A stretch of 64,000 bases of DNA, from the NCBI GenBank assembly GCA_963930775.1, contig OZ005694.1, positions 4,953,054 through 5,017,053 of the forward strand, written 5' to 3'. The notes beneath the pieces were generated by a model. It made no database searches, was not told where the DNA came from, and was given only the letters and a program-made list of their open reading frames with translations. This document shows positions 1 to 64,000 of the stretch, in pieces (the first letter of the stretch is position 1; each line of letters opens with the position of its first letter). Source of the stretch: Cliona cf. orientalis (taxonomy: Eukaryota > Porifera > Demospongiae > Clionaida > Clionaidae). The position numbers and the translations under genes are program-made.

Positions 1-1450
1 TTTGATTGCGAAGGCGCCGGTCCTAAACATGGTACAGTTCAATGGAGCTAATGGATGCCCTGTGTGTGTTCACCCTGGTGTGTGGAATAGAACTCGTCTT
101 TACCTACCTGGAACTGAGTACCCTTTGCGGACAGATGCAAGCATGAGACAGGATGCTTCTTCAGCACAAAGAGAGAAAACTACTATCAATGGCATCAAGG
201 GACCATCGGCATTAACTGGAGTTCTGAACCTAGCCTGGGGAACTCCCACAGACTATATGCATTGTGTTTTAGAAGGTGTCACAAAGAGGTTGCTGACTAC
301 ATGGATAGAAACTAGAGCTTTAGGCTGCTATATTGGTAGACGTTTGAAGCAAATTGACGAGCAGCTTCTCAAACAGCGACCACCTCATGACTTCAGTCGT
401 GCACCAAGAAGTATCAGAAAACATAGAAACTACTGGAAGGCAAGTGAATTCCGGAATTTCTTGTTATACTATTCACTACCCTTATTGATTGATGCCCTAC
501 CACCTCTTTATTTCCACCACTTTGGGCTTCTAGTGTGTGCTATGCACATTCTGCTTCAGAGTGAGATTAGTGATTCCCTTATTCATGCAGCACAAAGCAT
601 GCTAGACGATTTCTATTCTCTTTGTCCTGAGCTTTATGGTGACCGAATGTGTGTCCTTAATGTTCATCTTTTGTCACACATGGCCAATTTTGTTCAGCTT
701 TGGGGTCCTTTATGGACTCACTCTGCATTCGGTTTCGAAAGCATGAACGGACACATAAAAAATATGATTCACTCTGGTTATAGAATTGCCGATCAGTTGG
801 TTTTTTCGATCGATGTTTCCACAACTATTGGTACACTCTCAGATAGACTGAGGGACGTCGAGGATGAAAGGACACTTTCTTTCTTTATGTCTTCGGATAC
901 TGAATGTGTATCTCGCCAAAATATGTCTCCACTTTTCCCTGGATCGTACACCATTGGTGCCGTTCATCCTTCTACCTTGAATGCAGAAGAGCGCAGAACA
1001 ATAAGCCATCTCACAAGAACAAGGGTAAACCGAACTTTAGTATTTCAACGCCTCTTCTTAAATAGAACCATCATCCACTCAGTTCAGTATGGAAAACAGG
1101 GAGGCAAACGAGACAGTACAGTCTGTAGTTTCCGCAAGGAAGGTGATCTGTTGTTTGGAGTAGTTCTTAAGTTTTGTATATGTGACTGTGCACCTGTGAA
1201 TATAGCTCTGATTAAGCCTTTTAAGTGTACCCACCAGTCCATATTATGCACCAGTGATAGCCCAGGGAGAGAAATTTTATCACAATATGCAGAAATTGAT
1301 TTATTAGGCTCATTTATTGTTCAAGTTTCAAAGCAATTACTTCCTATTGTTGCAGTACCAATTTCAGATATTGTTGGTAAATGTGTTAAGGTCACAGGCA
1401 AAACTTATGATTATGTTATCAAAATTCCAAACAGTTTTGAATGTCACTGA
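1..1450 (+). CDS. Tnp2/CACTA-type transposase, 3' part
   Basis: The open frame enters from the window edge, so the N-terminus is missing (the first codon here is TTG, not a start). It ends at TGA 1448-1450 after about 482 codons. The protein has the layout of the En/Spm-CACTA (Tnp2) transposase group common in invertebrate genomes: an N-terminal cysteine-containing 'NGCPVCVHPG' motif, 'TPTDYMHCVLEG' near residue 85, a helical 'YWKASEFRNFLLYYSLP' block, and 'GPLWTHSAFGFESMNGHIK' near residue 235. The frame is uninterrupted over 1.4 kb, so this copy may be young. It is expected to cut and paste its own element in the nucleus. The tandem array just downstream could be its subterminal repeat region, which is inference. 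The superfamily is assigned from motif pattern only. Confidence 0.8.
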   Translation, partial: LIAKAPVLNMVQFNGANGCPVCVHPGVWNRTRLYLPGTEYPLRTDASMRQDASSAQREKTTINGIKGPSALTGVLNLAWGTPTDYMHCVLEGVTKRLLTTWIETRALGCYIGRRLKQIDEQLLKQRPPHDFSRAPRSIRKHRNYWKASEFRNFLLYYSLPLLIDALPPLYFHHFGLLVCAMHILLQSEISDSLIHAAQSMLDDFYSLCPELYGDRMCVLNVHLLSHMANFVQLWGPLWTHSAFGFESMNGHIKNMIHSGYRIADQLVFSIDVSTTIGTLSDRLRDVEDERTLSFFMSSDTECVSRQNMSPLFPGSYTIGAVHPSTLNAEERRTISHLTRTRVNRTLVFQRLFLNRTIIHSVQYGKQGGKRDSTVCSFRKEGDLLFGVVLKFCICDCAPVNIALIKPFKCTHQSILCTSDSPGREILSQYAEIDLLGSFIVQVSKQLLPIVAVPISDIVGKCVKVTGKTYDYVIKIPNSFECH

Positions 1451-1534
1451 TATTAATTTTTGTCATAAAACATCAGTTGATCCTCTTATAATAATTTAAC
1501 TTAATATTCAATATAATATTTTAACTTAATATTC

Positions 1535-2470
1535 AGTTAAGATCTCCACACAATCGTGAGAAAATAAGGGAGCATGTGAACAGATTTGATCTAGATTTTT
1601 ATGGTTAAAATCACACATTGTCTGGAATGATCATGTGGGATTCTATGGTATTCAGAACATTTGAGTTATATTTGATCCCTATTTGTACCACTTAAGATCT
1701 CGATACAATCATGTGGGAAAATGTGAGAGGTGGGGGTGAACAGATTTCAGCTAGATTATATGGGATAGATCCCTGTTAGTACCACTCAAGATCTCCATGA
1801 AATCATGTGGGAAAATACGAGGTGAGGGTGAACAGATTTGAGTTAGATTTTGTGGGACAGATCCCTGTTAGTACCACTCAAGATCACGATACAATCATAT
1901 GGGAAAATGTGAGGTGGGGGTGAACAGATTTGAGTTAGATTTTGTGGGACAGATCCCTGTTAGTACCACTCAAGATCACGACACAATCATATGGGAAAAT
2001 GTGAGGTGGGGGTGAACAGATTTGAGTTAGATTTTATGGGACAAATCCCTGTCAAGATCTCCATACAATCATGTGGGAAAATGTAGGGTAAAGGTGAAGA
2101 GATTTGAGTTAGATTTTATGGGACAAATCCCTGTTAGTATCACTCAAGATCTCAATACAATCATGTGGGAAAATATAGGGTAAAGGTGAAGAGATTTGAG
2201 TTAGATTTTATGGGACAAATCCCTGTTAGTATCACTTAAGATCTCCATACAATCATGTGGGAAAATGTAGGGTAAAGGTGAAGAGATTTGAGTTAGATTT
2301 TATGGGACAAATCCCTGTTAGTACCACCCAAGATCTCCATACAATCATGTGGGAAAATGTGGAGTAGAGGTGAACAGATTTGGGTCAGATTTTGTCAGAT
2401 TTATCCCTGCCAGTATCCCTCAAGATCTCTGTACAATCATGTGGGAAAATGTGGGATAGATATTCTAAAG
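1535..2470. repeat. tandem array, ~92-bp unit, about 9 copies
   Basis: A unit containing 'ACAATCATGTGGGAAAATGT', 'GAACAGATTTGAGTTAGATT' and 'ATCCCTGTTAGTACCACTCA' repeats with starts near 1684, 1779, 1871, 1963, 2051, 2134, 2227, 2320 and 2412. Spacing is mostly 92-95 bp, with a couple of ~83-88 bp copies. The array is bracketed by two copies of a second motif, 'CACACATTGTCTGGAATGAT' (around 1614 and 2506). It lies directly 3' of the transposase, where CACTA elements carry subterminal repeats. No coding potential is seen. Confidence 0.85.
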
Positions 2471-3027
2471 AATTGATCTAGATTTTTTTTATATTTAATA
2501 TCACACATTGTCTGGAATGATCATGTGGGATTCTATGGTATACAGATATTTGGCAAGATAAACACTGCAAGATCTATACAAGATCACACAAGGCTGATAA
2601 TAAGATTTTTAGGGATGAATCCCATCTTGCATCCCCCCAGATATTCCCATACCTTCTTGCAAGATCACACTAGATCTTTGCAAGAACTTTTACTAGGGTG
2701 CCACAATATGTCGAGATTAGGCATCATAAGCACAAGTCAATCAAATTTTGGCAAAAAACTGGCTTCAGTGTGCTTCAAAGTGAGGGTCATGGTCAACTTG
2801 ATATTGACTTTGATGTTCTGGATATGTGATCAGCCACAAAAAATGTTTTAGCATGAAATTTCAATCTATGAACTTTCAGTGGCCATTGATTTTAGACACA
2901 GCATAATGCGCATACACATGTAGCCATGCATGATTGTTGTTGGTTGTTGTATGTATTAGTTGATGCTTACATTTGGTATTGGTCGTTACATTTGGTTGTA
3001 TCTCCCCCCCCCCCCCTTATTTATCTT
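2471..3027. other. non-coding; remnant of an LRR-gene duplication unit
   Basis: From about 2728 to 2945 the sequence matches the intron just upstream of the LRR exons at 7971, 25992 and 29150 (shared strings such as 'AAACTGGCTTCAGTGTGCTT' and 'GTAGCCATGCATGATT'). The exon itself is absent; the homology stops before a C13 tract at 3004-3016. This indicates a further, broken LRR unit upstream of the intact ones. No gene is seen in 2471-2727. Confidence 0.6.
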
Positions 3028-3030
3028 GTA

Positions 3031-5380
3031 CACTGTTAAAAATTGGGTGCTACAGTAACACCTTTTGGGGTGCTCCAGCTAATGTTTAAAAATGACACCC
3101 TTTGGGTGTTACTAAAGGTGTAGTTGTGACACCCTTGGGGTGCTAATAGAGGTGTTCTAGTAGCACTAACTAGGGAGTGGTGCATGCACCCACCAGTCCA
3201 GCCAAGGGGGTATATAGCTTTGTGCACAAAATCAATATTCTTTGCATACAAAATTTATAGCAATGTAATACTGTATCAGGTAAATTGACATAGATTCAAA
3301 AGCTAAGTAGTACGATACTGTCTTTCTCCAAAATCAGAACAGAAACTTAAGTCACGGTATGTCTCTAGAAAAAGATTGATGGTGATCAACACCAACGGAG
3401 AAAGAAAGGCAGTTATGGCAGAGACATAAAATTAATGTACAATGTCATGCTCATGCTTTAGTGAGAGGAAGGGGTGAGGAAAGGAATAGAGGGGTCGCAC
3501 AGAAGTAATTAAGATTGTGGGCATGTCCATGGTAACGATAGCCCCTGTTATACTGAGCCGCACCAACTGGGGGCAAATCAGAACTACTATCGAGCGAAGC
3601 AAAGTATGCCATTTGGATCGGAATCTGGGTATTTTCTCATATTGATGTTGTATACAGACAGCTGGCCGGGTTAAAGGTCAGTGTGACGTCATGCATAATA
3701 CCTCCATAATATTATTTAGCCAGTTGCTTACCTATGTGATGATCGAAGCAGCTTGAGGTAGCCATCATATTGTAGCCTTGCATCTGTGATCAGAAAGAGA
3801 GAATTAGAGTGTATAAAAATACCGTAGTAAGCATCCCTGAGTGGTGCACCTTACTCGGGGGGGGGGGGGGGGGGGGGGGGAGAAGCAGATACTTAAGACA
3901 TCAATATCGCATGGTAGTGATAGTACCATGTGTTCAAGGTGGTACATGCAGTGCATGTGACATCATGGGCTAAGCTCCACAGTACCATGATTGTACTAGT
4001 GTAAACCACTAAGTAGCTGTGTAATTTGGACCTTGTAGTGTGTGCAAGCCAGTCTCACCACATCCTCGGGCTTGTTTAGACAGTGGGTGGGTGCTTACCA
4101 ATTTGATGTGAGTGACAGAGAAGGGACTCCAAAGAGAAACACCGGTCCGCTAGTATCGAGAGAACTTGACTTGATCCACAAATAATTCTGTGCATAATAA
4201 CGACAATGACACATGGCAGAGAGAGATAGAGAAGAGAGAGAGAGAGAAGAGACAGAGAAACTTTATACGCAGCTTACCAATGCGGTGAAGTGAAATAGCT
4301 ATCATGTGAAGTCATTACTAGTCAGAAGCAGCTGTAGTGGAAAAATATAAAATGACGATAACAACTATGAGTAAATACATAGATGACTGCCAGTAGACAT
4401 ATTAATTTTGTTCGGCTAGATAGCAGCATGCCCTCAAGCTCCTTTGACCCGTGATGCATGCCGGTAAGGAATAATTTGTGTGTGAGTGTGGGGGGGGGGG
4501 GGGGGGGGAAGAGATAGAGAAACACTCAGTGATACTTAACAGCTTACCAATACAGTGAAGTATCATGTGAAGTCATTATCAGCAGCTGTAGTAACAACTA
4601 TGAGTAAATACATAGATGATCACTATGCAGTAGACATATTATCAGAGTAAGGAGTAATTATTTTTTGTGGGATGAAGGGAGAGAGAAAACGAGTGAGAAG
4701 CCTACAACTATTACACAAACTATTTACCATCTCAGTGGTGTAGTGACTATGGCATCAAATTAAGTCTTGTTAAAAAGGTAGTGAGAGAGAGGCTGGAAAG
4801 AGAACCAACAATTAAGAACAAATAGCGGGTGTGCATTAATTAGAGCATGTAGTACACACTTACTGAATACAGGCATGGGCTAGCTAGTACAGTCTGTACA
4901 GCGACCATAAAGAGCATAGGCAACGTAACTAGATTAAGTATAGACTAATGTGTAAGGGCTTACAGGCTTTTATTACAGTGAACACACTCGAGTATTTACA
5001 CTTCATGCAAGAGTGTACTAAAAGGCACCTAGCTACCTAACTTATGCTGATGCTAAAAAGTACTTACTTCACTTACTGTAACTGTTGAAGAGACACCCAG
5101 CTCATCTGAGATAGCCATGACGGCCATGACAGTCGACAACGCAAGAGAGACTTGTGAAATTTTCAAACCAGAAAAGCAGCTGCTCAAATAGTGCGCATGC
5201 GCGCGCTACTTTAGATGACGTAATCGAGTGGTAGCCCCACCCCTATCGCACAAACTGATGTCCAGCACCCCTTGATGGTGTACTGTCAGCACCCCTCTCA
5301 TGCATGGGGTGTTGCAACAGCACCCCACCACCTTTTTCGTATACATGGGGTGTCACTACAACACCCTATTTTTAACAGTG
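3031..5380. mobile_element. 2.35-kb non-autonomous TIR element (probable TA TSD)
   Basis: The two ends are inverted copies. The left runs CACTGTTAAAAAT then W-GGGTGYT, and the right ends ATTTTTAACAGTG. Beyond the perfect core, both arms carry degenerate inverted 'GGGGTG...CACCCC' blocks for ~120-200 bp (3040-3160 and 5250-5365). TA flanks both ends (3029-3030, 5381-5382), but GTA/TAC is palindromic, so the exact TSD is ambiguous. The interior has no long ORF. It holds GA-rich microsatellite (4215-4255), G tracts (3857-3880, 4490-4508) and an internal ~260-bp duplication (about 4258-4500 against 4515-4720, sharing 'CAACTATGAGTAAATACATA'). Confidence 0.75.
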
Positions 5381-5382
5381 TA

Positions 5383-5877
5383 CGTATATCTAGAATGCAA
5401 GATAAAAAAGAAGTCATGCTACCGTATACATTGTACTGTTACGGTACACTCTATATAAACTCTAGCCAACTAGAGAACAGCAATAGTAGTGCAGCAACAG
5501 AGAACATCAGAATCAGCAGATGAGATTGCATTAAGGCTAGTGAAAGATAGCACCAGAAGCACAAAAGCAAGCCTACACAGAATACAGCTTAGTCTAGTCA
5601 CCAGACCAGAGATGAGATATTGAAGTGACATCGTTCTCAGTTGCTCTGCATGAATAAACGAAGATCTTTTCGGACAATTTAACTGTTCAGTAAAACTTGC
5701 CGACGTTTCAACTAGATGCTCTAGTCATCCTCGTTTATTCAATGTCCACATCATCAAAATTATAGTTCCGTATAATTATGTGTACTGAGGGCTGAGTACT
5801 GAGGGCTGAGTACACAGCCCTAGGAAAGATAGGCTATTGATTGTGGAATCTCCCTTGAATATTATTGAGTATATTTT
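5383..5877. other. non-coding; start of an LRR-unit intron copy
   Basis: No gene is seen. From ~5745 the sequence ('ATTATAGTTCCGT...', 'GAGGGCTGAGTACACAGCCC') matches intron blocks at 21470, 27460 and 32400, so it belongs to the same duplicated LRR-locus unit. An 18-bp phrase 'TACTGAGGGCTGAGTACT' is itself duplicated in tandem here. Confidence 0.6.
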
Positions 5878-6305
5878 CTCAGTGTACTTAAAGCCATGGC
5901 AGTTACTAACTTCCAAACTACTGCTGAAATAGACATACAATGTCATGTACTTCAAAGGCTGGTGCTGTCTCTAAGTAAAAGGATAGAGGCCTCATCATGG
6001 TGTTTGAATGAAAGACTAACTCAAGTACTTTGATGTTAATAATTAATCAACCGCAAACAATTAACTAATTAAGCGCTAAGCACGGCATTTAGCCACGCCC
6101 TTTAGATTGCTAAATTGCGAGTTCCAACCTTAAAGCAGCAAAGACCTTAACTATGAAGTAAGAAGCCTAAGACAGTGATCTAAACTTTCACCAGAGGGAT
6201 TGTGAAAATAGCGTTCTGGTCAAGTTTTATTCTGTGTAGACACTGTTTTTGGAGTGCCGACAGTCTAATCTTCCTCTTGTAAGTTCAAAACGAACAAACT
6301 TATTT
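5878..6305. mobile_element. truncated MITE, CTCAGTG..TTAAGG family
   Basis: It starts with CTCAGTGTACTTAAAGCC and runs colinear with the complete element at 40951-41635 for ~420 bp ('AAGGATAGAGGCCTCATCAT', 'AAAATAGCGTTCTGGTC'), then stops at the LRR-unit sequence 'TACACATTGTTCATAAAGG'. The right end is missing. It interrupts the duplicated intron block that is intact around 27540-27610. Confidence 0.75.
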
Positions 6306-7141
6306 GTACACATTGTTCATAAAGGTTGATCATCCCAGGGGCAGGGCTTCCCTACACACTAGCTAAATTAGCCATTTGCTATTCTATCTTTTAGTCCCTG
6401 TACAGAGTATGGCCGTTTTATCATTGTTTTCCTTTGCGAACTATTTTGAAATCAATCTTTCAATTTGATGGGAAATATTAAATTTTATGGAAAATGGCTG
6501 CAAGATTTTGTAAGCTTCAGGAACCCCTGGTTGAATATTGTGTAGTGTATGCATACTTATTAGAAAAATAATAATAGGCATTACTGTATTGTAGGTGTTC
6601 CCACAGGATTTTTTTAGCTTCTGATATCACCTATTATGTGCACAAAAAGGAGTGATGGTTATAGAATCTTGTTTATGGGGAGCCAAACATGGTAGAGAGT
6701 AGCTAAGCTAACTTCAAAAGATGTCCCTCTCTGCCAACTATTTTCTCGTAAAACATTTTTTGTCACTTCGCCCAAAATGAAGCAAAGAAAATTTCATGAA
6801 TTACGTTAAGTATCATGCTTCACTAGCTGAGCATGATGTCACTGGAGGCTTGTCCCCTGGCTGAACGATATGTACACTAATAAAGCTGCCGAGACCAACA
6901 TCTCTGGACTTCATGTTAGCTTCTAAGGCCAGACTCAAATCAAATGATTGGACTGATATAAATGGATTTCTATTGGCATAATTTATATTATGTATGCCAT
7001 GAGCATAATCTTTCATCATAATAATAATAATTATTATTATATTTCTTGCAAAGGCTTCCCCCATACTGATGATTTCATTACTCCATGCACATGCACACGG
7101 GATGTCGTGTCATCGTTGTCGTTTGCATAAAAAGTGAGATA

Positions 7142-7748
7142 CTCAGTGCACTTAAGGACTGTCTGGAATTGAAGAAGCTACAATTTTCAGTCACATTTAA
7201 GGACTCTTTTTAAGCACCTAGTAAAAGTATCAGAGGCTGATCAGGGTACCATATGAAAGATCAATCCAAGCACCTTCCGAATATTTAATTATTAACCGCA
7301 ACCAATTAACTAATTAGGCGTGGCAGCGCCATTCAGCCACGCCCTCTAAAACACTAAATCGAACTATCCGGAATTTAAGCGGCCACTTCTACCGAACCTT
7401 AGCTACACAAACGGAGGCTTACTATGATGATCTAACATATCATCGGACGGATTGTCGAAAAACCCCTCTGCTACGATTTTAGTCGCAAAAAACTAGATTT
7501 TGGGGGGTCCACGGCACGATGTTTTGCATGTAGCTCTGAACTGAAAGCAGCCATTGACAATCCGTCCGATAGATCGTCAATATCGAACGGCATTTGCTCG
7601 ATGAAGTGAGCTCAAAACTGCGGCTATGCGGCTTTTTGCCGTGGCTTGTTCGAGACTGATATGATAGTGACGTCACAATACAAGCCACTAATTGGCTCGC
7701 AGTCGGGCGCGCGCCAACGATAATCAGACATGCCTTAACTGCACTGAG
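7142..7748. mobile_element. 607-bp MITE, CTCAGTG..TTAAGG family, TA TSD
   Basis: The ends are inverted: left CTCAGTGCACTTAAGG, right (complement) CTCAGTGCAGTTAAGG. It is flanked by TA on both sides (7140-7141 and 7749-7750). It lies in the intron upstream of the LRR exon at 7971. The interior shares 'ACCGCAACCAATTAACTAATTA' in part with 41104. No ORF of note. The TA target points to the Tc1/mariner/pogo group. The TIR core TTAAGGC resembles the giant element's TIR. Confidence 0.85.
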
Positions 7749-7970
7749 TAATTATGTTGAGATAGGCATTGAAACAACTCATAAGCATGAGTTGATGGAA
7801 TTTTTGCTCAAAACTGGCTTCAGTGTGCTTTGTGACATGAAATTTCAATCTACTGAACTTACAGTGGTCATTGATTTGATAAAAAGACACAGCATAATGT
7901 GTGTACGCATGTAGCCATGTATGATTTCATTACATTTATTAAGTTGTCAGTGATTTATTTCCCAATACAG

Positions 7971-8054
7971 CCTTCAAAGCTGTGAGTTTGGTGTCGAGGA
8001 AGCTGAGATGCTCGGTGATCTTCTTTCGCAGGCCTCGTGGATTCAATCCATTGA
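7971..8054 (+). CDS. LRR exon (type A), NLR-like receptor
   Basis: An 84-bp exon between a CAG acceptor (7968-7970) and GTAAGT donor (8055). Read with one base of the previous codon it gives 'LQSCEFGVEEAEMLGDLL' then 'SQASWIQSI', a ribonuclease-inhibitor-type leucine-rich repeat of 28 residues. It ends with GA, which the T of the type B exon completes to Asp. The same exon recurs at 25992, 29150 and 34962. LRRs of this kind form the sensing end of NOD-like receptors. The receptor's NACHT part is not in the window, so the NLR identity is inferred from repeat type and exon phase. Confidence 0.8.
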
Positions 8055-8888
8055 GTAAGTTGTGTAATACTGCTCCCCATAAGCACATTTGTCATTTATG
8101 TTGTGGCCTAGATCATGCTGGCTCTAGTTACTAGACCAAGCATGAAGTTGAGCACTATTCTAGTGCAAAATTATTTGCATGGGGAAATGTACTGCATGCA
8201 AGTAACTATGGATCACTGTCAAAGCACTCACGCAATGAAGCACTGTTGTAACAAATCCAGAGCCCCATTCTTGTGCAAATACATTGAGAAATATGTTGTC
8301 TAGTGCACAGTACGCAAGTTGCTCATGCATACAACTTCTGCAAGCATAGCCTGTTAGAGCAGAGAATCAATGGTCCAGGAGTAACAACAACAATACACAT
8401 TGCATGCGAATGTACAATGCGCAGGAGTACCACTCTTGCCAGTAGTGCCATATCAGAAGTAAGAAAGCCTAGAGACCTGCGTTAGTTAGTTAGTGATGAG
8501 TCAATCGTTCCATAGGGATATCACTGAACACTCTTATATAGAAGCCAATATTGTCCCTTTAGCCTATGGGGAGCTGGTCAGGGAGTAAGAAAAGACGGTA
8601 TAGTGACGGTTGAAAGGTGCTTCGTTGTTCCACTGGCTCTTTAGAACATAGTTGCTCCAGTTGCTCCTTTATATTTATTGTGTTTATTGTCTTTTGTAAA
8701 ATTGCTCCAAACATTAGGCCTAGGGAATCTGCTGAACTGCTACTATAGCAGTAGTCATTGTCAGACTGGCTATCTTCTAGATCAATTATACAATGAATAT
8801 GAACTTGAGTGATCTTTCAACCGTTAGGATTATGATGTAGGGTATAGTATAGGGTCCCACTCTGGCATGTTAACTGTTAAGGCCTGGG

Positions 8889-9247
8889 GCGCGCGCTACG
8901 TACGTATCCGGAGGTGAACGGAAATAATTGAAAAATATACGGGGGTGTGGCCAATGGCTGACAGTTAGCTTTATATAGAAAGGAGTGGCTAGGAGGCTAG
9001 AAGACATCGTGTACAAGGTAGCTAGGTGATCGTGAGTTAGCCGCAGGATCTATTTAGCCTTTAGCGTAGAGTCTATATTATTAGGCTAGGCTATTGTCGT
9101 GTCAAGAGCAGTTGTTCGTGTATCAAGCGCTCGAGGCTACTCGGAGCAGCTGGAGATGGCCGACTGGATCGAGAAAGGCGGCATACATAGCCGCCCTGAG
9201 TCTTGCTTTGAGTGTACTCATTGAAAAGAGCGGACATTCTTCTGGTA
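8889..9247. other. left subterminal region of the giant element
   Basis: It lies between the left TIR core and the long inverted repeat. Plus-strand ATG at 9156 starts 'MADWIEKGGIHSRPESCF', which stops after 22 codons. The region is GC-richer than its surroundings and may hold a promoter or leader exon. No match to the corresponding right region (20566-20960) was seen, so the element is asymmetric here. Confidence 0.4.
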
Positions 9248-9622
9248 GAGTAAGTAACCAAACTTCGCCGCACATCTATAATCGGCAGGTATTACACTTA
9301 GCATAAGACGATCTTTCACAAAAAAACTGCATGGGCTTACAGGTGAGTATGAGTGTAATAGCGTCCAAAAAGTTGGGGAGAATTATTCCCTTTCAGACAG
9401 AATGGCGATCACGAGAAGTGAGCTGCCGAATACTTCGATTTTCGTCAGTCCGATATCTATCTTCGTCTTTGCATGCTTATCAATCGTTGAGACTACGGGC
9501 ACTAACAGAACCTCTTTCTAATTAGTGCGCACTACTAGGAGGCGCAACAGTATCAGCTACAAGTCGAGCCCCGCCCACCTAGAGCATGACGAAAACGTTG
9601 CAGGAGAAATGCTGACTCAGCA
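9248..9622 (+). repeat. left arm of giant-element long inverted repeat
   Basis: It pairs over ~370 bp with 20210-20565, with small indels. Shared strings include 'GCCGCACATCTATAATCGGC' and 'GAATACTTCGATTTTCGTCA'. It holds a splice-donor-like 'CTTACAGGTGAGTATGAGTG'. In the right arm the same string reads 'CTTACAGGTAAGTATGAGTG' on the minus strand. The arm could therefore carry a promoter and first exon facing inward from each end. Confidence 0.85.
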
Positions 9623-9863
9623 ATAATTGTACATGCATACAGATAGAAAAAAGATATTGTACAAACAGCAAAGGTCCCAGTTCTCCACAAGATTCTCTAG
9701 GAGGATTATCATGTTCTGTACATGAAACAGAGGTAAATCTGGGGTATACAGAATCAAATTCCTGCTCACCTTGGCCTGAGTGTTTGCAGCTTGCCTGCCA
9801 GGAAACTCCCTAAATTATAGGTTAGTGTTTGATATTACACCAATATAATGCCATTACAGTGGC

Positions 9864-12800
9864 TTAGTTACCCTCAGTCTTGCTACTAGTGCCCTTCCTA
9901 ACAGTAGTAGCCGCTCCTTTAGGCTTGGGTAGAGGAGGATCAGGTTTAGAGACTAAGGTAGCGGTACCTCTCTTGGATACTCTAGTAGTTACTTCAGTCT
10001 CCGGTAGACTAGCAGTAGGGGGATCACACTCTTCAGGAGGACGAGAAACACAGCCTGAAGCAATACATGTATATATGTACATGTATACATGTGCCTTCAC
10101 CCTGTGTAATTACATGCAATAATTAACATACCACTTCTAGGGTTCCTCTGGCTGCTAGTACCTCTCTTTGATACTCTGGTAGTTACTTCAGTCTCCGGTA
10201 GACTAGCAGTAGGGGGATCAAACTCTTCAGGAGGACGAGAAACACAGCCTGAAGCAATACATGTATATATGTACATGTATACATGTGCCTTCACCCTGTG
10301 TAATTACATGCAATAATTAACATACCACTTCTAGGGTTCCTCTGGCTGCTAGTACCTCTCTTTGATACTCTGGTAGTTACTTCAGTCTCCGGTAGACTAG
10401 CAGTAGGGGGATCAAACTCTTCAGGAGGACGAGAAACACAGCCTGAAGCAGTATACATGTACATGTGCCTTCACCATTCGTAATTACATGTAATAATTAA
10501 CATACCACCTCTAGGGTTCCTCTGGCTGCTAGTACCTCTCTTTGATACTCTAGTAGTTACTTCAGTCTCCGGTAGACTAGCAGTAGGGGGATCACACTCT
10601 TCAGGAGGACGAGAAACACAGCCTGAAGCAGTATATATGTCACCATTCGTAATTACATGTAATAATTAACATACCACCTCTAGGGTTCCTCTGGCTACTA
10701 GTACCTCTCTTGGATACTCTAGTAGTTACTTCAGTCTCCGGTAGACTAGCAGTAGGGGGATCAAACTCTTCAGGAGGACGAGAAACACAGCCTGAAGCAG
10801 TATATATGTACATGTGCCTTCACCCTGTGTAATCACATGTAATAATTAATATACCACCTCTAGGGTTCCTCTGGCTGCTAGTACCTCTCTTGGATACTCT
10901 AGTAGTTACTTCAGTCTCCGGTAGACTAGCAGTAGGGGGATCACACTCTTTAGGAGGATGAGAAACACAGCCTGAAGCAGTATGCATGTACATGTGCCTT
11001 CACCTGTGTAATCATATGCAATAATTACATGTAATAATTAACTTACCGCCTCTAGGGTTCCTCTGGCTGCTAGTACCTCTCTTGGATACTCTGGTAGTTA
11101 CTTCAGTCTCCGGTAGACTAGCAGTAGGGGGATCACACTCTTTAGGAGGACAAGAAACACAGCCTGAAGCAGTATACGTGTACATGTGCCTTCATCCTGT
11201 GTAATTACATGTAATAATTAACATACCGCCTCTAGGGTTCCTCTGGCTGCTAGTACCTCTCTTGGATACTCTGGTAGTTACTTCAGTCTCCGGTAGACTA
11301 GCAGTAGGGGGATCACACTCTTTAGGAGGACGAGAAACACAGCCTGAAGCAGTATGCATGTACATGTGCCTTCACCTGTGTAATCATATGCAATAATTAC
11401 ATGTAATAATTAACTTACCGCCTCTAGGGTTCCTCTGGCTGCTAGTACCTCTCTTTGATACTCTAGTAGTTACTTCAGTCTCCGGTAGACTAGCAGTAGG
11501 GGGATCACGCTCTTTAGGAGGACGAGAAACACAGCCTGAAACAGTATACATGTACATGTGCCTTCATCCTGTGTAATTACATGTAATAATTAACATACCG
11601 CCTCTAGGGTTCCTCTGGCTGCTAGTACCTCTCTTGGATACTCTGGTAGTTACTTCAGTCTCCGGTAGACTAGCAGTAGGGGGATCACACTCTTTAGGAG
11701 GACGAGAAACACAGCCTGAAGCAGTATGCATGTACATGTGCCTTCACCTGTGTAATCGTATGCAATAATTACATGTAATAATTAACTTACCGCCTCTAGG
11801 GTTCCTCTGGCTGCTAGTACCTCTCTTTGATACTCTAGTAGTTACTTCAGTCTCCGGTAGACTAGTAGTAGGGGGATCACACTCTTCAGGAGGACGAGAA
11901 ATACAGCCTGAAGCAGTATACATGTACATGTGCCTTCATCCTTCGTAATTACATGTAATAATTAACATACCACCTCTAGGGTTCCTCTGGCTGCTAGTAC
12001 CTCTCTTTGATGCTCTGGTAGTTACTTCAGTCTCCGGTAGACTAGCAGTAGGGGGATCACACTCTTCAGGAGGACGAGAAATACAGCCTGAAGCAGTATA
12101 CATGTACATGTGCCTTCATCCTTCGTAATTACATGTAATAATTAACATACCACCTCTAGGGTTCCTCTGGCTGCTAGTACCTCTCTTTGATACTCTGGTA
12201 GTTACTTCAGTCTCCGGTAGACTAGCAGTAGGGGGATCACGCTCTTTAGGAGGACGAGAAACACAGCCTGAAACAGTATACATGTACATGTGCCTTCATC
12301 CTGTGTAATTACATGTAATAATTAACATACCGCCTCTAGGGTTCCTCTGGCTGCTAGTACCTCTCTTTGATACTCTGGTAGTTACTTCAGTCTCCGGTAG
12401 ACTAGCAGTAGGGGGATCACACTCTTCAGGAGGATGAGAAACACAGCCTGAAGCAGTATACATGTACATGTGCCTTCATCCTTCGTAATTACATGTAATA
12501 ATTAACATACCACCTCTAGGGTTCCTCTGGCTGCTAGTACCTCTCTTGGATACTCTGGTAGTTACTTCAGTCTCCGGTAGACTAGCAGTAGGGGGATCAC
12601 ACTCTTTAGGAGGATGAGAAACACAGCCTGAAGCAGTATACATGTACATGTACATGTGCCTTTATCCTGTGTAATTACATGTAATAATTAACATACCGCC
12701 TCTAGGGTTCCTCTGGCTGCTAGTACCTCTCTTTGATACTCTGGTAGTTACTTCAGTTTCCGGTTGACTAGCAGTAGGGGGATCACACTCTTCAGGAGGA

Positions 12801-13113
12801 CGAGAAACACAGCCTGAAGCAGTATACATGTACATCCTGTGTACTACACTAGTATTGATGTTAATTTTATGCTATGTCAAATGCTCGCAAAAAGTTCAGT
12901 ATACAGTAATTACATGTAGCTACATGTACATAGCAATGTGCCTGTACAGCATAATTTATCCCGTGTAATTACATGTAATAATTAACATACCACCTCTAGG
13001 GTTCCTCTGGCTGCTAGTACCTCTCTTGGATACTCTACATGTAGTAGTTACTTTAGTCTCAGGTAGACTAGCAGCAAGGGGATCACACTCTTCAGGAGGA
13101 CGAGAAATACAAC
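9864..13113 (-). CDS. array of 17 tandem ~117-bp exons encoding a 39-aa repeat
   Basis: Seventeen units of ~175-195 bp (one spacing of ~290 bp) each hold an exon on the minus strand. The acceptor is TTCAG|GCTGTG or similar, the donor GGTG|GTATGT. Typical exons are 117 bp, phase 1-1, encoding 'CVSRPPEECDPPTASLPETE' followed by 'VTTRVSKRGTSSQRNPRGG'. The first (13113-12991) is 123 bp. The last (10054-9864) has a different end, 'KPDPPLPKPKGAATTVRK...', and a TAA stop at 9864-9866. Since every exon keeps frame, copy number can change without breaking the protein. Introns are ~60-75 bp and rich in ACATGT and TAATTA. The protein is predicted to be disordered and basic. A donor-like GAGG|GTAACT just before the stop allows another 3' end. 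Confidence 0.75.
10125..13113. repeat. tandem repeat array, ~180-bp unit, 16 copies plus edge copy
   Basis: The string 'TCTAGGGTTCCTCTGGCTG' (or one-base variants) recurs at about 10137, 10331, 10510, 10680, 10860, 11053, 11233, 11426, 11606, 11799, 11977, 12157, 12337, 12517, 12702 and 12998. Some neighbouring units share private variants (e.g. CTCTTTAGGAGG versus CTCTTCAGGAGG alternate in two-unit steps), pointing to recent unequal duplication of dimers. The unit coincides exactly with one exon plus one intron. Confidence 0.9.
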
Positions 13114-13176
13114 CTACATGTAAATCAATAATATAAACACTTCACCTGGTGTAATTACATACAAAAATACATGTAC

Positions 13177-13511
13177 CTCTGAGATTTCTCTTGGTGTGCA
13201 TACCCTTCTTGGACTTCACAGTAGCTCCTCTCGACTTGGGTTGAGGGGGGTTATTGTCTTCATAGGAGTCAGTATCAGAGTCTAAGGCAATATGGATACT
13301 AGCACTAATTAAGGCACCACCAAAAATTATTTCAAGGTATGTAAATGTCGCTCTCGATACAAGCCCTCTCCCTATTTGCCCTTCATGCTGGATAACCTAC
13401 CACATGTGGGATTCTGGCTACCATCCCTTTTCGATTTTACACCAGCTCCTCTAGACTTGGGTAGATTAGCAGTAGGGAAGTTAGATTTGACAGGAGTGTG
13501 TGAAGCAGAAT
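13177..13511 (-). CDS. two repeat exons linking PHD finger to the tandem exon array
   Basis: Exon 13511-13401 (111 bp, 'DSASHTPVKSNFPTANLPKS', donor TGTG|GTAGGT) and exon 13281-13177 (105 bp, 'DSDTDSYEDNNPPQPKSRG', donor AGAG|GTACAT). Both are phase 1-1 and join the protease/PHD exon to the first array exon (13113-12991). They are related to the exons at 15.1-15.7 kb, so exon duplication has occurred on both sides of the protease exon. Confidence 0.65.
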
Positions 13512-13672
13512 CTGTATGTGACGATAATAATGTTAATTAGGGGATCATTGCCACAGTGACAATAATAATATGTGAAAAATGCTTTCATTGATTCTTTCAA
13601 AGATTGGGATGCAATATTCTAAAGATACAAACTTAGAAGAGGGCACAAAAAATAATTTTATCGTACATGTAC

Positions 13673-14476
13673 CTTCTTCGCACTGAGGGCATTGCCAAGG
13701 AACTTTGTTCCATTTGTCGTTGCGCACCTCAGTTGGGACTGGGACACAACCCTCATGGTACCAAACGTTGCACTTATCACAACAAACCATCCACTTTTCT
13801 CCTTCTGGCATTCTACATTTGCAGTAAATATTGAATGTGACTGTATAGAGTGTTCTCTTCTCAATATTGCAAACAGTGCTCGGAAATGGCTTAAGCAGGT
13901 TGTTGTTGAAACATGAGTGGAGATGATTCCTCAATTCACTTTGCACATATTTCCTGGTAACGGGATTTACCCCAGCACACAAGTCGTATGCCATCGCTAT
14001 AGCGAATAATCCGCAATCACTAGACCCTTCTTGATGACCAACATTCACAACACTGGTAGATATGGTTGGCTTAGGTGTTTGTAGAATGTTGCACACTTGT
14101 GTACATATAGTGCCGTCCTCTACAGGTACAGTGTGCATTGAATCGAATAAATCAACATGGCCTGGAGACGAAAATTTGTTTGATAGACAAGCCCAGTGGT
14201 CTGAAGATACATGTATGATCTGAACAAATCTATCAGGGGTGGATGACCATATGCCACGCTCTTTCAATCTACATGTATCCTGTAGGCCGTTCTGAGTCGG
14301 GAATTGAGATCTTAACAGGCAATTGGCAGCTGACATATGTGTTGCCGTCAACCATCCACCATTTAAAAGTGTTTGTTCGTCAGCAACTGACAAGCCAAGA
14401 TCATTGACCCAGGAACAAACTTCAGGGCTCTCAGGGAGCGAGTCAGACGATACACTAATTGCAGATGGGTGATCAC
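13673..14476 (-). CDS. ULP1/C48-like cysteine protease plus PHD finger exon
   Basis: An 804-bp exon, phase 1-1, from acceptor CATCAG|GTGATC to donor GAAG|GTACAT. It holds the signature of SUMO/ubiquitin-like-specific (C48, ULP1/SENP) proteases. The histidine is in 'HVSSDHWACLSN', the aspartate in 'VDLFDSMH', and the cysteine in 'GHQEGSSDCGLFAIA' with a nearby glutamine. All catalytic positions are kept. A PHD finger follows: 'YCKCRMPEGEKWMVCCDKCN', 'VWYHEGC' and 'WQCPQC' give C4HC3 spacing. PHD fingers commonly read histone tails. An unspliced reading continues to a stop at 13545. In the transcript it lies between linker exons and the repeat array. Confidence 0.85.
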
Positions 14477-14599
14477 CTGATGTGAAATACAGATTAAATA
14501 ATTAATACTGTATGTAGAGAGATGATGCTTGTCACAAATGTTGCACTCAGGAAATTAATTAACTTAGAAATACTTGTAAATTCTTAAGCATTATCTAAC

Positions 14600-14920
14600 C
14601 ATTGTATATAATATCTTCAGAAAGACTATCAATACCAGGCAATGAGAGGGTGGATAAATCTTTCCAACCTGAGAAAAAAGGATCATTTATTTGCATAAGT
14701 TCTATTAATTATAGAAGCGTACTATATATTGAATCTTGAAGTCTTGTGGATGGAATGTGTAGTCTACCACCTTAAATAAAAACAAAAAACAAATAGGTTC
14801 ACATTAAACAATATGCATCAATCAATGCATGAAGTTTCTTACTACTTTTCCTCTGAGACGTTTTTACAATACTACTCCCAACAGGAAATTGAGGAACACT
14901 GTCACTGTCCCAAAAGTCAC
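14600..14920 (-). CDS. two linker exons preceding the protease exon
   Basis: Exon 14920-14843 (78 bp, 'DFWDSDSVPQFPVGSSIV...', donor AGTA|GTAAG) and exon 14668-14600 (69 bp, 'WKDLSTLSLPGIDSLSED', acceptor CTCAG|GTTGG, donor AATG|GTTAG). Both are phase 1-1 and connect in frame to the acceptor at 14476. No domain is recognised; the composition suggests an unstructured linker. Confidence 0.55.
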
Positions 14921-15137
14921 CTGTGGCAATGAAAAGCACTATAAAGTTTGGTACAGTATGTTAGCTTTCAACTATCCATATGCATAAGACATGTAGACAT
15001 GCACATAAAATATATTATTATAGGCTGCATGGCCTGATATGACGACACTAGCTACCTAGTTGAGACAATGGTTAATAGCTAGGTAATTGTAACTAGTAGC
15101 CACTGTAGAGTGTAATTACATGCAATAATTAATTTAC

Positions 15138-15717
15138 CATCTCTCTTGCTCTCCCTGGATTTTATGGTAGCTCTCCTGGACTTGGGTAGAGGGGGGTCAC
15201 TGTCTTTAGAGGAGTCAGTATCAGAGTCTAAGGCAATATGGATACATGTACTTTCACCCCGTATGATTACATGCAATAATTAATATACATGTACCACCTC
15301 TAGGGTTCTTCAGGCTGCTAGCACCCTTCTTGGACTTTCTAGTAGCAGCAGGGGGATCACACTCTTCAGGAGGACGAGAAACACAGCCTAAAGCAATATA
15401 CATGTAGATACTTACCTAGTGTAATTACATAATATAAGGATACATGTACCTCTGACATTTCTCTTGGTGTGCACACCCTTCTTGGACTTCACAGTTGCTC
15501 CTCTAGACTTGGGTAGAGGGGGGTCACTGTCTTTAGAGGAGTCAGTATCAGAGTCTAAGGCAATATGGATACTTTACCTTATGCAGTTACATAAAATAAT
15601 TAACAACACCTCTGAGACTCCTCTTGCTGCTAGCAGTACCCTTCTTGTTAGGTCCTCTAGACTCAGGAGCACCAGCAGTAGGGGAATCACTCTCTTCAGG
15701 AGGGTGAGAACTAGTGT
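15138..15717 (-). CDS. four disordered repeat exons of the giant-element gene
   Basis: Four short exons, all phase 1-1 and all multiples of three: 15717-15610 (108 bp, 'DTSSHPPEESDSPTAG...'), 15554-15450 (105 bp, 'DSDTDSSKDSDPPLPKSRG...'), 15387-15295 (93 bp, 'GCVSRPPEECDPP...') and 15227-15138 (90 bp, 'DSDTDSSKDSDPPLPKSRR...'). Each has an AG acceptor and a GT donor. They encode proline-, serine- and lysine/arginine-rich low-complexity segments of two alternating types, acidic 'DSDTDSS' and 'RPPEE'. They look like linkers between zinc fingers and the protease. No fold is recognised. Confidence 0.65.
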
Positions 15718-15822
15718 CTAAGGCAATATGGATACTTTCACATTGTGTAGCTACATTCGAAATGATCTAACAGTATATGGTTGCATGTACAGTTGTAGAT
15801 GAAACAATAATATGAAGCATAC

Positions 15823-15885
15823 ATGAACAGCTGTGTAGAATTGTAGCTCTACATTCAAAGCAGGATTTCATTCTTCTGGAGCAGT
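15823..15885 (-). CDS. RING finger 2, second half exon
   Basis: Acceptor TTTGTAG|ACTGC in phase 1. It reads 'DCSRRMKSCFECRATI', supplying C, C-x2-C and completing the finger begun in the previous exon. The proposed donor T|GTATGC at 15822 gives 63 bp and keeps phase 1 for the repeat exon at 15717. This donor is weak, and without it the frame runs on ~40 codons to a stop. Confidence 0.6.
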
Positions 15886-15960
15886 CTACAAAGGTTAATG
15901 CACATAATGCTTCAAAAATGCTCGTTTACATACATGTACATAATATAATAATATACACAC

Positions 15961-16054
15961 CTGAACAGAACAAATGACCACAAGGTTCAACTGGATACAA
16001 GGTGTGAGCTTCATCACACATCAAGCACACAGCTGCAAAACTCTTCACATGTTT
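15961..16054 (-). CDS. RING finger 2, first half exon
   Basis: Acceptor ATGTAG|AAACATG in phase 0, donor TCAG|GTGTGT in phase 1, 94 bp. It reads 'KHVKSFAAVCLMCDEAHT' then 'LYPVEPCGHLFCS'. It carries C-x2-C and the PCGH..C half of a second RING-like finger. The remaining ligands are on the next exon (15885-15823). Splitting one finger over two exons with matching phase is good evidence that the exons are truly joined. Confidence 0.75.
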
Positions 16055-16115
16055 CTACATGTAATTGTAAGTGCAGTAATAACATACAGTAATGTACAAT
16101 ACAAAATTTAAATAC

Positions 16116-16234
16116 CTTGCAGGTGGGACATTTCTTGACGCGTTTTGCACATGCTTCACAAAGCACAGAATGCCCACAAGGCTTAAACGTAACGACTGTC
16201 TTCGTTTTGCAAACAAAACACTGGACAGATGCAT
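16116..16234 (-). CDS. RING finger exon 1 of the giant-element gene
   Basis: Exon from acceptor CTCCCTAG to donor AAG|GTATTT, 119 bp. It starts in phase 1, matching the transposase donor (T+AT). It encodes a compact C3HC4 RING: 'CFVCKTKTVVTFKPCGHS' then 'VLCEACAKRVKKCPTCK'. All eight metal ligands are present (C-x2-C, C-x-H, C-x2-C, C-P-x-C). RINGs of this short type, as in IAP and Mind-bomb proteins, usually act as ubiquitin E3 ligases. Activity here is inferred. It ends in phase 0 and joins exon 16054-15961. Confidence 0.8.
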
Positions 16235-16295
16235 CTAGGGAGAAAAAATGTGCTATACATTTGCATGATTACAATACTTGTATTTGAAATGATGC

Positions 16296-16451
16296 TTCTC
16301 CTCGTAGATAACTTGAACACAAGAACATCATCTTGCTAATATTTCAATTAGAATGCTCTTATCCTCCTCAAGGCAAGGAAGATTAGAGCATTCTAATTAA
16401 AATGTGGACAAGGTAAGTTTCTTACGTTTATTAAGTTATCTACGAGGAGAA
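16296..16451. mobile_element. foldback MITE in the transposase-RING intron
   Basis: The ends TTCTCCTCGTAGATAACTT and its inverse at 16433-16451 match perfectly. A second inverted pair, AATTAGAATGCTCT / AGAGCATTCTAATT (about 16347-16402), lies inside. No clear target-site duplication was found. It sits between the transposase donor and the RING-1 acceptor. Confidence 0.75.
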
Positions 16452-16497
16452 CCTTTATCAGTTCATGACTACAGGAGCAACTGAGAAATATACTTAC

Positions 16498-18035
16498 ATT
16501 TGATGTCCTTGTCATGACCTCCCTTCACTCCATAAACATTGGCAGGAGGATTTGTGAACACTGAACTAGCCACAACCTTGTCTTCAGGAGGCTTTATTCG
16601 TTTACTCTTTATTTCTGGTGTCTTGATTTCAGCAATATTTCTGAGAGAGTTTGGCCGTGGGTTAATAAAGGGCTTTGCGGCCTTTATATCACTTGAGGTA
16701 TACACTTCATCATGTGGATAACGTTTGAAAGGTGTAAAATCGACATTGGGTACAATCAATTTGTCGGCCAGTTTACCCTCCCCTGGCAATTGGATAGCAT
16801 CACGATCTAATGGATAAATGCCTGTGGTATGGAAACCAGCAACAATGTTGCTGGTAGTCATGGACTCCAGCCAAGCTTTGCTAAAGAGACGACAGAAATT
16901 ATAGTCACTAATGACTTGCCCAGGGTGGCTGACTTTAAAGTCATGACAAACTCTTCTCCAATGTTGTTTGAAGGGGCCAAAAACTCCCTTGTCTAGCGGC
17001 TGCGTTAAATGAGTAGTGTTTGGTGGCAGTGAAAAAAGAATAATCCCATTTTCAGCAGCAAGAGCAAGGGTGTCAGGGCAATAATGAGAGCTATGCCCAT
17101 CCATAAATAGAATTAAAGGCCTGCTTGCGGGAGCATACCTCATAAACAATTTCTTAAACCACGAGTCAAAAAGGATGCTGTTGGTCCATCCATTCTCCGA
17201 AAATCCATAGAGAGTTCCAGGTATTTCCCCAGTTGCCATTTCATGGGCCATCGTTTTCCTTTTCCAAACGATCAAAGGTGGAATTACTTGGGCGGCGGCA
17301 CTAACACAAGCGATGACTGTGATTTGCCCCTTAGATCCACTAGAAATGGAAAGGGCATTTTTCTCTCCACGAAGATGAACAGTTTTAGTTGGCTTGGGGT
17401 CAAGAGCAAAACCAGTTTCGTCCATATTAAAATAGAGAGCCGGATAATCAGCAAGCCCAGTTTCTTGAAGGGTATTCTCCAGAAGATCGAAGTAATTATC
17501 GATGCATTCTCTGGTGGATGCTCTGGCTCTGGAAACAGAAAGTGTTGCAGGAGTTCGGCTAGCCAAGAGGGGGTGCCGACAGAGGAATTTATTCCACCAC
17601 CCATTAGTCACTACACGTTCCACACCTTTACGTGCTAACAATCTTGACACTATGTCCAGTACTTCCTTTCTGGTACGTCCATAACCAATATCAGCAGAGG
17701 TGAGCAGAAACTTAACCAGATCTTCCTCTTCTGCTGTGGACAGCAACGGCGGAGCACCTGGCTTTACACCAGGCTTTACTTTTCCCAATTTATGATCATT
17801 GAGTGTTGTTCGGGGAATTCCATACAGTTCAGATACTTTACTGACACTTATACCACTGTGAACAGCATCCAGGGCCTCCCGCATGCTTAGGTCTGACCAT
17901 TCTCGATATTTACTGGGTCTTGCATTTCCAGTATCAGTGTATTTGGCGGATGTTGCCAAGCAGCCTGCAGCGGATCGAGTCAAAATCCGGTCTTTTAGTG
18001 GACTATGTTCTCTTAGGCTAGGTAGTAAACGGCTT
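16498..18035 (-). CDS. pogo/CENPB-type DDD transposase exon of the giant element
   Basis: An uninterrupted frame of over 500 codons. Residues ~47-90 form a pipsqueak-like helix-turn-helix ('SMREALDAVHSGISVSKVSE', 'YGIPRTTL'). Residues ~100-170 form a CENPB-like second DNA-binding region ending 'NGWWNKFLCRHP'. The DDE_1 catalytic core has aspartates in 'YFNMDETGF' (~209), 'LFMDGHSSH' (~316) and 'QPLDKGVFGPFK' (~352), so the DDD triad is intact. The 5' border TTGTCTTGTAG is a good acceptor. At the 3' end AAAT|GTAAGT is a strong donor in phase 1, which joins in frame to the RING exon at 16234. Without splicing the frame runs to a stop at 16469. It should cut at the element ends in the nucleus. 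An independent pogo copy nested in the element is the alternative, but no separate TIRs were seen. Confidence 0.85.
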
Positions 18036-18161
18036 CTACAAGACAAGAGAATAGTACAGTCACATTAAGCTTTTCTGCATGGGTGGAGGTAGAGGAATGG
18101 ATACTAAAACCACATAAAAGGCATCAGTGAGGTACAAGATATCCAATCACCACCCCTTTAA

Positions 18162-18300
18162 GGTTATGGGATAGTGTTCCACCCATGCATGGTCAAAGTT
18201 CAGATGAATAACTAATTATTGATTCCAATTGTTATGTACGTCCGCCAGAAGTCCACCAGCAGCCCACAAGTAAAAAATATATAGCACACACACAGCCAAA
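18162..18300. mobile_element. solo end of a TTAA-target MITE
   Basis: After TTAA (18158-18161) the sequence GGTTATGGGATAGTGTTCC continues as an inverted match to the right end of the element at 25108-25762 ('CATGGTCAAAGTTCA' is shared). The other end was not found, so the copy is truncated. The remaining stretch to 18689 shows nothing recognisable. Confidence 0.5.
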
Positions 18301-18689
18301 ATGCACGTGAAGACTTCATGGCCTTCCCACCACTCCAGGAGCTCAAGTGTGGGCGGGGCAACACCACCTCTTCACAGTCACATGCCTTTGCTCTGCCTCA
18401 TTAACAGCCATGGTCTAATCTCTGATCGTATGCCATGCTCACGAAAGTATTTGACAGTCAAAGGTCACAGGACACCCCCAACTCTCTCCCACCACATCCC
18501 CACAGTTAAAGCACTGCTCCTTTACGCTATACCCAACTGGAAGCAAAACCCACATCAACACACACCAAGAGAAGATTAGCCATAAGCATGTTGAATTATT
18601 GCAGGCCCCATGTCAACACGAAATGTCTGAATGACGTCAGAAATCAGATAATCAGATAAGTGAGTGCATATCATAAGTGGGCAAAGGAG

Positions 18690-19126
18690 TAGGCCTTGGC
18701 ACATTATGCTCAAAAATTGAGGTATTATGCTATGCTCCTATGCTCTAAGAATCACATTATTATGCTTCCTAGTCCTGGACATTATGCTCTCAATGTAACC
18801 CATTATGCTCATTTATAGTGACCTTTGACCTTGTCATGTGATCTCAATGGCCAAAACAGTACTAGTTTAATTCGCTATCAGTACACAGTACAGTACACAT
18901 GCACGTGTTCATGGCGACATGGCTTCAGCTTCACCACCAGTGGATACTGAGGCTGATAAAAGAGATGCTTGAATTTACATTTAACTATTTATAACTTTTG
19001 TACATTTATTTTAATTGTGACATTGACTCATGCTCACAAAATGTTGCTATTATGCTCAATTATGCTCAAGTCAGAGAAGAGAGCTATTATGCTCAAAATT
19101 ATGCCGGCATAATGTGCCAAGGCCTA
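18690..19126. mobile_element. hAT MITE, 8-bp TSD CAAAGGAG
   Basis: Perfect 20-bp inverted ends TAGGCCTTGGCACATTATGC are flanked by an identical 8-bp duplication CAAAGGAG (18682-18689 and 19127-19134). The 8-bp TSD is diagnostic for the hAT group. The interior repeats 'TTATGCTC' many times. No transposase is encoded. It is nested within the giant element upstream of its gene. Confidence 0.95.
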
Positions 19127-19529
19127 CAAAGGAGCCTAGCACTGTGGCTTGCTGGCTAGTCAGTTCATAACATTAACATAGCCAGCACTGACTGCCTCTA
19201 TAGTTTACATAGCAACAGCTACAGTGGTTAACCAAAATGAACTATGTGCAACATCATTCAGATGTTTCGCATTTTGCATGGGGCTTGCAGTCGTTCAACA
19301 CTCAATAGCTAATCTACTCTTATACACACATACAGTGTAGCAAATACACAAAAGCCATAGGACACCGCCTATAAGCATAATCAAGTGCCATGCAGTCTCA
19401 GTTTTGAAAGAATTTGATGCTACTTTGATGTGGGCAATTACTATTCTTTCATCAGGGCCCATTTCCAGTCACTAATCACATAGTAATCATCTCTGTGAAG
19501 GGGCTAACCCGCCAGACTAGTCCTCAGCC

Positions 19530-19843
19530 TAGTCTCGTGCCCAGCCCCCTTCGTGCACACGCGAGAAAGGGTCTGATTGAAAGGGTTGCACTAACGCGTC
19601 CGGCTGGAATGGTGTGCGTAAAATATAAACTAACTGCCACTTCCGTGATCTGTACCATACCGTATAGACAGAGCGCACGTGCGTGCGTATGGACCATGCA
19701 TAATTACATTCCACTAATGTCATGTGATCATGATTCTACAATCTGATTGAGCCACAATATACGTACCTCGAGGACAAGGAAGTGCGACCCTTTTGACCAG
19801 ACCCTTTCTGGAGCGTGCATGAAGGGGGTTGGGCACAAGACTA
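19530..19843. mobile_element. MITE with ~70-bp TIRs and 9-bp TSD (Mutator-like?)
   Basis: Left end TAGTCTCGTGCCCAGCCCCC, right end the inverse with few mismatches; pairing continues to 'AAAGGGT...GCACT'. TCCTCAGCC flanks both sides (19521-19529, 19844-19852). The TAG...CTA ends and 9-bp duplication match the small foldback elements at 21345 and 48804. A 9-10-bp TSD suggests Mutator-like, which is inference. Confidence 0.85.
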
Positions 19844-20209
19844 TCCTCAGCCATGCCACTCTTAACTCAGTTCAACAACTTGCCTGTTATCACTTCGAGC
19901 TGCAAAATTACTGATATACTGGGACATTACTGCTCAAGTCAGAGAGGTCAGGTTACCATCAGTGGGTCACAAATCAGAGTCTGTGATATTTATAGTGACC
20001 TTTTAATAATTAGACTTTCTTCATAAAGAATAATTGACAACTTACAATTTCTGGGATTTTTCCTGCTGTACCTTTTCCGGATTCACACAGTCTTGGGTAG
20101 AGGGGGTCACTACCTCGAGGAGGATATGATATGAATAACAGCAGGCTTTATTTAGAATATTAAACAATAGGAACAGCTTTATCGCGCCAAAAACAACCTT
20201 TGACCTACT

Positions 20210-20565
20210 GCTGAGTCAGCATTTTTCCTGCAGCGTGCTCTAGATGGGCGGGGCTCGACACGCTATTGCGCCTCCTAGTAGTGCGCACTAATTAGAAAGA
20301 GTTGCCGTTAGTACCCGTAGTCTCAACGTCTGCTAAGCATGCAAAGACGAAGATAGATATCGGACTGACGAAAATCGAAGTATTCGGCAGCTCACTTCTC
20401 GTGATCGCCATTCTGTCTGAAAGGGAATAATTCTCCCCAACTTTTTGAAGGCTATTGCACTCATACTTACCTGTAAGCCCATGCAATTTTTTTGTGAAAG
20501 ATCGTCTTATGCTAAGTGTAATACCTGCCGATTATAGATGTGCGGCGAAGTTTGGTTACTTACTC
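20210..20565 (-). repeat. right arm of giant-element long inverted repeat; probable 5' end of its gene
   Basis: Inverted copy of 9248-9622. On the minus strand it contains 'ATGGGCTTACAG' followed by GTAAGT, i.e. a possible first coding or leader exon ending near 20472 (phase 0, peptide MGLQ). The transposase exon appears to begin at a splice acceptor (18035), so an upstream exon is required. This arm is the natural place for it, though the connecting exons between 20.4 and 18.1 kb were not identified and the phases do not directly match. Confidence 0.55.
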
Positions 20566-21140
20566 TATATTCCTTGTTAGCAAACCGTAAGTTTCTATCA
20601 TAAAGCCAACACAAGGCTATGAATATTTAATTAGCTCGAAGTTGACTACAATTTCAGTCTTCGTAGGCTTATAACTCCCCGAAGGTACATGCATGTAAGA
20701 CGCTAATTTGAAAATTGGTAGTGCTAGTCATGGTTATTAGGAGGATCTCCTCAACTAGAGCCTACCTAGTTTCTATATACGCCGCCTAAGTGAGTGTATG
20801 AATATTTAATTACTGCTAATTAATAAACAGGTGGGCGTGGTCATTAGTTAATTAATTAGAATCTATATCGTGTGTAGTAACTATATTCCAAGTTAGAAGT
20901 TCATAGCTTGCTCCAAGTAGCCTCCATAACCTGATATGTGACCCTCGCTCCAGTTCAAGTGGACCCAGGCCTTAACTGTACAGAGCCCATGCAGGGATGC
21001 TACTGGTTTGTCTGGAGGAGATAATCAAAAGAACGATACATTCATGCATGCATTATTACCATGTGACATTGTATATGAAATGTCATAATTAATGTGTATT
21101 TTCAAAAAAATTTAGATTATTGTTTATCTTCCATTGACAG

Positions 21141-21221
21141 TCTTTCAGAAAACGATATTGGTTCTGGCGTAAAGGCTCTGTCTAAAGGTATCAGGAACTG
21201 CAAAGAGCTCAAGACACTCAC
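21141..21221 (+). CDS. LRR exon (type B), NLR-like receptor
   Basis: An 81-bp exon, acceptor TTGACAG, donor CAC|GTAAGT. It reads (D)'LSENDIGSGVKALSKGIR' 'NCKELKTL', the second of the alternating ribonuclease-inhibitor-type LRRs. Its first T completes the Asp codon begun by the type A exon at 8054, from which it is separated by the giant insertion. The final AC is completed by the next type A exon. The frame is open. Confidence 0.8.
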
Positions 21222-21344
21222 GTAAGTCATACTGATGTGTGGCACTTGATTTGACTGGCAGAGTATTTGCAGAAAGCAATTACAGCCTATCTACTGAACT
21301 AACCATCCCATGTACTGTCATAATAGTTATTGTGGTGGCAAAGC

Positions 21345-21436
21345 TAGTCTCGTGTACCAGACCACTCCTTCCCCAGCTCTGGATGTGGTGCAATACACCC
21401 AGAGCTGGGGAGGGAGTGGTCGGGTACACGAGACTA
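21345..21436. mobile_element. 92-bp foldback MITE, 10-bp TSD GTGGCAAAGC
   Basis: Near-perfect palindrome beginning TAGTCTCGTGTACCAGACCA. GTGGCAAAGC occurs on both sides (21335-21344, 21437-21446). Copies at the homologous position in the sister units (27331-27422, 30480-30571) show it inserted before the units duplicated. Confidence 0.9.
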
Positions 21437-21561
21437 GTGGCAAAGCATGAATATCCATATTATCGAAATTATAGTTCCGTACATGTGGACTGAGGACTGA
21501 GTACACAGCCCTAGGAAAGATAGGAAGTTGATTGGGAGTCTCCCTTGAGTACATTATTGAG

Positions 21562-22868
21562 TACGGTGGCCCAGAAGATCACTCGAGATTGCACATTGGC
21601 CTTTCGATTGTGCTAAGAGATTGCACATTGGCGATTCGAACCTCGAATCTCCAATCTCCAATCTCTTAGGACACCGTGCTAAGAGATTGCACGTTGGCGA
21701 TTCGAACTTCGAATCTCCAATCTCCAATCTCTTAGGACACCGTGCTAAGAGAGATTGCACGTTGGCGATTCGAACCTCGAATTTCCAAAGTGACACCTTT
21801 TTTAAGAGAATACACGTTGATAGCCTCGTCCCTAGGCTCCCAAGAGAGCCTGGGGACTACGTAGATGAGGCTAGTACATTGCGAACCTCGAATCTCCAAT
21901 CTCCAATCTCTTAGGACACCGTGCTAAGAGATTGCACGTTGGCGATTCGAACTTCGAATCTCCAATCTCCAATCTCTTAGGACACCGTGCTAAGAGAGAT
22001 TGCACGTTGGCAATTCGAACCTCGAATTTCCAAAGTGACACCTTTTTTAAGAGAATACACGTTGATAGCTTCGTCCCCAGGCTCCCAAGAGAGCCTGGGG
22101 ACTACGTAGATGAGGCTAGCACATTGCGAACCTCGAATCTCCAATCTCTTTGGACACCGTGCTAAGAGATTGCACGTTTGCGATTCGAACCTCGAATCTC
22201 CAATCTCTTAGGACACCGTGCTAAGAGATTGTACATTGGTGATTCGCTCGCTATTCTACGCAGGCTGACGCGCGCCATCCACCACTTGTGGCAAGGGGTG
22301 TGGCCATTATCGAATGTGCGCGGACCGTTCCCTTATGCCAGAATTATGGCTGCTAACTTATGGTGGAATAGCACAGGCTACGTGCTAGTCTCGTATAACT
22401 CCTTCTCCTGCTCTGGATGGGATCGTGTACAGCTATGGTACAACCAGAGAATCACATGCGCGCATGCGCGATTAAAGACCGTGTGACGAGGTAAATCCCC
22501 AGCCGCACCTACCTAGCTCGAATCACTGATGTGCAAATCTCTTAGCACGGTGTCCTAAGAGATTGGGGATTCGAACATAGATTATATTCCCTATATAATC
22601 TATGATTCGAATCGCCAACGTGCAATCTCTTAGCACGGTGTCCTAAGAGATTGGAGATTCGAGGTTCGAATCGCCAATGTGCAATCTCTTAGCACGATGT
22701 CCTAAGAGATTGGAGATTCCAGGTTCGAATCGCCAATGTGCAATCGCTTAGCACAGTGTCCTAAGAGATTGGAGATTGGAGATTCGAGATTCGAATCGTC
22801 AATGTGCAATCACTTAGCACAATCGAAAGGCCAATGTACAATCTCGAGTGACCTTCTGGGCCACCGTA
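21562..22868. mobile_element. 1.3-kb TIR element with subterminal repeat arrays
   Basis: Inverted ends TACGGTGGCCCAGAAG extend for over 50 bp ('CATTGGCCTTTCGATTGTGC'). Inside each end, units of 'AAGAGATTGCAC(G/A)TTGGC' plus 'GATTCGAACCTCGAATCTCC' recur, facing opposite ways at the two sides (21605-22250 and 22530-22800). A 240-bp segment with its own small foldback ('CCTCGTCCC.AGGCTCCC') is duplicated in the left part (about 21745-21900 and 21990-22140). The flanks 'ATTGAG' and 'GTTGAG' are only an imperfect TSD. No transposase ORF. It interrupts the LRR-unit intron, which is intact at 27540. Confidence 0.8.
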
Positions 22869-23162
22869 GTTGAGTGTATTTCAGCTGTGATAATCATGTG
22901 CTTGTGGGGCAATCCCTGATATGCATACATGTGTACACATAGTTCATAAAGGTTAATCACCCCAGGGGCAGGGGTTCCCTACACACTAGCTAAATTAGCC
23001 ATTTGCTACTCGATCATTTAGTTCCTGGACAAAGTAGCCTTTTTTGTCATTATTTCCTTTTTTGAAATCAATATTTAATTGGAAATATTTATGGGAAATG
23101 GCTGCAGGATTTTGTAAGCTTCAGGAACCCCTGGTTGAGTATTGTGTAGTGTATGCAAACTT
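22869..23162. other. LRR-unit intron block
   Basis: Non-coding. Matches 27550-27835, 32485-32795 and, interrupted, 6305-6550 ('CCCCAGGGGCAGGGGTTCCC', 'CAGGATTTTGTAAGCTTCAG'). Confidence 0.7.
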
Positions 23163-24009
23163 ATTAACCCTCGGCGCATGCGCGAGGGTTATGGCAGTTG
23201 GTTTATGTGTCATTCTGTCTGATATCACGCTAGCTGCTACATACCTCGTTTACGAGTCCAACTTGCGGTGTTGTAAGGTTCCATATGGCGTTCCAAACGC
23301 ATGATTTGTGTGGATTTCTCAGAAAACGCTTTATTTGCCAGTTTTGGTGTCATTTGCCGATTCTAAGCTTCTTGACTTTACCCAAGCTAGCGATAGCATG
23401 ACTTAACGTATAAATAGGTTTTATATATAATGGTATATACGTCTATTAACCCTCAGCGCATGCGCGGTTGCATCAATCCCGCCGCTCAGTCCTTTGACGA
23501 TCATGGGATGACAGTGGCTTATTTTCAACTCTAAGGCTTAGCTGCTAAGCCTTAGAGTTGAAAAGAAGCCACTCTCATCTCATACTAAGCTGCCTGTATT
23601 CTGTGGTACCTTTTGACTCTCTGGCTTGTATGCATCGCCATGCATGGCATTACAGTGCTTGAACCCAAGTGAAGTTGCGATAATATTGGACATGCAATAT
23701 TGATTTCAGTCTTGTGCCAAGGCTTTGCATCATAGTCCTTCAAGTTAAGCTAAGTACCCCAAGAATTAGAGGTTAGGCTACAGTGAGGGAAGTTGAGTTA
23801 ATCTCGACACCACAGCATGGAGTTCGATACAACACACTAGGGTGTTGCTGCTATGAGCCGTTGAACCTTGAATAACACTGCTGTGCAAGTATAACATCCC
23901 TGTCTCGCCCTGGCCCCAGCCCTTTAGCTATCCCCCTTTCTGCATGCAACTGTTGAAGCATATAGCTAATGCCATGCAACGCGCCGAGGGTTTTGTGCTC
24001 GAGAGAGCT
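23163..24009. mobile_element. ~850-bp insertion with CCCTCGGCGC ends and long hairpin
   Basis: The unit at 27830 reads 'CATACTTATTAGATATTAG' without interruption. Here ~850 bp starting ACCCTCGGCGCATGCGCGAG and ending 'GCGCCGAGGGTTTTGTGCTC...CTCTAG' is inserted, with TTA on both sides. Its first ~250 bp are a dispersed repeat with a recurring frame containing 'TYLVYESNLRC'. The copy at 32795-33645 sits at the homologous position. A 30-bp-arm palindrome lies at 23513-23573. Confidence 0.75.
23513..23573. repeat. 61-bp palindrome (30-bp arms)
   Basis: Arms begin AGTGGCTT and meet at 'AGGCTTAGC T GCTAAGCCT'. One mismatch here (TTATTTT versus TTCTTTT). The copy at 33143-33203 is perfect over 30 bp each side of a single T. 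It would fold into a strong hairpin if transcribed. Confidence 0.9.
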
Positions 24010-25107
24010 CTAGTTAGATATTAGTAGGCATTACTGTATTGTAGCTAGTGTTCCCACAGGATTTTTTTAGCATCTGACGTAACCTATTTTGTGCACAAAA
24101 AGGAGTGATGGTTATAGAATCTAGTTTATGGGGAGCCAAACATGGTGGAGAGTAGCTAAGCTAATTTCAAAATATTATGTCCCTCTCTGCCATCCCTACC
24201 ACCCCACAATGCTCTCCCATACCGGCAAATGTGGCTATAATAGATTACCGTTACTTTTCTTCGTGAAACATTTGTGTTAGAATTTTCGTGTAACAATATG
24301 TTGGTTAACTTCAAGCATTAGCCATATTAAACCGTAGGGTGCTCATTTTCGTTATTTTCGTGGTTGACTTGGCAGTAAGGAAATTTTCCCAATCACGAAA
24401 CTTTTCCACCCACAAAAATTAATGCCTACGGTGATATGGCAAGTCCATGATGATGGGCGTGGCCATAAGCATCGTGGCAGCGCGGCCAATACTTCCCAGT
24501 GTTAGCAAGCAACAGTAGCCACTGTAATCCAGCTAATAGCATCTTCGACACTAATATTCTTCTATCTCATGCTATTTGTCCAAGTCTTTGTAGTAGTAAC
24601 AAAAAAGATCGTGAGCAAGGTTGAGCGTGTGTATCGATTACATCATCACTTGAGCAGTGCCACGCCCCTGGACTAATTGCTGTCACAAAATTCAAAAAAT
24701 ACAAAACTTAATTTTGAGGGCCTTTTCAGACTTTACACGAAAATTAGCACCCATGGAAAATATCCACCATACGCTATTTGCTGTATAAGTTAGTACAGAT
24801 AAACTATTTTCACATAAAAATTTTTCGTCACTTCGCCCAAAACGAAACAATGAAAATTTCGTGAATTATGACAAGTATCATGCTTCACTAGCTGAGCATG
24901 ATGTCAGTGAAGGCTTGTCCCCTGGGTGCAAAGGCTTCCCTCATACCGATAATTTCATTACTCCATGCACATGTGCAAGGGGTGAAGTAATCGGTTGTGT
25001 CGTAGTTGTCGTTGGCACAAAAAAACACCATATATTAAGATATTAAAGCAATCAATTCATAAGCATGAGTGGATTGAATTTTTGCAAAATTTGGCTTCAG
25101 CAATTAA
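24010..25107. other. LRR-unit intron block
   Basis: Non-coding. Near-identical to 27836-28915 and 33646-34735. It includes an inverted pair 'CCGTAGGGTGCTCATTTTCG' / '...TTAATGCCTACGG' (about 24342-24432), probably an old TA-target MITE fixed before the duplications. Confidence 0.65.
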
Positions 25108-25762
25108 GGGATAGTATTCGACGCGCAATTTATAAATGATTGCGCATGGATACAATTCACGTATGTTTTAATGCGGTTTAGTCGGGAACGCGAACGAACG
25201 TCGACCATTTTCCAGATGCAAACAAAGTCCAAGTTCCTGCATCAAATTTTGAAGACCAGAGACTCGAACGAACTGACTTCGCTGTTGTTCATGCTAGTCC
25301 ATCGATCAGAGCAGGGCCAGGTATAGCGCTTTTTCGAAAACTCTAGGATGGTGAGTCGTCAGATAAGGTTTTGTCCTGGAGGGCCGCCATTAAGCGAGTC
25401 ACATGGCAGCTGAGCAGTGAGTTTTGTATGTTCGCTTTCTGTTCGTGTAACTCGATAGAGTTCAAACGCTATACCTGGCCCTGTAGAGGCTCGTAAGCTA
25501 TCGTTTCGTTTGTATATCATTACATAGAAGCTGTTTACCTTGGCAAAAACTGACGCAGGAAATTGCAAAACTTACCCGCGCTTGCAGACAGACAGTGGCA
25601 GGTTTGCTTTTCGTTTTTGTGGACCATGGGGCAGGCATCAGGAGAGCTACTTACCTGTGCCTTGACTGTGCAAAGAACGTGGACAAAAACTGGAATATAA
25701 CGGTTTCATTTATTATTCATGTGAACTTTGACCATGCGTGGGCGGAACACTATCCCGTAACC
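25108..25762. mobile_element. TTAA-target MITE (piggyBac/Kolobok type)
   Basis: The sister units read 'AGCAATTAAGGGTCACGG' (28915, 34728). Here 655 bp is inserted at TTAA, which is duplicated at 25104-25107 and 25763-25766. Ends: left GGGATAGTATTC, right (complement) GGTTACGGGATAGTGTTC. The interior carries a second palindromic element (25312-25483, ends GCAGGGCCAGGTATAGCG roughly). A solo end of the same family is at 18162. Confidence 0.85.
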
Positions 25763-25991
25763 TTAAGGGTCACGGTCAACTTGGTATTGACTTTGATGTT
25801 CTGGATTACCGTAGATAGGAATAATACGTCATGATCAGCCACAAAATATGTTTTTGGCATAAAATTTCAATCTACTGAAGTTACAGTGGTCATTGACTTG
25901 GCAAAAGACACAGCATAATGTGTGTACACATGTAGCCATGCATGATTTCATTACATTTATTAAGTTGTCAGTGATTTATTTCCCAATACAG

Positions 25992-26075
25992 CCTTAGAGG
26001 CTGTGAGTTTGGTGTCGAGGAAGCTGAGATGCTCAGTGATCTTCTTTCACAGGCCTCGTGGATTCAATCCATTGA
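25992..26075 (+). CDS. LRR exon (type A)
   Basis: 84 bp, acceptor ATACAG, donor TTGA|GTAAGT. It reads 'LRGCEFGVEEAEMLSDLL' 'SQASWIQSI', differing from the exon at 7971 at three residues (Q2R, S3G, G15S). The phase fits the type B exon before (ends AC) and after (starts T). The frame is open, consistent with a functional repeat. Confidence 0.8.
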
Positions 26076-27121
26076 GTAAGTTGTGTAATACTGCTCCCCA
26101 TAAGCACATTTGTCATTTATGTTGTGGCCTAGATCATGCTGGCTCTAGTTACTAGACCAAGCATGAAGTTGAGCACTATTCTAGTGCAAAATTATTTGCA
26201 TGGGGAAATGTACTGCATGCAAGTAACTATGGATTACTGTCAAAGCACTCACACAATGGAGCACTGTTGTAACAAATCCAGAGCCCCATTCTTGTGCAAA
26301 TACATTGAGAAATATGTTGTCTAGTGCACAGTACGCAAGTTGCTCATGCATACAACTTCTGCAAGCATAGCCTGTTAAAGCAGAGAATCAATGGTCCAGG
26401 AGTAACAACAACAATGCACATTGCATGCGAATGTACAATGCGCAGGAGTACCACTCTTGCCAGTAGTGCAATGTCAGAAGTAAGAAAGCCTAGAAACCTG
26501 GCTGTTAGTTAGTTAGTGATGAGTCAATCGTTCCATAGGGATATCACTGAACACTCTTATATAGAAGCCAATATTGTCCCTTTAGCCTATGGGGAGCTGG
26601 TCAGGGAGTAAGGAAAGATGGTATAGTGACACCCAAACGTTTGAATGAAGTGTTATTAGCTAATAGCCAAACAACTGAATTCATAAAAATACCATAAAGA
26701 CACAATCATAACTTGGGACATATGAATGAGGTGTATAGGTTGTTCGTTGTTCCACTGGCTCTTTAGAGCATAGTTGCTCCTTTATATTTATTGTGTTTAT
26801 TGTCTTTTGTAAAATTGCTCCAAACATTAGGCCTAGGGAATCTGCTGAACTGCTACTATAGCAGTAGTCATTGTCAGACTGGCTATCTTCTAGATCAATT
26901 ATCCAATGAATATGAACTTGAGTGATCTTTCAACCGTTAGGATTATGATGTAGGGTATAGTATAGGGTCCCAGGGATGCTACTGGTTTGTCTGGAGGAGA
27001 TGAACAAAAGAATAATGCGTTAATGCATGCATTATTACCATGTGGCATTGTATATGAAATGTCATAATTAATATGTATTTTCAAAAAAATTTAGATTATT
27101 GTTTATCTTCCATTCACACAG

Positions 27122-27202
27122 TCTTTCATATAACCCTATTGGTTCTGGTGTAAAGGCTCTGTCTGAAGGTATCAGGAACTGCAAAGAGCTCAAGAAACTC
27201 AC
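27122..27202 (+). CDS. LRR exon (type B)
   Basis: 81 bp, acceptor CACACAG, donor CAC|GTGAGT. It reads (D)'LSYNPIGSGVKALSEGIR' 'NCKELKKL'. Identical in protein to the exon at 30276, pointing to a recent duplication or gene conversion of the whole ~3.2-kb unit. Confidence 0.8.
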
Positions 27203-29149
27203 GTGAGTCACACTGATGTGTTTTACTTGATTTGACTGGCAGAGTATTTACAGAAAGGAATTACAGCCTTATACATCTACTGAACTAACCATCCCATGTA
27301 CTGTCATAATAATTATTGTGGTGGCAAAGCTAGTCACGTGTACCAGACCACTCCCTCCCCAGCTCTGGATGTGGTGCAATACATCCAGAGCTGGGGAGAG
27401 AGTGGTCGGATACACGAGACTAGTGGCAAAGCATGAATGTCCATATTATCGAAATTATAGTTCCGTACATGTGGACTGAGGGCTGAGTAAACATCCCTAG
27501 GAAAGATAGGAAGTTGATTGGGAGTCTCCCTTGAGTATATTTATTGAGTATATTTCAGCTGTGATAATCATGTGCTTGTGCCTGATGTGCATACATGTGT
27601 ACACATTGTTCATAAAGGTTAATCACCCCAGGGGCAGGGGTTCCCTACACACTAGCTAAATTAGCCATTTGCTACTCGATCATTTAGTCCCTGGACAAAG
27701 TAGCCTTTTTGTTATTATTTCCTTTTTTGAAATCAATATTTAATTGGAAATATTTATGGGAAATGGCTACAGGATTTTGTAAGCTTCAGGAACCCCTGGT
27801 TGAGTATTGTGTAGTGTATGCATACTTATTAGATATTAGTAGGCATTACTGTATTGTAGGTGTTCCCACAGGATTTTTTTAGCGTCTGACGTCACCTATT
27901 TTGTGCACAAAAAGGAGTGACAGTTATAGAATCTTGTTTATAGGGAGCCAAACATGGTAGAGAGTAGACTAGCTAAGCTAATTTCAAAATATTATGTCCC
28001 TCTCTGCCACCCCTACCACCCCACAATGCTCTCCCATACCAGCAAATTTGGCTATAATAGACTACCGTTACTTTCCTTCGTGAAATATTTGTGTTAGAAT
28101 TTTCGTGTAACGATATTATGTTGGTCAACTTCAAGCATTAGCCATATTAAACTGTAGGGTGCTCATTTCCGTTATTTTCGTTATTTTCATGGTTGACTTG
28201 GCAGTAAGGAAATTTTCCCAATCACGAAACTTTTCCACCCACAAAAATTAATGCCTATGGTGATATGGCAAGTCCATGATGATGGGCGTGGCCATAAGCA
28301 TCGTGGCAGCGCGGCCAATACTTCCCAGTGTTAGCAAGCAACAGTAGCCACTGTAATCCAGCTAATAGCATCTTCGATACTAATATTCTTCTATCTCATG
28401 CTATTTGTCCAAGTCTTTGTAGTAGTAACAAAAAAGATCGTGAGCAAGATTGAGCGTGTGTATCGATTACATCATCACTTGTGCAGTGCCACGCCCCTGG
28501 ACTGCTGTCACAAAATTCAAAAATACAAAACTTAATTTTGAGGGCCTTTTCAGACTTTACACGAAAATTAGCACCCACGGAAAATATCCATCATACGCTA
28601 TTTGCTGTATAAGTTAGTACAGATAAACTATTTTCACATAAAAATATTTCGTCACTTCGCCCAAAACGAAACAATGAAAATTTCGTGAATTATGACAAGT
28701 ATCATGCTTCACTAGCTGAGCATGATGTCAGTGGAGGCTTGTCCCCTGGGTGCAAAGGCTTCCCTCATACCGATAATTTCATTACTCCATGCACATGTGC
28801 AAGGGGTGAAGTAATCGGTTGTGTCGTAGTTGTCGTTGGCACAAAAAACGCCATATTATATTAAGATATTAAAGCATAAGCATGAGTGGATCGATTTTTT
28901 GCAAAATTTTGCTTCAGCAATTAAGGGTCACGGTCAACTTGGTATTGACTTTGATGTTCTGGATTACCGTAGATAGGAATAATATGTCATGATCAGCCAC
29001 AAAATATGTTTTTGGCATAAAATTTCGATCTACTGAAGTTACAGTGGTCATTGACTTGGCAAAAGACACAGCATAATGTGTGCACGCATGTAGCCATGCA
29101 TGATTTCATTACATTTATTAAGTTGTCAGTGATTTATTTCCCAATACAG
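27203..29149. other. cleanest LRR-unit intron (empty-site reference)
   Basis: No gene. Except for the old 92-bp foldback at 27331-27422, this copy lacks the insertions present in the sisters. It therefore documents the empty sites of the elements at 21562, 23163, 25108 and 30598. Confidence 0.7.
27331..27422. mobile_element. 92-bp foldback MITE, sister copy
   Basis: Same palindrome and GTGGCAAAGC flanks as 21345-21436, at the homologous intron position; a few substitutions (TAGTCACG, GGATACACG). Confidence 0.85.
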
Positions 29150-29233
29150 CCTTCAAAGCTGTGAGTTTGGTGTCGAGGAAGCTGAGATGCTCAGTGATCT
29201 TCTTTCACAGGCCTCGTGGATTCAATCCATTGA
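29150..29233 (+). CDS. LRR exon (type A)
   Basis: 84 bp, acceptor ATACAG, donor TTGA|GTAAGT. It reads 'LQSCEFGVEEAEMLSDLL' 'SQASWIQSI', one residue different from the exon at 7971. Open frame; phase fits its neighbours at 27202 and 30276. Confidence 0.8.
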
Positions 29234-30275
29234 GTAAGTTGTGTAATACTGCTCCCCATAAGCACATTTGTCATTTATGTTGTGGCCTAGATCATGCTGG
29301 CTCTAGTTACTAGACCAAGCATGAAGTTGAGCACTATTCTAGTGCAAAATTATTTGCATGGGGAAATGTACTGCATGCAAGTAACTATGGATCACTGTCA
29401 AAGCACTCACGCAATGAAGCACTGTTGTAACAAATCCAGAGCCCCATTCTTGTGCAAATACATTGAGAAATATGTTGTCTAGTGCACAGTACGCAAGTTG
29501 CTCATGCATACAACTTCCGCAAGCATAGCCTGTTAAAGCAGAGAATCAATGGTCCAGGAGTAACAACAACAATGCACATTGCATGCGAATGTACAATGCG
29601 CAGGAGTACCACTCTTGCCAGTAGTGCCATGTCAGAAGTAAGAAAGCCTAGAGACCTGGCTGTTAGTTAGTGATGAGTCAATCGTTCCATAGGGATATCA
29701 CTGAACACTCTTATATAGAAGCCAATATTGTCCCTTTAGCCTATGGGGAGCTGGTCAGGGAGTAAGGAAAGATGGTATAGTGACACCCAAACGTTTGAAT
29801 GAAGTGTTATTAGCTAATAGCCAAACAACTGAATTCATAAAAATACCATAAAGACACAATCATAACTTGGGACATATGAATGAGGTGTATAGGTTGTTCG
29901 TTGTTCCACTGGCTCTTTAGAACATAGTTGCTCCTTTATATTTATTGTGTTTATTGTCTTTTGTAAAATTGCTCCAAACATTAGGCCTAGGGAATCTGCT
30001 GAACTGCTACTATAGCAGTAGTCATTGTCAGACTGGCTATCTTCTAGATCAATTATCCAATGAATATGAACTTGAGTGATCTTTCAACCGTTAGGATTAT
30101 GATGTAGGGTATAGTATAGGGTCCCAGGGATGCTACTGGTTTGTCTGGAGGAGATGAACAAAAGAATAATGCGTTAATGCATGCATTATTACCATGTGGC
30201 ATTGTATATGAAATGTCATAATTAATATGTATTTTCAAAAAAATTTAGATTATTGTTTATCTTCCATTCACACAG

Positions 30276-30356
30276 TCTTTCATATAACCCTATTGGTTCT
30301 GGTGTAAAGGCTCTGTCTGAAGGTATCAGGAACTGCAAAGAGCTCAAGAAACTCAC
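30276..30356 (+). CDS. LRR exon (type B)
   Basis: 81 bp, acceptor CACACAG, donor CAC|GTGAGT. Same protein as the exon at 27122 (LSYNPIGSGV...). Phase-compatible with type A exons on both sides. Confidence 0.8.
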
Positions 30357-30479
30357 GTGAGTCACACTGATGTGTGTCACTTGATTTGACTGGCAGAGTA
30401 TTTGCAGAAAGCAATTACAGCCTATCTACTGAACTAACCATCCCATGTACTGTCATAATAATTATTGTGGTGGCAAAGC

Positions 30480-30571
30480 TAGTCTCGTGTACCAGACCAC
30501 TCCCTCCCCAGCTCTGGATGTGGTGCAATACACCCAGAGCTGGGGAGGGAGTGGTCGGGTACACGAGACTA
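30480..30571. mobile_element. 92-bp foldback MITE, sister copy
   Basis: Same palindrome and 10-bp flanks as 21345-21436 at the homologous position of the third unit. Confidence 0.85.
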
Positions 30572-30597
30572 GTGGCAAAGCATGAATGTCCATATTA

Positions 30598-32395
30598 GGC
30601 CATATAAAACAAGTATAAAAAACAATTAAATAAAATTGAAGGATGAAGTAGGGATGGCAGTGCCAAAAAGTACACAAACAAGGTTTGTAGGGATAACGTA
30701 TCACATTCACTATACATTCCTATGCTTGCTTTTCTCGATAATTAACGTCATACACTCCCGATTCAGTACTACTACTATGTAAATTAAGTGTCGTTATATT
30801 TTGATATTAATCCATGTATTGATTTTCCATTCCTGCATGCATGTGCCCCATATATAATACGTGTGTGCACGGCTATACTAAAAAAGCAAGCGTAGGGATG
30901 TATAGTGAATGTGATACGTTATCCCTACAAACCTTGTTTGTGTACTTTTTGGCACTGCCATCCCTACTTCATCCTTCAATTTTATTTAATTGTTTTTTAT
31001 ACTTGTTGCTATTCTTTTTTTAGTGCCCCCAGGGTATTTCATGCATGATAGTCATTAATTTTCATCAATGCCACCTAGCTAACTAATCTCGTGGAGACAG
31101 AGGCTGGGCATGAGACTCACCATGCATGGTGACCAGATATTATGGTTTGCCTATTCATCATTATAAAATGCAGTTTCTGGACCTAGCTATATCCAACTGT
31201 GCTCTACTAAACCATAATGGATTATTACAATATTATAGGGAATTAAGCAGGTACATCACTAATTTAGCATATCTGTGCGATCCTAGCCTTTGAGTCAGGT
31301 AGCTATGGCACCCCAAACACACTGTGAGTTCAAACTTGATTACTCCTGCATGTCCTGTAAGTTCAAATCCCAGACCGTCTTTTGATAGCTAGCTAGGATG
31401 TCTTCTTTTGCATTACACACTATTGAACACGCATCAGTGGGGTTCTCGAGACAACTCGGGTAACCAGTGACCTGCGATTGAAGCCACGCCCCTCGTTATA
31501 TCGATCCTGAAGCTGGCTAGATCGGCAAACTTGAAAGATTAGAAGCCTGTTTAGAACCAAGTAGCGACGAAAACCTTCCGTTTTGGGAGCGTATTTTATA
31601 GGCCAGTAAGTGTACTGTTGGTAATAGCCACCATAATCAACAGTTCACTGAGCTGATCAGCTGAGCGCTTGAGCAGGTCCTGGATCAATCGTGGATGCGC
31701 CGGCGCATGCGCGCCACTGACATCGGTCACATGACTTCACCATGGCTAATCAGACACACCCACTCGCAAAATGCCCTGTACACACCCACAATTAAATCGC
31801 TGTCCTGATAACACAAAACGAGCGTGCCACAGACGTGCGCGCTCCATAATGGAGTGGATTTACACTCGAACTAAGGTGAGCGGTCATGGTAGTCTTGAGT
31901 TAGCCCAAGAAAACAGAAAGAAAGAAAGAAAGAAAGAAAGAATGAGAAAAGGCTATTTTTTTGAACATCTGGTTCTGGCATATACAATTGAGTTGATGAA
32001 TGGTCTTGGTCTTGTTAGATCGATAATTTGCTGTAGATTCTGATTTTGACACTTAGAAATCTCACAGAGTTACCTGTTTTGAGATATTTGGATGTTTATA
32101 ATGTATTATATATATGGAGTATCCGTGCCATCCCTACTTATAGAGTCTACCGACTCTATGATAACTTACTTGATTCTCATCCCCGCCCGTTCCAATTTTT
32201 ACAGGCCGCCTCTATGAATTTTATTGCTATAGCGCGTGCGCAGTAGCGACCCTTTACCAAATATCTCGAAAATATGCTCCAGATACTACTCTTTCTAGTG
32301 TCCTGATGAGTAAAAAATAAAAATAAAATGCCTCCTCCCGCCCCTATTTTTTGGAAAAAGGTGGATGAGAATCAAGTAAGTTATTTTATATGGCC
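30598..32395. mobile_element. 1.8-kb PIF/Harbinger-like non-autonomous element, TTA TSD
   Basis: Ends GGCCATATAAAA and TTTTATATGGCC, flanked by TTA on both sides (30595-30597, 32396-32398). The sister unit at 27440 reads 'CATATTATCGAAATTATAG' without the insertion. GG..CC ends with a 3-bp TWA target are typical of PIF/Harbinger. Inside the left end, a long inverted repeat pairs 30605-30735 with 30881-31013 (shared 'GGGATGGCAGTGCCAAAAAG'). At the right, 32163-32182 pairs with 32363-32382 ('AACTTACTTGATTCTCATCC'). An (AAAG)n stretch lies at 31917-31941. No transposase was seen. Confidence 0.85.
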
Positions 32396-32794
32396 TTATC
32401 GAAATTATAATTCCGTACATGTGGACTGAGGGCTGAGTACACAGCCCTAGGAAAGATAGGAAGTTGATTGGGAGTCTCCCTTGAGTATATTATTGAGTGT
32501 ATTTCTGCTGTGATAATCATGTGCTTGTGGGATAATCCCTGATATGCATACACAATGTACATGTGTACACATTGTTCATAAAGGTTAATCACCCCAGGGG
32601 CAGGGGTTCCCTACACACTAGCTAAATTAGCCATTTGCTACTCGATCATTTAGTCCCTGGACAAAGTAGCCTTTTTGTTATTATTTCCTTTTTTGAAATC
32701 AATATTTAATTGGAAATATTTATTGGAAATGGCTACAGGATTTTGTAAGCTTCAGGAACCCCTGGTTGAGTATTATGTAGTGTATGCATACTTA

Positions 32795-33645
32795 TTAACC
32801 CTTGGCGCATGCGCGAGGGTTACGGTAGTTGGTTTGTGTGTCATTCTGTCTGTTATCACGCTAGCTGCTACATATCTCGTTTATGAGTCCAATTTGCGGT
32901 GTTGTAAGGTTCCTTATGGCGTTCCAAACGCATGATTTGTGTGGATTTCTCAGAAAACGCTTTATTTGCCAGTTTTGGTGTCATTTGCCGATTCTAAGCT
33001 TCTTGACTTTACCCAAGCTAGCGATAGCATGACTTAACGTATAAATAGGTTTTATATATACGGTATATACATCTATTAACCCTCAGCGCATGCGCGGTTG
33101 CATCAATCCCACCGCTCAGTCCTTTGACGATCATGGGATGACAGTGGCTTCTTTTCAACTCTAAGGCTTAGCTGCTAAGCCTTAGAGTTGAAAAGAAGCC
33201 ACTCTCATCTCATACTAAGCTGCCTATATTCTGTGGTACCTTTTGACTCTCTGGCTTGTATGCATGGCATTACAGTGCTTGAACCCAAGTGAAGTTGCGA
33301 TAATATTGGACATGCAATATTGATTTCAGTCTTGTGCCAAGGCTTTGCATCATAGTCCTTCAAGTTAAGATGTAGCTAGCTAAGTCCCCCAAGAATTGGA
33401 GGTTAGGCTACAGTGAGGGAAGTTGAGTTAATCTCGACACCACAGCGTGGAGTTCGATACAACACACTAGGATGTTGCTGCTGTGAGCCGTTGAACCTTG
33501 AATAACACTGCTGTGCAAGTATAACATCCCTATCTCGCCCTGGCCCCAGCCCTTTAGCTATCCCCTTTTCTGCATGCAACTGTTGAAGCATATTATAGCT
33601 AATGCCATGCAACGCGCTGAGGGTTTTGTGCTCGAGAGAGCTCTA
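32795..33645. mobile_element. sister copy of the CCCTCGGCGC-ended insertion
   Basis: Same sequence and intron position as 23163-24009. The first part keeps the frame 'TYLVYESNLRCCKVPYGVPN'. The palindrome at 33143-33203 is perfect. Confidence 0.75.
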
Positions 33646-34961
33646 ATTAGATATTAGTAGGCATTACTGTATTGTAGCTAGGTGTTCCCACAGGATTTTT
33701 TTAGCATCTGACGTCACCTATTTTGTGCACAAAAAGGAGTGACGGTTATAGAATCTAGTTTATGGGGAGCCAAACATGGTAGAGAGTAGCTAAGCTAATT
33801 TCAAAATATTATGTCCCTCTCTGCCACCCCTACCACCCCACAATGCTCTCCCATACCGGCAAATTTGGCTATAATAGACTACCATTACTTTCCTTCGTGA
33901 AACATTTGTGTTAGAATTTTCATGTAACGATATGTTGGTCAACTTCAAGCATTAGCCATATTAAACCGTAGGGTGCTCATTTTCGTTATTTTCGTGGTTG
34001 ACTTGGCAGTAAGGAAATTTTCCCAATCACGAAACTTTTCCACCCACAAAAATTAATGCCTACGGTGATATGGCAAGTCCATGATGATGGGCGTGGCCAT
34101 AAGCATCGTGGCAGCGCGGTCAATACTTCCCAGTGTTAGCAAGCAACAGTAGCCACTGTAATCCAGCTAATAGCATCTTCAACACTAATATTTTTCTATC
34201 TCATGCTATTTGTCCAAGTCTTTGTAGTAGTAACAGAAAAGATCGTGAGCAAGATTGAGCGTGTGTATCGATTATATCATCACTTGTGCAGTGCCACGCC
34301 CCTGGACTGCTGTCACAAAATTCAAAAATACAAAACTTAATTTTGAGGGCCTTTTCAGACTTTACACAAAAATTAGCACCCACGGAAAATATCCACCATA
34401 CGCTATTTGCTGTACAAGTTAGTACAGATAAACTATTTTCACATAAAAATTTTTCGTCACTTCGCCCAAAACGAAACAATGAAAATTTCGTGAATTACGA
34501 TAAGTATCATGCTTCCCTAGCTGAGCATGATGTCAGTGGAGGCTTGTCCCCTGGTTGCAAAGGCTTCCCTCATTCCGATAATTTCATTACTCCATGCACA
34601 TGTGCAAGGGGTGAAGTAATCGGTTGTGTCATAGTTGTCGTTGGCACAAAAAAATGCCATATATTAAGATATTAAAGCAATCAACTCATAAGCATGAGTG
34701 GATCGAATTTTTGCAAAATTTGGCTTCAGCAATTAAGGGTCACGGTCAACTTGGTATTGACTTTGATGTTCTGGATTACTGTAGATAGGAATAATATGTC
34801 ATGATCAACCACAAAATATGTTTTTGGCATAAAGTTTCAATCTACTGAAGTTACAGTGGTCATTGACTTGGCAAATGACACAGCATAATGTGTGTACACA
34901 TGTAGCCATGCATGATTTCATTACATTCAGTGAAATGTTTTTTTTTATTTCTCCAATACAG

Positions 34962-35045
34962 CCTTAGTGGGTGTGATTTTGGTGTTAAGGAAGCTAAGAT
35001 GCTCGGTGATCTTCTTTCACAGGCCTCATGGATTCAATCCATTGA
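34962..35045 (+). CDS. LRR exon (type A), divergent
   Basis: 84 bp, acceptor ATACAG, donor TTGA|GTAAGT. It reads 'LSGCDFGVKEAKMLGDLL' 'SQASWIQSI'. More diverged than the other three type A copies, as are its flanking introns (homology fades over 35050-36530), so this unit is older. Open frame, correct phase. Confidence 0.8.
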
Positions 35046-36919
35046 GTAAGTTGTGTAATATTGCTCTCCATATCAAACACATTTCTGTGCTAATTAATAA
35101 TTATAATCATTTGTGTTTATGGCCTAGATCATGCTGGCTATAATTACTAGACCTAAGCACTATTTTAGTGCAAAATCACTGGCACTGGGAAATGTATTGC
35201 ATGCACGTAACTATGGATCATTGTCAAAGCACTCACACAATGGAGCACTGTTGTCACAACTCTAGAGTAGACCACTATTCATATGCAAAATTATAATTAT
35301 AACAACTTCTGCAAGGATAGCCTTTGAAAGCAGAGAATCGGTGGAGTAACAATAATGCCCGTTGCATGTGAGTATACAATGTGCAGCACAGGGGTGGGGC
35401 GGATCTGGGCAGGGGGTGGGGGTTGGGGGATTACAGGAGGTTGCACACCCCCATATGATTTTGAGCAGCCCCTCCCACTTATATACAAGGCCTATTGCAT
35501 AGTAGCCACCTGTTGGTCTGAGGCTAATAATTATATTATTATGTACTACACAGTTTGTCCGCTGCTAACCATACAGTGGCAGTGCACAGGTGGTTCGTAG
35601 TGATACACCCTGAATATGGCTTCAGCTATGAATAATCTACTGTAAGCCACAAGAGTCAGGTGTGGTGCTAGGCGTGGTAAGGCTCTACAGTGTTATAGGT
35701 ATCTTACTGGACACCCTGGGGTATGCAATTGAGCGGGCATAGGTGATTAACGGTGGGCATGGTCACAAAAATTTCACACGCTTCGTATCTAGCTACAACC
35801 CCACCATACTAAAATCCCTATATGCACCCCTGTAGGAGTGCCACTATTGCCATATCAGCTGTTAGCAAAGAGGAAAGCCAAGAAATCTGGCTGTTAGTGA
35901 TAGCATAGGTGTTGCACCGGGGGGGGGGGGGGGGGGGGGGAGAAGGGGGGCCATGGGCCTCAAACTTTTCGTGACTTGTTTCACCCGCTTTTAGATTATG
36001 CCATAGAATAAGCTGGTCAACCCTTCCCGTCTATATTGCCTCGAAACTAAACTGCTTTCATCAATACTCGAGTTGCCAGTAGCTTCTTTCTGCCCTACAG
36101 TCATCCCTGCTGCTTTTGCTTGCTAAGTTCAGTGCTGTTCGTGAACATAATTAGTGGATATGGCTATAAATTGTGTGTGCACGCTTCGCGCACGTCCTGT
36201 TACACAAACCTTGCCCCTTCACCTTCCGATTGCTTCTGACGCCTATGGATAGGGATATCACTGAACACTCTTTTAGAAGCCAGTATTCTCCCTTTTGTCC
36301 TTAGGGAGCCGATCAGGGAGCAAGGAAGGTGGTGTAGCTCGTCTGAACATACATAATATTATTGCTCCCTTGCCTTTTTGTATGTTCTTAGTCTCTTATA
36401 AAAACTGCTCTAAATATTAGACCTAGGGAACTTCCAATCTGTAACTAGCAGCAGTTATTATCAGACTGGCTATGATCTAGATAAATCATTTTAATTATAA
36501 TTATGATGAATATGAATTTAAGATATCTTTTAACCTTCAAAGGCTGGCATATTAATTACTCAATGATAATATTATGTTCTAGCAGACATTTATAAAAAAG
36601 ATCCACAAATTTATGATCTGAGACCACTCTTACTCTCTATGTAGTGGATGTGCATTAGCGATGGCCTTAGCTTGAGCAGGATTGATTTGTCTACAGTTTT
36701 CACCAAGATTCGCCATGTTGGAGGCTCACACATGTGATTCTTACGATACTCCCACCTCAGCCATGCATACAGCACGTCATCAAGTTCTGCTTCAATTTAC
36801 AGCTTTGTATAAAGGATTCTCAATAGCTATTTACACCCTTCCTTAATGAAGCACTATTGTGCAAAACCTTCGGTGCATTGCAGTGCAAATTCTCAAGCTA
36901 GGCCAGTGCAGCAACATTA

Positions 36920-37463
36920 CCGTAAAGTCTGGTTAATAAGCGCATGCGCTTATCACTCTCGGTGGTAAGGAAACATGCGCCTATTAGACAATGTGCGCTT
37001 AATAGAGAGTGACGTTTTGGCCCCGCCCACTGCCAGCACGTTCGATCGAGCGCTCAATTACAAAGCTAGCTAGTTATGAATACAGCGATTCTTGGAATAA
37101 GCTCTAAAATAGTTCATAAGAGTATGATCGGAAGCCGTCACTGGAAGAAAACGGTGGAAAAATGGCCGACTTCTTTGGCAAGACTCGCTTCGAAGTGAAG
37201 GTCAAGAGTCCGAACCCGACTCGGTGGAACATCGCAGTGTTGAGTGTAGCTGATCTCGTGCAGCTGGCTATCCGAAAATAGCTTGGTAAATTAGTTCTAG
37301 CCATGTAGAGCATGGAACACTCGTGATCGAACGGTGAATATTACTGTCATCTTTATTGGGCACATGCGCTTATTAGACGATACTTAACAACAGGAAGGAA
37401 GCATGCGCTCATTAAAAAATATGTGCTTAATAGGCATATGCGCTTATTAACCAGACTTCACGG
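36920..37463. mobile_element. 544-bp MITE, CCGTRAAGTCTGG ends, TA TSD
   Basis: The left end CCGTAAAGTCTGGTTAATAA and right end inverse differ at one base. TA on both sides (36918-36919, 37464-37465). 'GCGCATGCGCTTA' motifs repeat inside. Tc1/mariner-like by target; no ORF of its own. Confidence 0.85.
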
Positions 37464-37979
37464 TACCACCATTAGCAGGCCTTGACTTAGAGTAACCACA
37501 AAATACTTATCATATTTGCTCGATCAGACGCCACTCTCGAATAGTCACCACACCTCCGGTGCTGAACGAAATAGTTGCCACTTTCAAATAGTAGCCACGT
37601 GAGCATGCCTCGCGACTCGTTTTCGATGGCAGGTACAAGAAAAGTACTTAGCAGTCTTATAGAACAAGTTCTAACTTTCTTCTACATCAGCAAAGGGGTC
37701 CTAGAATCTCCTAGTTCAGTAGTATCAATCGACCATTTCTCTATGGATAGCCTCTCTGGCAGCTACTGGTATTAATAAATGCCATACAAACATAATAATA
37801 ATAATAATTATAGCCATTTTTAATGTGTAAACCAGGTACTATTATGGCAGTAGCTAGCTTGATAACAGAACCACAGAACGACTACCGTACCCCTCGTGCA
37901 TGCACTAAGGATTAATATAATACCGTATAGCATATGAGTATAAATAGAATGTTGTAGGTCGCTTGGGGGAAAGTCGAGA

Positions 37980-38205
37980 AGCTTAACATGACCAAAATTT
38001 TAATGATGCCAAAACTGACAAACAAAGCGGTTTCAGTGAAATCCACGCATGCAATACGTGCATTTGAAATACCAAAAGGAAGTTATAATACCACATTTTG
38101 GACTCATAAACGAGGTATGTAGCAATTAGAGAGGTAACAAACAGACAGACAGACACAGAATGACTACCGTAACCCTCGTACAATGTACATGTGCCGAGGA
38201 TTAAT
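37980..38205 (-). repeat. dispersed repeat, 'YLVYESK' family, minus copy
   Basis: Complementary to the opening ~230 bp of the insertions at 23163 and 32795, with a (CTGT)n tract and a frame reading 'IATYLVYESKMWYYN'. Other copies: 40030-40225 (minus) and 58345-58590 (plus). Confidence 0.7.
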
Positions 38206-38914
38206 GAGATAATAATATATTATTATCTTTCAAGCACACCATGCATTGGTTCCCATAATACAATAGAAGCAGAGAAGTACACGAGTGAGATAATTGTTAA
38301 ATTCTGTGTAATGTATTGAAATGTGAAAATATGAATAACTCATCAAACTGTATGCAGAAATTCTTATTATTATTATAGAGTGTTACCCGTTATACACGTG
38401 TATGCATTGTGCATTGACCTCAGGGGATCAGTGTGCTACTCATGACCCTGACCTCTGACTAATGTACCAGCATAGGTGCATGAGGTTTCCTAAAATGTAA
38501 TGATTCTGTACTTCAATAGTCTCTTTCCAAACACTACATTGGTTAGTTGTTTCATATTCAATTTGAATTCAGCCATGACAGTTCAGTGTACTCTCCGTTC
38601 AAGGACTGTCATTCATTTATTGCTGGGCTAGTGCTTGTTGCTATGACCCGCACCTACAATCTGATTATTCCATCGCCTGCTGCCCTCAGTGTGGGTGCGA
38701 TTAAGTTCACTTACAAAGAATTCATTCATGTGCAAATTCTTTTTCCTAATTAATTTTTGTTGTATACCTGTTCTATTTACTGTAATAATATCACTAGCTG
38801 ATACAGTGTGTCCAGTGCACCCTTAATAAGAGCGGCTGTGTAGTTATGAACATTGTACATAGTAATTATTACATTTAATTAGTGCCACTTGTTTCATACA
38901 TTCCATGCACACAG

Positions 38915-38995
38915 TCTTTCACGGAACCGTCTCTCTGATGGTGGTCCTGCTCTGTTAGAAGGTATCAGGAAGTGTGAACAGCTCAAAGAATTGCG
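38915..38995 (+). CDS. LRR exon (type B), divergent
   Basis: 81 bp, acceptor CACACAG, donor GCG|GTATGT. It reads (D)'LSRNRLSDGGPALLEGIR' 'KCEQLKEL'. Ends with CG, completed to Arg by the G starting exon 42206. Clearly of the same LRR type but older than the 27122/30276 pair. Confidence 0.8.
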
Positions 38996-39237
38996 GTATG
39001 TTACACCAGGAGTACTCCTGGTTACACTGATGAATCTAATCACTTGAAGCAAGCAGTGTATACACAATTATCCCTAGCGGGAAACTTTGATGTGATTTTA
39101 ATTGCACCAATGGTGTTCATTCATTTGTGGAGTTTAACTTTTGCCCTTGACTGTGTTCAAAGATTCTTTACGTGTGATACTAAGTTGGTATTGAATTTTA
39201 ATCTTCTGGATTACCGTAAATTGGAATAATAATGATA

Positions 39238-39656
39238 CTGTATTTCTCGTTGTTAGGCGCATCTCTTTTATAAGGGCATATTCGTAATTAAGTGCATGCC
39301 ATTTTCCTGACCTGAGTACTCGTTGTTAGGCGCATTTTGCATAACCTCGATATCTGCATGCTTTCTTGCTAGCCCAAGGTTCCGGCCATTTCAAGTTACT
39401 CGAAATCACAATGGCTACTATTGATTCTCAGGTTCTTCGAGCTATGATCGCCATTTCAAGCTGGGCAGAATGTAGCAACACGAATAATTGTGTGATCAAT
39501 CGATTGGCCACACCCCTAAATGATACCGCGAACGCGCATGCATTCTTGGATGCAGCCATTCTTTGTTATAGGCACATCTCGTTATTAGGCGCACTTCGCT
39601 ATTAAGTTCTTCCTATGGAGATATAAGCGCATGCGCTTAGTAGCGGGAAAATACGG
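39238..39656. mobile_element. 419-bp MITE, CYGTATTTYC ends, TA TSD
   Basis: Left CTGTATTTCTCGTTGTTAGG, right (complement) CCGTATTTTCCCGCTACTAA, flanked by TA (39236-39237, 39657-39658). 'TTAGGCGCA' recurs inside. Intronic. Confidence 0.75.
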
Positions 39657-40029
39657 TATGATATTATTAGTCACAGGAAAAAAGTTTTGGCAAGATATTA
39701 TTGCAAACTACTGAACTTACTGTGGCTGTGAACTTGGCTAGCAACACACCATAATGTGTGTACACATGTAGCCATACATGATTGTGAATACATTTTGTCA
39801 AGGGTGTAGTCACATATTTTCAAAGGGGGGAGGGGCTTTGTGTGCAAGACATTTGACCCTATTGTGCCCAAACGCATTATTTCCTGCTATTTTTATTACA
39901 CATTTTTGGCTATCCAACTATCATTAGAGTGAAGACAACTAGAATTTAATCTAACTTTTAACAATCCCGTACATAGTATATAAATCATTGCTCCAAGAAG
40001 CATGCACTGAAGAAGCTTAGAATTTGCAA

Positions 40030-40225
40030 ATGATGCCAAAACTGGCGAACAAAGCGTTTGGAACATCACAAGGAACCGTATAACACCGAACTTTGGACTC
40101 GCAAACGAGGTATGTAGCAGTTAGAGAGTTAACAGACAGACAGACAGACAGAAAGACAGACAGACAGACAGACAGACACACAGAACGACTACCGTAACCC
40201 TGCGGTGCATGCGCCGAGGGTTAAT
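40030..40225 (-). repeat. dispersed repeat, 'YLVYESK' family, minus copy
   Basis: Contains an expanded (CAGA)n tract at 40133-40180 and ends in '...CGGTGCATGCGCCGAGGGTTAA', the inverse of the plus-strand copies. Confidence 0.7.
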
Positions 40226-40950
40226 TATAATGAATCAAAATTAATGACTTGGAGTAATTGAAGCAAGTCATGTACACAAGTATCATAAAATTATTATCGC
40301 AAGCACTTAGACCCCAAAGGGGAAGAAGGCATGTAACTGCCACACTGTCCTGTGTATCTAGCAAAATTCAAATCAAACAGTGGTTTTATAGTAACAGCTG
40401 GCGTCTGGACTTCATGAATTCACCATGCATATTGAGGATTTTTACTATATTTAGCTTGCATATGCATGAACTTTGCCTTTATACCTAGTACGCCTACTTC
40501 ACTCTTCACTCTTCTAATCAGCAACAGTTGTTACACTTACTGCCATGCCTTTTCAACACAGTAGGCAGAATATTGGGTATGCATATGGCTGAGTAGCTAC
40601 ATAGCCCTTGGGAAGATAGGCAGTTTCTTGGGAAACTCCAGTAAAGTATTTCAGCTATAATTTGATATTTGCATGTGGGGCAATCCCTGACATTAGGATC
40701 AGATTAGATATGGTTCTGGTGTACAAACAGGCTACAGCATTCACAGTGTAGGTAGGATGATGTAGACGAAGCAGCAGTCAATCAGTGAGGTAGCTATTAG
40801 GTGTAATGTAAACACAGACAGGCCACAGCTGCAGCTGCATAGAGTGCTGCACAGCAGGGGAGTCTCTCAGTTTACACCACTACTGTATTGAATGAGACCA
40901 CTATTCATTTGTACACACTTTGCAACCGAATTCAATACTCCTTACTCCTG

Positions 40951-41635
40951 CTCAGTGTACTTAAGGCCAGGTACCAATTGGAAACTACTGCTGAAATAGG
41001 CCTACTTCAAAGGCTGGTGCTGCCTCTAAATAAAAGGATAGAGGCCTCATCATGGTGTTTAAACGAAAGACTAACTTAAGTACTTTTTTATTAATAATTA
41101 ATCAACCGCAACCAATTAACTAATTAAGTGCTATGCACGGCGTTTAGCCACGCCCTCTAGATTGCTAAATTGCGAGTTCCAACCTTAAAGCAGCAACTTT
41201 CAGCTGACCTTAACTATGAAGTGAGAAGCCTAAAACAGCGATCTAAATTTTCATCGGAGGGATTGTGAAAATAGCGTTCTGGTCGAGTTTTATACCACGT
41301 AGGCACTGTTTTTGGAGTGCTGACGGCCTAATCTTCCGCATGTAAGTTCAAAACGAACAAACTTATTCATAATCCTCAAAATCCATCCCAACAATCACAT
41401 TCTTGCTGTCGGACCTGCGAAATTTTGGGTAGAACAACCCTGGATGGCTTTTGCTCGAGATATTGAGCTCCAATCTGCAGCTATGCGCCACAACGCCGTG
41501 GCTTGTACATGCTCGATACGATATGACGTCACAATACAAGCGCTAATTGACCGCAACCACGAGCGATATACGCGATAAGAGGCCGTTAGTTGGGCGCGCG
41601 CTAAGCGTTCAGAACCTGGCCTTAAGTACACTGAG
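40951..41635. mobile_element. 685-bp complete MITE, CTCAGTGTACTTAAGG family
   Basis: Perfect 22-bp inverted ends starting CTCAGTGTACTTAAGGCCAG; TG on both sides (40949-40950, 41636-41637). Full-length relative of 5878-6305. Lies in the intron between LRR exons 38915 and 42206. TIR core resembles the giant element's. Confidence 0.85.
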
Positions 41636-42205
41636 TGCTGACACATAATAAATGTGCATACTTGTGTATGTACAATTTATAACTGTTGATCACCAGTTTT
41701 TCAACTTCTGATAAACCAGTACCAACTGAGATAACACCGTGAACATGTTAATGATGGCATAGAGGATAAGGCGACCTTTATAATATTCTGCACTGGCAAA
41801 AACATATTCCACTAAATCTTTTTCTGCAATACTAACTAAGGTAGCTTGGCTTGACGAAATTTTTATCCAATAAAAATTATACGATAATTAATTCTGCCTA
41901 AATTTCAGCAAAAAGTACTTACTCACTTTGGTCCACTACCCCGGTTAAGTGTGTACATTATGAGCAGTTGTCTGATGCAAAGACATAATATAGCCTAGGA
42001 CCTGGTATGAATTGTCGACAGACATCTGTTGTCGGTCTTTCCCTAAACTCTTGCATCTTGGTCTAAACCTAATGTAGTGTCCTCACTGTCTACTAGTAGA
42101 TGGAATCATAATTTCATAATCAGTGTGTGTAGATTTGTGCTGTGGATAATAGTATTATTAATTATTATAGTCAATGACTTTCTGTGACATTTATTCTCTT
42201 CGTAG

Positions 42206-42289
42206 GCTAATTGGGTGTGAGCTCCATGATGATGCTGGGATAATAAGGTTGATTGAATCTATTGGGAAACTTGAAAAGTTGTATATATC
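42206..42289 (+). CDS. LRR exon (last full repeat)
   Basis: 84 bp, acceptor TTCGTAG, donor TATC|GTAAGT. It reads (R)'LIGCELHDDAGIIRLIES' 'IGKLEKLYI'. A type A repeat in the same phase, but not from the recent duplications. Confidence 0.75.
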
Positions 42290-42439
42290 GTAAGTCACAT
42301 TAATTTTATCATTGTGCTTAGTGCATATTCAGTGCCATCTTGTGTGTATTACCCTGACGTCTGCTACTATAGTTCCTCACTCACTGCATCCCTAACAACT
42401 GTCATTACGTAAATGTCACCATAATATTATTGTATGCAG

Positions 42440-42510
42440 GGCCAACAAGTTTACTTATGATCAAAAAGAGCGACTGAAGAAGGCAGTGACAGAAAGAAAC
42501 TCAAAAGAAG
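42440..42510 (+). CDS. LRR C-terminal cap exon
   Basis: 71 bp, acceptor ATGCAG, donor GAAG|GTATGA. It reads (S)'ANKFTYDQKERLKKAVTE' 'RNSKE', starting like an LRR strand and ending in a charged helix, the usual look of the last RI-type LRR in NLR proteins. Confidence 0.7.
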
Positions 42511-43238
42511 GTATGACTCAACTGGAGTTCTATAATATTTAACAATAAATAGAAGAAGTACCACCGTTTCTGGCATAGCTTATAAGATTAGCATGCACAT
42601 ATTATTATTATTTTTAGTCTATGATAACTACTGCATGCAAACATAATCGTAGATGTACATGCACTCTAGTTTGGATTATTTTTTGTATGATATACACCTA
42701 GACGAGTATGCGATAAATAATAATAATAATATTATTATCATCGTAATAATTTTTATTTCCACCATCATAATTATTACAGTGGAGAACTTTAAAGTTTCCT
42801 CGGATGGTCTGAGGGTGTGCATATGATGGGAGGCATGAGATGGTGGTATCTTAATGACTTAATGAGGGGGAGGGGGATCAAGCATGCATGGTTCCATGGC
42901 TTGTAGCTTTTATGAACTTAATATGATATGCAGTACCATTATGCACGGGAGTATGGGGTACCGTTTCTATCAAAATTCATTATTGGCTGGCATTAATTTT
43001 AGATAAATCTGGGGATTTACAAAAATAGTGGACATAGGAATTTACGAAAGTAGTGGATGTTTATAAAAAAAAACACAGTGGACATTAAAATGTAGTAACA
43101 TTAAATTAAACATCATCCCTGTAGGAAAGTATAACTCGAACCCTGAACTTCAAAACTATTAATATAATATTATACTACTTTGTATGCATGTTATCTGTAT
43201 AATGATAATGCATGTGTCTTTAATTCTTTGTGCCATAG

Positions 43239-43258
43239 GTTGTGTGCCCCATGCATGA
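43239..43258 (+). CDS. probable terminal coding exon of the LRR gene
   Basis: A pyrimidine-rich acceptor 'CTTTGTGCCATAG' is followed by 18 nt in the right phase (G completed to Gly) reading G-C-V-P-H-A and then TGA at 43256-43258. Short, so supported mainly by phase and acceptor. Confidence 0.5.
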
Positions 43259-44309
43259 GGGGTGTTATGGGGATTTAACTCAGTGACCACCAAAGCAAAG
43301 GTGTGTTGACAGAGATCAATAATAATTATTGGTTAATACAAATAGAAAATTGTACTTTTGGTCAGTAATGGGAGGGGTGTAACAAGGGATCAGGAAGAGC
43401 CAGCATCAAGTCGTGTTGCACTCTCGGATTTTGTTCGTTTGCATAATTATTATGTCTATCATATTATTTTAATTGTTGCATGGGTAACGTACGTTACAGG
43501 GGTGTATAGTCTCTCGTTTCACTTAAGCCACTGATGCACAGATTCGCTCTCTCCAGTCCCTCATTGTCTCAATGTGGAAGCTATAATTATTCCATTACAC
43601 GTGCCACTCAGAAACTGATCATGTACCTTTACGGTATGGTATCAACTCTGACATTTGTTGCTGGACTCACCCTGTGTTGACCCTAGATGCTCACTTTAAC
43701 TTAAATCATCCACACTGACATCATTGGATCGTTACCTGTTCAAAAAGAGTGGTTGAGTGTTATATAACATTACTATTATTGAATAATATTATGGGATATA
43801 AAATTATTATATTGGCCATGAACAGGGAATGCTAATTCTATTTTTACAGGCTTACTTTTGCAATGTGCACTTGTCACTTGTAGCTATGTACAATCTACAA
43901 TGAGTGCATGTGCTGTGTAACCACTAGAGAATACATTTCAACCATTGGTATATAGTGTGCCTCTAAGCTGATTAATAATTATTGTGGGTAACCAAAGATA
44001 CCCACAACACTTGGTAGCTACTACATATACTGTACTGTAAACCACTGTTGCAGCTGCTATCAGCATTAAATTTTTTGCAAACAAGCCACTCACAAACAGG
44101 GCCAGCGGGGCACCCCTTTTCTTATTATAATCATTATAGTAGTGGAAACTCATCTTGAGGATTTATACAATTTGTCTGGAGCACACTTACTAAGAACATA
44201 GGTACACTAAAAATTAATTATTATTATTATTATTGTTATTGCTTTACAGCTGGCAGCTGAAGGTCTGCTACAAGATGTAACAGCCTGACAAAACAAACTA
44301 GCTACCTAT
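43259..44309. other. non-coding, likely LRR 3' UTR and intergenic
   Basis: No ORF of note. 43490-43710 is a copy of 48310-48540 ('ACTGATGCACAGATT', 'TTGTTGCTGGACTCACCCTG'). No clear AATAAA was fixed on for the LRR gene. Confidence 0.5.
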
Positions 44310-44627
44310 TTAAATTTTAAGTTTTGACCTAGTTCTAGCTGCTACTGGAGTGTGGGTGATTGAATCATTAGCATGACTTTCTTCACAATCTGAAATCTCT
44401 GAGGCCGACTCACTAGATGTTCGAAGCTTGTCCCTCAGGTGCACAGGAACCCGCAATTTCCAGCATGGTGGGAGGCGCACTTTTCTCCTCTTATGACTAA
44501 CTTTTGTCCATTGTTGCTCATTCGAATTCTCAGTATCACCACCATTCTCACTTTCTGTTGTATTGGCATGAGTTAATATATTACTGATACAAGATACTGT
44601 GTTCACATAATTATCTAAGTGTAGCAT
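44310..44627 (-). CDS. small charged ORF, unknown
   Basis: 105 codons from ATG to TAA. Ser/Glu/Asn-rich, with a basic patch 'WTKVSHKRRKVRLPPCW' and tail 'AARTRSKLKI'. The biased, disordered composition could be a real short exon or a retroelement remnant. No family recognised and no clear promoter seen. Confidence 0.3.
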   Translation of the reverse strand: MLHLDNYVNTVSCISNILTHANTTESENGGDTENSNEQQWTKVSHKRRKVRLPPCWKLRVPVHLRDKLRTSSESASEISDCEESHANDSITHTPVAARTRSKLKI

Positions 44628-44762
44628 TACAACGAATATTATTTACGTCTTTCACTCTTGAAACCCTTCCTCGTTCAGTATTAAGCTTTCGTGTAACATT
44701 CTTGTATCGGTCTCAGATGTCAGTTTGGAGACACACTTAGCTACATGTGGGTAGGATTATTT

Positions 44763-44787
44763 GGGGGGGGGGGGGGGGGGGGGGGGG
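44763..44787. repeat. G25 tract
   Basis: Uninterrupted guanine run; one of several in the window (3857-3880, 4490-4508, 35919-35940, 52927-52943, 54337-54370, 55879-55891). Could form quadruplexes and is a likely assembly-length uncertainty. Confidence 0.9.
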
Positions 44788-45110
44788 TGCAGTCAATGTG
44801 TTTGCAAAAGAAATGGCTGCACCTATACATGTGCTAATAGTTAAATTAAACTTTCTTTGAACTTCTACATAACTACCAAGGTAATGTAACGTCTAAAATC
44901 ATGCACGTAATACTATTGAAAATTCACATAATTAAAGCATCCAATTTGTGTCTAGGCTCACTGACTCACTCTAATTATTGACCCTTAGTCAACTGAATAC
45001 TTGTGTGTGTCACCTTTCATGTCCCTGCATGTTAGGACTGCTACGATTGACACTGGGAAACACTTTATTGAAGACGTTCAGGATAGAATGGGACAGATGG
45101 ACATTCAATA

Positions 45111-45436
45111 GACGATTTAAGGCTTGACCGTTTAGCCCATTAACTACACATATTGGTGGTCAACGCTGCCATAGCTTTATACAGCGTACGATCGTGAGTG
45201 TATTTCTCGTCTCTCAGCTCGGCTACGACACCATAAAGGCATTGAAGCTTCTGGCTGTAACGCTCTTGGGCTTCTTTAGACAAACTGTCGATGTACTTCT
45301 TGCTCATGATCGATCTTGCTACCTTCCACTGGCATAATGGCAGTACACGCGCGGTATTGCCGCTTGACCACCAAAATGGCGGATAGCAATGGCTGCTATG
45401 CAGTTAATGGGCTAAATGGTCACGCCTTAAGTCGTC
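45111..45436. mobile_element. 326-bp MITE, GACGAYTTAAGGC ends, TA TSD
   Basis: Left GACGATTTAAGGCTTGACCG, right (complement) GACGACTTAAGGCGTGACCA; TA on both sides. Inner arms 'TTTAGCCCATTAACT' also pair. Related to 49921-50287. Confidence 0.85.
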
Positions 45437-45530
45437 TATATAGACTTCACAGGACTAAAAAAATTCTTATAGATACCATAATAAATACAGAATCAGCAGT
45501 TTCAGCTATAATACTCCAAATTTGGTAAAA

Positions 45531-45832
45531 CTTTCTTCACTATTACATACTTCTCTCAGCCAGCCATATACACTGTACTTGTATAAATATGAGCATGCAT
45601 ATAGCTAGCTACGCTGAGCCTATACTGAACCTAGTGCACCCCTTTGATGGAACACATGACATTGTGTGTCTCCATACATACATACAACACATCTTCCTTT
45701 CTTCACTATTACATACTTCTCTCAGCTGGCCATATATACTTTTATAAATATGAGCATGTATATTATATACATTGACCTAGTGCACCCCTTTGCACCCCCA
45801 CATGTGTGTCTCCATACATACATACAACACAT
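45531..45832. repeat. tandem duplication (~150 bp x2)
   Basis: 'CTTCACTATTACATACTTCT' to 'CATACATACAACACATC' occurs twice in direct orientation, at about 45533-45692 and 45698-45832. Confidence 0.85.
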
Positions 45833-46233
45833 CCCTGGTCCCACCATCAGCGATCCAATGCCTCGATTGTGTTTTAGTGATCAAAGCACATGTATTTTCC
45901 ATAATGAGCTAAGTATTAACACCAAAAATTAATGTCAACGACGTCACTATAATATTATTATATGTTTTTGCATATATATGCATGCATGACATAGTATGCA
46001 CAAGATGGGTACAATTATATTATTGTTGTTTCCTACTATAATAGTACTCTTAGTATAGCCACAGGCACACCCACTACATTGTAATTGTACTGCTACCCAG
46101 CTGTGGTTTCCTAGCAGCGACCGCGCTACAAGCTGCAAAGCCACAACCCTATTGGTTGGTATGTACATTGCAACCAAGGAAACGAGACCCTAGTAAACAA
46201 AACGTAGTTGTGTGTAAGTACAAAGAGCGCGTT

Positions 46234-47410
46234 ATGGCCGCTGTGCAAAGGGTCTAGACCTTCGTGAAGTCATTGGTGATGAACTGTATAAAGATTATTT
46301 TGATGAAACCAAGTCCACGAAGTCAAGTAGTAGCGCTACTGCCGGCAGTAGTAGTGCCACAGAGTTCAAAACAGCTAGCAGTGAAGACCTCGAGAGACTA
46401 ATATCGAACACTGAGAACAAGAATACAAAGAAAACAACACAAACATGGGTGAATAGGTTTAATTCATGGAAAGAGTCCAGGGAGATAGAGCAGGAGATCC
46501 ATAAGATACCACCAGAGGGCCTGGACAAGATTCTACAACGTTTCTATGCTGAACTTGTGAAGAGTGATGGTACTGACTATGAACCAGAGTCATTGAGAGT
46601 GATGATAGCATGCCTTGACAGACATCTGAGGGAACATGGAGCAACTTACAGTATCCTCAAAGACAGATGCTTTGAAACAAGTCGCAAGATACTGGAAGGA
46701 AAGGCGATTGAACTTAGGAAACATGGAAAAGGAAAGCAAAAAATGAAAGCAGATGTGATTACCGAAAAAGAAGAAGAGTTATTGTGGGAGCGAGGTGCTT
46801 TAGGATGCAGTGATGCTAAAACACTGAACAGGACAGTGTTTTATACCCTAAGCCAGCACTTTGGTACACGTGGGCATCAAGAACACCATGACATCAGAAT
46901 AGAAGAGCTCAAGGTGGTGAAATCGCCTAATGGTGAAACTGGCTATGTTCAGTGGACAGAAGGACTGACAAAAACAAGAAAAGGAGGATTAAGTAAGCCA
47001 GCCAGGAGGATAGAGCAAAGAATGTTTGCAGTTGGAGGTCCCAGGTGCCCGGTAATGTTGCTTCAGATGATGCTGTCCACACGTCCTGATGAGCTGGAGC
47101 TATCAGGACCACTCTACCTCACACCATTACAGAAACCAAAGGCAGATGTATGGTACAGCAAACAATCCGTAGGCATTCACACAGTGAATGGCTTTATGAA
47201 GGCCATAGCAGAAACGGGTGGTCTAAAAGGAAATGGCAAGCGATACACAAATCACAACGTAAGAAGAGTGACCGTCCAAAAGCTAAGAAAGCTGGTGTAA
47301 GTAGCCGTGAAATAATCGCAATTACAGGCCACAAAACGGAAGAGAGTTTGAAGGACTATATGATATTGATCGTGATGACCATTGCACTTAGCAAAATCTT
47401 GAGCAGAAGT
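46234..47410 (+). pseudogene. Crypton-type tyrosine recombinase, broken by frameshifts
   Basis: The main frame (about 46257-47300) reads 'DLREVIGDELYKDYFDETKS' through 'KIPPEGLDKILQRFYAELVK', 'LSQHFGTRGHQEHHDIRIEE' and 'KRYTNHNVRRVTVQKLRK'. This is the layout of the Crypton / DUF3504-type recombinases also found in KCTD1- and ZMYM-like proteins. Conserved His/Arg of the R-H-R-Y set sit in 'NHNVRR'. The following 'AGVSSREIIAITGHKTEESL' and the tyrosine in 'LKDY' lie in another frame (from ~47280), and a third shift follows within 30 bp. A start-like ATG at 46234 is also out of frame and soon stops. At least three breaks mean it is not functional as one protein. It continues weakly to 47707. 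Confidence 0.75.
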
Positions 47411-47809
47411 AATGGAGCCAATGGTATGGAAGTAGCATCACAGTCTTCCCTCCATAACACTCAGTCGGTCATGATGACAAAGCAGACAACAATGCTCTCC
47501 ACAAATCCACAACCATGGCCTCATATGCCCTTCCCAGTGCCCTGTCAACCGTCAGCTCCAGTGTACAATTACTTTTCCAATTGTACTGTATACATGTCAC
47601 CACAATGGCCCCACAAGGAAAAGAAAATCAGCCACACCCACCAAAACGAGCAAGGATCATGGACTCCGATGACGAACTGTAAACATCTACATGTATTACA
47701 CAGATAGTGTGCTTATCTACAGTAACTGCTTTATTACTCTATCACTCTGCATTGTACATCATTATTGCTGACCATGTCAATAGTATAAGACTCAACACTG
47801 TACTATTAT

Positions 47810-47980
47810 CAATTAATCACACACTTTATACCTCGTACAATTAGGTAGTAATCGGTACTCTTGCTGGTACTCGTACAGCCTAATAGCACTCGCTAGCGCT
47901 CGTGCTATTACTGGCCATACTCATGCCAGCAAGAGTACCGATTACTACCTAATTGTACTCAGAAGTGTGTGATTAATTAT
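47810..47980. mobile_element. ~170-bp foldback element
   Basis: The arms TTAATCACACACTT... and 'TACAATTAGGTAGTAATCGG' pair with the right half almost base for base. A related copy is at 53524-53690. Confidence 0.85.
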
Positions 47981-48309
47981 ATTAATCTGATACTACTACA
48001 ATTGTAATAATAAATCTATGGCATTCATGCACGATAATATAGTTGTGTAAGCACATTAATTGTGATGCATAACAACAATAAAGCTGTACTTGCACTCATA
48101 TCCAGTGATGCGTGACATGTATTATCACACGCACAAGGCACATGCACACACTAAATAATACGACATACTCAGTTAAGTTTCATACAATGTCATGCATGCA
48201 TAATGCGACCATTCTATAAAAGTAAACTACTCACTGACATCCAAACAAAGAGAGGCCGAGCAAAAGTTACAATTAAATGAACGACTGAATCAAACAAGCC
48301 ATCATAAAT

Positions 48310-48540
48310 ATTATATGTTTAGGGGTGTAGTCTCCCATTACACCTAAACCACTGATGCACAGATTTGCTCTCTCCAGTCCTCACTGACTTCTACCCTCAT
48401 TGTCTCAACGTGAAAGCTATTCCATTACACGGATCCGGACTCTCACACGTGCCACTCAGAAACCAATCACCTTGCAATTTGTTTGGTATGGTATCAACTC
48501 TGATGTTTGTTGCTGGACTCACCCTGTGTTGACCCTATAG
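48310..48540. repeat. dispersed duplicate of 43490-43710
   Basis: Shared blocks 'ACTGATGCACAGATT', 'GTGCCACTCAGAAAC', 'GACTCACCCTGTGTTGACCC'. The homology resumes after the foldback element at 48541-48987, proving that insertion. Confidence 0.8.
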
Positions 48541-48987
48541 GAGGATTCCACACAAACGTGTGAAGGAATTTTAATGAGATGCAAATGATATTCAGCCCCC
48601 TTTCAGGAAGTTCCGGCCAGGTTCCTGTCATACCCATTGGTGCCGGGAATCAAATGTATTATCATAGGAATAGCGTGCGTTTTGCAGACTGCACAGAGCT
48701 TCAGGGTGGGTACCGAAAAACGGCACTAGCTACAACACTCTACGATGCTGTACACTATGTAGCTGAGTTGCTTTTTTGAGAGAGCTGTTAACGCGATAAA
48801 TGCTAGCCTCGTACCCTCAAAGGGCCTGGGTACGAGGCTAGATAAATGCATGCTATTCCCATAGAGCATAATACATTCGATTCCCACCAACGGGCATGAC
48901 AGGAATCTGGCTGGAACTTCCTGAAAGGATGCTGAATATCATTTGAATCTCATTAAAATTCCTTCACATCTTCGCGTGGTATCCTTC
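48541..48987. mobile_element. 447-bp foldback element, 5-bp TSD TATAG
   Basis: The arms of ~115-120 bp start GAGGATTCCAC and (complement of right) GAAGGATACCAC, sharing 'GTGAAGGAATTTTAATGAGA'. TATAG on both sides (48536-48540, 48988-48992). The related locus at 43675 reads 'GTTGACCCTAGATGCTCAC', the empty site. The loop holds a nested 37-bp element (48804-48840). Confidence 0.9.
48804..48840. mobile_element. 37-bp micro-MITE with 9-bp TSD GATAAATGC
   Basis: TAGCCTCGTACCC ... GGGTACGAGGCTA, flanked by identical GATAAATGC (48795-48803, 48841-48849). Same TAG...CTA ends as the 92-bp and 314-bp elements at 21345 and 19530. Confidence 0.85.
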
Positions 48988-49085
48988 TATAGATACTCAC
49001 TTCAACTTAAACAACATCGCTGTACCGTTTACCACCATCTCAAGGATTTTTCTAACATGTATCTCCTCACCATTATTGGCTATTA

Positions 49086-49323
49086 GGCCACTCCAAATCA
49101 ATTACTTGTTTCTCATCCCCGCTTGATTTCCGCCCGCATGTATTTCCACCAGCACCAGCACAATACAAAAGTATACCGCCTCGATTTTTGGGACTGCTGA
49201 ACTTATGATTTTGACGACCATTTCCCATCAAACTTGTGATTAAACGACCATTTCCAGCCGCCCGCCCGCATCAGTTTTTTAGCTTAGGGGGGATGAGAAA
49301 CAATGAATTAATTTGGAGTGGCC
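49086..49323. mobile_element. 238-bp PIF/Harbinger-like MITE, TTA TSD
   Basis: Ends GGCCACTCCAAAT and (complement) GGCCACTCCAAAT, inner arms 'TTGTTTCTCATCCCC'. TTA flanks at 49083-49085 and 49324-49326. Confidence 0.9.
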
Positions 49324-49920
49324 TTATAATCATGATAGCTACCCTCTACCATCACTGCGGAAGTGGTAGCATAGATTATCTATGGTGGTAGCTAGCTCAG
49401 GGTCGGGGTGGAGTGGCATGATTGGTATGCTTTCGATCATTGGCGCTGACCACGGTCCAAAACCGAGATCTCGATCCAGCAGTGGCGATGGCCACGCCCC
49501 CTGATATCGCGCGTGTCGCGTCGAAGGAGGTTGTCAACCGCGAAAACCGCGAAAAATTAATTGGTTCAATTAATCATCGCGAAAGCATTGCGTCACTGAC
49601 GTAATGTACATTCCAATGGATATGCAGGCGCGCCACACCCTTGGCCCTATCAGTGACTAGGAGGGGCTGGCGCGCGAGACTAATCAGTGACTAGGCTAGG
49701 ACAGTGTGAGCTACATAAATTTCGTTAAGAAACCAGTGAGTTTGTATTTATAATAAACAGTTCCTTTTAAGAATTAGTACTTTCCATGTATTTATACAAA
49801 TTATCCAATTACCCCCTGGCACCCAGACTACAATCCAATTGGTTTATGTATTTGCGGACCGTTTTAATATTTGTGCTGGCATAGTTGAGTTCTCTACAGA
49901 GAGTCACATGATCCAGAATA

Positions 49921-50287
49921 GATGACTTAAGGCGTGAACGTTTATCTCATTAAAAGGTGTGAATCGCACTATATCACACGTATGCGTACGCCCACTGGTG
50001 GTCAAAAATACACTATGGGTATGGGAAAAAATGCTCTAAAACACTTATAAAATAGCAAGGACTCTTGCCATTCGTCTATCGCCACAATTATGGATACTTT
50101 AGTGGCCGATCTTACTGCACTCAGGCTCTAGGGTGCTGCTCGATTTTTATCATGTCGTAGCAACTGAGAGTATTTCTATTCCCATATACGACCAATACAT
50201 TTGATGCAACAGCAAAGGTGCGAGTCGCGCCTGGTCACACCTCCTGGTGGTCATCTAATCGGCTAAACGTTCATGCCTTAAGTCGTC
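49921..50287. mobile_element. 367-bp MITE, GAYGACTTAAGGC ends, TA TSD
   Basis: Left GATGACTTAAGGCGTGAACG, right (complement) GACGACTTAAGGCATGAACG; TA at 49919-49920 and 50288-50289. Same family as 45111-45436. Confidence 0.9.
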
Positions 50288-50426
50288 TATAGGGAGCCTT
50301 GCCATGTTATACCCAAAAAGCGCAAATCTAGAACTCAAGACTGAAGTGTAGGATATAATTTTGAGAAAATAGTTGCTGCTGAGTAAGCCAGTATTAAATT
50401 CTTATATTTTGATACAAAACTGACCC

Positions 50427-50722
50427 GTGCAACAATGGGTGGTCACATAATATTATTATGTAATATTTAGGCTTATACCTGCTGTACTGACACCCGCAAC
50501 CGGGGTTAAAGTGAGATCAAGTGATCGAAACATCCGTTTTGCGCTGCTCTTTCAATGGGTCTTATCCTTTGACTCCATCCACACCCCGACTATCCCTGAT
50601 TGGCAATCAAGGGTCAACACTCTTTTAGCAGTGCGATCAAGCAATCAAGGTCCAAAAATGGGCTCGATCAAATTTTGATTCTGGCCGCAGGTGTCAGTAC
50701 AGTAGGTATATGTGACCACCCC
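50427..50722. mobile_element. ~296-bp TIR element
   Basis: Outer ends GGGTGGTCACATA and inverse; a second inner pair 'ACCTGCTGTACTGACACC' / 'GGTGTCAGTACAGTAGGT' (50478-50495, 50689-50706). TSD not clear. Confidence 0.7.
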
Positions 50723-50960
50723 TTGAATTCATAGGTGTTGGAAGCAATTAGGCAAGGGTTGTAGGCGTGTGCAGGCACAAAACTTATACCCATGCCCACT
50801 AATTAATGGGAAACGAGCACTGAATTTAGCGAGCAAAAACAGTGGGGATGACTGTAGGGCAACTATATAGCTACTGGTACCATCAAGTGTTTCATAACTT
50901 ACGCACATCATCCCATGGTGGTGACATCAAACATGGTCTATCTACTTGTTATTTATTATA

Positions 50961-51582
50961 CCGTGTTTATGCTAATAGAACGCATGATCCAATTACCGCA
51001 AGAAAATTCAATTCCAGGAATTTTCTGTATTCTATTAGAACGGAAGCGAACTGTCTATAATTATTTTCTATGAATCCAATTAGCGCAATAGTGCTAAGGT
51101 GAGGCTATTGCGCATGCTCAAACCGCGTGCTGCACGGTTAAACCACACCTGCTTGCGTTCTTTCTCGCTCTGTCTCTCGGACTCGTTGCTAGCTATAGCT
51201 AACCAAATCGCAAGTGTCGTTCGTCGTTTATGAGGGTACTAAACTACACTCGGGACTGACCTTAGTTGGAACTGCACTAAGTCCAGCAGCCAGGGCCTCA
51301 GGCTGCGATCAGCACGATTCAGCGGCATCGTTAACCATGCGGCGCGGCTGTCAGAAGGCCTTTCTCAGGCTACCCTCGTGATGATCGGGGCCAGGGGCAC
51401 AGGTACGATACCATCGATAGCCACTATTCGTCGTCGCTCAAAGCTATGCTAATTGTTCTATTACAACGCAACATCTAATTAACGCAAGAAAATTCACTTC
51501 CTGGAATTGTTTTGACTCTAATTGTGCGCAAACCAGATTTGAAATTATTTTTTTTGCTTGCGTTCTATTAGCATAAACACGG
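50961..51582. mobile_element. 622-bp MITE, CCGTGTTTATGC ends, TA TSD
   Basis: Perfect 24-bp inverted ends starting CCGTGTTTATGCTAATAGAA, flanked by TA (50959-50960, 51583-51584). 'GCAAGAAAATTCA.TTCC.GGAATT' occurs near both ends. No ORF. Confidence 0.95.
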
Positions 51583-52393
51583 TAATCCCAGTAATATTGT
51601 TGTATAGTTGGGTATATACAGCTCAATTTCATAGGCGTCGTACCCGGGGGGTCAGGGGGGCCATGGCCCTAATAGTGCATGTGGTAAAAGGTCGTCAATG
51701 TAGTGCGTACTTAGATGCCGGCTCCTCAATCGTAGAGATGGAGACTCAACGTCGACAGTGACAAATTTTGATGCTTTAATCATTGAGACGAACTCGACTT
51801 GACAGCGCAGTACAGCTCCCAAACTTCCCACACTCTATTATCTATAGTGGCTCGCATACTACATGTGTGCATAAATCGTGCTATTTATAGTTGAGCATTA
51901 TTCCAAGTGAAGCGAGGCTCCCACCTTTGTCTTACTTGCACTTGCGTGGTTTCCAAAAATGTTGCTGTTGGCACCACTGTGACAGGCGAACCTAATTAAT
52001 TTTAAGCACCATCTGTCTAGTATATTGCACATGGTGTACAGTACGTGGTGCTAACCAGCCTCTCTCAGAAACGGGAAACAGGAAAAAGCTAGTCTAGTTC
52101 CCAGATCTACATTGTACCTTGCAGAGTGAGAAAATTTCTGTACTGATGTGTATCCCTAGTCCACAGGATTACGTAAGCTATGAGAGCACGTGAAGTTCAG
52201 CCAGCCATACTTACATGTATCAGAGAACGTTTCTGAGGCATTTGGTAGTTATTTTTGAACTTGTAATAAATTTAGTGAGTGTGTAACCAATGTGAGTTAC
52301 TGGCCTGTACTGCTGGGGAAATTTTTTTTATTAGTTTCAACAAGAGTATATTATAATATTATAATTATACATAATAGTCAGAGACCGAGTCCA

Positions 52394-52501
52394 AGATCTC
52401 TACGCCTTTTAAGAGACCTGAAGGCCCTGGGCTGTAGCATCCCGAGCGCAGCGAGGGTGCTACTAAGGGCCTGAGGGTCTCTTAAAAAGCGTAGAGACCA
52501 T
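52394..52501. mobile_element. ~108-bp foldback element
   Basis: Arms around 'CTCTACGCYTTTTAAGAGACC' (one gap) and 'GGCCCT' pair across a loop 'GAGCGCAGCGAG'. Confidence 0.75.
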
Positions 52502-52859
52502 TGGATGAGGTCTCTAACTGATTTAGAATATAGCAACTGTAACCATGACGTTTAGCCTGGGGACTAGGCTACTGTTGCACTGTGTATCTTTCTTTGCCCT
52601 TGGCAGCTCAATAATAGACCTACCTCTCTAAGAGGTCTATAAGTGAATTGAGAGGTCTCTAAGTGAAATAATGGACCTCCAACTGACCAATCAGATTGCT
52701 GTATTTGTTACAACTATATTCTAATCTTGGTTTCAAGATCAGAGGTCAGGTTGAAATGGACCCACTGACCCTATATATCCTAAGGTAAGGCCAGCCTGAG
52801 GAACAGAATAATAAATTGAAGTGGCCTTATCCAGTGTTTACATATACTTTAGGGGGATT

Positions 52860-52943
52860 CCCCCCCCCCCCCCCCCCCAAATTTCAAGAAAAATTTACTA
52901 ATGTTGAGGATTGATTCAGATAATTTGGGGGGGGGGGGGGGGG
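52860..52943. repeat. inverted homopolymers: C19 ... G17
   Basis: C19 (52860-52878) followed by AAATTT and, 48 bp on, AATTTG17 (to 52943). The two arms could pair as a long G:C stem. Confidence 0.9.
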
Positions 52944-53523
52944 TATAAACTGTCATCAAAGTGACAGAAACGGAGATTTACTAGTTTCATACTGCGTTGG
53001 ATTGTCGCAGACACTCAATAGATTGGAGGCAGATGACACGTACACGTTTGGCCATGATTGCGTGCACACTCATGGCAATTTTTACCAGACGACGTTTACC
53101 TTCTGTCGAAAATTTTTGTGGGGGGCTAAATTTCGTGACTGTTAGAGCAGTCATGAAATAACGAAAATTAGCCCCTCCCCTCAAAAATTACCCGTTATAC
53201 GGTATCCCAAGTATATAATACCCTAAGACTTTTGAAGTACATGCATGTGGTTTGTACTAGCTGTTTTTCCTTTAGAATATGGCTTCATCATAGTACAATG
53301 TACCGTAGCCTAACTATTAAAACTTGACATTAGACACATGCCAAGTGCTCAGTATAGCTTAATACTACCATGGAGCTACATAAAGAATAACCTTGAAAAA
53401 GAACTGGTAGAGTAACATAATTATTATGGTGGATGCTAAGTTAATATTATGTATGTGCGTATCATCTCCCATGCGTGCAGTTGTGGCACACACTGACATG
53501 GAATAATAGCTGACTATAAGTAT

Positions 53524-53690
53524 AATTAATCACACGCTTCAGAGTACAATTAGGGCAGTAATCAGTACTCTTGCTTATACGAGTATAGTTAGTATAATAG
53601 CACGAGGGATAGCAAGTACTGTTTGGCTGTACAAGTACTCGTAAGAGTACTGTTGCTGCCCTAATTGTATGAGGATTAAAGTGTGTGTTT
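53524..53690. mobile_element. foldback element, relative of 47810-47980
   Basis: The arms 'GTACAATTAGGGCAGTAATC' and 'TGCTGCCCTAATTGTATGAG' pair. Less symmetric than the 47.8-kb copy. A third partial copy is at 53745-53830. Confidence 0.75.
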
Positions 53691-53830
53691 AATTGATAAT
53701 AGTATAGAATTTTCCCAAGACTATAGCAAAAATATCAATTACAGAATTATAGTACAATTACAGTTGTAATCCGTACTCTTGCCTATGGGAGTGATGTACT
53801 GTGACTGTAATCACTGTACTACATTGTATT

Positions 53831-54334
53831 ATCATAATAGTATGTCTATGCATGAGTAATTCCAGTATTTTTTTGAGAGGATTCCTCACATTTGAGTTCA
53901 TCAGCTAGCAGCATAAATTGCTACATAGGACTAATCATAGTTGTAATAAACACTGCAATCTGATTGGTAATTAGCTGGTATCTACATGTATAAATGATAA
54001 TTAAATCTGCAAGTCTGATATAACCCCTATAACTTTGTATCCTTGGGCTATTTACAGTGTTTATTATCTAAACTTGTTAGACACTGCTTAGTCGGTTTCT
54101 GGGCGAGCCTTGGCAAAAGTCATCTTTGAAAGCACCAAGGCATGGCGCTGGTGCTAATCTACAACAGTACGTCAGCAGGCATTTGTTTAGAAAATTTCCA
54201 ATAGGGGGGGAGGGCACAGCGAGCGCGTATGAGATCAAGAGAGGCAAGGGGGTCTGTTGGCATGGTCCCCCGGGCCAGGAAAATTTGTATAAGTTTATAT
54301 TTTGAAATCCCTGAGATTGCTTCTGGTGCACTCT

Positions 54335-54371
<37 letters not shown>

Positions 54372-55248
54372 GGGGGCAAGAGTTTATCATGAAGCCCTGG
54401 TCAGTCAGTTGCATGCATGCCTGCCTTAGTAATAGTATTGGCCTGAGAAGCTACCATGAGAGTGAAAATAACATAGACTGCTAGTAGTCCAATGGTGTTG
54501 ATCACCTATGCTTCAATAGTGTAGTCCAGTCTATATGCCATGACCGTCATAAGTCCCAACTTGGCAAGTGCACATGTCTCTAAGCTGTAGTCATAGGACA
54601 AGCCTCCGTGCAGTCAGCTTCTGACATGGCATCATGCTTAGGGAAGTAAATCTACCAGTTGCCATAGTGGTCTAACACTCACTTTTTCAGTTTCATGCCG
54701 TAGCCTACACTAAACAGCAGAGTCTGAATTGTCATAAATCGCATGCAGTACACATAGTGCGTGTATGTGGGTGACGACCATTACCTTATGATTAAAAAAT
54801 AGTGCGTGCATATGGGTGACGACCATTACCTTATGATTTAATTAACTTTCTCCTCACTGAAATTAATGATCACCCCACAAGTATGCAAGTATCCTGGATA
54901 ACTGGCCATGGACGCTACATTGACCCCTTGAATGGGCTAAACATGACATGGGCGCTTATCCGGGAATGGGCGCTTGCCCGGGATACTACGGTACGTGTAT
55001 GTACATATTCTAAACTGGTTCCTGTCTCTTGTGTACTTGGGGCTCTCTCAGGATCCCCGAATTATATGTTAAATTTTTGTTTGAGTAAATACCTATGGTA
55101 TTATTGCCTTTGCATGTAAACTGCATTTTTGCATGCATTTAGCCTCTAGGGGTATAGCATCTTCTACTCTATTGCCTCATAATATAACCCAGCTTACCTG
55201 ACTTCTGTTAATTTTTATCACACACATTCGTCCAGCTAGGGACAGAAT
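53831..55248. other. non-coding; G34 tract and short tandem duplication
   Basis: No gene seen. G34 at 54337-54370. 'TAGTGCGTGYATRTGGGTGA' plus 'CGACCATTACCTTATGATT' is duplicated in tandem (54757-54838). Confidence 0.6.
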
Positions 55249-55558
55249 ATGAACGCCACTACAATTTTTGCTAGTACAGAGCCAACTTCTGATGGAAGCA
55301 ATCTGTCAACAGGTAACTACTATAGTGTAACAGCCATGCCACTGTAATGGTATGGATTCAACAATATTTTTATAGGACCTGTAGGCATATGTAATGATGT
55401 AGTACAGTGTGTGACACATTGTGGCAATAATACAGTAACGTGTAATAATTATGCCTATGCATTTTCTTTAGGTGACATCATCGGTATAGTTTTTGGATTG
55501 TTTACAGCTTTTGGTACTATAATTGCTGTAGTGCCTTTTGTGATATGCTGTTGTCGAG
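55249..55558 (+). CDS. small single-pass membrane protein, two exons (partial)
   Basis: Exon 1 coding part 55249-55312: ATG after an in-frame TAG at 55237, reading 'MNATTIFASTEPTSDGSN', donor ACAG|GTAACT. Exon 2 (55376-55558, acceptor TTTATAG) adds a short Cys-rich segment 'GICNDVVQCVTHCGNNTVTC', then a hydrophobic stretch 'DIIGIVFGLFTAFGTIIAVV' and 'PFVICCCRG', and ends with donor CGAG|GTAAGA in phase 1. There is no cleavable signal peptide, so a type III topology is plausible: short outside N-terminus, one membrane span, Cys cluster just inside (possible palmitoylation). An internal acceptor TTTCTTTAG|GTGAC at 55471 would skip the Cys-rich part in frame. The cytoplasmic exon(s) downstream were not identified; function unknown. 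Confidence 0.55.
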
Positions 55559-56539
55559 GTAAGACACAAGAACTATTAATTTTAGCAGTTGATACACATG
55601 TATGAACCTGATAATCATTCAGGCTTGAGCGAGTCCCACACTAATTAATTAATTAATCACTACTACGATGTATGTATGTGTGTACACAGGTTTGCTCAAT
55701 GTACATACATGTACGTATCCTTTGGCACATGTTAATTAAGCTCCCCAAACAAAAACAAAGCACTGGCAACTAATGTGCAGCAAGAGTCAAAATCCCCAGT
55801 GAAGGGCATGCAGGATTTCTTGTTATGGAAGATGTATTAGTGTAATATTATTGCTTGCGTAAGCGCACCCATACTAGTGGGGGGGGGGGGGTCTGGCGCA
55901 TCCCCCAGGAAAATTTTAAATTTATGACTTCTCAGGCTTCTGTTGGTGATTCTTGACTACTTGCACACACTCAGTGCATAATAATTACGTATCACATTTT
56001 CCTGTGAAAGTTTGTAAAATTTGTGGACAAAGCCACCTACTGCCATGGTATATGATTGACACTGAAGCTATATACATGTACATGTATCTGTGTAGCTCAA
56101 TTACATAGTTGCCAACTATCCCAAAATATCCAGGATCAGGGCTAAAAAAAAGCATTTGACAACCGGACAATTTCCGCTGAAATATTAAATTTGACAGTTC
56201 AAAAATTCCTTTGTCCAGACATAGTGGCAGTACAAACGATAGTAAACTACTGGTGGTAGCTTACACAGGCAATGTACATTGTACATGTACAGGGTGGGCC
56301 ATGGGCTGTTGGTAGGGTCAGTTTGTATAGCAAACCTGTTTAGTGGTGATGTACATGTAGCACCACCCAAACCACACAATTACTGGCAGACTTGGGTAAT
56401 CTTAGGCACTTTGCTTGTGAGTTCTGAATTTGTCTGCATGGATATTTTTTAGTCTCTTGCTTAGATTTTGAGCACTGTTATGGGTAAAATATTATGGAGA
56501 GCATGTCCCAGTTGTGTCCTGGATTACCTGATTTAGTAG

Positions 56540-57314
56540 TAGGCCTGCGCTAATTATTCAGGAATAATTTTTTGAATAATAGGCAGCTTTTTGCAGAAGT
56601 TGAATAATGGGCTCTTCAAGTGTTCAACGAAGTACTGCGCATGCGCAGACTGTGCCGTCAACACGTGCTTCTTTAGACTTTGTACTTCTGCTAGTCTCTA
56701 TGGCCAGTCCTCGATCGCTGCTAGACATTCTCAAAGCTCCCCAAGCATCTGACCTAACAAGAAAGAGGAAGATTGACTCAAATCCGCTCGTTGGCCAAAA
56801 GAGGTCCAGAGGTCAAGGTTCTAGTGAGCCAAAGTCCGTCAGTGCAAAAGATCGAGTCGGAATGAAGTTCCTGACGAGTGCTTGACTGTTAGTAGAGGTA
56901 GAAAACTATTTTGTAGTGCCTGTAGGGAAGAGCTAAGTCCGAGAAAGAACATTATCACCAATCATATGGCCTGCAAGAAGTACCGGATAAGCAAGGAGAA
57001 GGTCAGGACAAGTAAAGCTAAAGACCAAACTATCATTGACAGTCTGAGGATCTATGATGCTGAGCACAACCCTGTCGGTGAAATTCTGCCAATGAGTCAG
57101 TGTGTGCATAGGCTCAAGGTTTTGAAGACCTTTTTTGTGTGCTGCCATCTCTCTTACAAAACTAGATGCTTTCCGTGATCTACTCGAGGAAAATGCTGTA
57201 CGGTCCCTATTATTTTTGAATAATAGGGACATATTGTTGAATAATAGGGAGCAAATTTGTGAATAAAATATTTGAATAATAGGCAAATTTAAGTGAATAA
57301 TTAGCTCAGGCCTA
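56540..57314. mobile_element. hAT element, 775 bp, 8-bp TSD TTTAGTAG
   Basis: Inverted ends TAGGCCTGCGCTAATTATTC and (complement of right) TAGGCCTGAGCTAATTATTC, with identical TTTAGTAG at 56532-56539 and 57315-57322. 'TTTGAATAATAGG' is repeated near both ends. It contains the 5' part of a transposase-like gene, so it is a deletion derivative. The TAGGCCT end is shared with the hAT MITE at 18690. Confidence 0.95.
56607..57260 (+). pseudogene. hAT-type transposase N-terminus (BED-like zinc finger), broken
   Basis: Frame one (56607-56885) reads 'MGSSSVQRSTAHAQTVPS' to 'RKRKIDSNPLVGQKRSRG' and ends at TGA. A second frame (from ~56882) continues 'RGRKLFCSACREELSPRKN' 'IITNHMACKKYRISKEK', a BED-like C2H2/C2HC finger. 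A third frame picks up 'ISLTKLDAFRDLLEENAVR' after ~57150. At least two frameshifts separate the parts, and no DDE core is present, so it is dead. Confidence 0.65.
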
Positions 57315-58399
57315 TTTAGTAGCAATGTCTCGGAATCCAGCTTGATTGCATATATTGTGAGGGTGTGACACAAGCATAATCGCTCAAAGTGTATGTGGTG
57401 AACCAAAAGTGGGCATGGCCCAGAAATATCGTGTGCATTCGTTTTACTTTCTACTTTGTCCCGGACTCTCTTTGGCAATTATGCATTTAGTGTGATTGCA
57501 ATAACAGGGTGTGACCGTTGTACTTGATACTTAACAGATCGGATATTGGATTACTTTGGCACATTGAGGCACTGCATGGTGCTTGAATATTCACACCTAA
57601 CATTTTACATGTTGCTTACAGCATACAAACCAGCTAGGATTTACATGTATTTCAGGTTTTAGCTGGCAAACATACTTCGAGAGGAGGCAAGTACAAATCC
57701 AAGGGGGCAACCCCATAATATATTTGTATATGGAAAACGAATTTCCAAGGGGGAAGTACCCCCTGGTCCCCCTGAAATAAATGCTGCAAACAGTGACGAA
57801 ATGATAGCGTACAATTTACGTAAAACAGTATCCTGTTATGAAATGGAGCGTTATTATACAATTTGTCCTATGTACACTAACAGTATACTGCACAGTTTGC
57901 CTATGAATCATTAATATCTGGTCACATATTATGTGTACATGTACGAATGGTAACTACATATTTATCCCGCATGCATGTGCAAGGGGTAAAGTAATCAGTT
58001 TGTCTATTTGTTGTCATTATTGGCACGAAAATCGCCAGATCTCGAGTTGTAGGTGTTTGTGCGTGCTATATGCATAACAAATCAGTGAAAAACTGGTTTC
58101 CACATGTTTCAAAATGCTGAAATGGCTTACTCGCACTACAAATTGTGCATTTTCTGTTTAGCTTGACTATGGTTTATTGATCACACCCACCCCACTGGCA
58201 TGTGCTGATGCAGCTGCGCATACTGAAGCTCAGTATAGGAAAGGGTCATCAAATTACATCAGCTCTGGAGTAGAGTGTTGCAATACTATGCTACTGTAAC
58301 AGTGGTTACAGAGCGCGCGGGGTATGTGGTCTAGAGAGCTCTAGTATTATTAACCCTTGGCGCATGCGCGAGGGTTATGGTAGTCGTTCTGTGTGTGTG

Positions 58400-58438
<39 letters not shown>

Positions 58439-59175
58439 TACCACACTAACTACTACATACCTCGTTTATGAGTCCAAACTGCGGTGTCATAAGGTTCCTT
58501 ATGGTGTTCCAAATGCATGTCTGATTTGTGTGGATTTTGCACATAACGCTTTGTTCGTTAGTTTTGGCATCATTTGCTGATTCTAAGCTTCTTGATTTCT
58601 CCGATCCCAGCCAGCTAACTTTACGTATAAATAGAATGCTAATTAGGTGCCCTTTGACCTGCTCACAAATTTTATTGTTCTAATTGGAAGTGCCTGCGAG
58701 ATCTGTAATTATGTTTCAGCGGTATAAATCTGGTGCAGAGAGAGAATCAGTGTTTTTTTGGCTAATATCACTGGGACCCCTATAACTATAAGCCTGAACA
58801 TTTCTGCTATTACCGTACTTAATTTAATACTACGCATGGAAAAAAATAATTTCAATTTTGAAAAATGCGCGTTTTTCTGGTAATGGTCGTCAATCACTCC
58901 ATATATAAACATTATGAGAATTTGTAAAATGCTAATTTATTGTGTTAAATTGGATCATGCGTTGTATTCGATTAACTACGGTATCAAGTTTTTTCTTGAA
59001 TTCACAAAATTGTAACTATGCTAGCACACAAAGTAGATCTATAGATTGCACATTGTGTGCGCGGGGTATATATGCTCTACAGAGCTCTACTTAGTAAAGT
59101 ATTAAGTGATTATGCACCTAAAATGATGTTTATTTTGAGTAGCTTCATTTATATCCATATTTCAATAATCTGCAG
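57315..59175. other. non-coding; dispersed repeat copy
   Basis: No exon identified. 58345-58590 is a plus copy of the 'YLVYESK' repeat with a (TCTG)n tract. 'GCGCGGGGTAT.TG' plus 'AGAGCTCTA' occurs at both 58315-58350 and 59058-59090, perhaps the borders of a ~770-bp insertion. Confidence 0.5.
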
Positions 59176-59421
59176 TTCACATTCCAAACAATATTTTGCA
59201 TAAAAGACATGTGGATCGTCGTGAGACAGTGATTATAGAGGCAAGAACACTTGGAAAACTTGAATATAAGTGGAATAATGATTCACAATATGCAAAAAAA
59301 TCCTATACAATTCCGGATACTCCAAGTCAGACTGAGGTTGAGTACACTTGCAAGATCACACCAAGGAATTGTTTTCGTAAATGGAGGTCTAGAGAAGTAA
59401 AATTTATTTGTCGACCTAATG
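59176..59421 (+). CDS. receptor ectodomain exon (Ig-like or unknown fold)
   Basis: 246 bp, acceptor ATCTGCAG, donor AATG|GTAAGT, phase 1-1. It reads 'HIPNNILHKRHVDRRETV' ... 'LEYKWNNDSQYAKKSYTI' ... 'TEVEYTCKITPRNCFRKW' ... 'REVKFICRPN'. The Trp followed by 'EYTCKI' resembles the strand C Trp and strand F Y-x-C of an immunoglobulin-like domain, but the first cysteine is not obvious, so the fold is uncertain. It joins in frame to the FN3 exon at 61315. Upstream exons not found in the window. Confidence 0.65.
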
Positions 59422-60673
59422 GTAAGTGAAACAAAATATTGCAATAATCTGTACTTTGCTGCACAAAACTGTACCCTGCCATCAAATCAATTTTATATCA
59501 TATCGTGTAGCAGAGTTTATTTTCATGGGTTTAAATCATCGTGGGTGAACAGGATCGTGCCATTGAGTGCTTGCACAAATATGCTTACTGTAGTATCCTC
59601 AGCCCTGGATAAGCATTCACTCCCAGGTAAACACCCAAGTACTCGTTTTGGCTACATGCGATGGAGAGTGCCACTCTCGGATGAAAATCTACACTTGAAT
59701 ATCCTTACTGCAATGGATGGTTAGCATCCAAGCAAAATCTGTACAGTACTTGTATCGATGGACAGATTTTACCCAAGCATACATGCAGTTGCGTCAATAA
59801 TATTATTGTCAATTGGCTCAATTGTACTTCGACCCTATTTCCCACTCATGGCCGTATGCTTACAAATTAAATAATTACCATAATATTTTAAATTTTGCTA
59901 AAAATATATATCCTGGAATGTAATATGTAATAACAACAATAGCCTCCGTAGATGACGGTAAAGGTTTATATAATAGGAAAGTGAACTTTGATATTAATTT
60001 TTTGGCCTGACGTACTAAAGCCACTCATTGCATGAATAGCATAGCGTGTGGATCCCATACCCTGGGTTTTCCCGTAGATAATCACTTATATTAGGGTGTT
60101 CATGTGGAGAGCATAGTTTATTGTTATAAGTCCATGTACATTATATTGCCTGATCGGATTTGGGAAATTATTTATAGATGTATGATTTAACGACCAGTAG
60201 CCGTTAAAAAATAGAGTGTCATTTCTTTCCCGTCTAGACAGTGTTACACCGTTCATACTAGCGGTACCGTTTCCGTTTTGTACGTGGAACAGTGGAATGG
60301 AATAGTGGAATGGGAAATACTGGAATGATTAACAACCCTGGACACGAGGCTATCTATTACTGGAGAACTATCGACATCTCTGAAAGTTGAAAGAGAGTTT
60401 TATAGCTGTGTGAAAAGAATGTATTGTTTTATCTATAGTTATCTGATTGATTGCTCAGCAGTGGAGTACTCACCAAGCCCTGGCACACACGTCACCCAGG
60501 GAGCTAGTGTTCCTGATATGCTTATGTAATGTAATGGGTACCGTGACCAAGAAGTTTAATTGCCCGGGCCTTGGTCCCAGGCAGTGCCAGGGATATAGCG
60601 TTCAAGACCATATTTACAGGGTCGTTAGTCATAGTTGCCCATTCCACTATTCCATTGTTCAACAATTTTACTA

Positions 60674-60893
60674 CCGTATTTCTTCTAAAAATTCGGCCCT
60701 TCTAATTATTCAGCTTCCTTTACCGAATGAATGAATATAGTCTCTAACTTTTCGGCAAAGGTCGTCATGCATATATGCTATAAACGGGAATGGAATGCGC
60801 ACGCAGACAGAATGTTGAATATTAACCTCTAAAAATTAGGCGAAGCTAAAGCAATATTATTATTTTCATGCCGAATTTTTAGAAGAAATACGG
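60674..60893. mobile_element. 220-bp MITE, CCGTATTTCTTC ends, TA TSD
   Basis: Perfect 24-bp inverted ends starting CCGTATTTCTTCTAAAAATT; TA at 60672-60673 and 60894-60895. Lies in the intron between the two receptor exons. Confidence 0.95.
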
Positions 60894-61314
60894 TATTCCA
60901 CATTCCATTGAATCTAGACTCCCCATCACATCAGCCTCTGCTCATCCCGCTTTCATTCTTTTGTATGGGGAACAGCCGTTTTACTTTCATCTCGATGGTG
61001 TTTAATAGAACAAAAATGTCACCATTTTATTGATTGCTACTATACCTATCTACCCAGGACTGCCACTTATAAAGTGCTATATTTATTAAATCTCAAACAT
61101 TGCCACGTGGTTTATCGCAATGAATAATTCTCTCACAATCTTGTGGCACACTCGTAGAAAAGTGTTGATAACAATGTGTATTTTACAATGTTCATGCACT
61201 CTCAATATTCAAAATAAATTGCATGTACATTGCTGCCCATAAGTAGTGGCAACATTGATAATGAGGTTTTGAGGGTTCAATTTTAGTTATCCTTTCTTCC
61301 TCCATACTCTATAG

Positions 61315-61611
61315 TTCCATCAGCTCCTCCTAGTGATGTTCTTGTCATTACAAAAGATTCAAGATCGGTGAGCCTCTCTTGGAATGCTCCTCCTGCAGCA
61401 GATCACAATGGCCAACTTACTGGCTATACAATAAAGGTCAAAGATCAAAATGGGAATGAAGCTCGACCTCTCTTAATAACAGACAATACATGTACCTCTA
61501 AAGAGGTTGATGGCTTAAAGCCAAACACTGACTACATATTCCAAGTTAGTGCCATGACAGCAGCTGGTACTGGAACTCCCACATCCAAAAAGGGATGTAC
61601 TGCTGAAGGAG
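61315..61611 (+). CDS. fibronectin type III domain exon
   Basis: 297 bp, acceptor CTCTATAG, donor GGAG|GTAAGA, phase 1-1, exactly one FN3 domain: 'VPSAPPSDVLVITKDSRS', 'VSLSWNAPPAADHNGQLT', 'GYTIKVKDQNG', 'VDGLKPNTDYIFQVSAMT' and 'AAGTGTPT'. The Trp, Tyr (GYTI), Leu and Tyr (TDY) landmarks are all present. Symmetric phase-1 FN3 exons are standard in animal receptors and adhesion proteins. Further exons should lie beyond 64000. Confidence 0.9.
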
Positions 61612-63219
61612 GTAAGATAGCTTATTTATTAATTATTTTTTCGGTACTCAGAACATAAAGTTTAACATTAAATTTTTTGCATATTGTTGTGTTATCAAAA
61701 AGTGGTGTGTACGTGTTTGGGATTCTTCCTCAGCTTCAAATTAGCGTAGGCTGCTAGTTATCAACCCCTTTTACATGCACATATATTTCCCTGACTTGTA
61801 ACTCCTACCAGGAGTGACGTACGAAGCTGGCTCTTGAACGGAAGGAGAGATCTTCAGCTTAGCTAGAATCTTATGGACTGGCAAACTACATATAGCTCAT
61901 ATACTTTTTGAACAATGGATTTAATTGTAATACTTTAGTGATGACTAAAACCAAGCACATGATACACTGATATCTGCTTTTTTTACTGACTAGTTTCTAG
62001 CCTGTGTAGATATGTATATTCCATGGCTCCCCAGTACTTTGATTACCAGCAGGCTCAATGAAATATTGCCACATTCATTACATGTGGAAATTTAGCTCTG
62101 TTTGTGCATGTGGTGCCACCCATTAAGTCAATGGCCACCATAAAGGTTGAATGAGAGTGCACGAAATTGCTGGACATATTTTTGTGTGCAGCTGCCACAT
62201 ATCTAATGGCAGGAGTTCCATGTCATGGATGTTCTGCAAGTAGGTAGCTACTTGCCTGATTTGTTAGAGCTATAGCTCAAGGTGAGTCAATGTTCAGTAC
62301 TTCGACAATTCTAGCTCTCTCATTTAAGCCCCCCGTGCATGCAATCCACATATTGACACCTCAATTATTGGATATGGCAACAGCAGTGCGAGCCGAGCCA
62401 GGAAAGTATAGTGATAGACATCAAAGTGTATAGAGCACTAATACACAAAGAAATAATAAGCCTAACAGTAACTAGGATGGACTGTGAGTATTGCACTTTT
62501 AATTTCGGCTGTGCTAGCAAACATAGCCACGCTTGGAAAAAAAAATTAAACCTCTCCAAAAAACCTCGTTTATTAAGGAAAAATAAGAGAGGAAAAAACC
62601 GGAAAAATAAAACATCCCAGGCTAAAAATTTAATAATAACAGCGGCAAAACTATAAACAGTCACTTCTGTGACAGTCCATGTATACATACAGAGCTTGCA
62701 AATGGTCACTGATCTCTTGTGCATCACTACAGATAGTCTCTCCAGGAATGTTGATGCTTCACGTCCATGTCTTCTGCATTTCACCCAAGAACAATGTGAA
62801 TTAAATGCCACCCCCATAAACGAATAAGTTATTATTGTTACTTTTGGAAAGTTTGCTGGGCAACAATGGAATTGTTGAGAGAGTGGCTATATTTCCAGCC
62901 CTGCAGACCCATTTTATGCCAACACTCTGGCTCTGCCAGCCTAAACTGGATTCAATCAGCCCTTACTTGTCTCTGTCTTGTCTTCCAAGAATGCAATTAC
63001 AAGTGCTAGCTAGCTGCCAGGCGCCATCTCTCACTGTGTATGCATGTGCACTATATACATGCAGCTATAGTGCAACAATAAGAGCTTATTTTCTGTCTAA
63101 TTCGCTACACTCAAGCGTCAGAAAATATACCTCTCATTTAAGTCCCCTGTGCATGCAAGCTACATATTGATACCTCAAATATTGGGTATGGCAATAGCAG
63201 TGCGAGAATCAAAGAAAGT
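61612..63219. other. non-coding intron or intergenic
   Basis: No exon recognised. A ~95-bp block is duplicated (about 62315-62395 and 63128-63207; 'CTCTCATTTAAG', 'GGCAA.AGCAGTGCGAG'). Confidence 0.5.
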
Positions 63220-63239
63220 GGCTGGAGGTAGTTTAACTT

Positions 63240-64000
63240 ATAGGCCTAACTTCTTAGAGATAGATTGTCTTTCTTCAATCCTATCGTGAACATAGCCATC
63301 TTTGGTGGACTCCCTTCACCACCGTCCATGACGTTCAAAGTGTCTATCTGGCACACCTGCATTAGCAGCAGCAGATGCACCACCAGAGCAAAGATTGTGT
63401 AGGCTGAATTGCTTTCGATCCAGCCCTATAGACTCCAACATCACGAGAACAAGCTCCCGCGCACGGGTATAACTCAGATTAGCAGAGTCACATAGCTTTT
63501 TGTTGTAATGAGGCATCTAAAATTTTAATAGATAATAATTGTCCAATAAGTTTGCAACGGATATATTCGCCAGGCACATATAGCGCTCAAGCATTGCTAC
63601 TGGACAATAATCGGTGCCTGTACGAGCAATGACAACTATGGCTCCATCTTGGTATTGGTCAGTTTTGCTGCTCTCGACAAAAATTTCCAGATGGTCCTCA
63701 AAAAATTGCAAATCACACTCTTTAATCTTAGCAAGCTCACTGTACCAAAAACATCCAACAAATCCCAATAAGCAGATCGTCGGTGTGCAAATATTTGCCA
63801 GTGTTGCTTGCTCAGTTGCATATTTATCAACCAGGGATCTTAATAATATTATTTCAGGGGTGATGGGTTCTTTCTTATTCACCCTGTGGGCAAGCAGACA
63901 CTTTGCCCCTTCCAGCACTTGCTTTACCATGGGATGCTCAGTTGGGTCTTCTACCCAAGCCAGATTGTGTAGCCCTTTTAATTCTGGGCCAGTAATGCTT
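63240..64000 (-). pseudogene. tyrosine recombinase (phage-integrase fold), decayed, 5' end outside
   Basis: On the minus strand the frame enters from the right edge ('ELKGLHNLAWVEDPTEHP') and continues 'NICTPTICLLGFVGCFWYSE', 'LAKIKECDLQFFEDHLEIFV', 'ESSKTDQYQDGAIVVIARTG', the layout of eukaryotic XerD-like recombinases in YR-type elements. An in-frame TAG (63517-63519) precedes 'SYTRARELVLVMLESIGL', 'FSLHNLCSGGASAAANAGVP' and 'RHFERHGRW', then TGA (63313-63315), then 'KDGYVHD' with the candidate catalytic Tyr. The usual first Arg ('FLRxSEL') is Trp-Tyr here, and the HxxR motif reads HNLC. Two stops and two lost arginines mean it is dead. Confidence 0.75.

What the first reader, a model, noticed from the sequence alone, without database searches (positions are those of the whole stretch)
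8860..20991. Giant 12.1-kb transposon joining a pogo-type transposase to RING, ULP1 and PHD modules
The minus strand reads as one gene: DDD transposase, RING, RING, linker exons, ULP1-type protease with PHD finger, then a long exon array. Every exon junction I could define keeps frame. A typical pogo element has only the transposase. A transposase fused or co-spliced to a putative ubiquitin ligase, SUMO-type protease and histone reader would be a self-contained kit for handling chromatin or host SUMO/ubiquitin control. I do not know of a described element with this order. Domain calls rest on visible motifs, the role is inference.
Basis: partly seen in the sequence, partly recalled or inferred. 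Interest (0 to 1): 0.95.

Follow-up and report, generated by a model that had tools for sequence, protein, structure and literature searches.

The report
Giant jumping gene with chromatin toolkit
An 11.3-kb mobile element, probably in a sponge genome, carries one long gene that joins a cut-and-paste transposase to two ubiquitin-ligase-type RING domains, a SUMO-protease-type domain and a histone-reading PHD finger; related copies in the same genome share this plan, which suggests that the element brings its own tools for handling host chromatin control.

Summary
The finding is real, but its boundaries need correcting. The minus strand carries a frame-consistent gene: psq-HTH/DDE_1 (DD35D) pogo transposase, RING, RING, linker, ULP1/SENP-fold protease, PHD, then 19 array exons. 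The true element is 9248-20565 (11,318 bp) with ~380-bp TIRs and a TA target duplication. It lies inside a separate repeat, whose uninterrupted copy on another contig shows the empty site. The same genome holds a near-identical copy (10,314 bp; 16 of 31 exons tested, 99.8-100%), an interrupted copy and a 65% relative in the same order. Against that relative, dN/dS is 0.04-0.11 for transposase, RINGs, ULP1 and PHD (synonymous sites near saturation). Of 16 segments bracketed by the shared terminal motif, 13 hold both transposase and ULP1-PHD. Downstream same-strand linkage is 19 of 83 transposase hits, against 0 of 83 in each of three control arrangements. RINGs mark a sub-lineage, also seen in another genome (P0005). 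ULP1+PHD on other transposases is published; this pogo version was not found in our searches. Role inferred: local SUMO/ubiquitin control at active chromatin.

The parts
9248..20565 (-). pogo-type transposon proper, 11,318 bp, terminus GAGTAAGTAACC
   Evidence: same ends in copies B and C and in the shared terminal motif
9246..9247 (.). TA target-site duplication, left
   Evidence: one TA left in the empty site of repeat copy L016, from the alignment coordinates
20566..20567 (.). TA target-site duplication, right
9248..9625 (.). left terminal inverted repeat
   Evidence: 90% over 380 columns with the right arm; inner 305 nt 96%
20206..20565 (.). right terminal inverted repeat
16498..18035 (-). 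transposase exon: HTH_psq about 17780-17884, DDE_1 about 16832-17326, DD35D
16116..16234 (-). RING 1 exon
   Evidence: zf-C3HC4_3; nearest solved: IAP and MYLIP RINGs
15961..16054 (-). RING 2, first half
15823..15885 (-). RING 2, second half
14600..15717 (-). seven linker exons (15610-15717, 15450-15554, 15295-15387, 15138-15227, 14843-14920, 14723-14770, 14600-14668)
   Evidence: all in phase; 100% in copy B
13673..14476 (-). ULP1/SENP-fold protease (about 13890-14429) and PHD finger (about 13680-13823) on one exon
9862..13511 (-). array of 19 in-phase exons with stop codon; 15 of them exactly 117 nt, introns between these 52-77 nt
8874..9245 (.). left part of the outer repeat into which the pogo element inserted (terminus CTGTTAAGGCCTGGG)
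20568..20978 (.). right part of the same outer repeat (terminus CAGTTAAGGCCTGGG)

Best explanation
This is a recently active autonomous pogo-superfamily DNA transposon. One multi-exon gene encodes a >1,830-aa protein: psq DNA-binding domain, DD35D transposase, two RINGs, a disordered linker, a ULP1/SENP-type cysteine protease, an H3K4me3-type PHD finger and a repeated basic tail. Shown: the structure, mobility (empty site, TA duplication, copies) and long-term conservation of the named domains together. Inferred, most likely role: the transposase binds and cuts the TIRs; the PHD docks the complex on H3K4me3-marked open chromatin; the protease removes SUMO (or a related modifier) from chromatin or repair proteins, or from the transposase itself, at the donor and target site; the RINGs add ubiquitin to the same neighbourhood; the exon arrays act as a flexible basic tether. 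The net effect would be to lift SUMO-dependent silencing where the element is expressed and inserted. Confidence: mobile unit 0.95; a single polypeptide in at least some transcripts 0.75; the SUMO/chromatin role 0.35.
For: Single in-phase model and domains; TIR, TA duplication and empty site; copy B with splice sites intact in the 16 of 31 exons tested, and 7 mismatches plus 8 gap columns in 5,114 against the window outside most of the array; relative D with dN/dS 0.097 transposase, 0.076 RING1, 0.044 and 0.058 RING2 halves, 0.088 ULP1, 0.103 PHD; linkage 19 of 83 against 0 of 83 in three controls; 13 of 16 motif-bracketed segments with both; A. queenslandica gene models joining psq-DDE_1 to ULP1-PHD; another genome's ORF with DDE_1 and RING (P0005), sister to the window with SH-aLRT 99; catalytic H, D, Q, C invariant in the 24 sequences aligned, chosen from those returned; PHD nearest to DIDO and PPS fingers by sequence, and DIDO, PHF2 and PPS structures solved with H3K4me3 among the Foldseek rows (E 0.03-0.07).
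Confidence: 0.72

Rival explanations
1. One element, two products: a transposase that ends after the first coding exon, and a separate or alternatively spliced RING-RING-ULP1-PHD helper.
For: In-frame stop at 16469 just after the transposase donor; large transposase exon; two-product transposons such as MuDR are known (recalled).
Against: All junctions keep frame; A. queenslandica models join the two in one protein of 1117-1370 aa, although these are predictions; ULP1-PHD is the C-terminus of one protein with other transposases (P0002 with a P-element HTH match, P0003 with MULE) and of one 1,146-aa open frame in this genome (L041).
Confidence: 0.22
2. ULP1 and RING act on the element's own protein (auto-processing, stability control of the transposase) and have nothing to do with host silencing.
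For: Both domains sit on the transposase chain; SUMO state of a host cofactor alters Sleeping Beauty transposition (PMC10138897, passages).
Against: A histone-type PHD on the same exon suggests chromatin; no direct data.
Confidence: 0.3
3. A host RING/ULP1/PHD gene that happens to lie beside a pogo insertion, or a domesticated gene.
For: Other RING-domain genes exist in the genome (C7 and C8 hits).
Against: Whole gene between TIRs, with the same order at 4 loci, empty site and a near-identical copy on another contig.
Confidence: 0.02

Closest known systems
Ginger1 DNA transposons, especially Ginger1-9_HM (Ulp1, PHD), and hydra and other Mutator elements with Ulp1 (PMC2836005, passages seen)
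   Same: ULP1, in one case with PHD, carried C-terminal to a transposase in an animal
   Different: Gypsy-integrase-type transposase, no RING listed, 3.8 kb
Amphimedon queenslandica LOC109581489 (P0109-P0113, P0115)
   Same: psq-DDE_1 transposase, repeat-unit linker, C-terminal ULP1-PHD
   Different: no RING match; array before, not after, ULP1; ULP1 about 34% and PHD about 36% identical; transposase in another clade of the family tree
pogo superfamily as surveyed in PMC7386202 (passages)
   Same: DDE_1, DD35D, HTH_psq known in Fot-type members, TA duplication; long TIRs of 392-856 bp reported in insect members
   Different: survey range 1.2-5.2 kb and transposases of 300-977 aa; 'ULP1', 'PHD' and 'RING finger' do not occur in its main text
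Branchiostoma MULE-type protein LOC144927209 (P0003) and P-element-type protein P0002
   Same: ULP1-PHD at the C-terminus of a transposase-like protein
   Different: unrelated transposases
RAG2 PHD finger in V(D)J recombinase (recalled; listing only)
   Same: functional parallel: H3K4me3 reader on a DDE recombinase complex
   Different: separate protein, no ULP1 link

Membership tests
pogo superfamily (IS630-Tc1-mariner) | DDE_1 catalytic core with DDD triad | tested here: met
   DDE_1 9.2e-21; D205, D312, D348 of the model, DD35D
pogo superfamily (IS630-Tc1-mariner) | N-terminal HTH of a type known in the superfamily | tested here: met
   HTH_psq 3.9e-8; HTH_psq listed for the superfamily in PMC7386202
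pogo superfamily (IS630-Tc1-mariner) | TIRs flanked by TA target duplication | tested here: met
   TAGAGTAAG at both ends of 4 of 4 further loci looked at (L028, L030, L031, L035)
pogo superfamily (IS630-Tc1-mariner) | size within the published 1.2-5.2 kb / 300-977 aa (a range, not a definition) | tested here: not met
   11,318 bp and >1,830 aa
pogo superfamily (IS630-Tc1-mariner) | placement in a named family (Fot, Passer, Tigger, Mover, Lemi, pogoR) | not tested
   no reference sequences in the tree
ULP1/SENP (C48) protease | fold and catalytic H, D, Q, C | tested here: met
ULP1/SENP (C48) protease | score above Pfam's gathering cutoff | tested here: not met
   12.6 against 20.7 bits
ULP1/SENP (C48) protease | cleavage of SUMO | not testable with these tools
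   needs an enzyme assay
RING domain | zinc-ligand pattern above cutoff, both copies | tested here: met
   zf-C3HC4_3 66.4 bits for the protein, two stretches
PHD finger, H3K4me3 type | PHD fold and aromatic-cage-like residues | tested here: met
   PHD above cutoff; Y, M and W aligned with PPS and DIDO fingers; cage assignment recalled; binding not tested
Ginger1 | Gypsy-integrase-type transposase | tested here: not met
   the transposase exon hits DDE_1 (and DDE_3), no integrase family
Domesticated pogo gene | single locus without TIRs or target duplication | tested here: not met

The most novel reading that the evidence does not exclude
A transposon-encoded counter-silencing machine: SUMO eraser, ubiquitin writer and histone-mark reader on the transposase itself, acting in cis to open chromatin and defeat SUMO-dependent (for example Piwi-guided) silencing. 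The ULP1-PHD part would be a mobile module gained by several unrelated transposase types in animals (pogo, MULE-type, P-type, Ginger1), and the RING pair a later gain in one pogo lineage.
Probability: 0.3. Interest if true: 0.82.

Novelty: new variant of a known kind. Interest (0 to 1): 0.62.

Why it matters
Protease-bearing transposons have been known for years; a role in transposition was proposed in the Ginger paper, and I saw no test of it. Here a near-identical, apparently recent copy pair, a diverged relative under purifying selection, and several size and domain variants occur in one genome. That makes the old question of what ULP1 and PHD do for a transposon directly testable. It is also more than twice the upper size of one large pogo survey and shows one module, ULP1-PHD, attached to several unrelated transposases.

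Tried and rejected
Element ends at 8874/20978 (terminal 13-bp match GTTAAGGCCTGGG, 0 of 2000 base shuffles): real, but they belong to the outer repeat; rejected as ends of the pogo element. Contig-length coincidence P0060/P0179 (both 4304) as linkage evidence: superseded and not used. First exon 19767-19854 (MAEDSL...): phase does not fit, and it lies in an inverted repeat; rejected. Single origin of pogo ULP1-PHD: the ULP1-PHD tree puts the A. queenslandica pogo copy among long branches (P0002, P0003), so one or several gains cannot be told apart. Viral contigs and genome contigs: no relatives. Host gene beside a pogo, and domestication: rejected. Codon differences among the 15 array exons, 174 synonymous against 253 nonsynonymous over all pairs, show no clear purifying selection on array sequence; only exon length and phase are kept. 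Long inverted arms were sought in 15 fetched loci of linked relatives and found in 6 (L028, L030, L031, L035, L036, L037; 226-441 nt); L029 had 33 nt and 8 had none listed, though several 10-kb stretches do not hold both ends. The transposase homologue search admitted only proteins of 588-1870 aa, so ordinary short pogo ORFs were not sampled. Of 74 terminal-motif sites, 32 form the 16 facing pairs and 42 stayed unpaired.

Full report

Is it more than chance? The exon-chaining score is 161 for the right phase, 78 and 92 for the other phases and 33-64 on the other strand. For the non-array part it is 49.7, against 37.6 and 39.1 for the other phases and at most 39.1 in 102 null runs. The stronger tests are the copies below.

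Correct boundaries. Genome search shows that window 8874-9247 is a separate repeat with 12 other near-full copies at 93-99% and a few fragmented or weaker ones, while the other two pogo copies match that query only from window 9244-9246 inward. In the repeat copy on C9 (L016) the left part (99.5%) and the right part (97.8%) abut directly, leaving one TA. So the pogo element is 9248-20565, duplicated a TA, and landed inside another repeat that itself lies in one unit of the tandem array.

Other copies. Copy B (C1:36959886-36970203, 10,314 bp) has the 16 exons tested, of 31, at 99.8-100% with splice sites intact, and 7 mismatches plus 8 gap columns in 5,114 columns from 18100 to 12990: recent movement. 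Copy C (13,283 bp between the end motifs) is interrupted within the transposase exon. Relative D (65% transposase) keeps the order transposase, RING, RING, ULP1-PHD, array, with dN/dS of 0.04-0.11 in the domains; dS there is near saturation, so only the direction is safe. In alignable linker pieces the ratio is 0.56-0.76. Against copy C changes are few, with 0.215 for the transposase, 0.337 for ULP1 and 0.94 for the first linker exon. The array unit counts differ: 18, 14 and 7 motif matches in the window, B and C.

The wider family. Of 83 transposase hits in the genome, 19 (the window's included) have a ULP1-PHD hit downstream on the same strand within 8 kb; upstream same strand, downstream opposite and upstream opposite give 0 of 83 each. 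The two lists are capped and so are lower bounds. The shared terminal motif TAGAGTAAGNNANCAA occurs 74 times against 6 for its reversed control. Of the 74 sites, 32 form 16 facing pairs that bracket 154 bp to 13.3 kb: 12 hold both hits, one more (C11:6586104) holds both on closer look, one has a transposase hit only, one ULP1 only, one neither. Inverted arms of 226-441 nt were found in 6 of 15 fetched relatives, and 4 of 4 looked at begin TAGAGTAAG at both ends. Repeated phase-1 exons of different sequence occur after ULP1 in D and before it in L028. In the RING list the hits beside a transposase are those of the window, B, C and D; another RING 2 fragment lies at C1:25.619 Mb. P0005, from another record, has the RING on the same ORF, is sister to the window (SH-aLRT 99) and differs from D (57%), so the RING lineage is not a one-off.

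ULP1-PHD elsewhere. It sits at the C-terminus of a Branchiostoma MULE-type protein (P0003) and of a protein with a P-element HTH match (P0002); P0001 and P0004 carry it too, but no transposase family matched them. It also ends a 1,146-aa open frame in this genome that matched no transposase family (L041). Ginger1 elements carry Ulp1, one with PHD, and Mutator elements with Ulp1 are cited there (PMC2836005, passages). In the main text of the pogo surveys PMC7386202 (passages) and PMC7325037 (passages) the terms ULP1, PHD and RING finger do not occur. Judged by their listings, searches brought up no paper on a pogo element with ULP1, PHD or RING; the library is open-access only.

How it may work. 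Shown: structure, mobility, joint conservation. Inferred: PHD docking on H3K4me3 chromatin, SUMO removal, ubiquitin addition. Background: SUMO promotes Argonaute-directed silencing (PMC8131101, abstract and section 19), and SUMOylation of the host factor HMGXB4 lowers its activation of Sleeping Beauty transposition (PMC10138897, passages). This makes local de-SUMOylation the most economical role, but auto-processing of the transposase is a fair rival.

Host. The only organism named among the 120 listed transposase relatives is the sponge Amphimedon queenslandica, so a sponge is likely but not shown.

Noticed in passing
window 8874-9245 and 20568-20978; L016: A separate repeat of about 784 bp with ends CAGTTAAGGCCTGGG; its left part has 12 other near-full copies and a few fragments in the genome; it hosts the pogo insertion.
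   Followed up: partly
window 18690-19126: About 440-bp insert with 21-bp inverted ends, absent from copy B, with an 8-bp overlap that looks like a target duplication: probably a younger nested MITE.
   Followed up: partly
window 21137-35267 and 6302-8859: Tandem-like copies of a multi-kilobase unit (spacings 3.2 and 5.8 kb); the pogo-bearing repeat sits in one copy.
   Followed up: partly
window 46218-47297: ORF with DUF3504 (1.4e-22) and QRICH1 matches; resembles Crypton-type recombinases (recalled).
   Followed up: no
window 2-1447: 482-aa open frame at the window edge, no Pfam hit, looks transposase-like by eye.
   Followed up: no
L041; 28 of the 147 ULP1-PHD hits lie in open frames of 1,092-1,154 aa; the one read (L041) is a single frame ending in ULP1-PHD with no transposase family match: a large further family.
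   Followed up: partly
window 16289-16458: Hairpin-like inverted repeat (26-nt arms) in the intron between the transposase and RING exons, probably a small MITE.
   Followed up: no
G000 C8:7263309-7415317 and C7:6319250-6640920: Clusters of RING-domain hits at 39-54% identity to the element's RINGs, possible host source of the RING exons.
   Followed up: no
P0109-P0113, P0115: A. queenslandica isoform models differ in the number of 24-26-aa repeat units (8 to 18), like the exon-number differences between copies here.
   Followed up: partly
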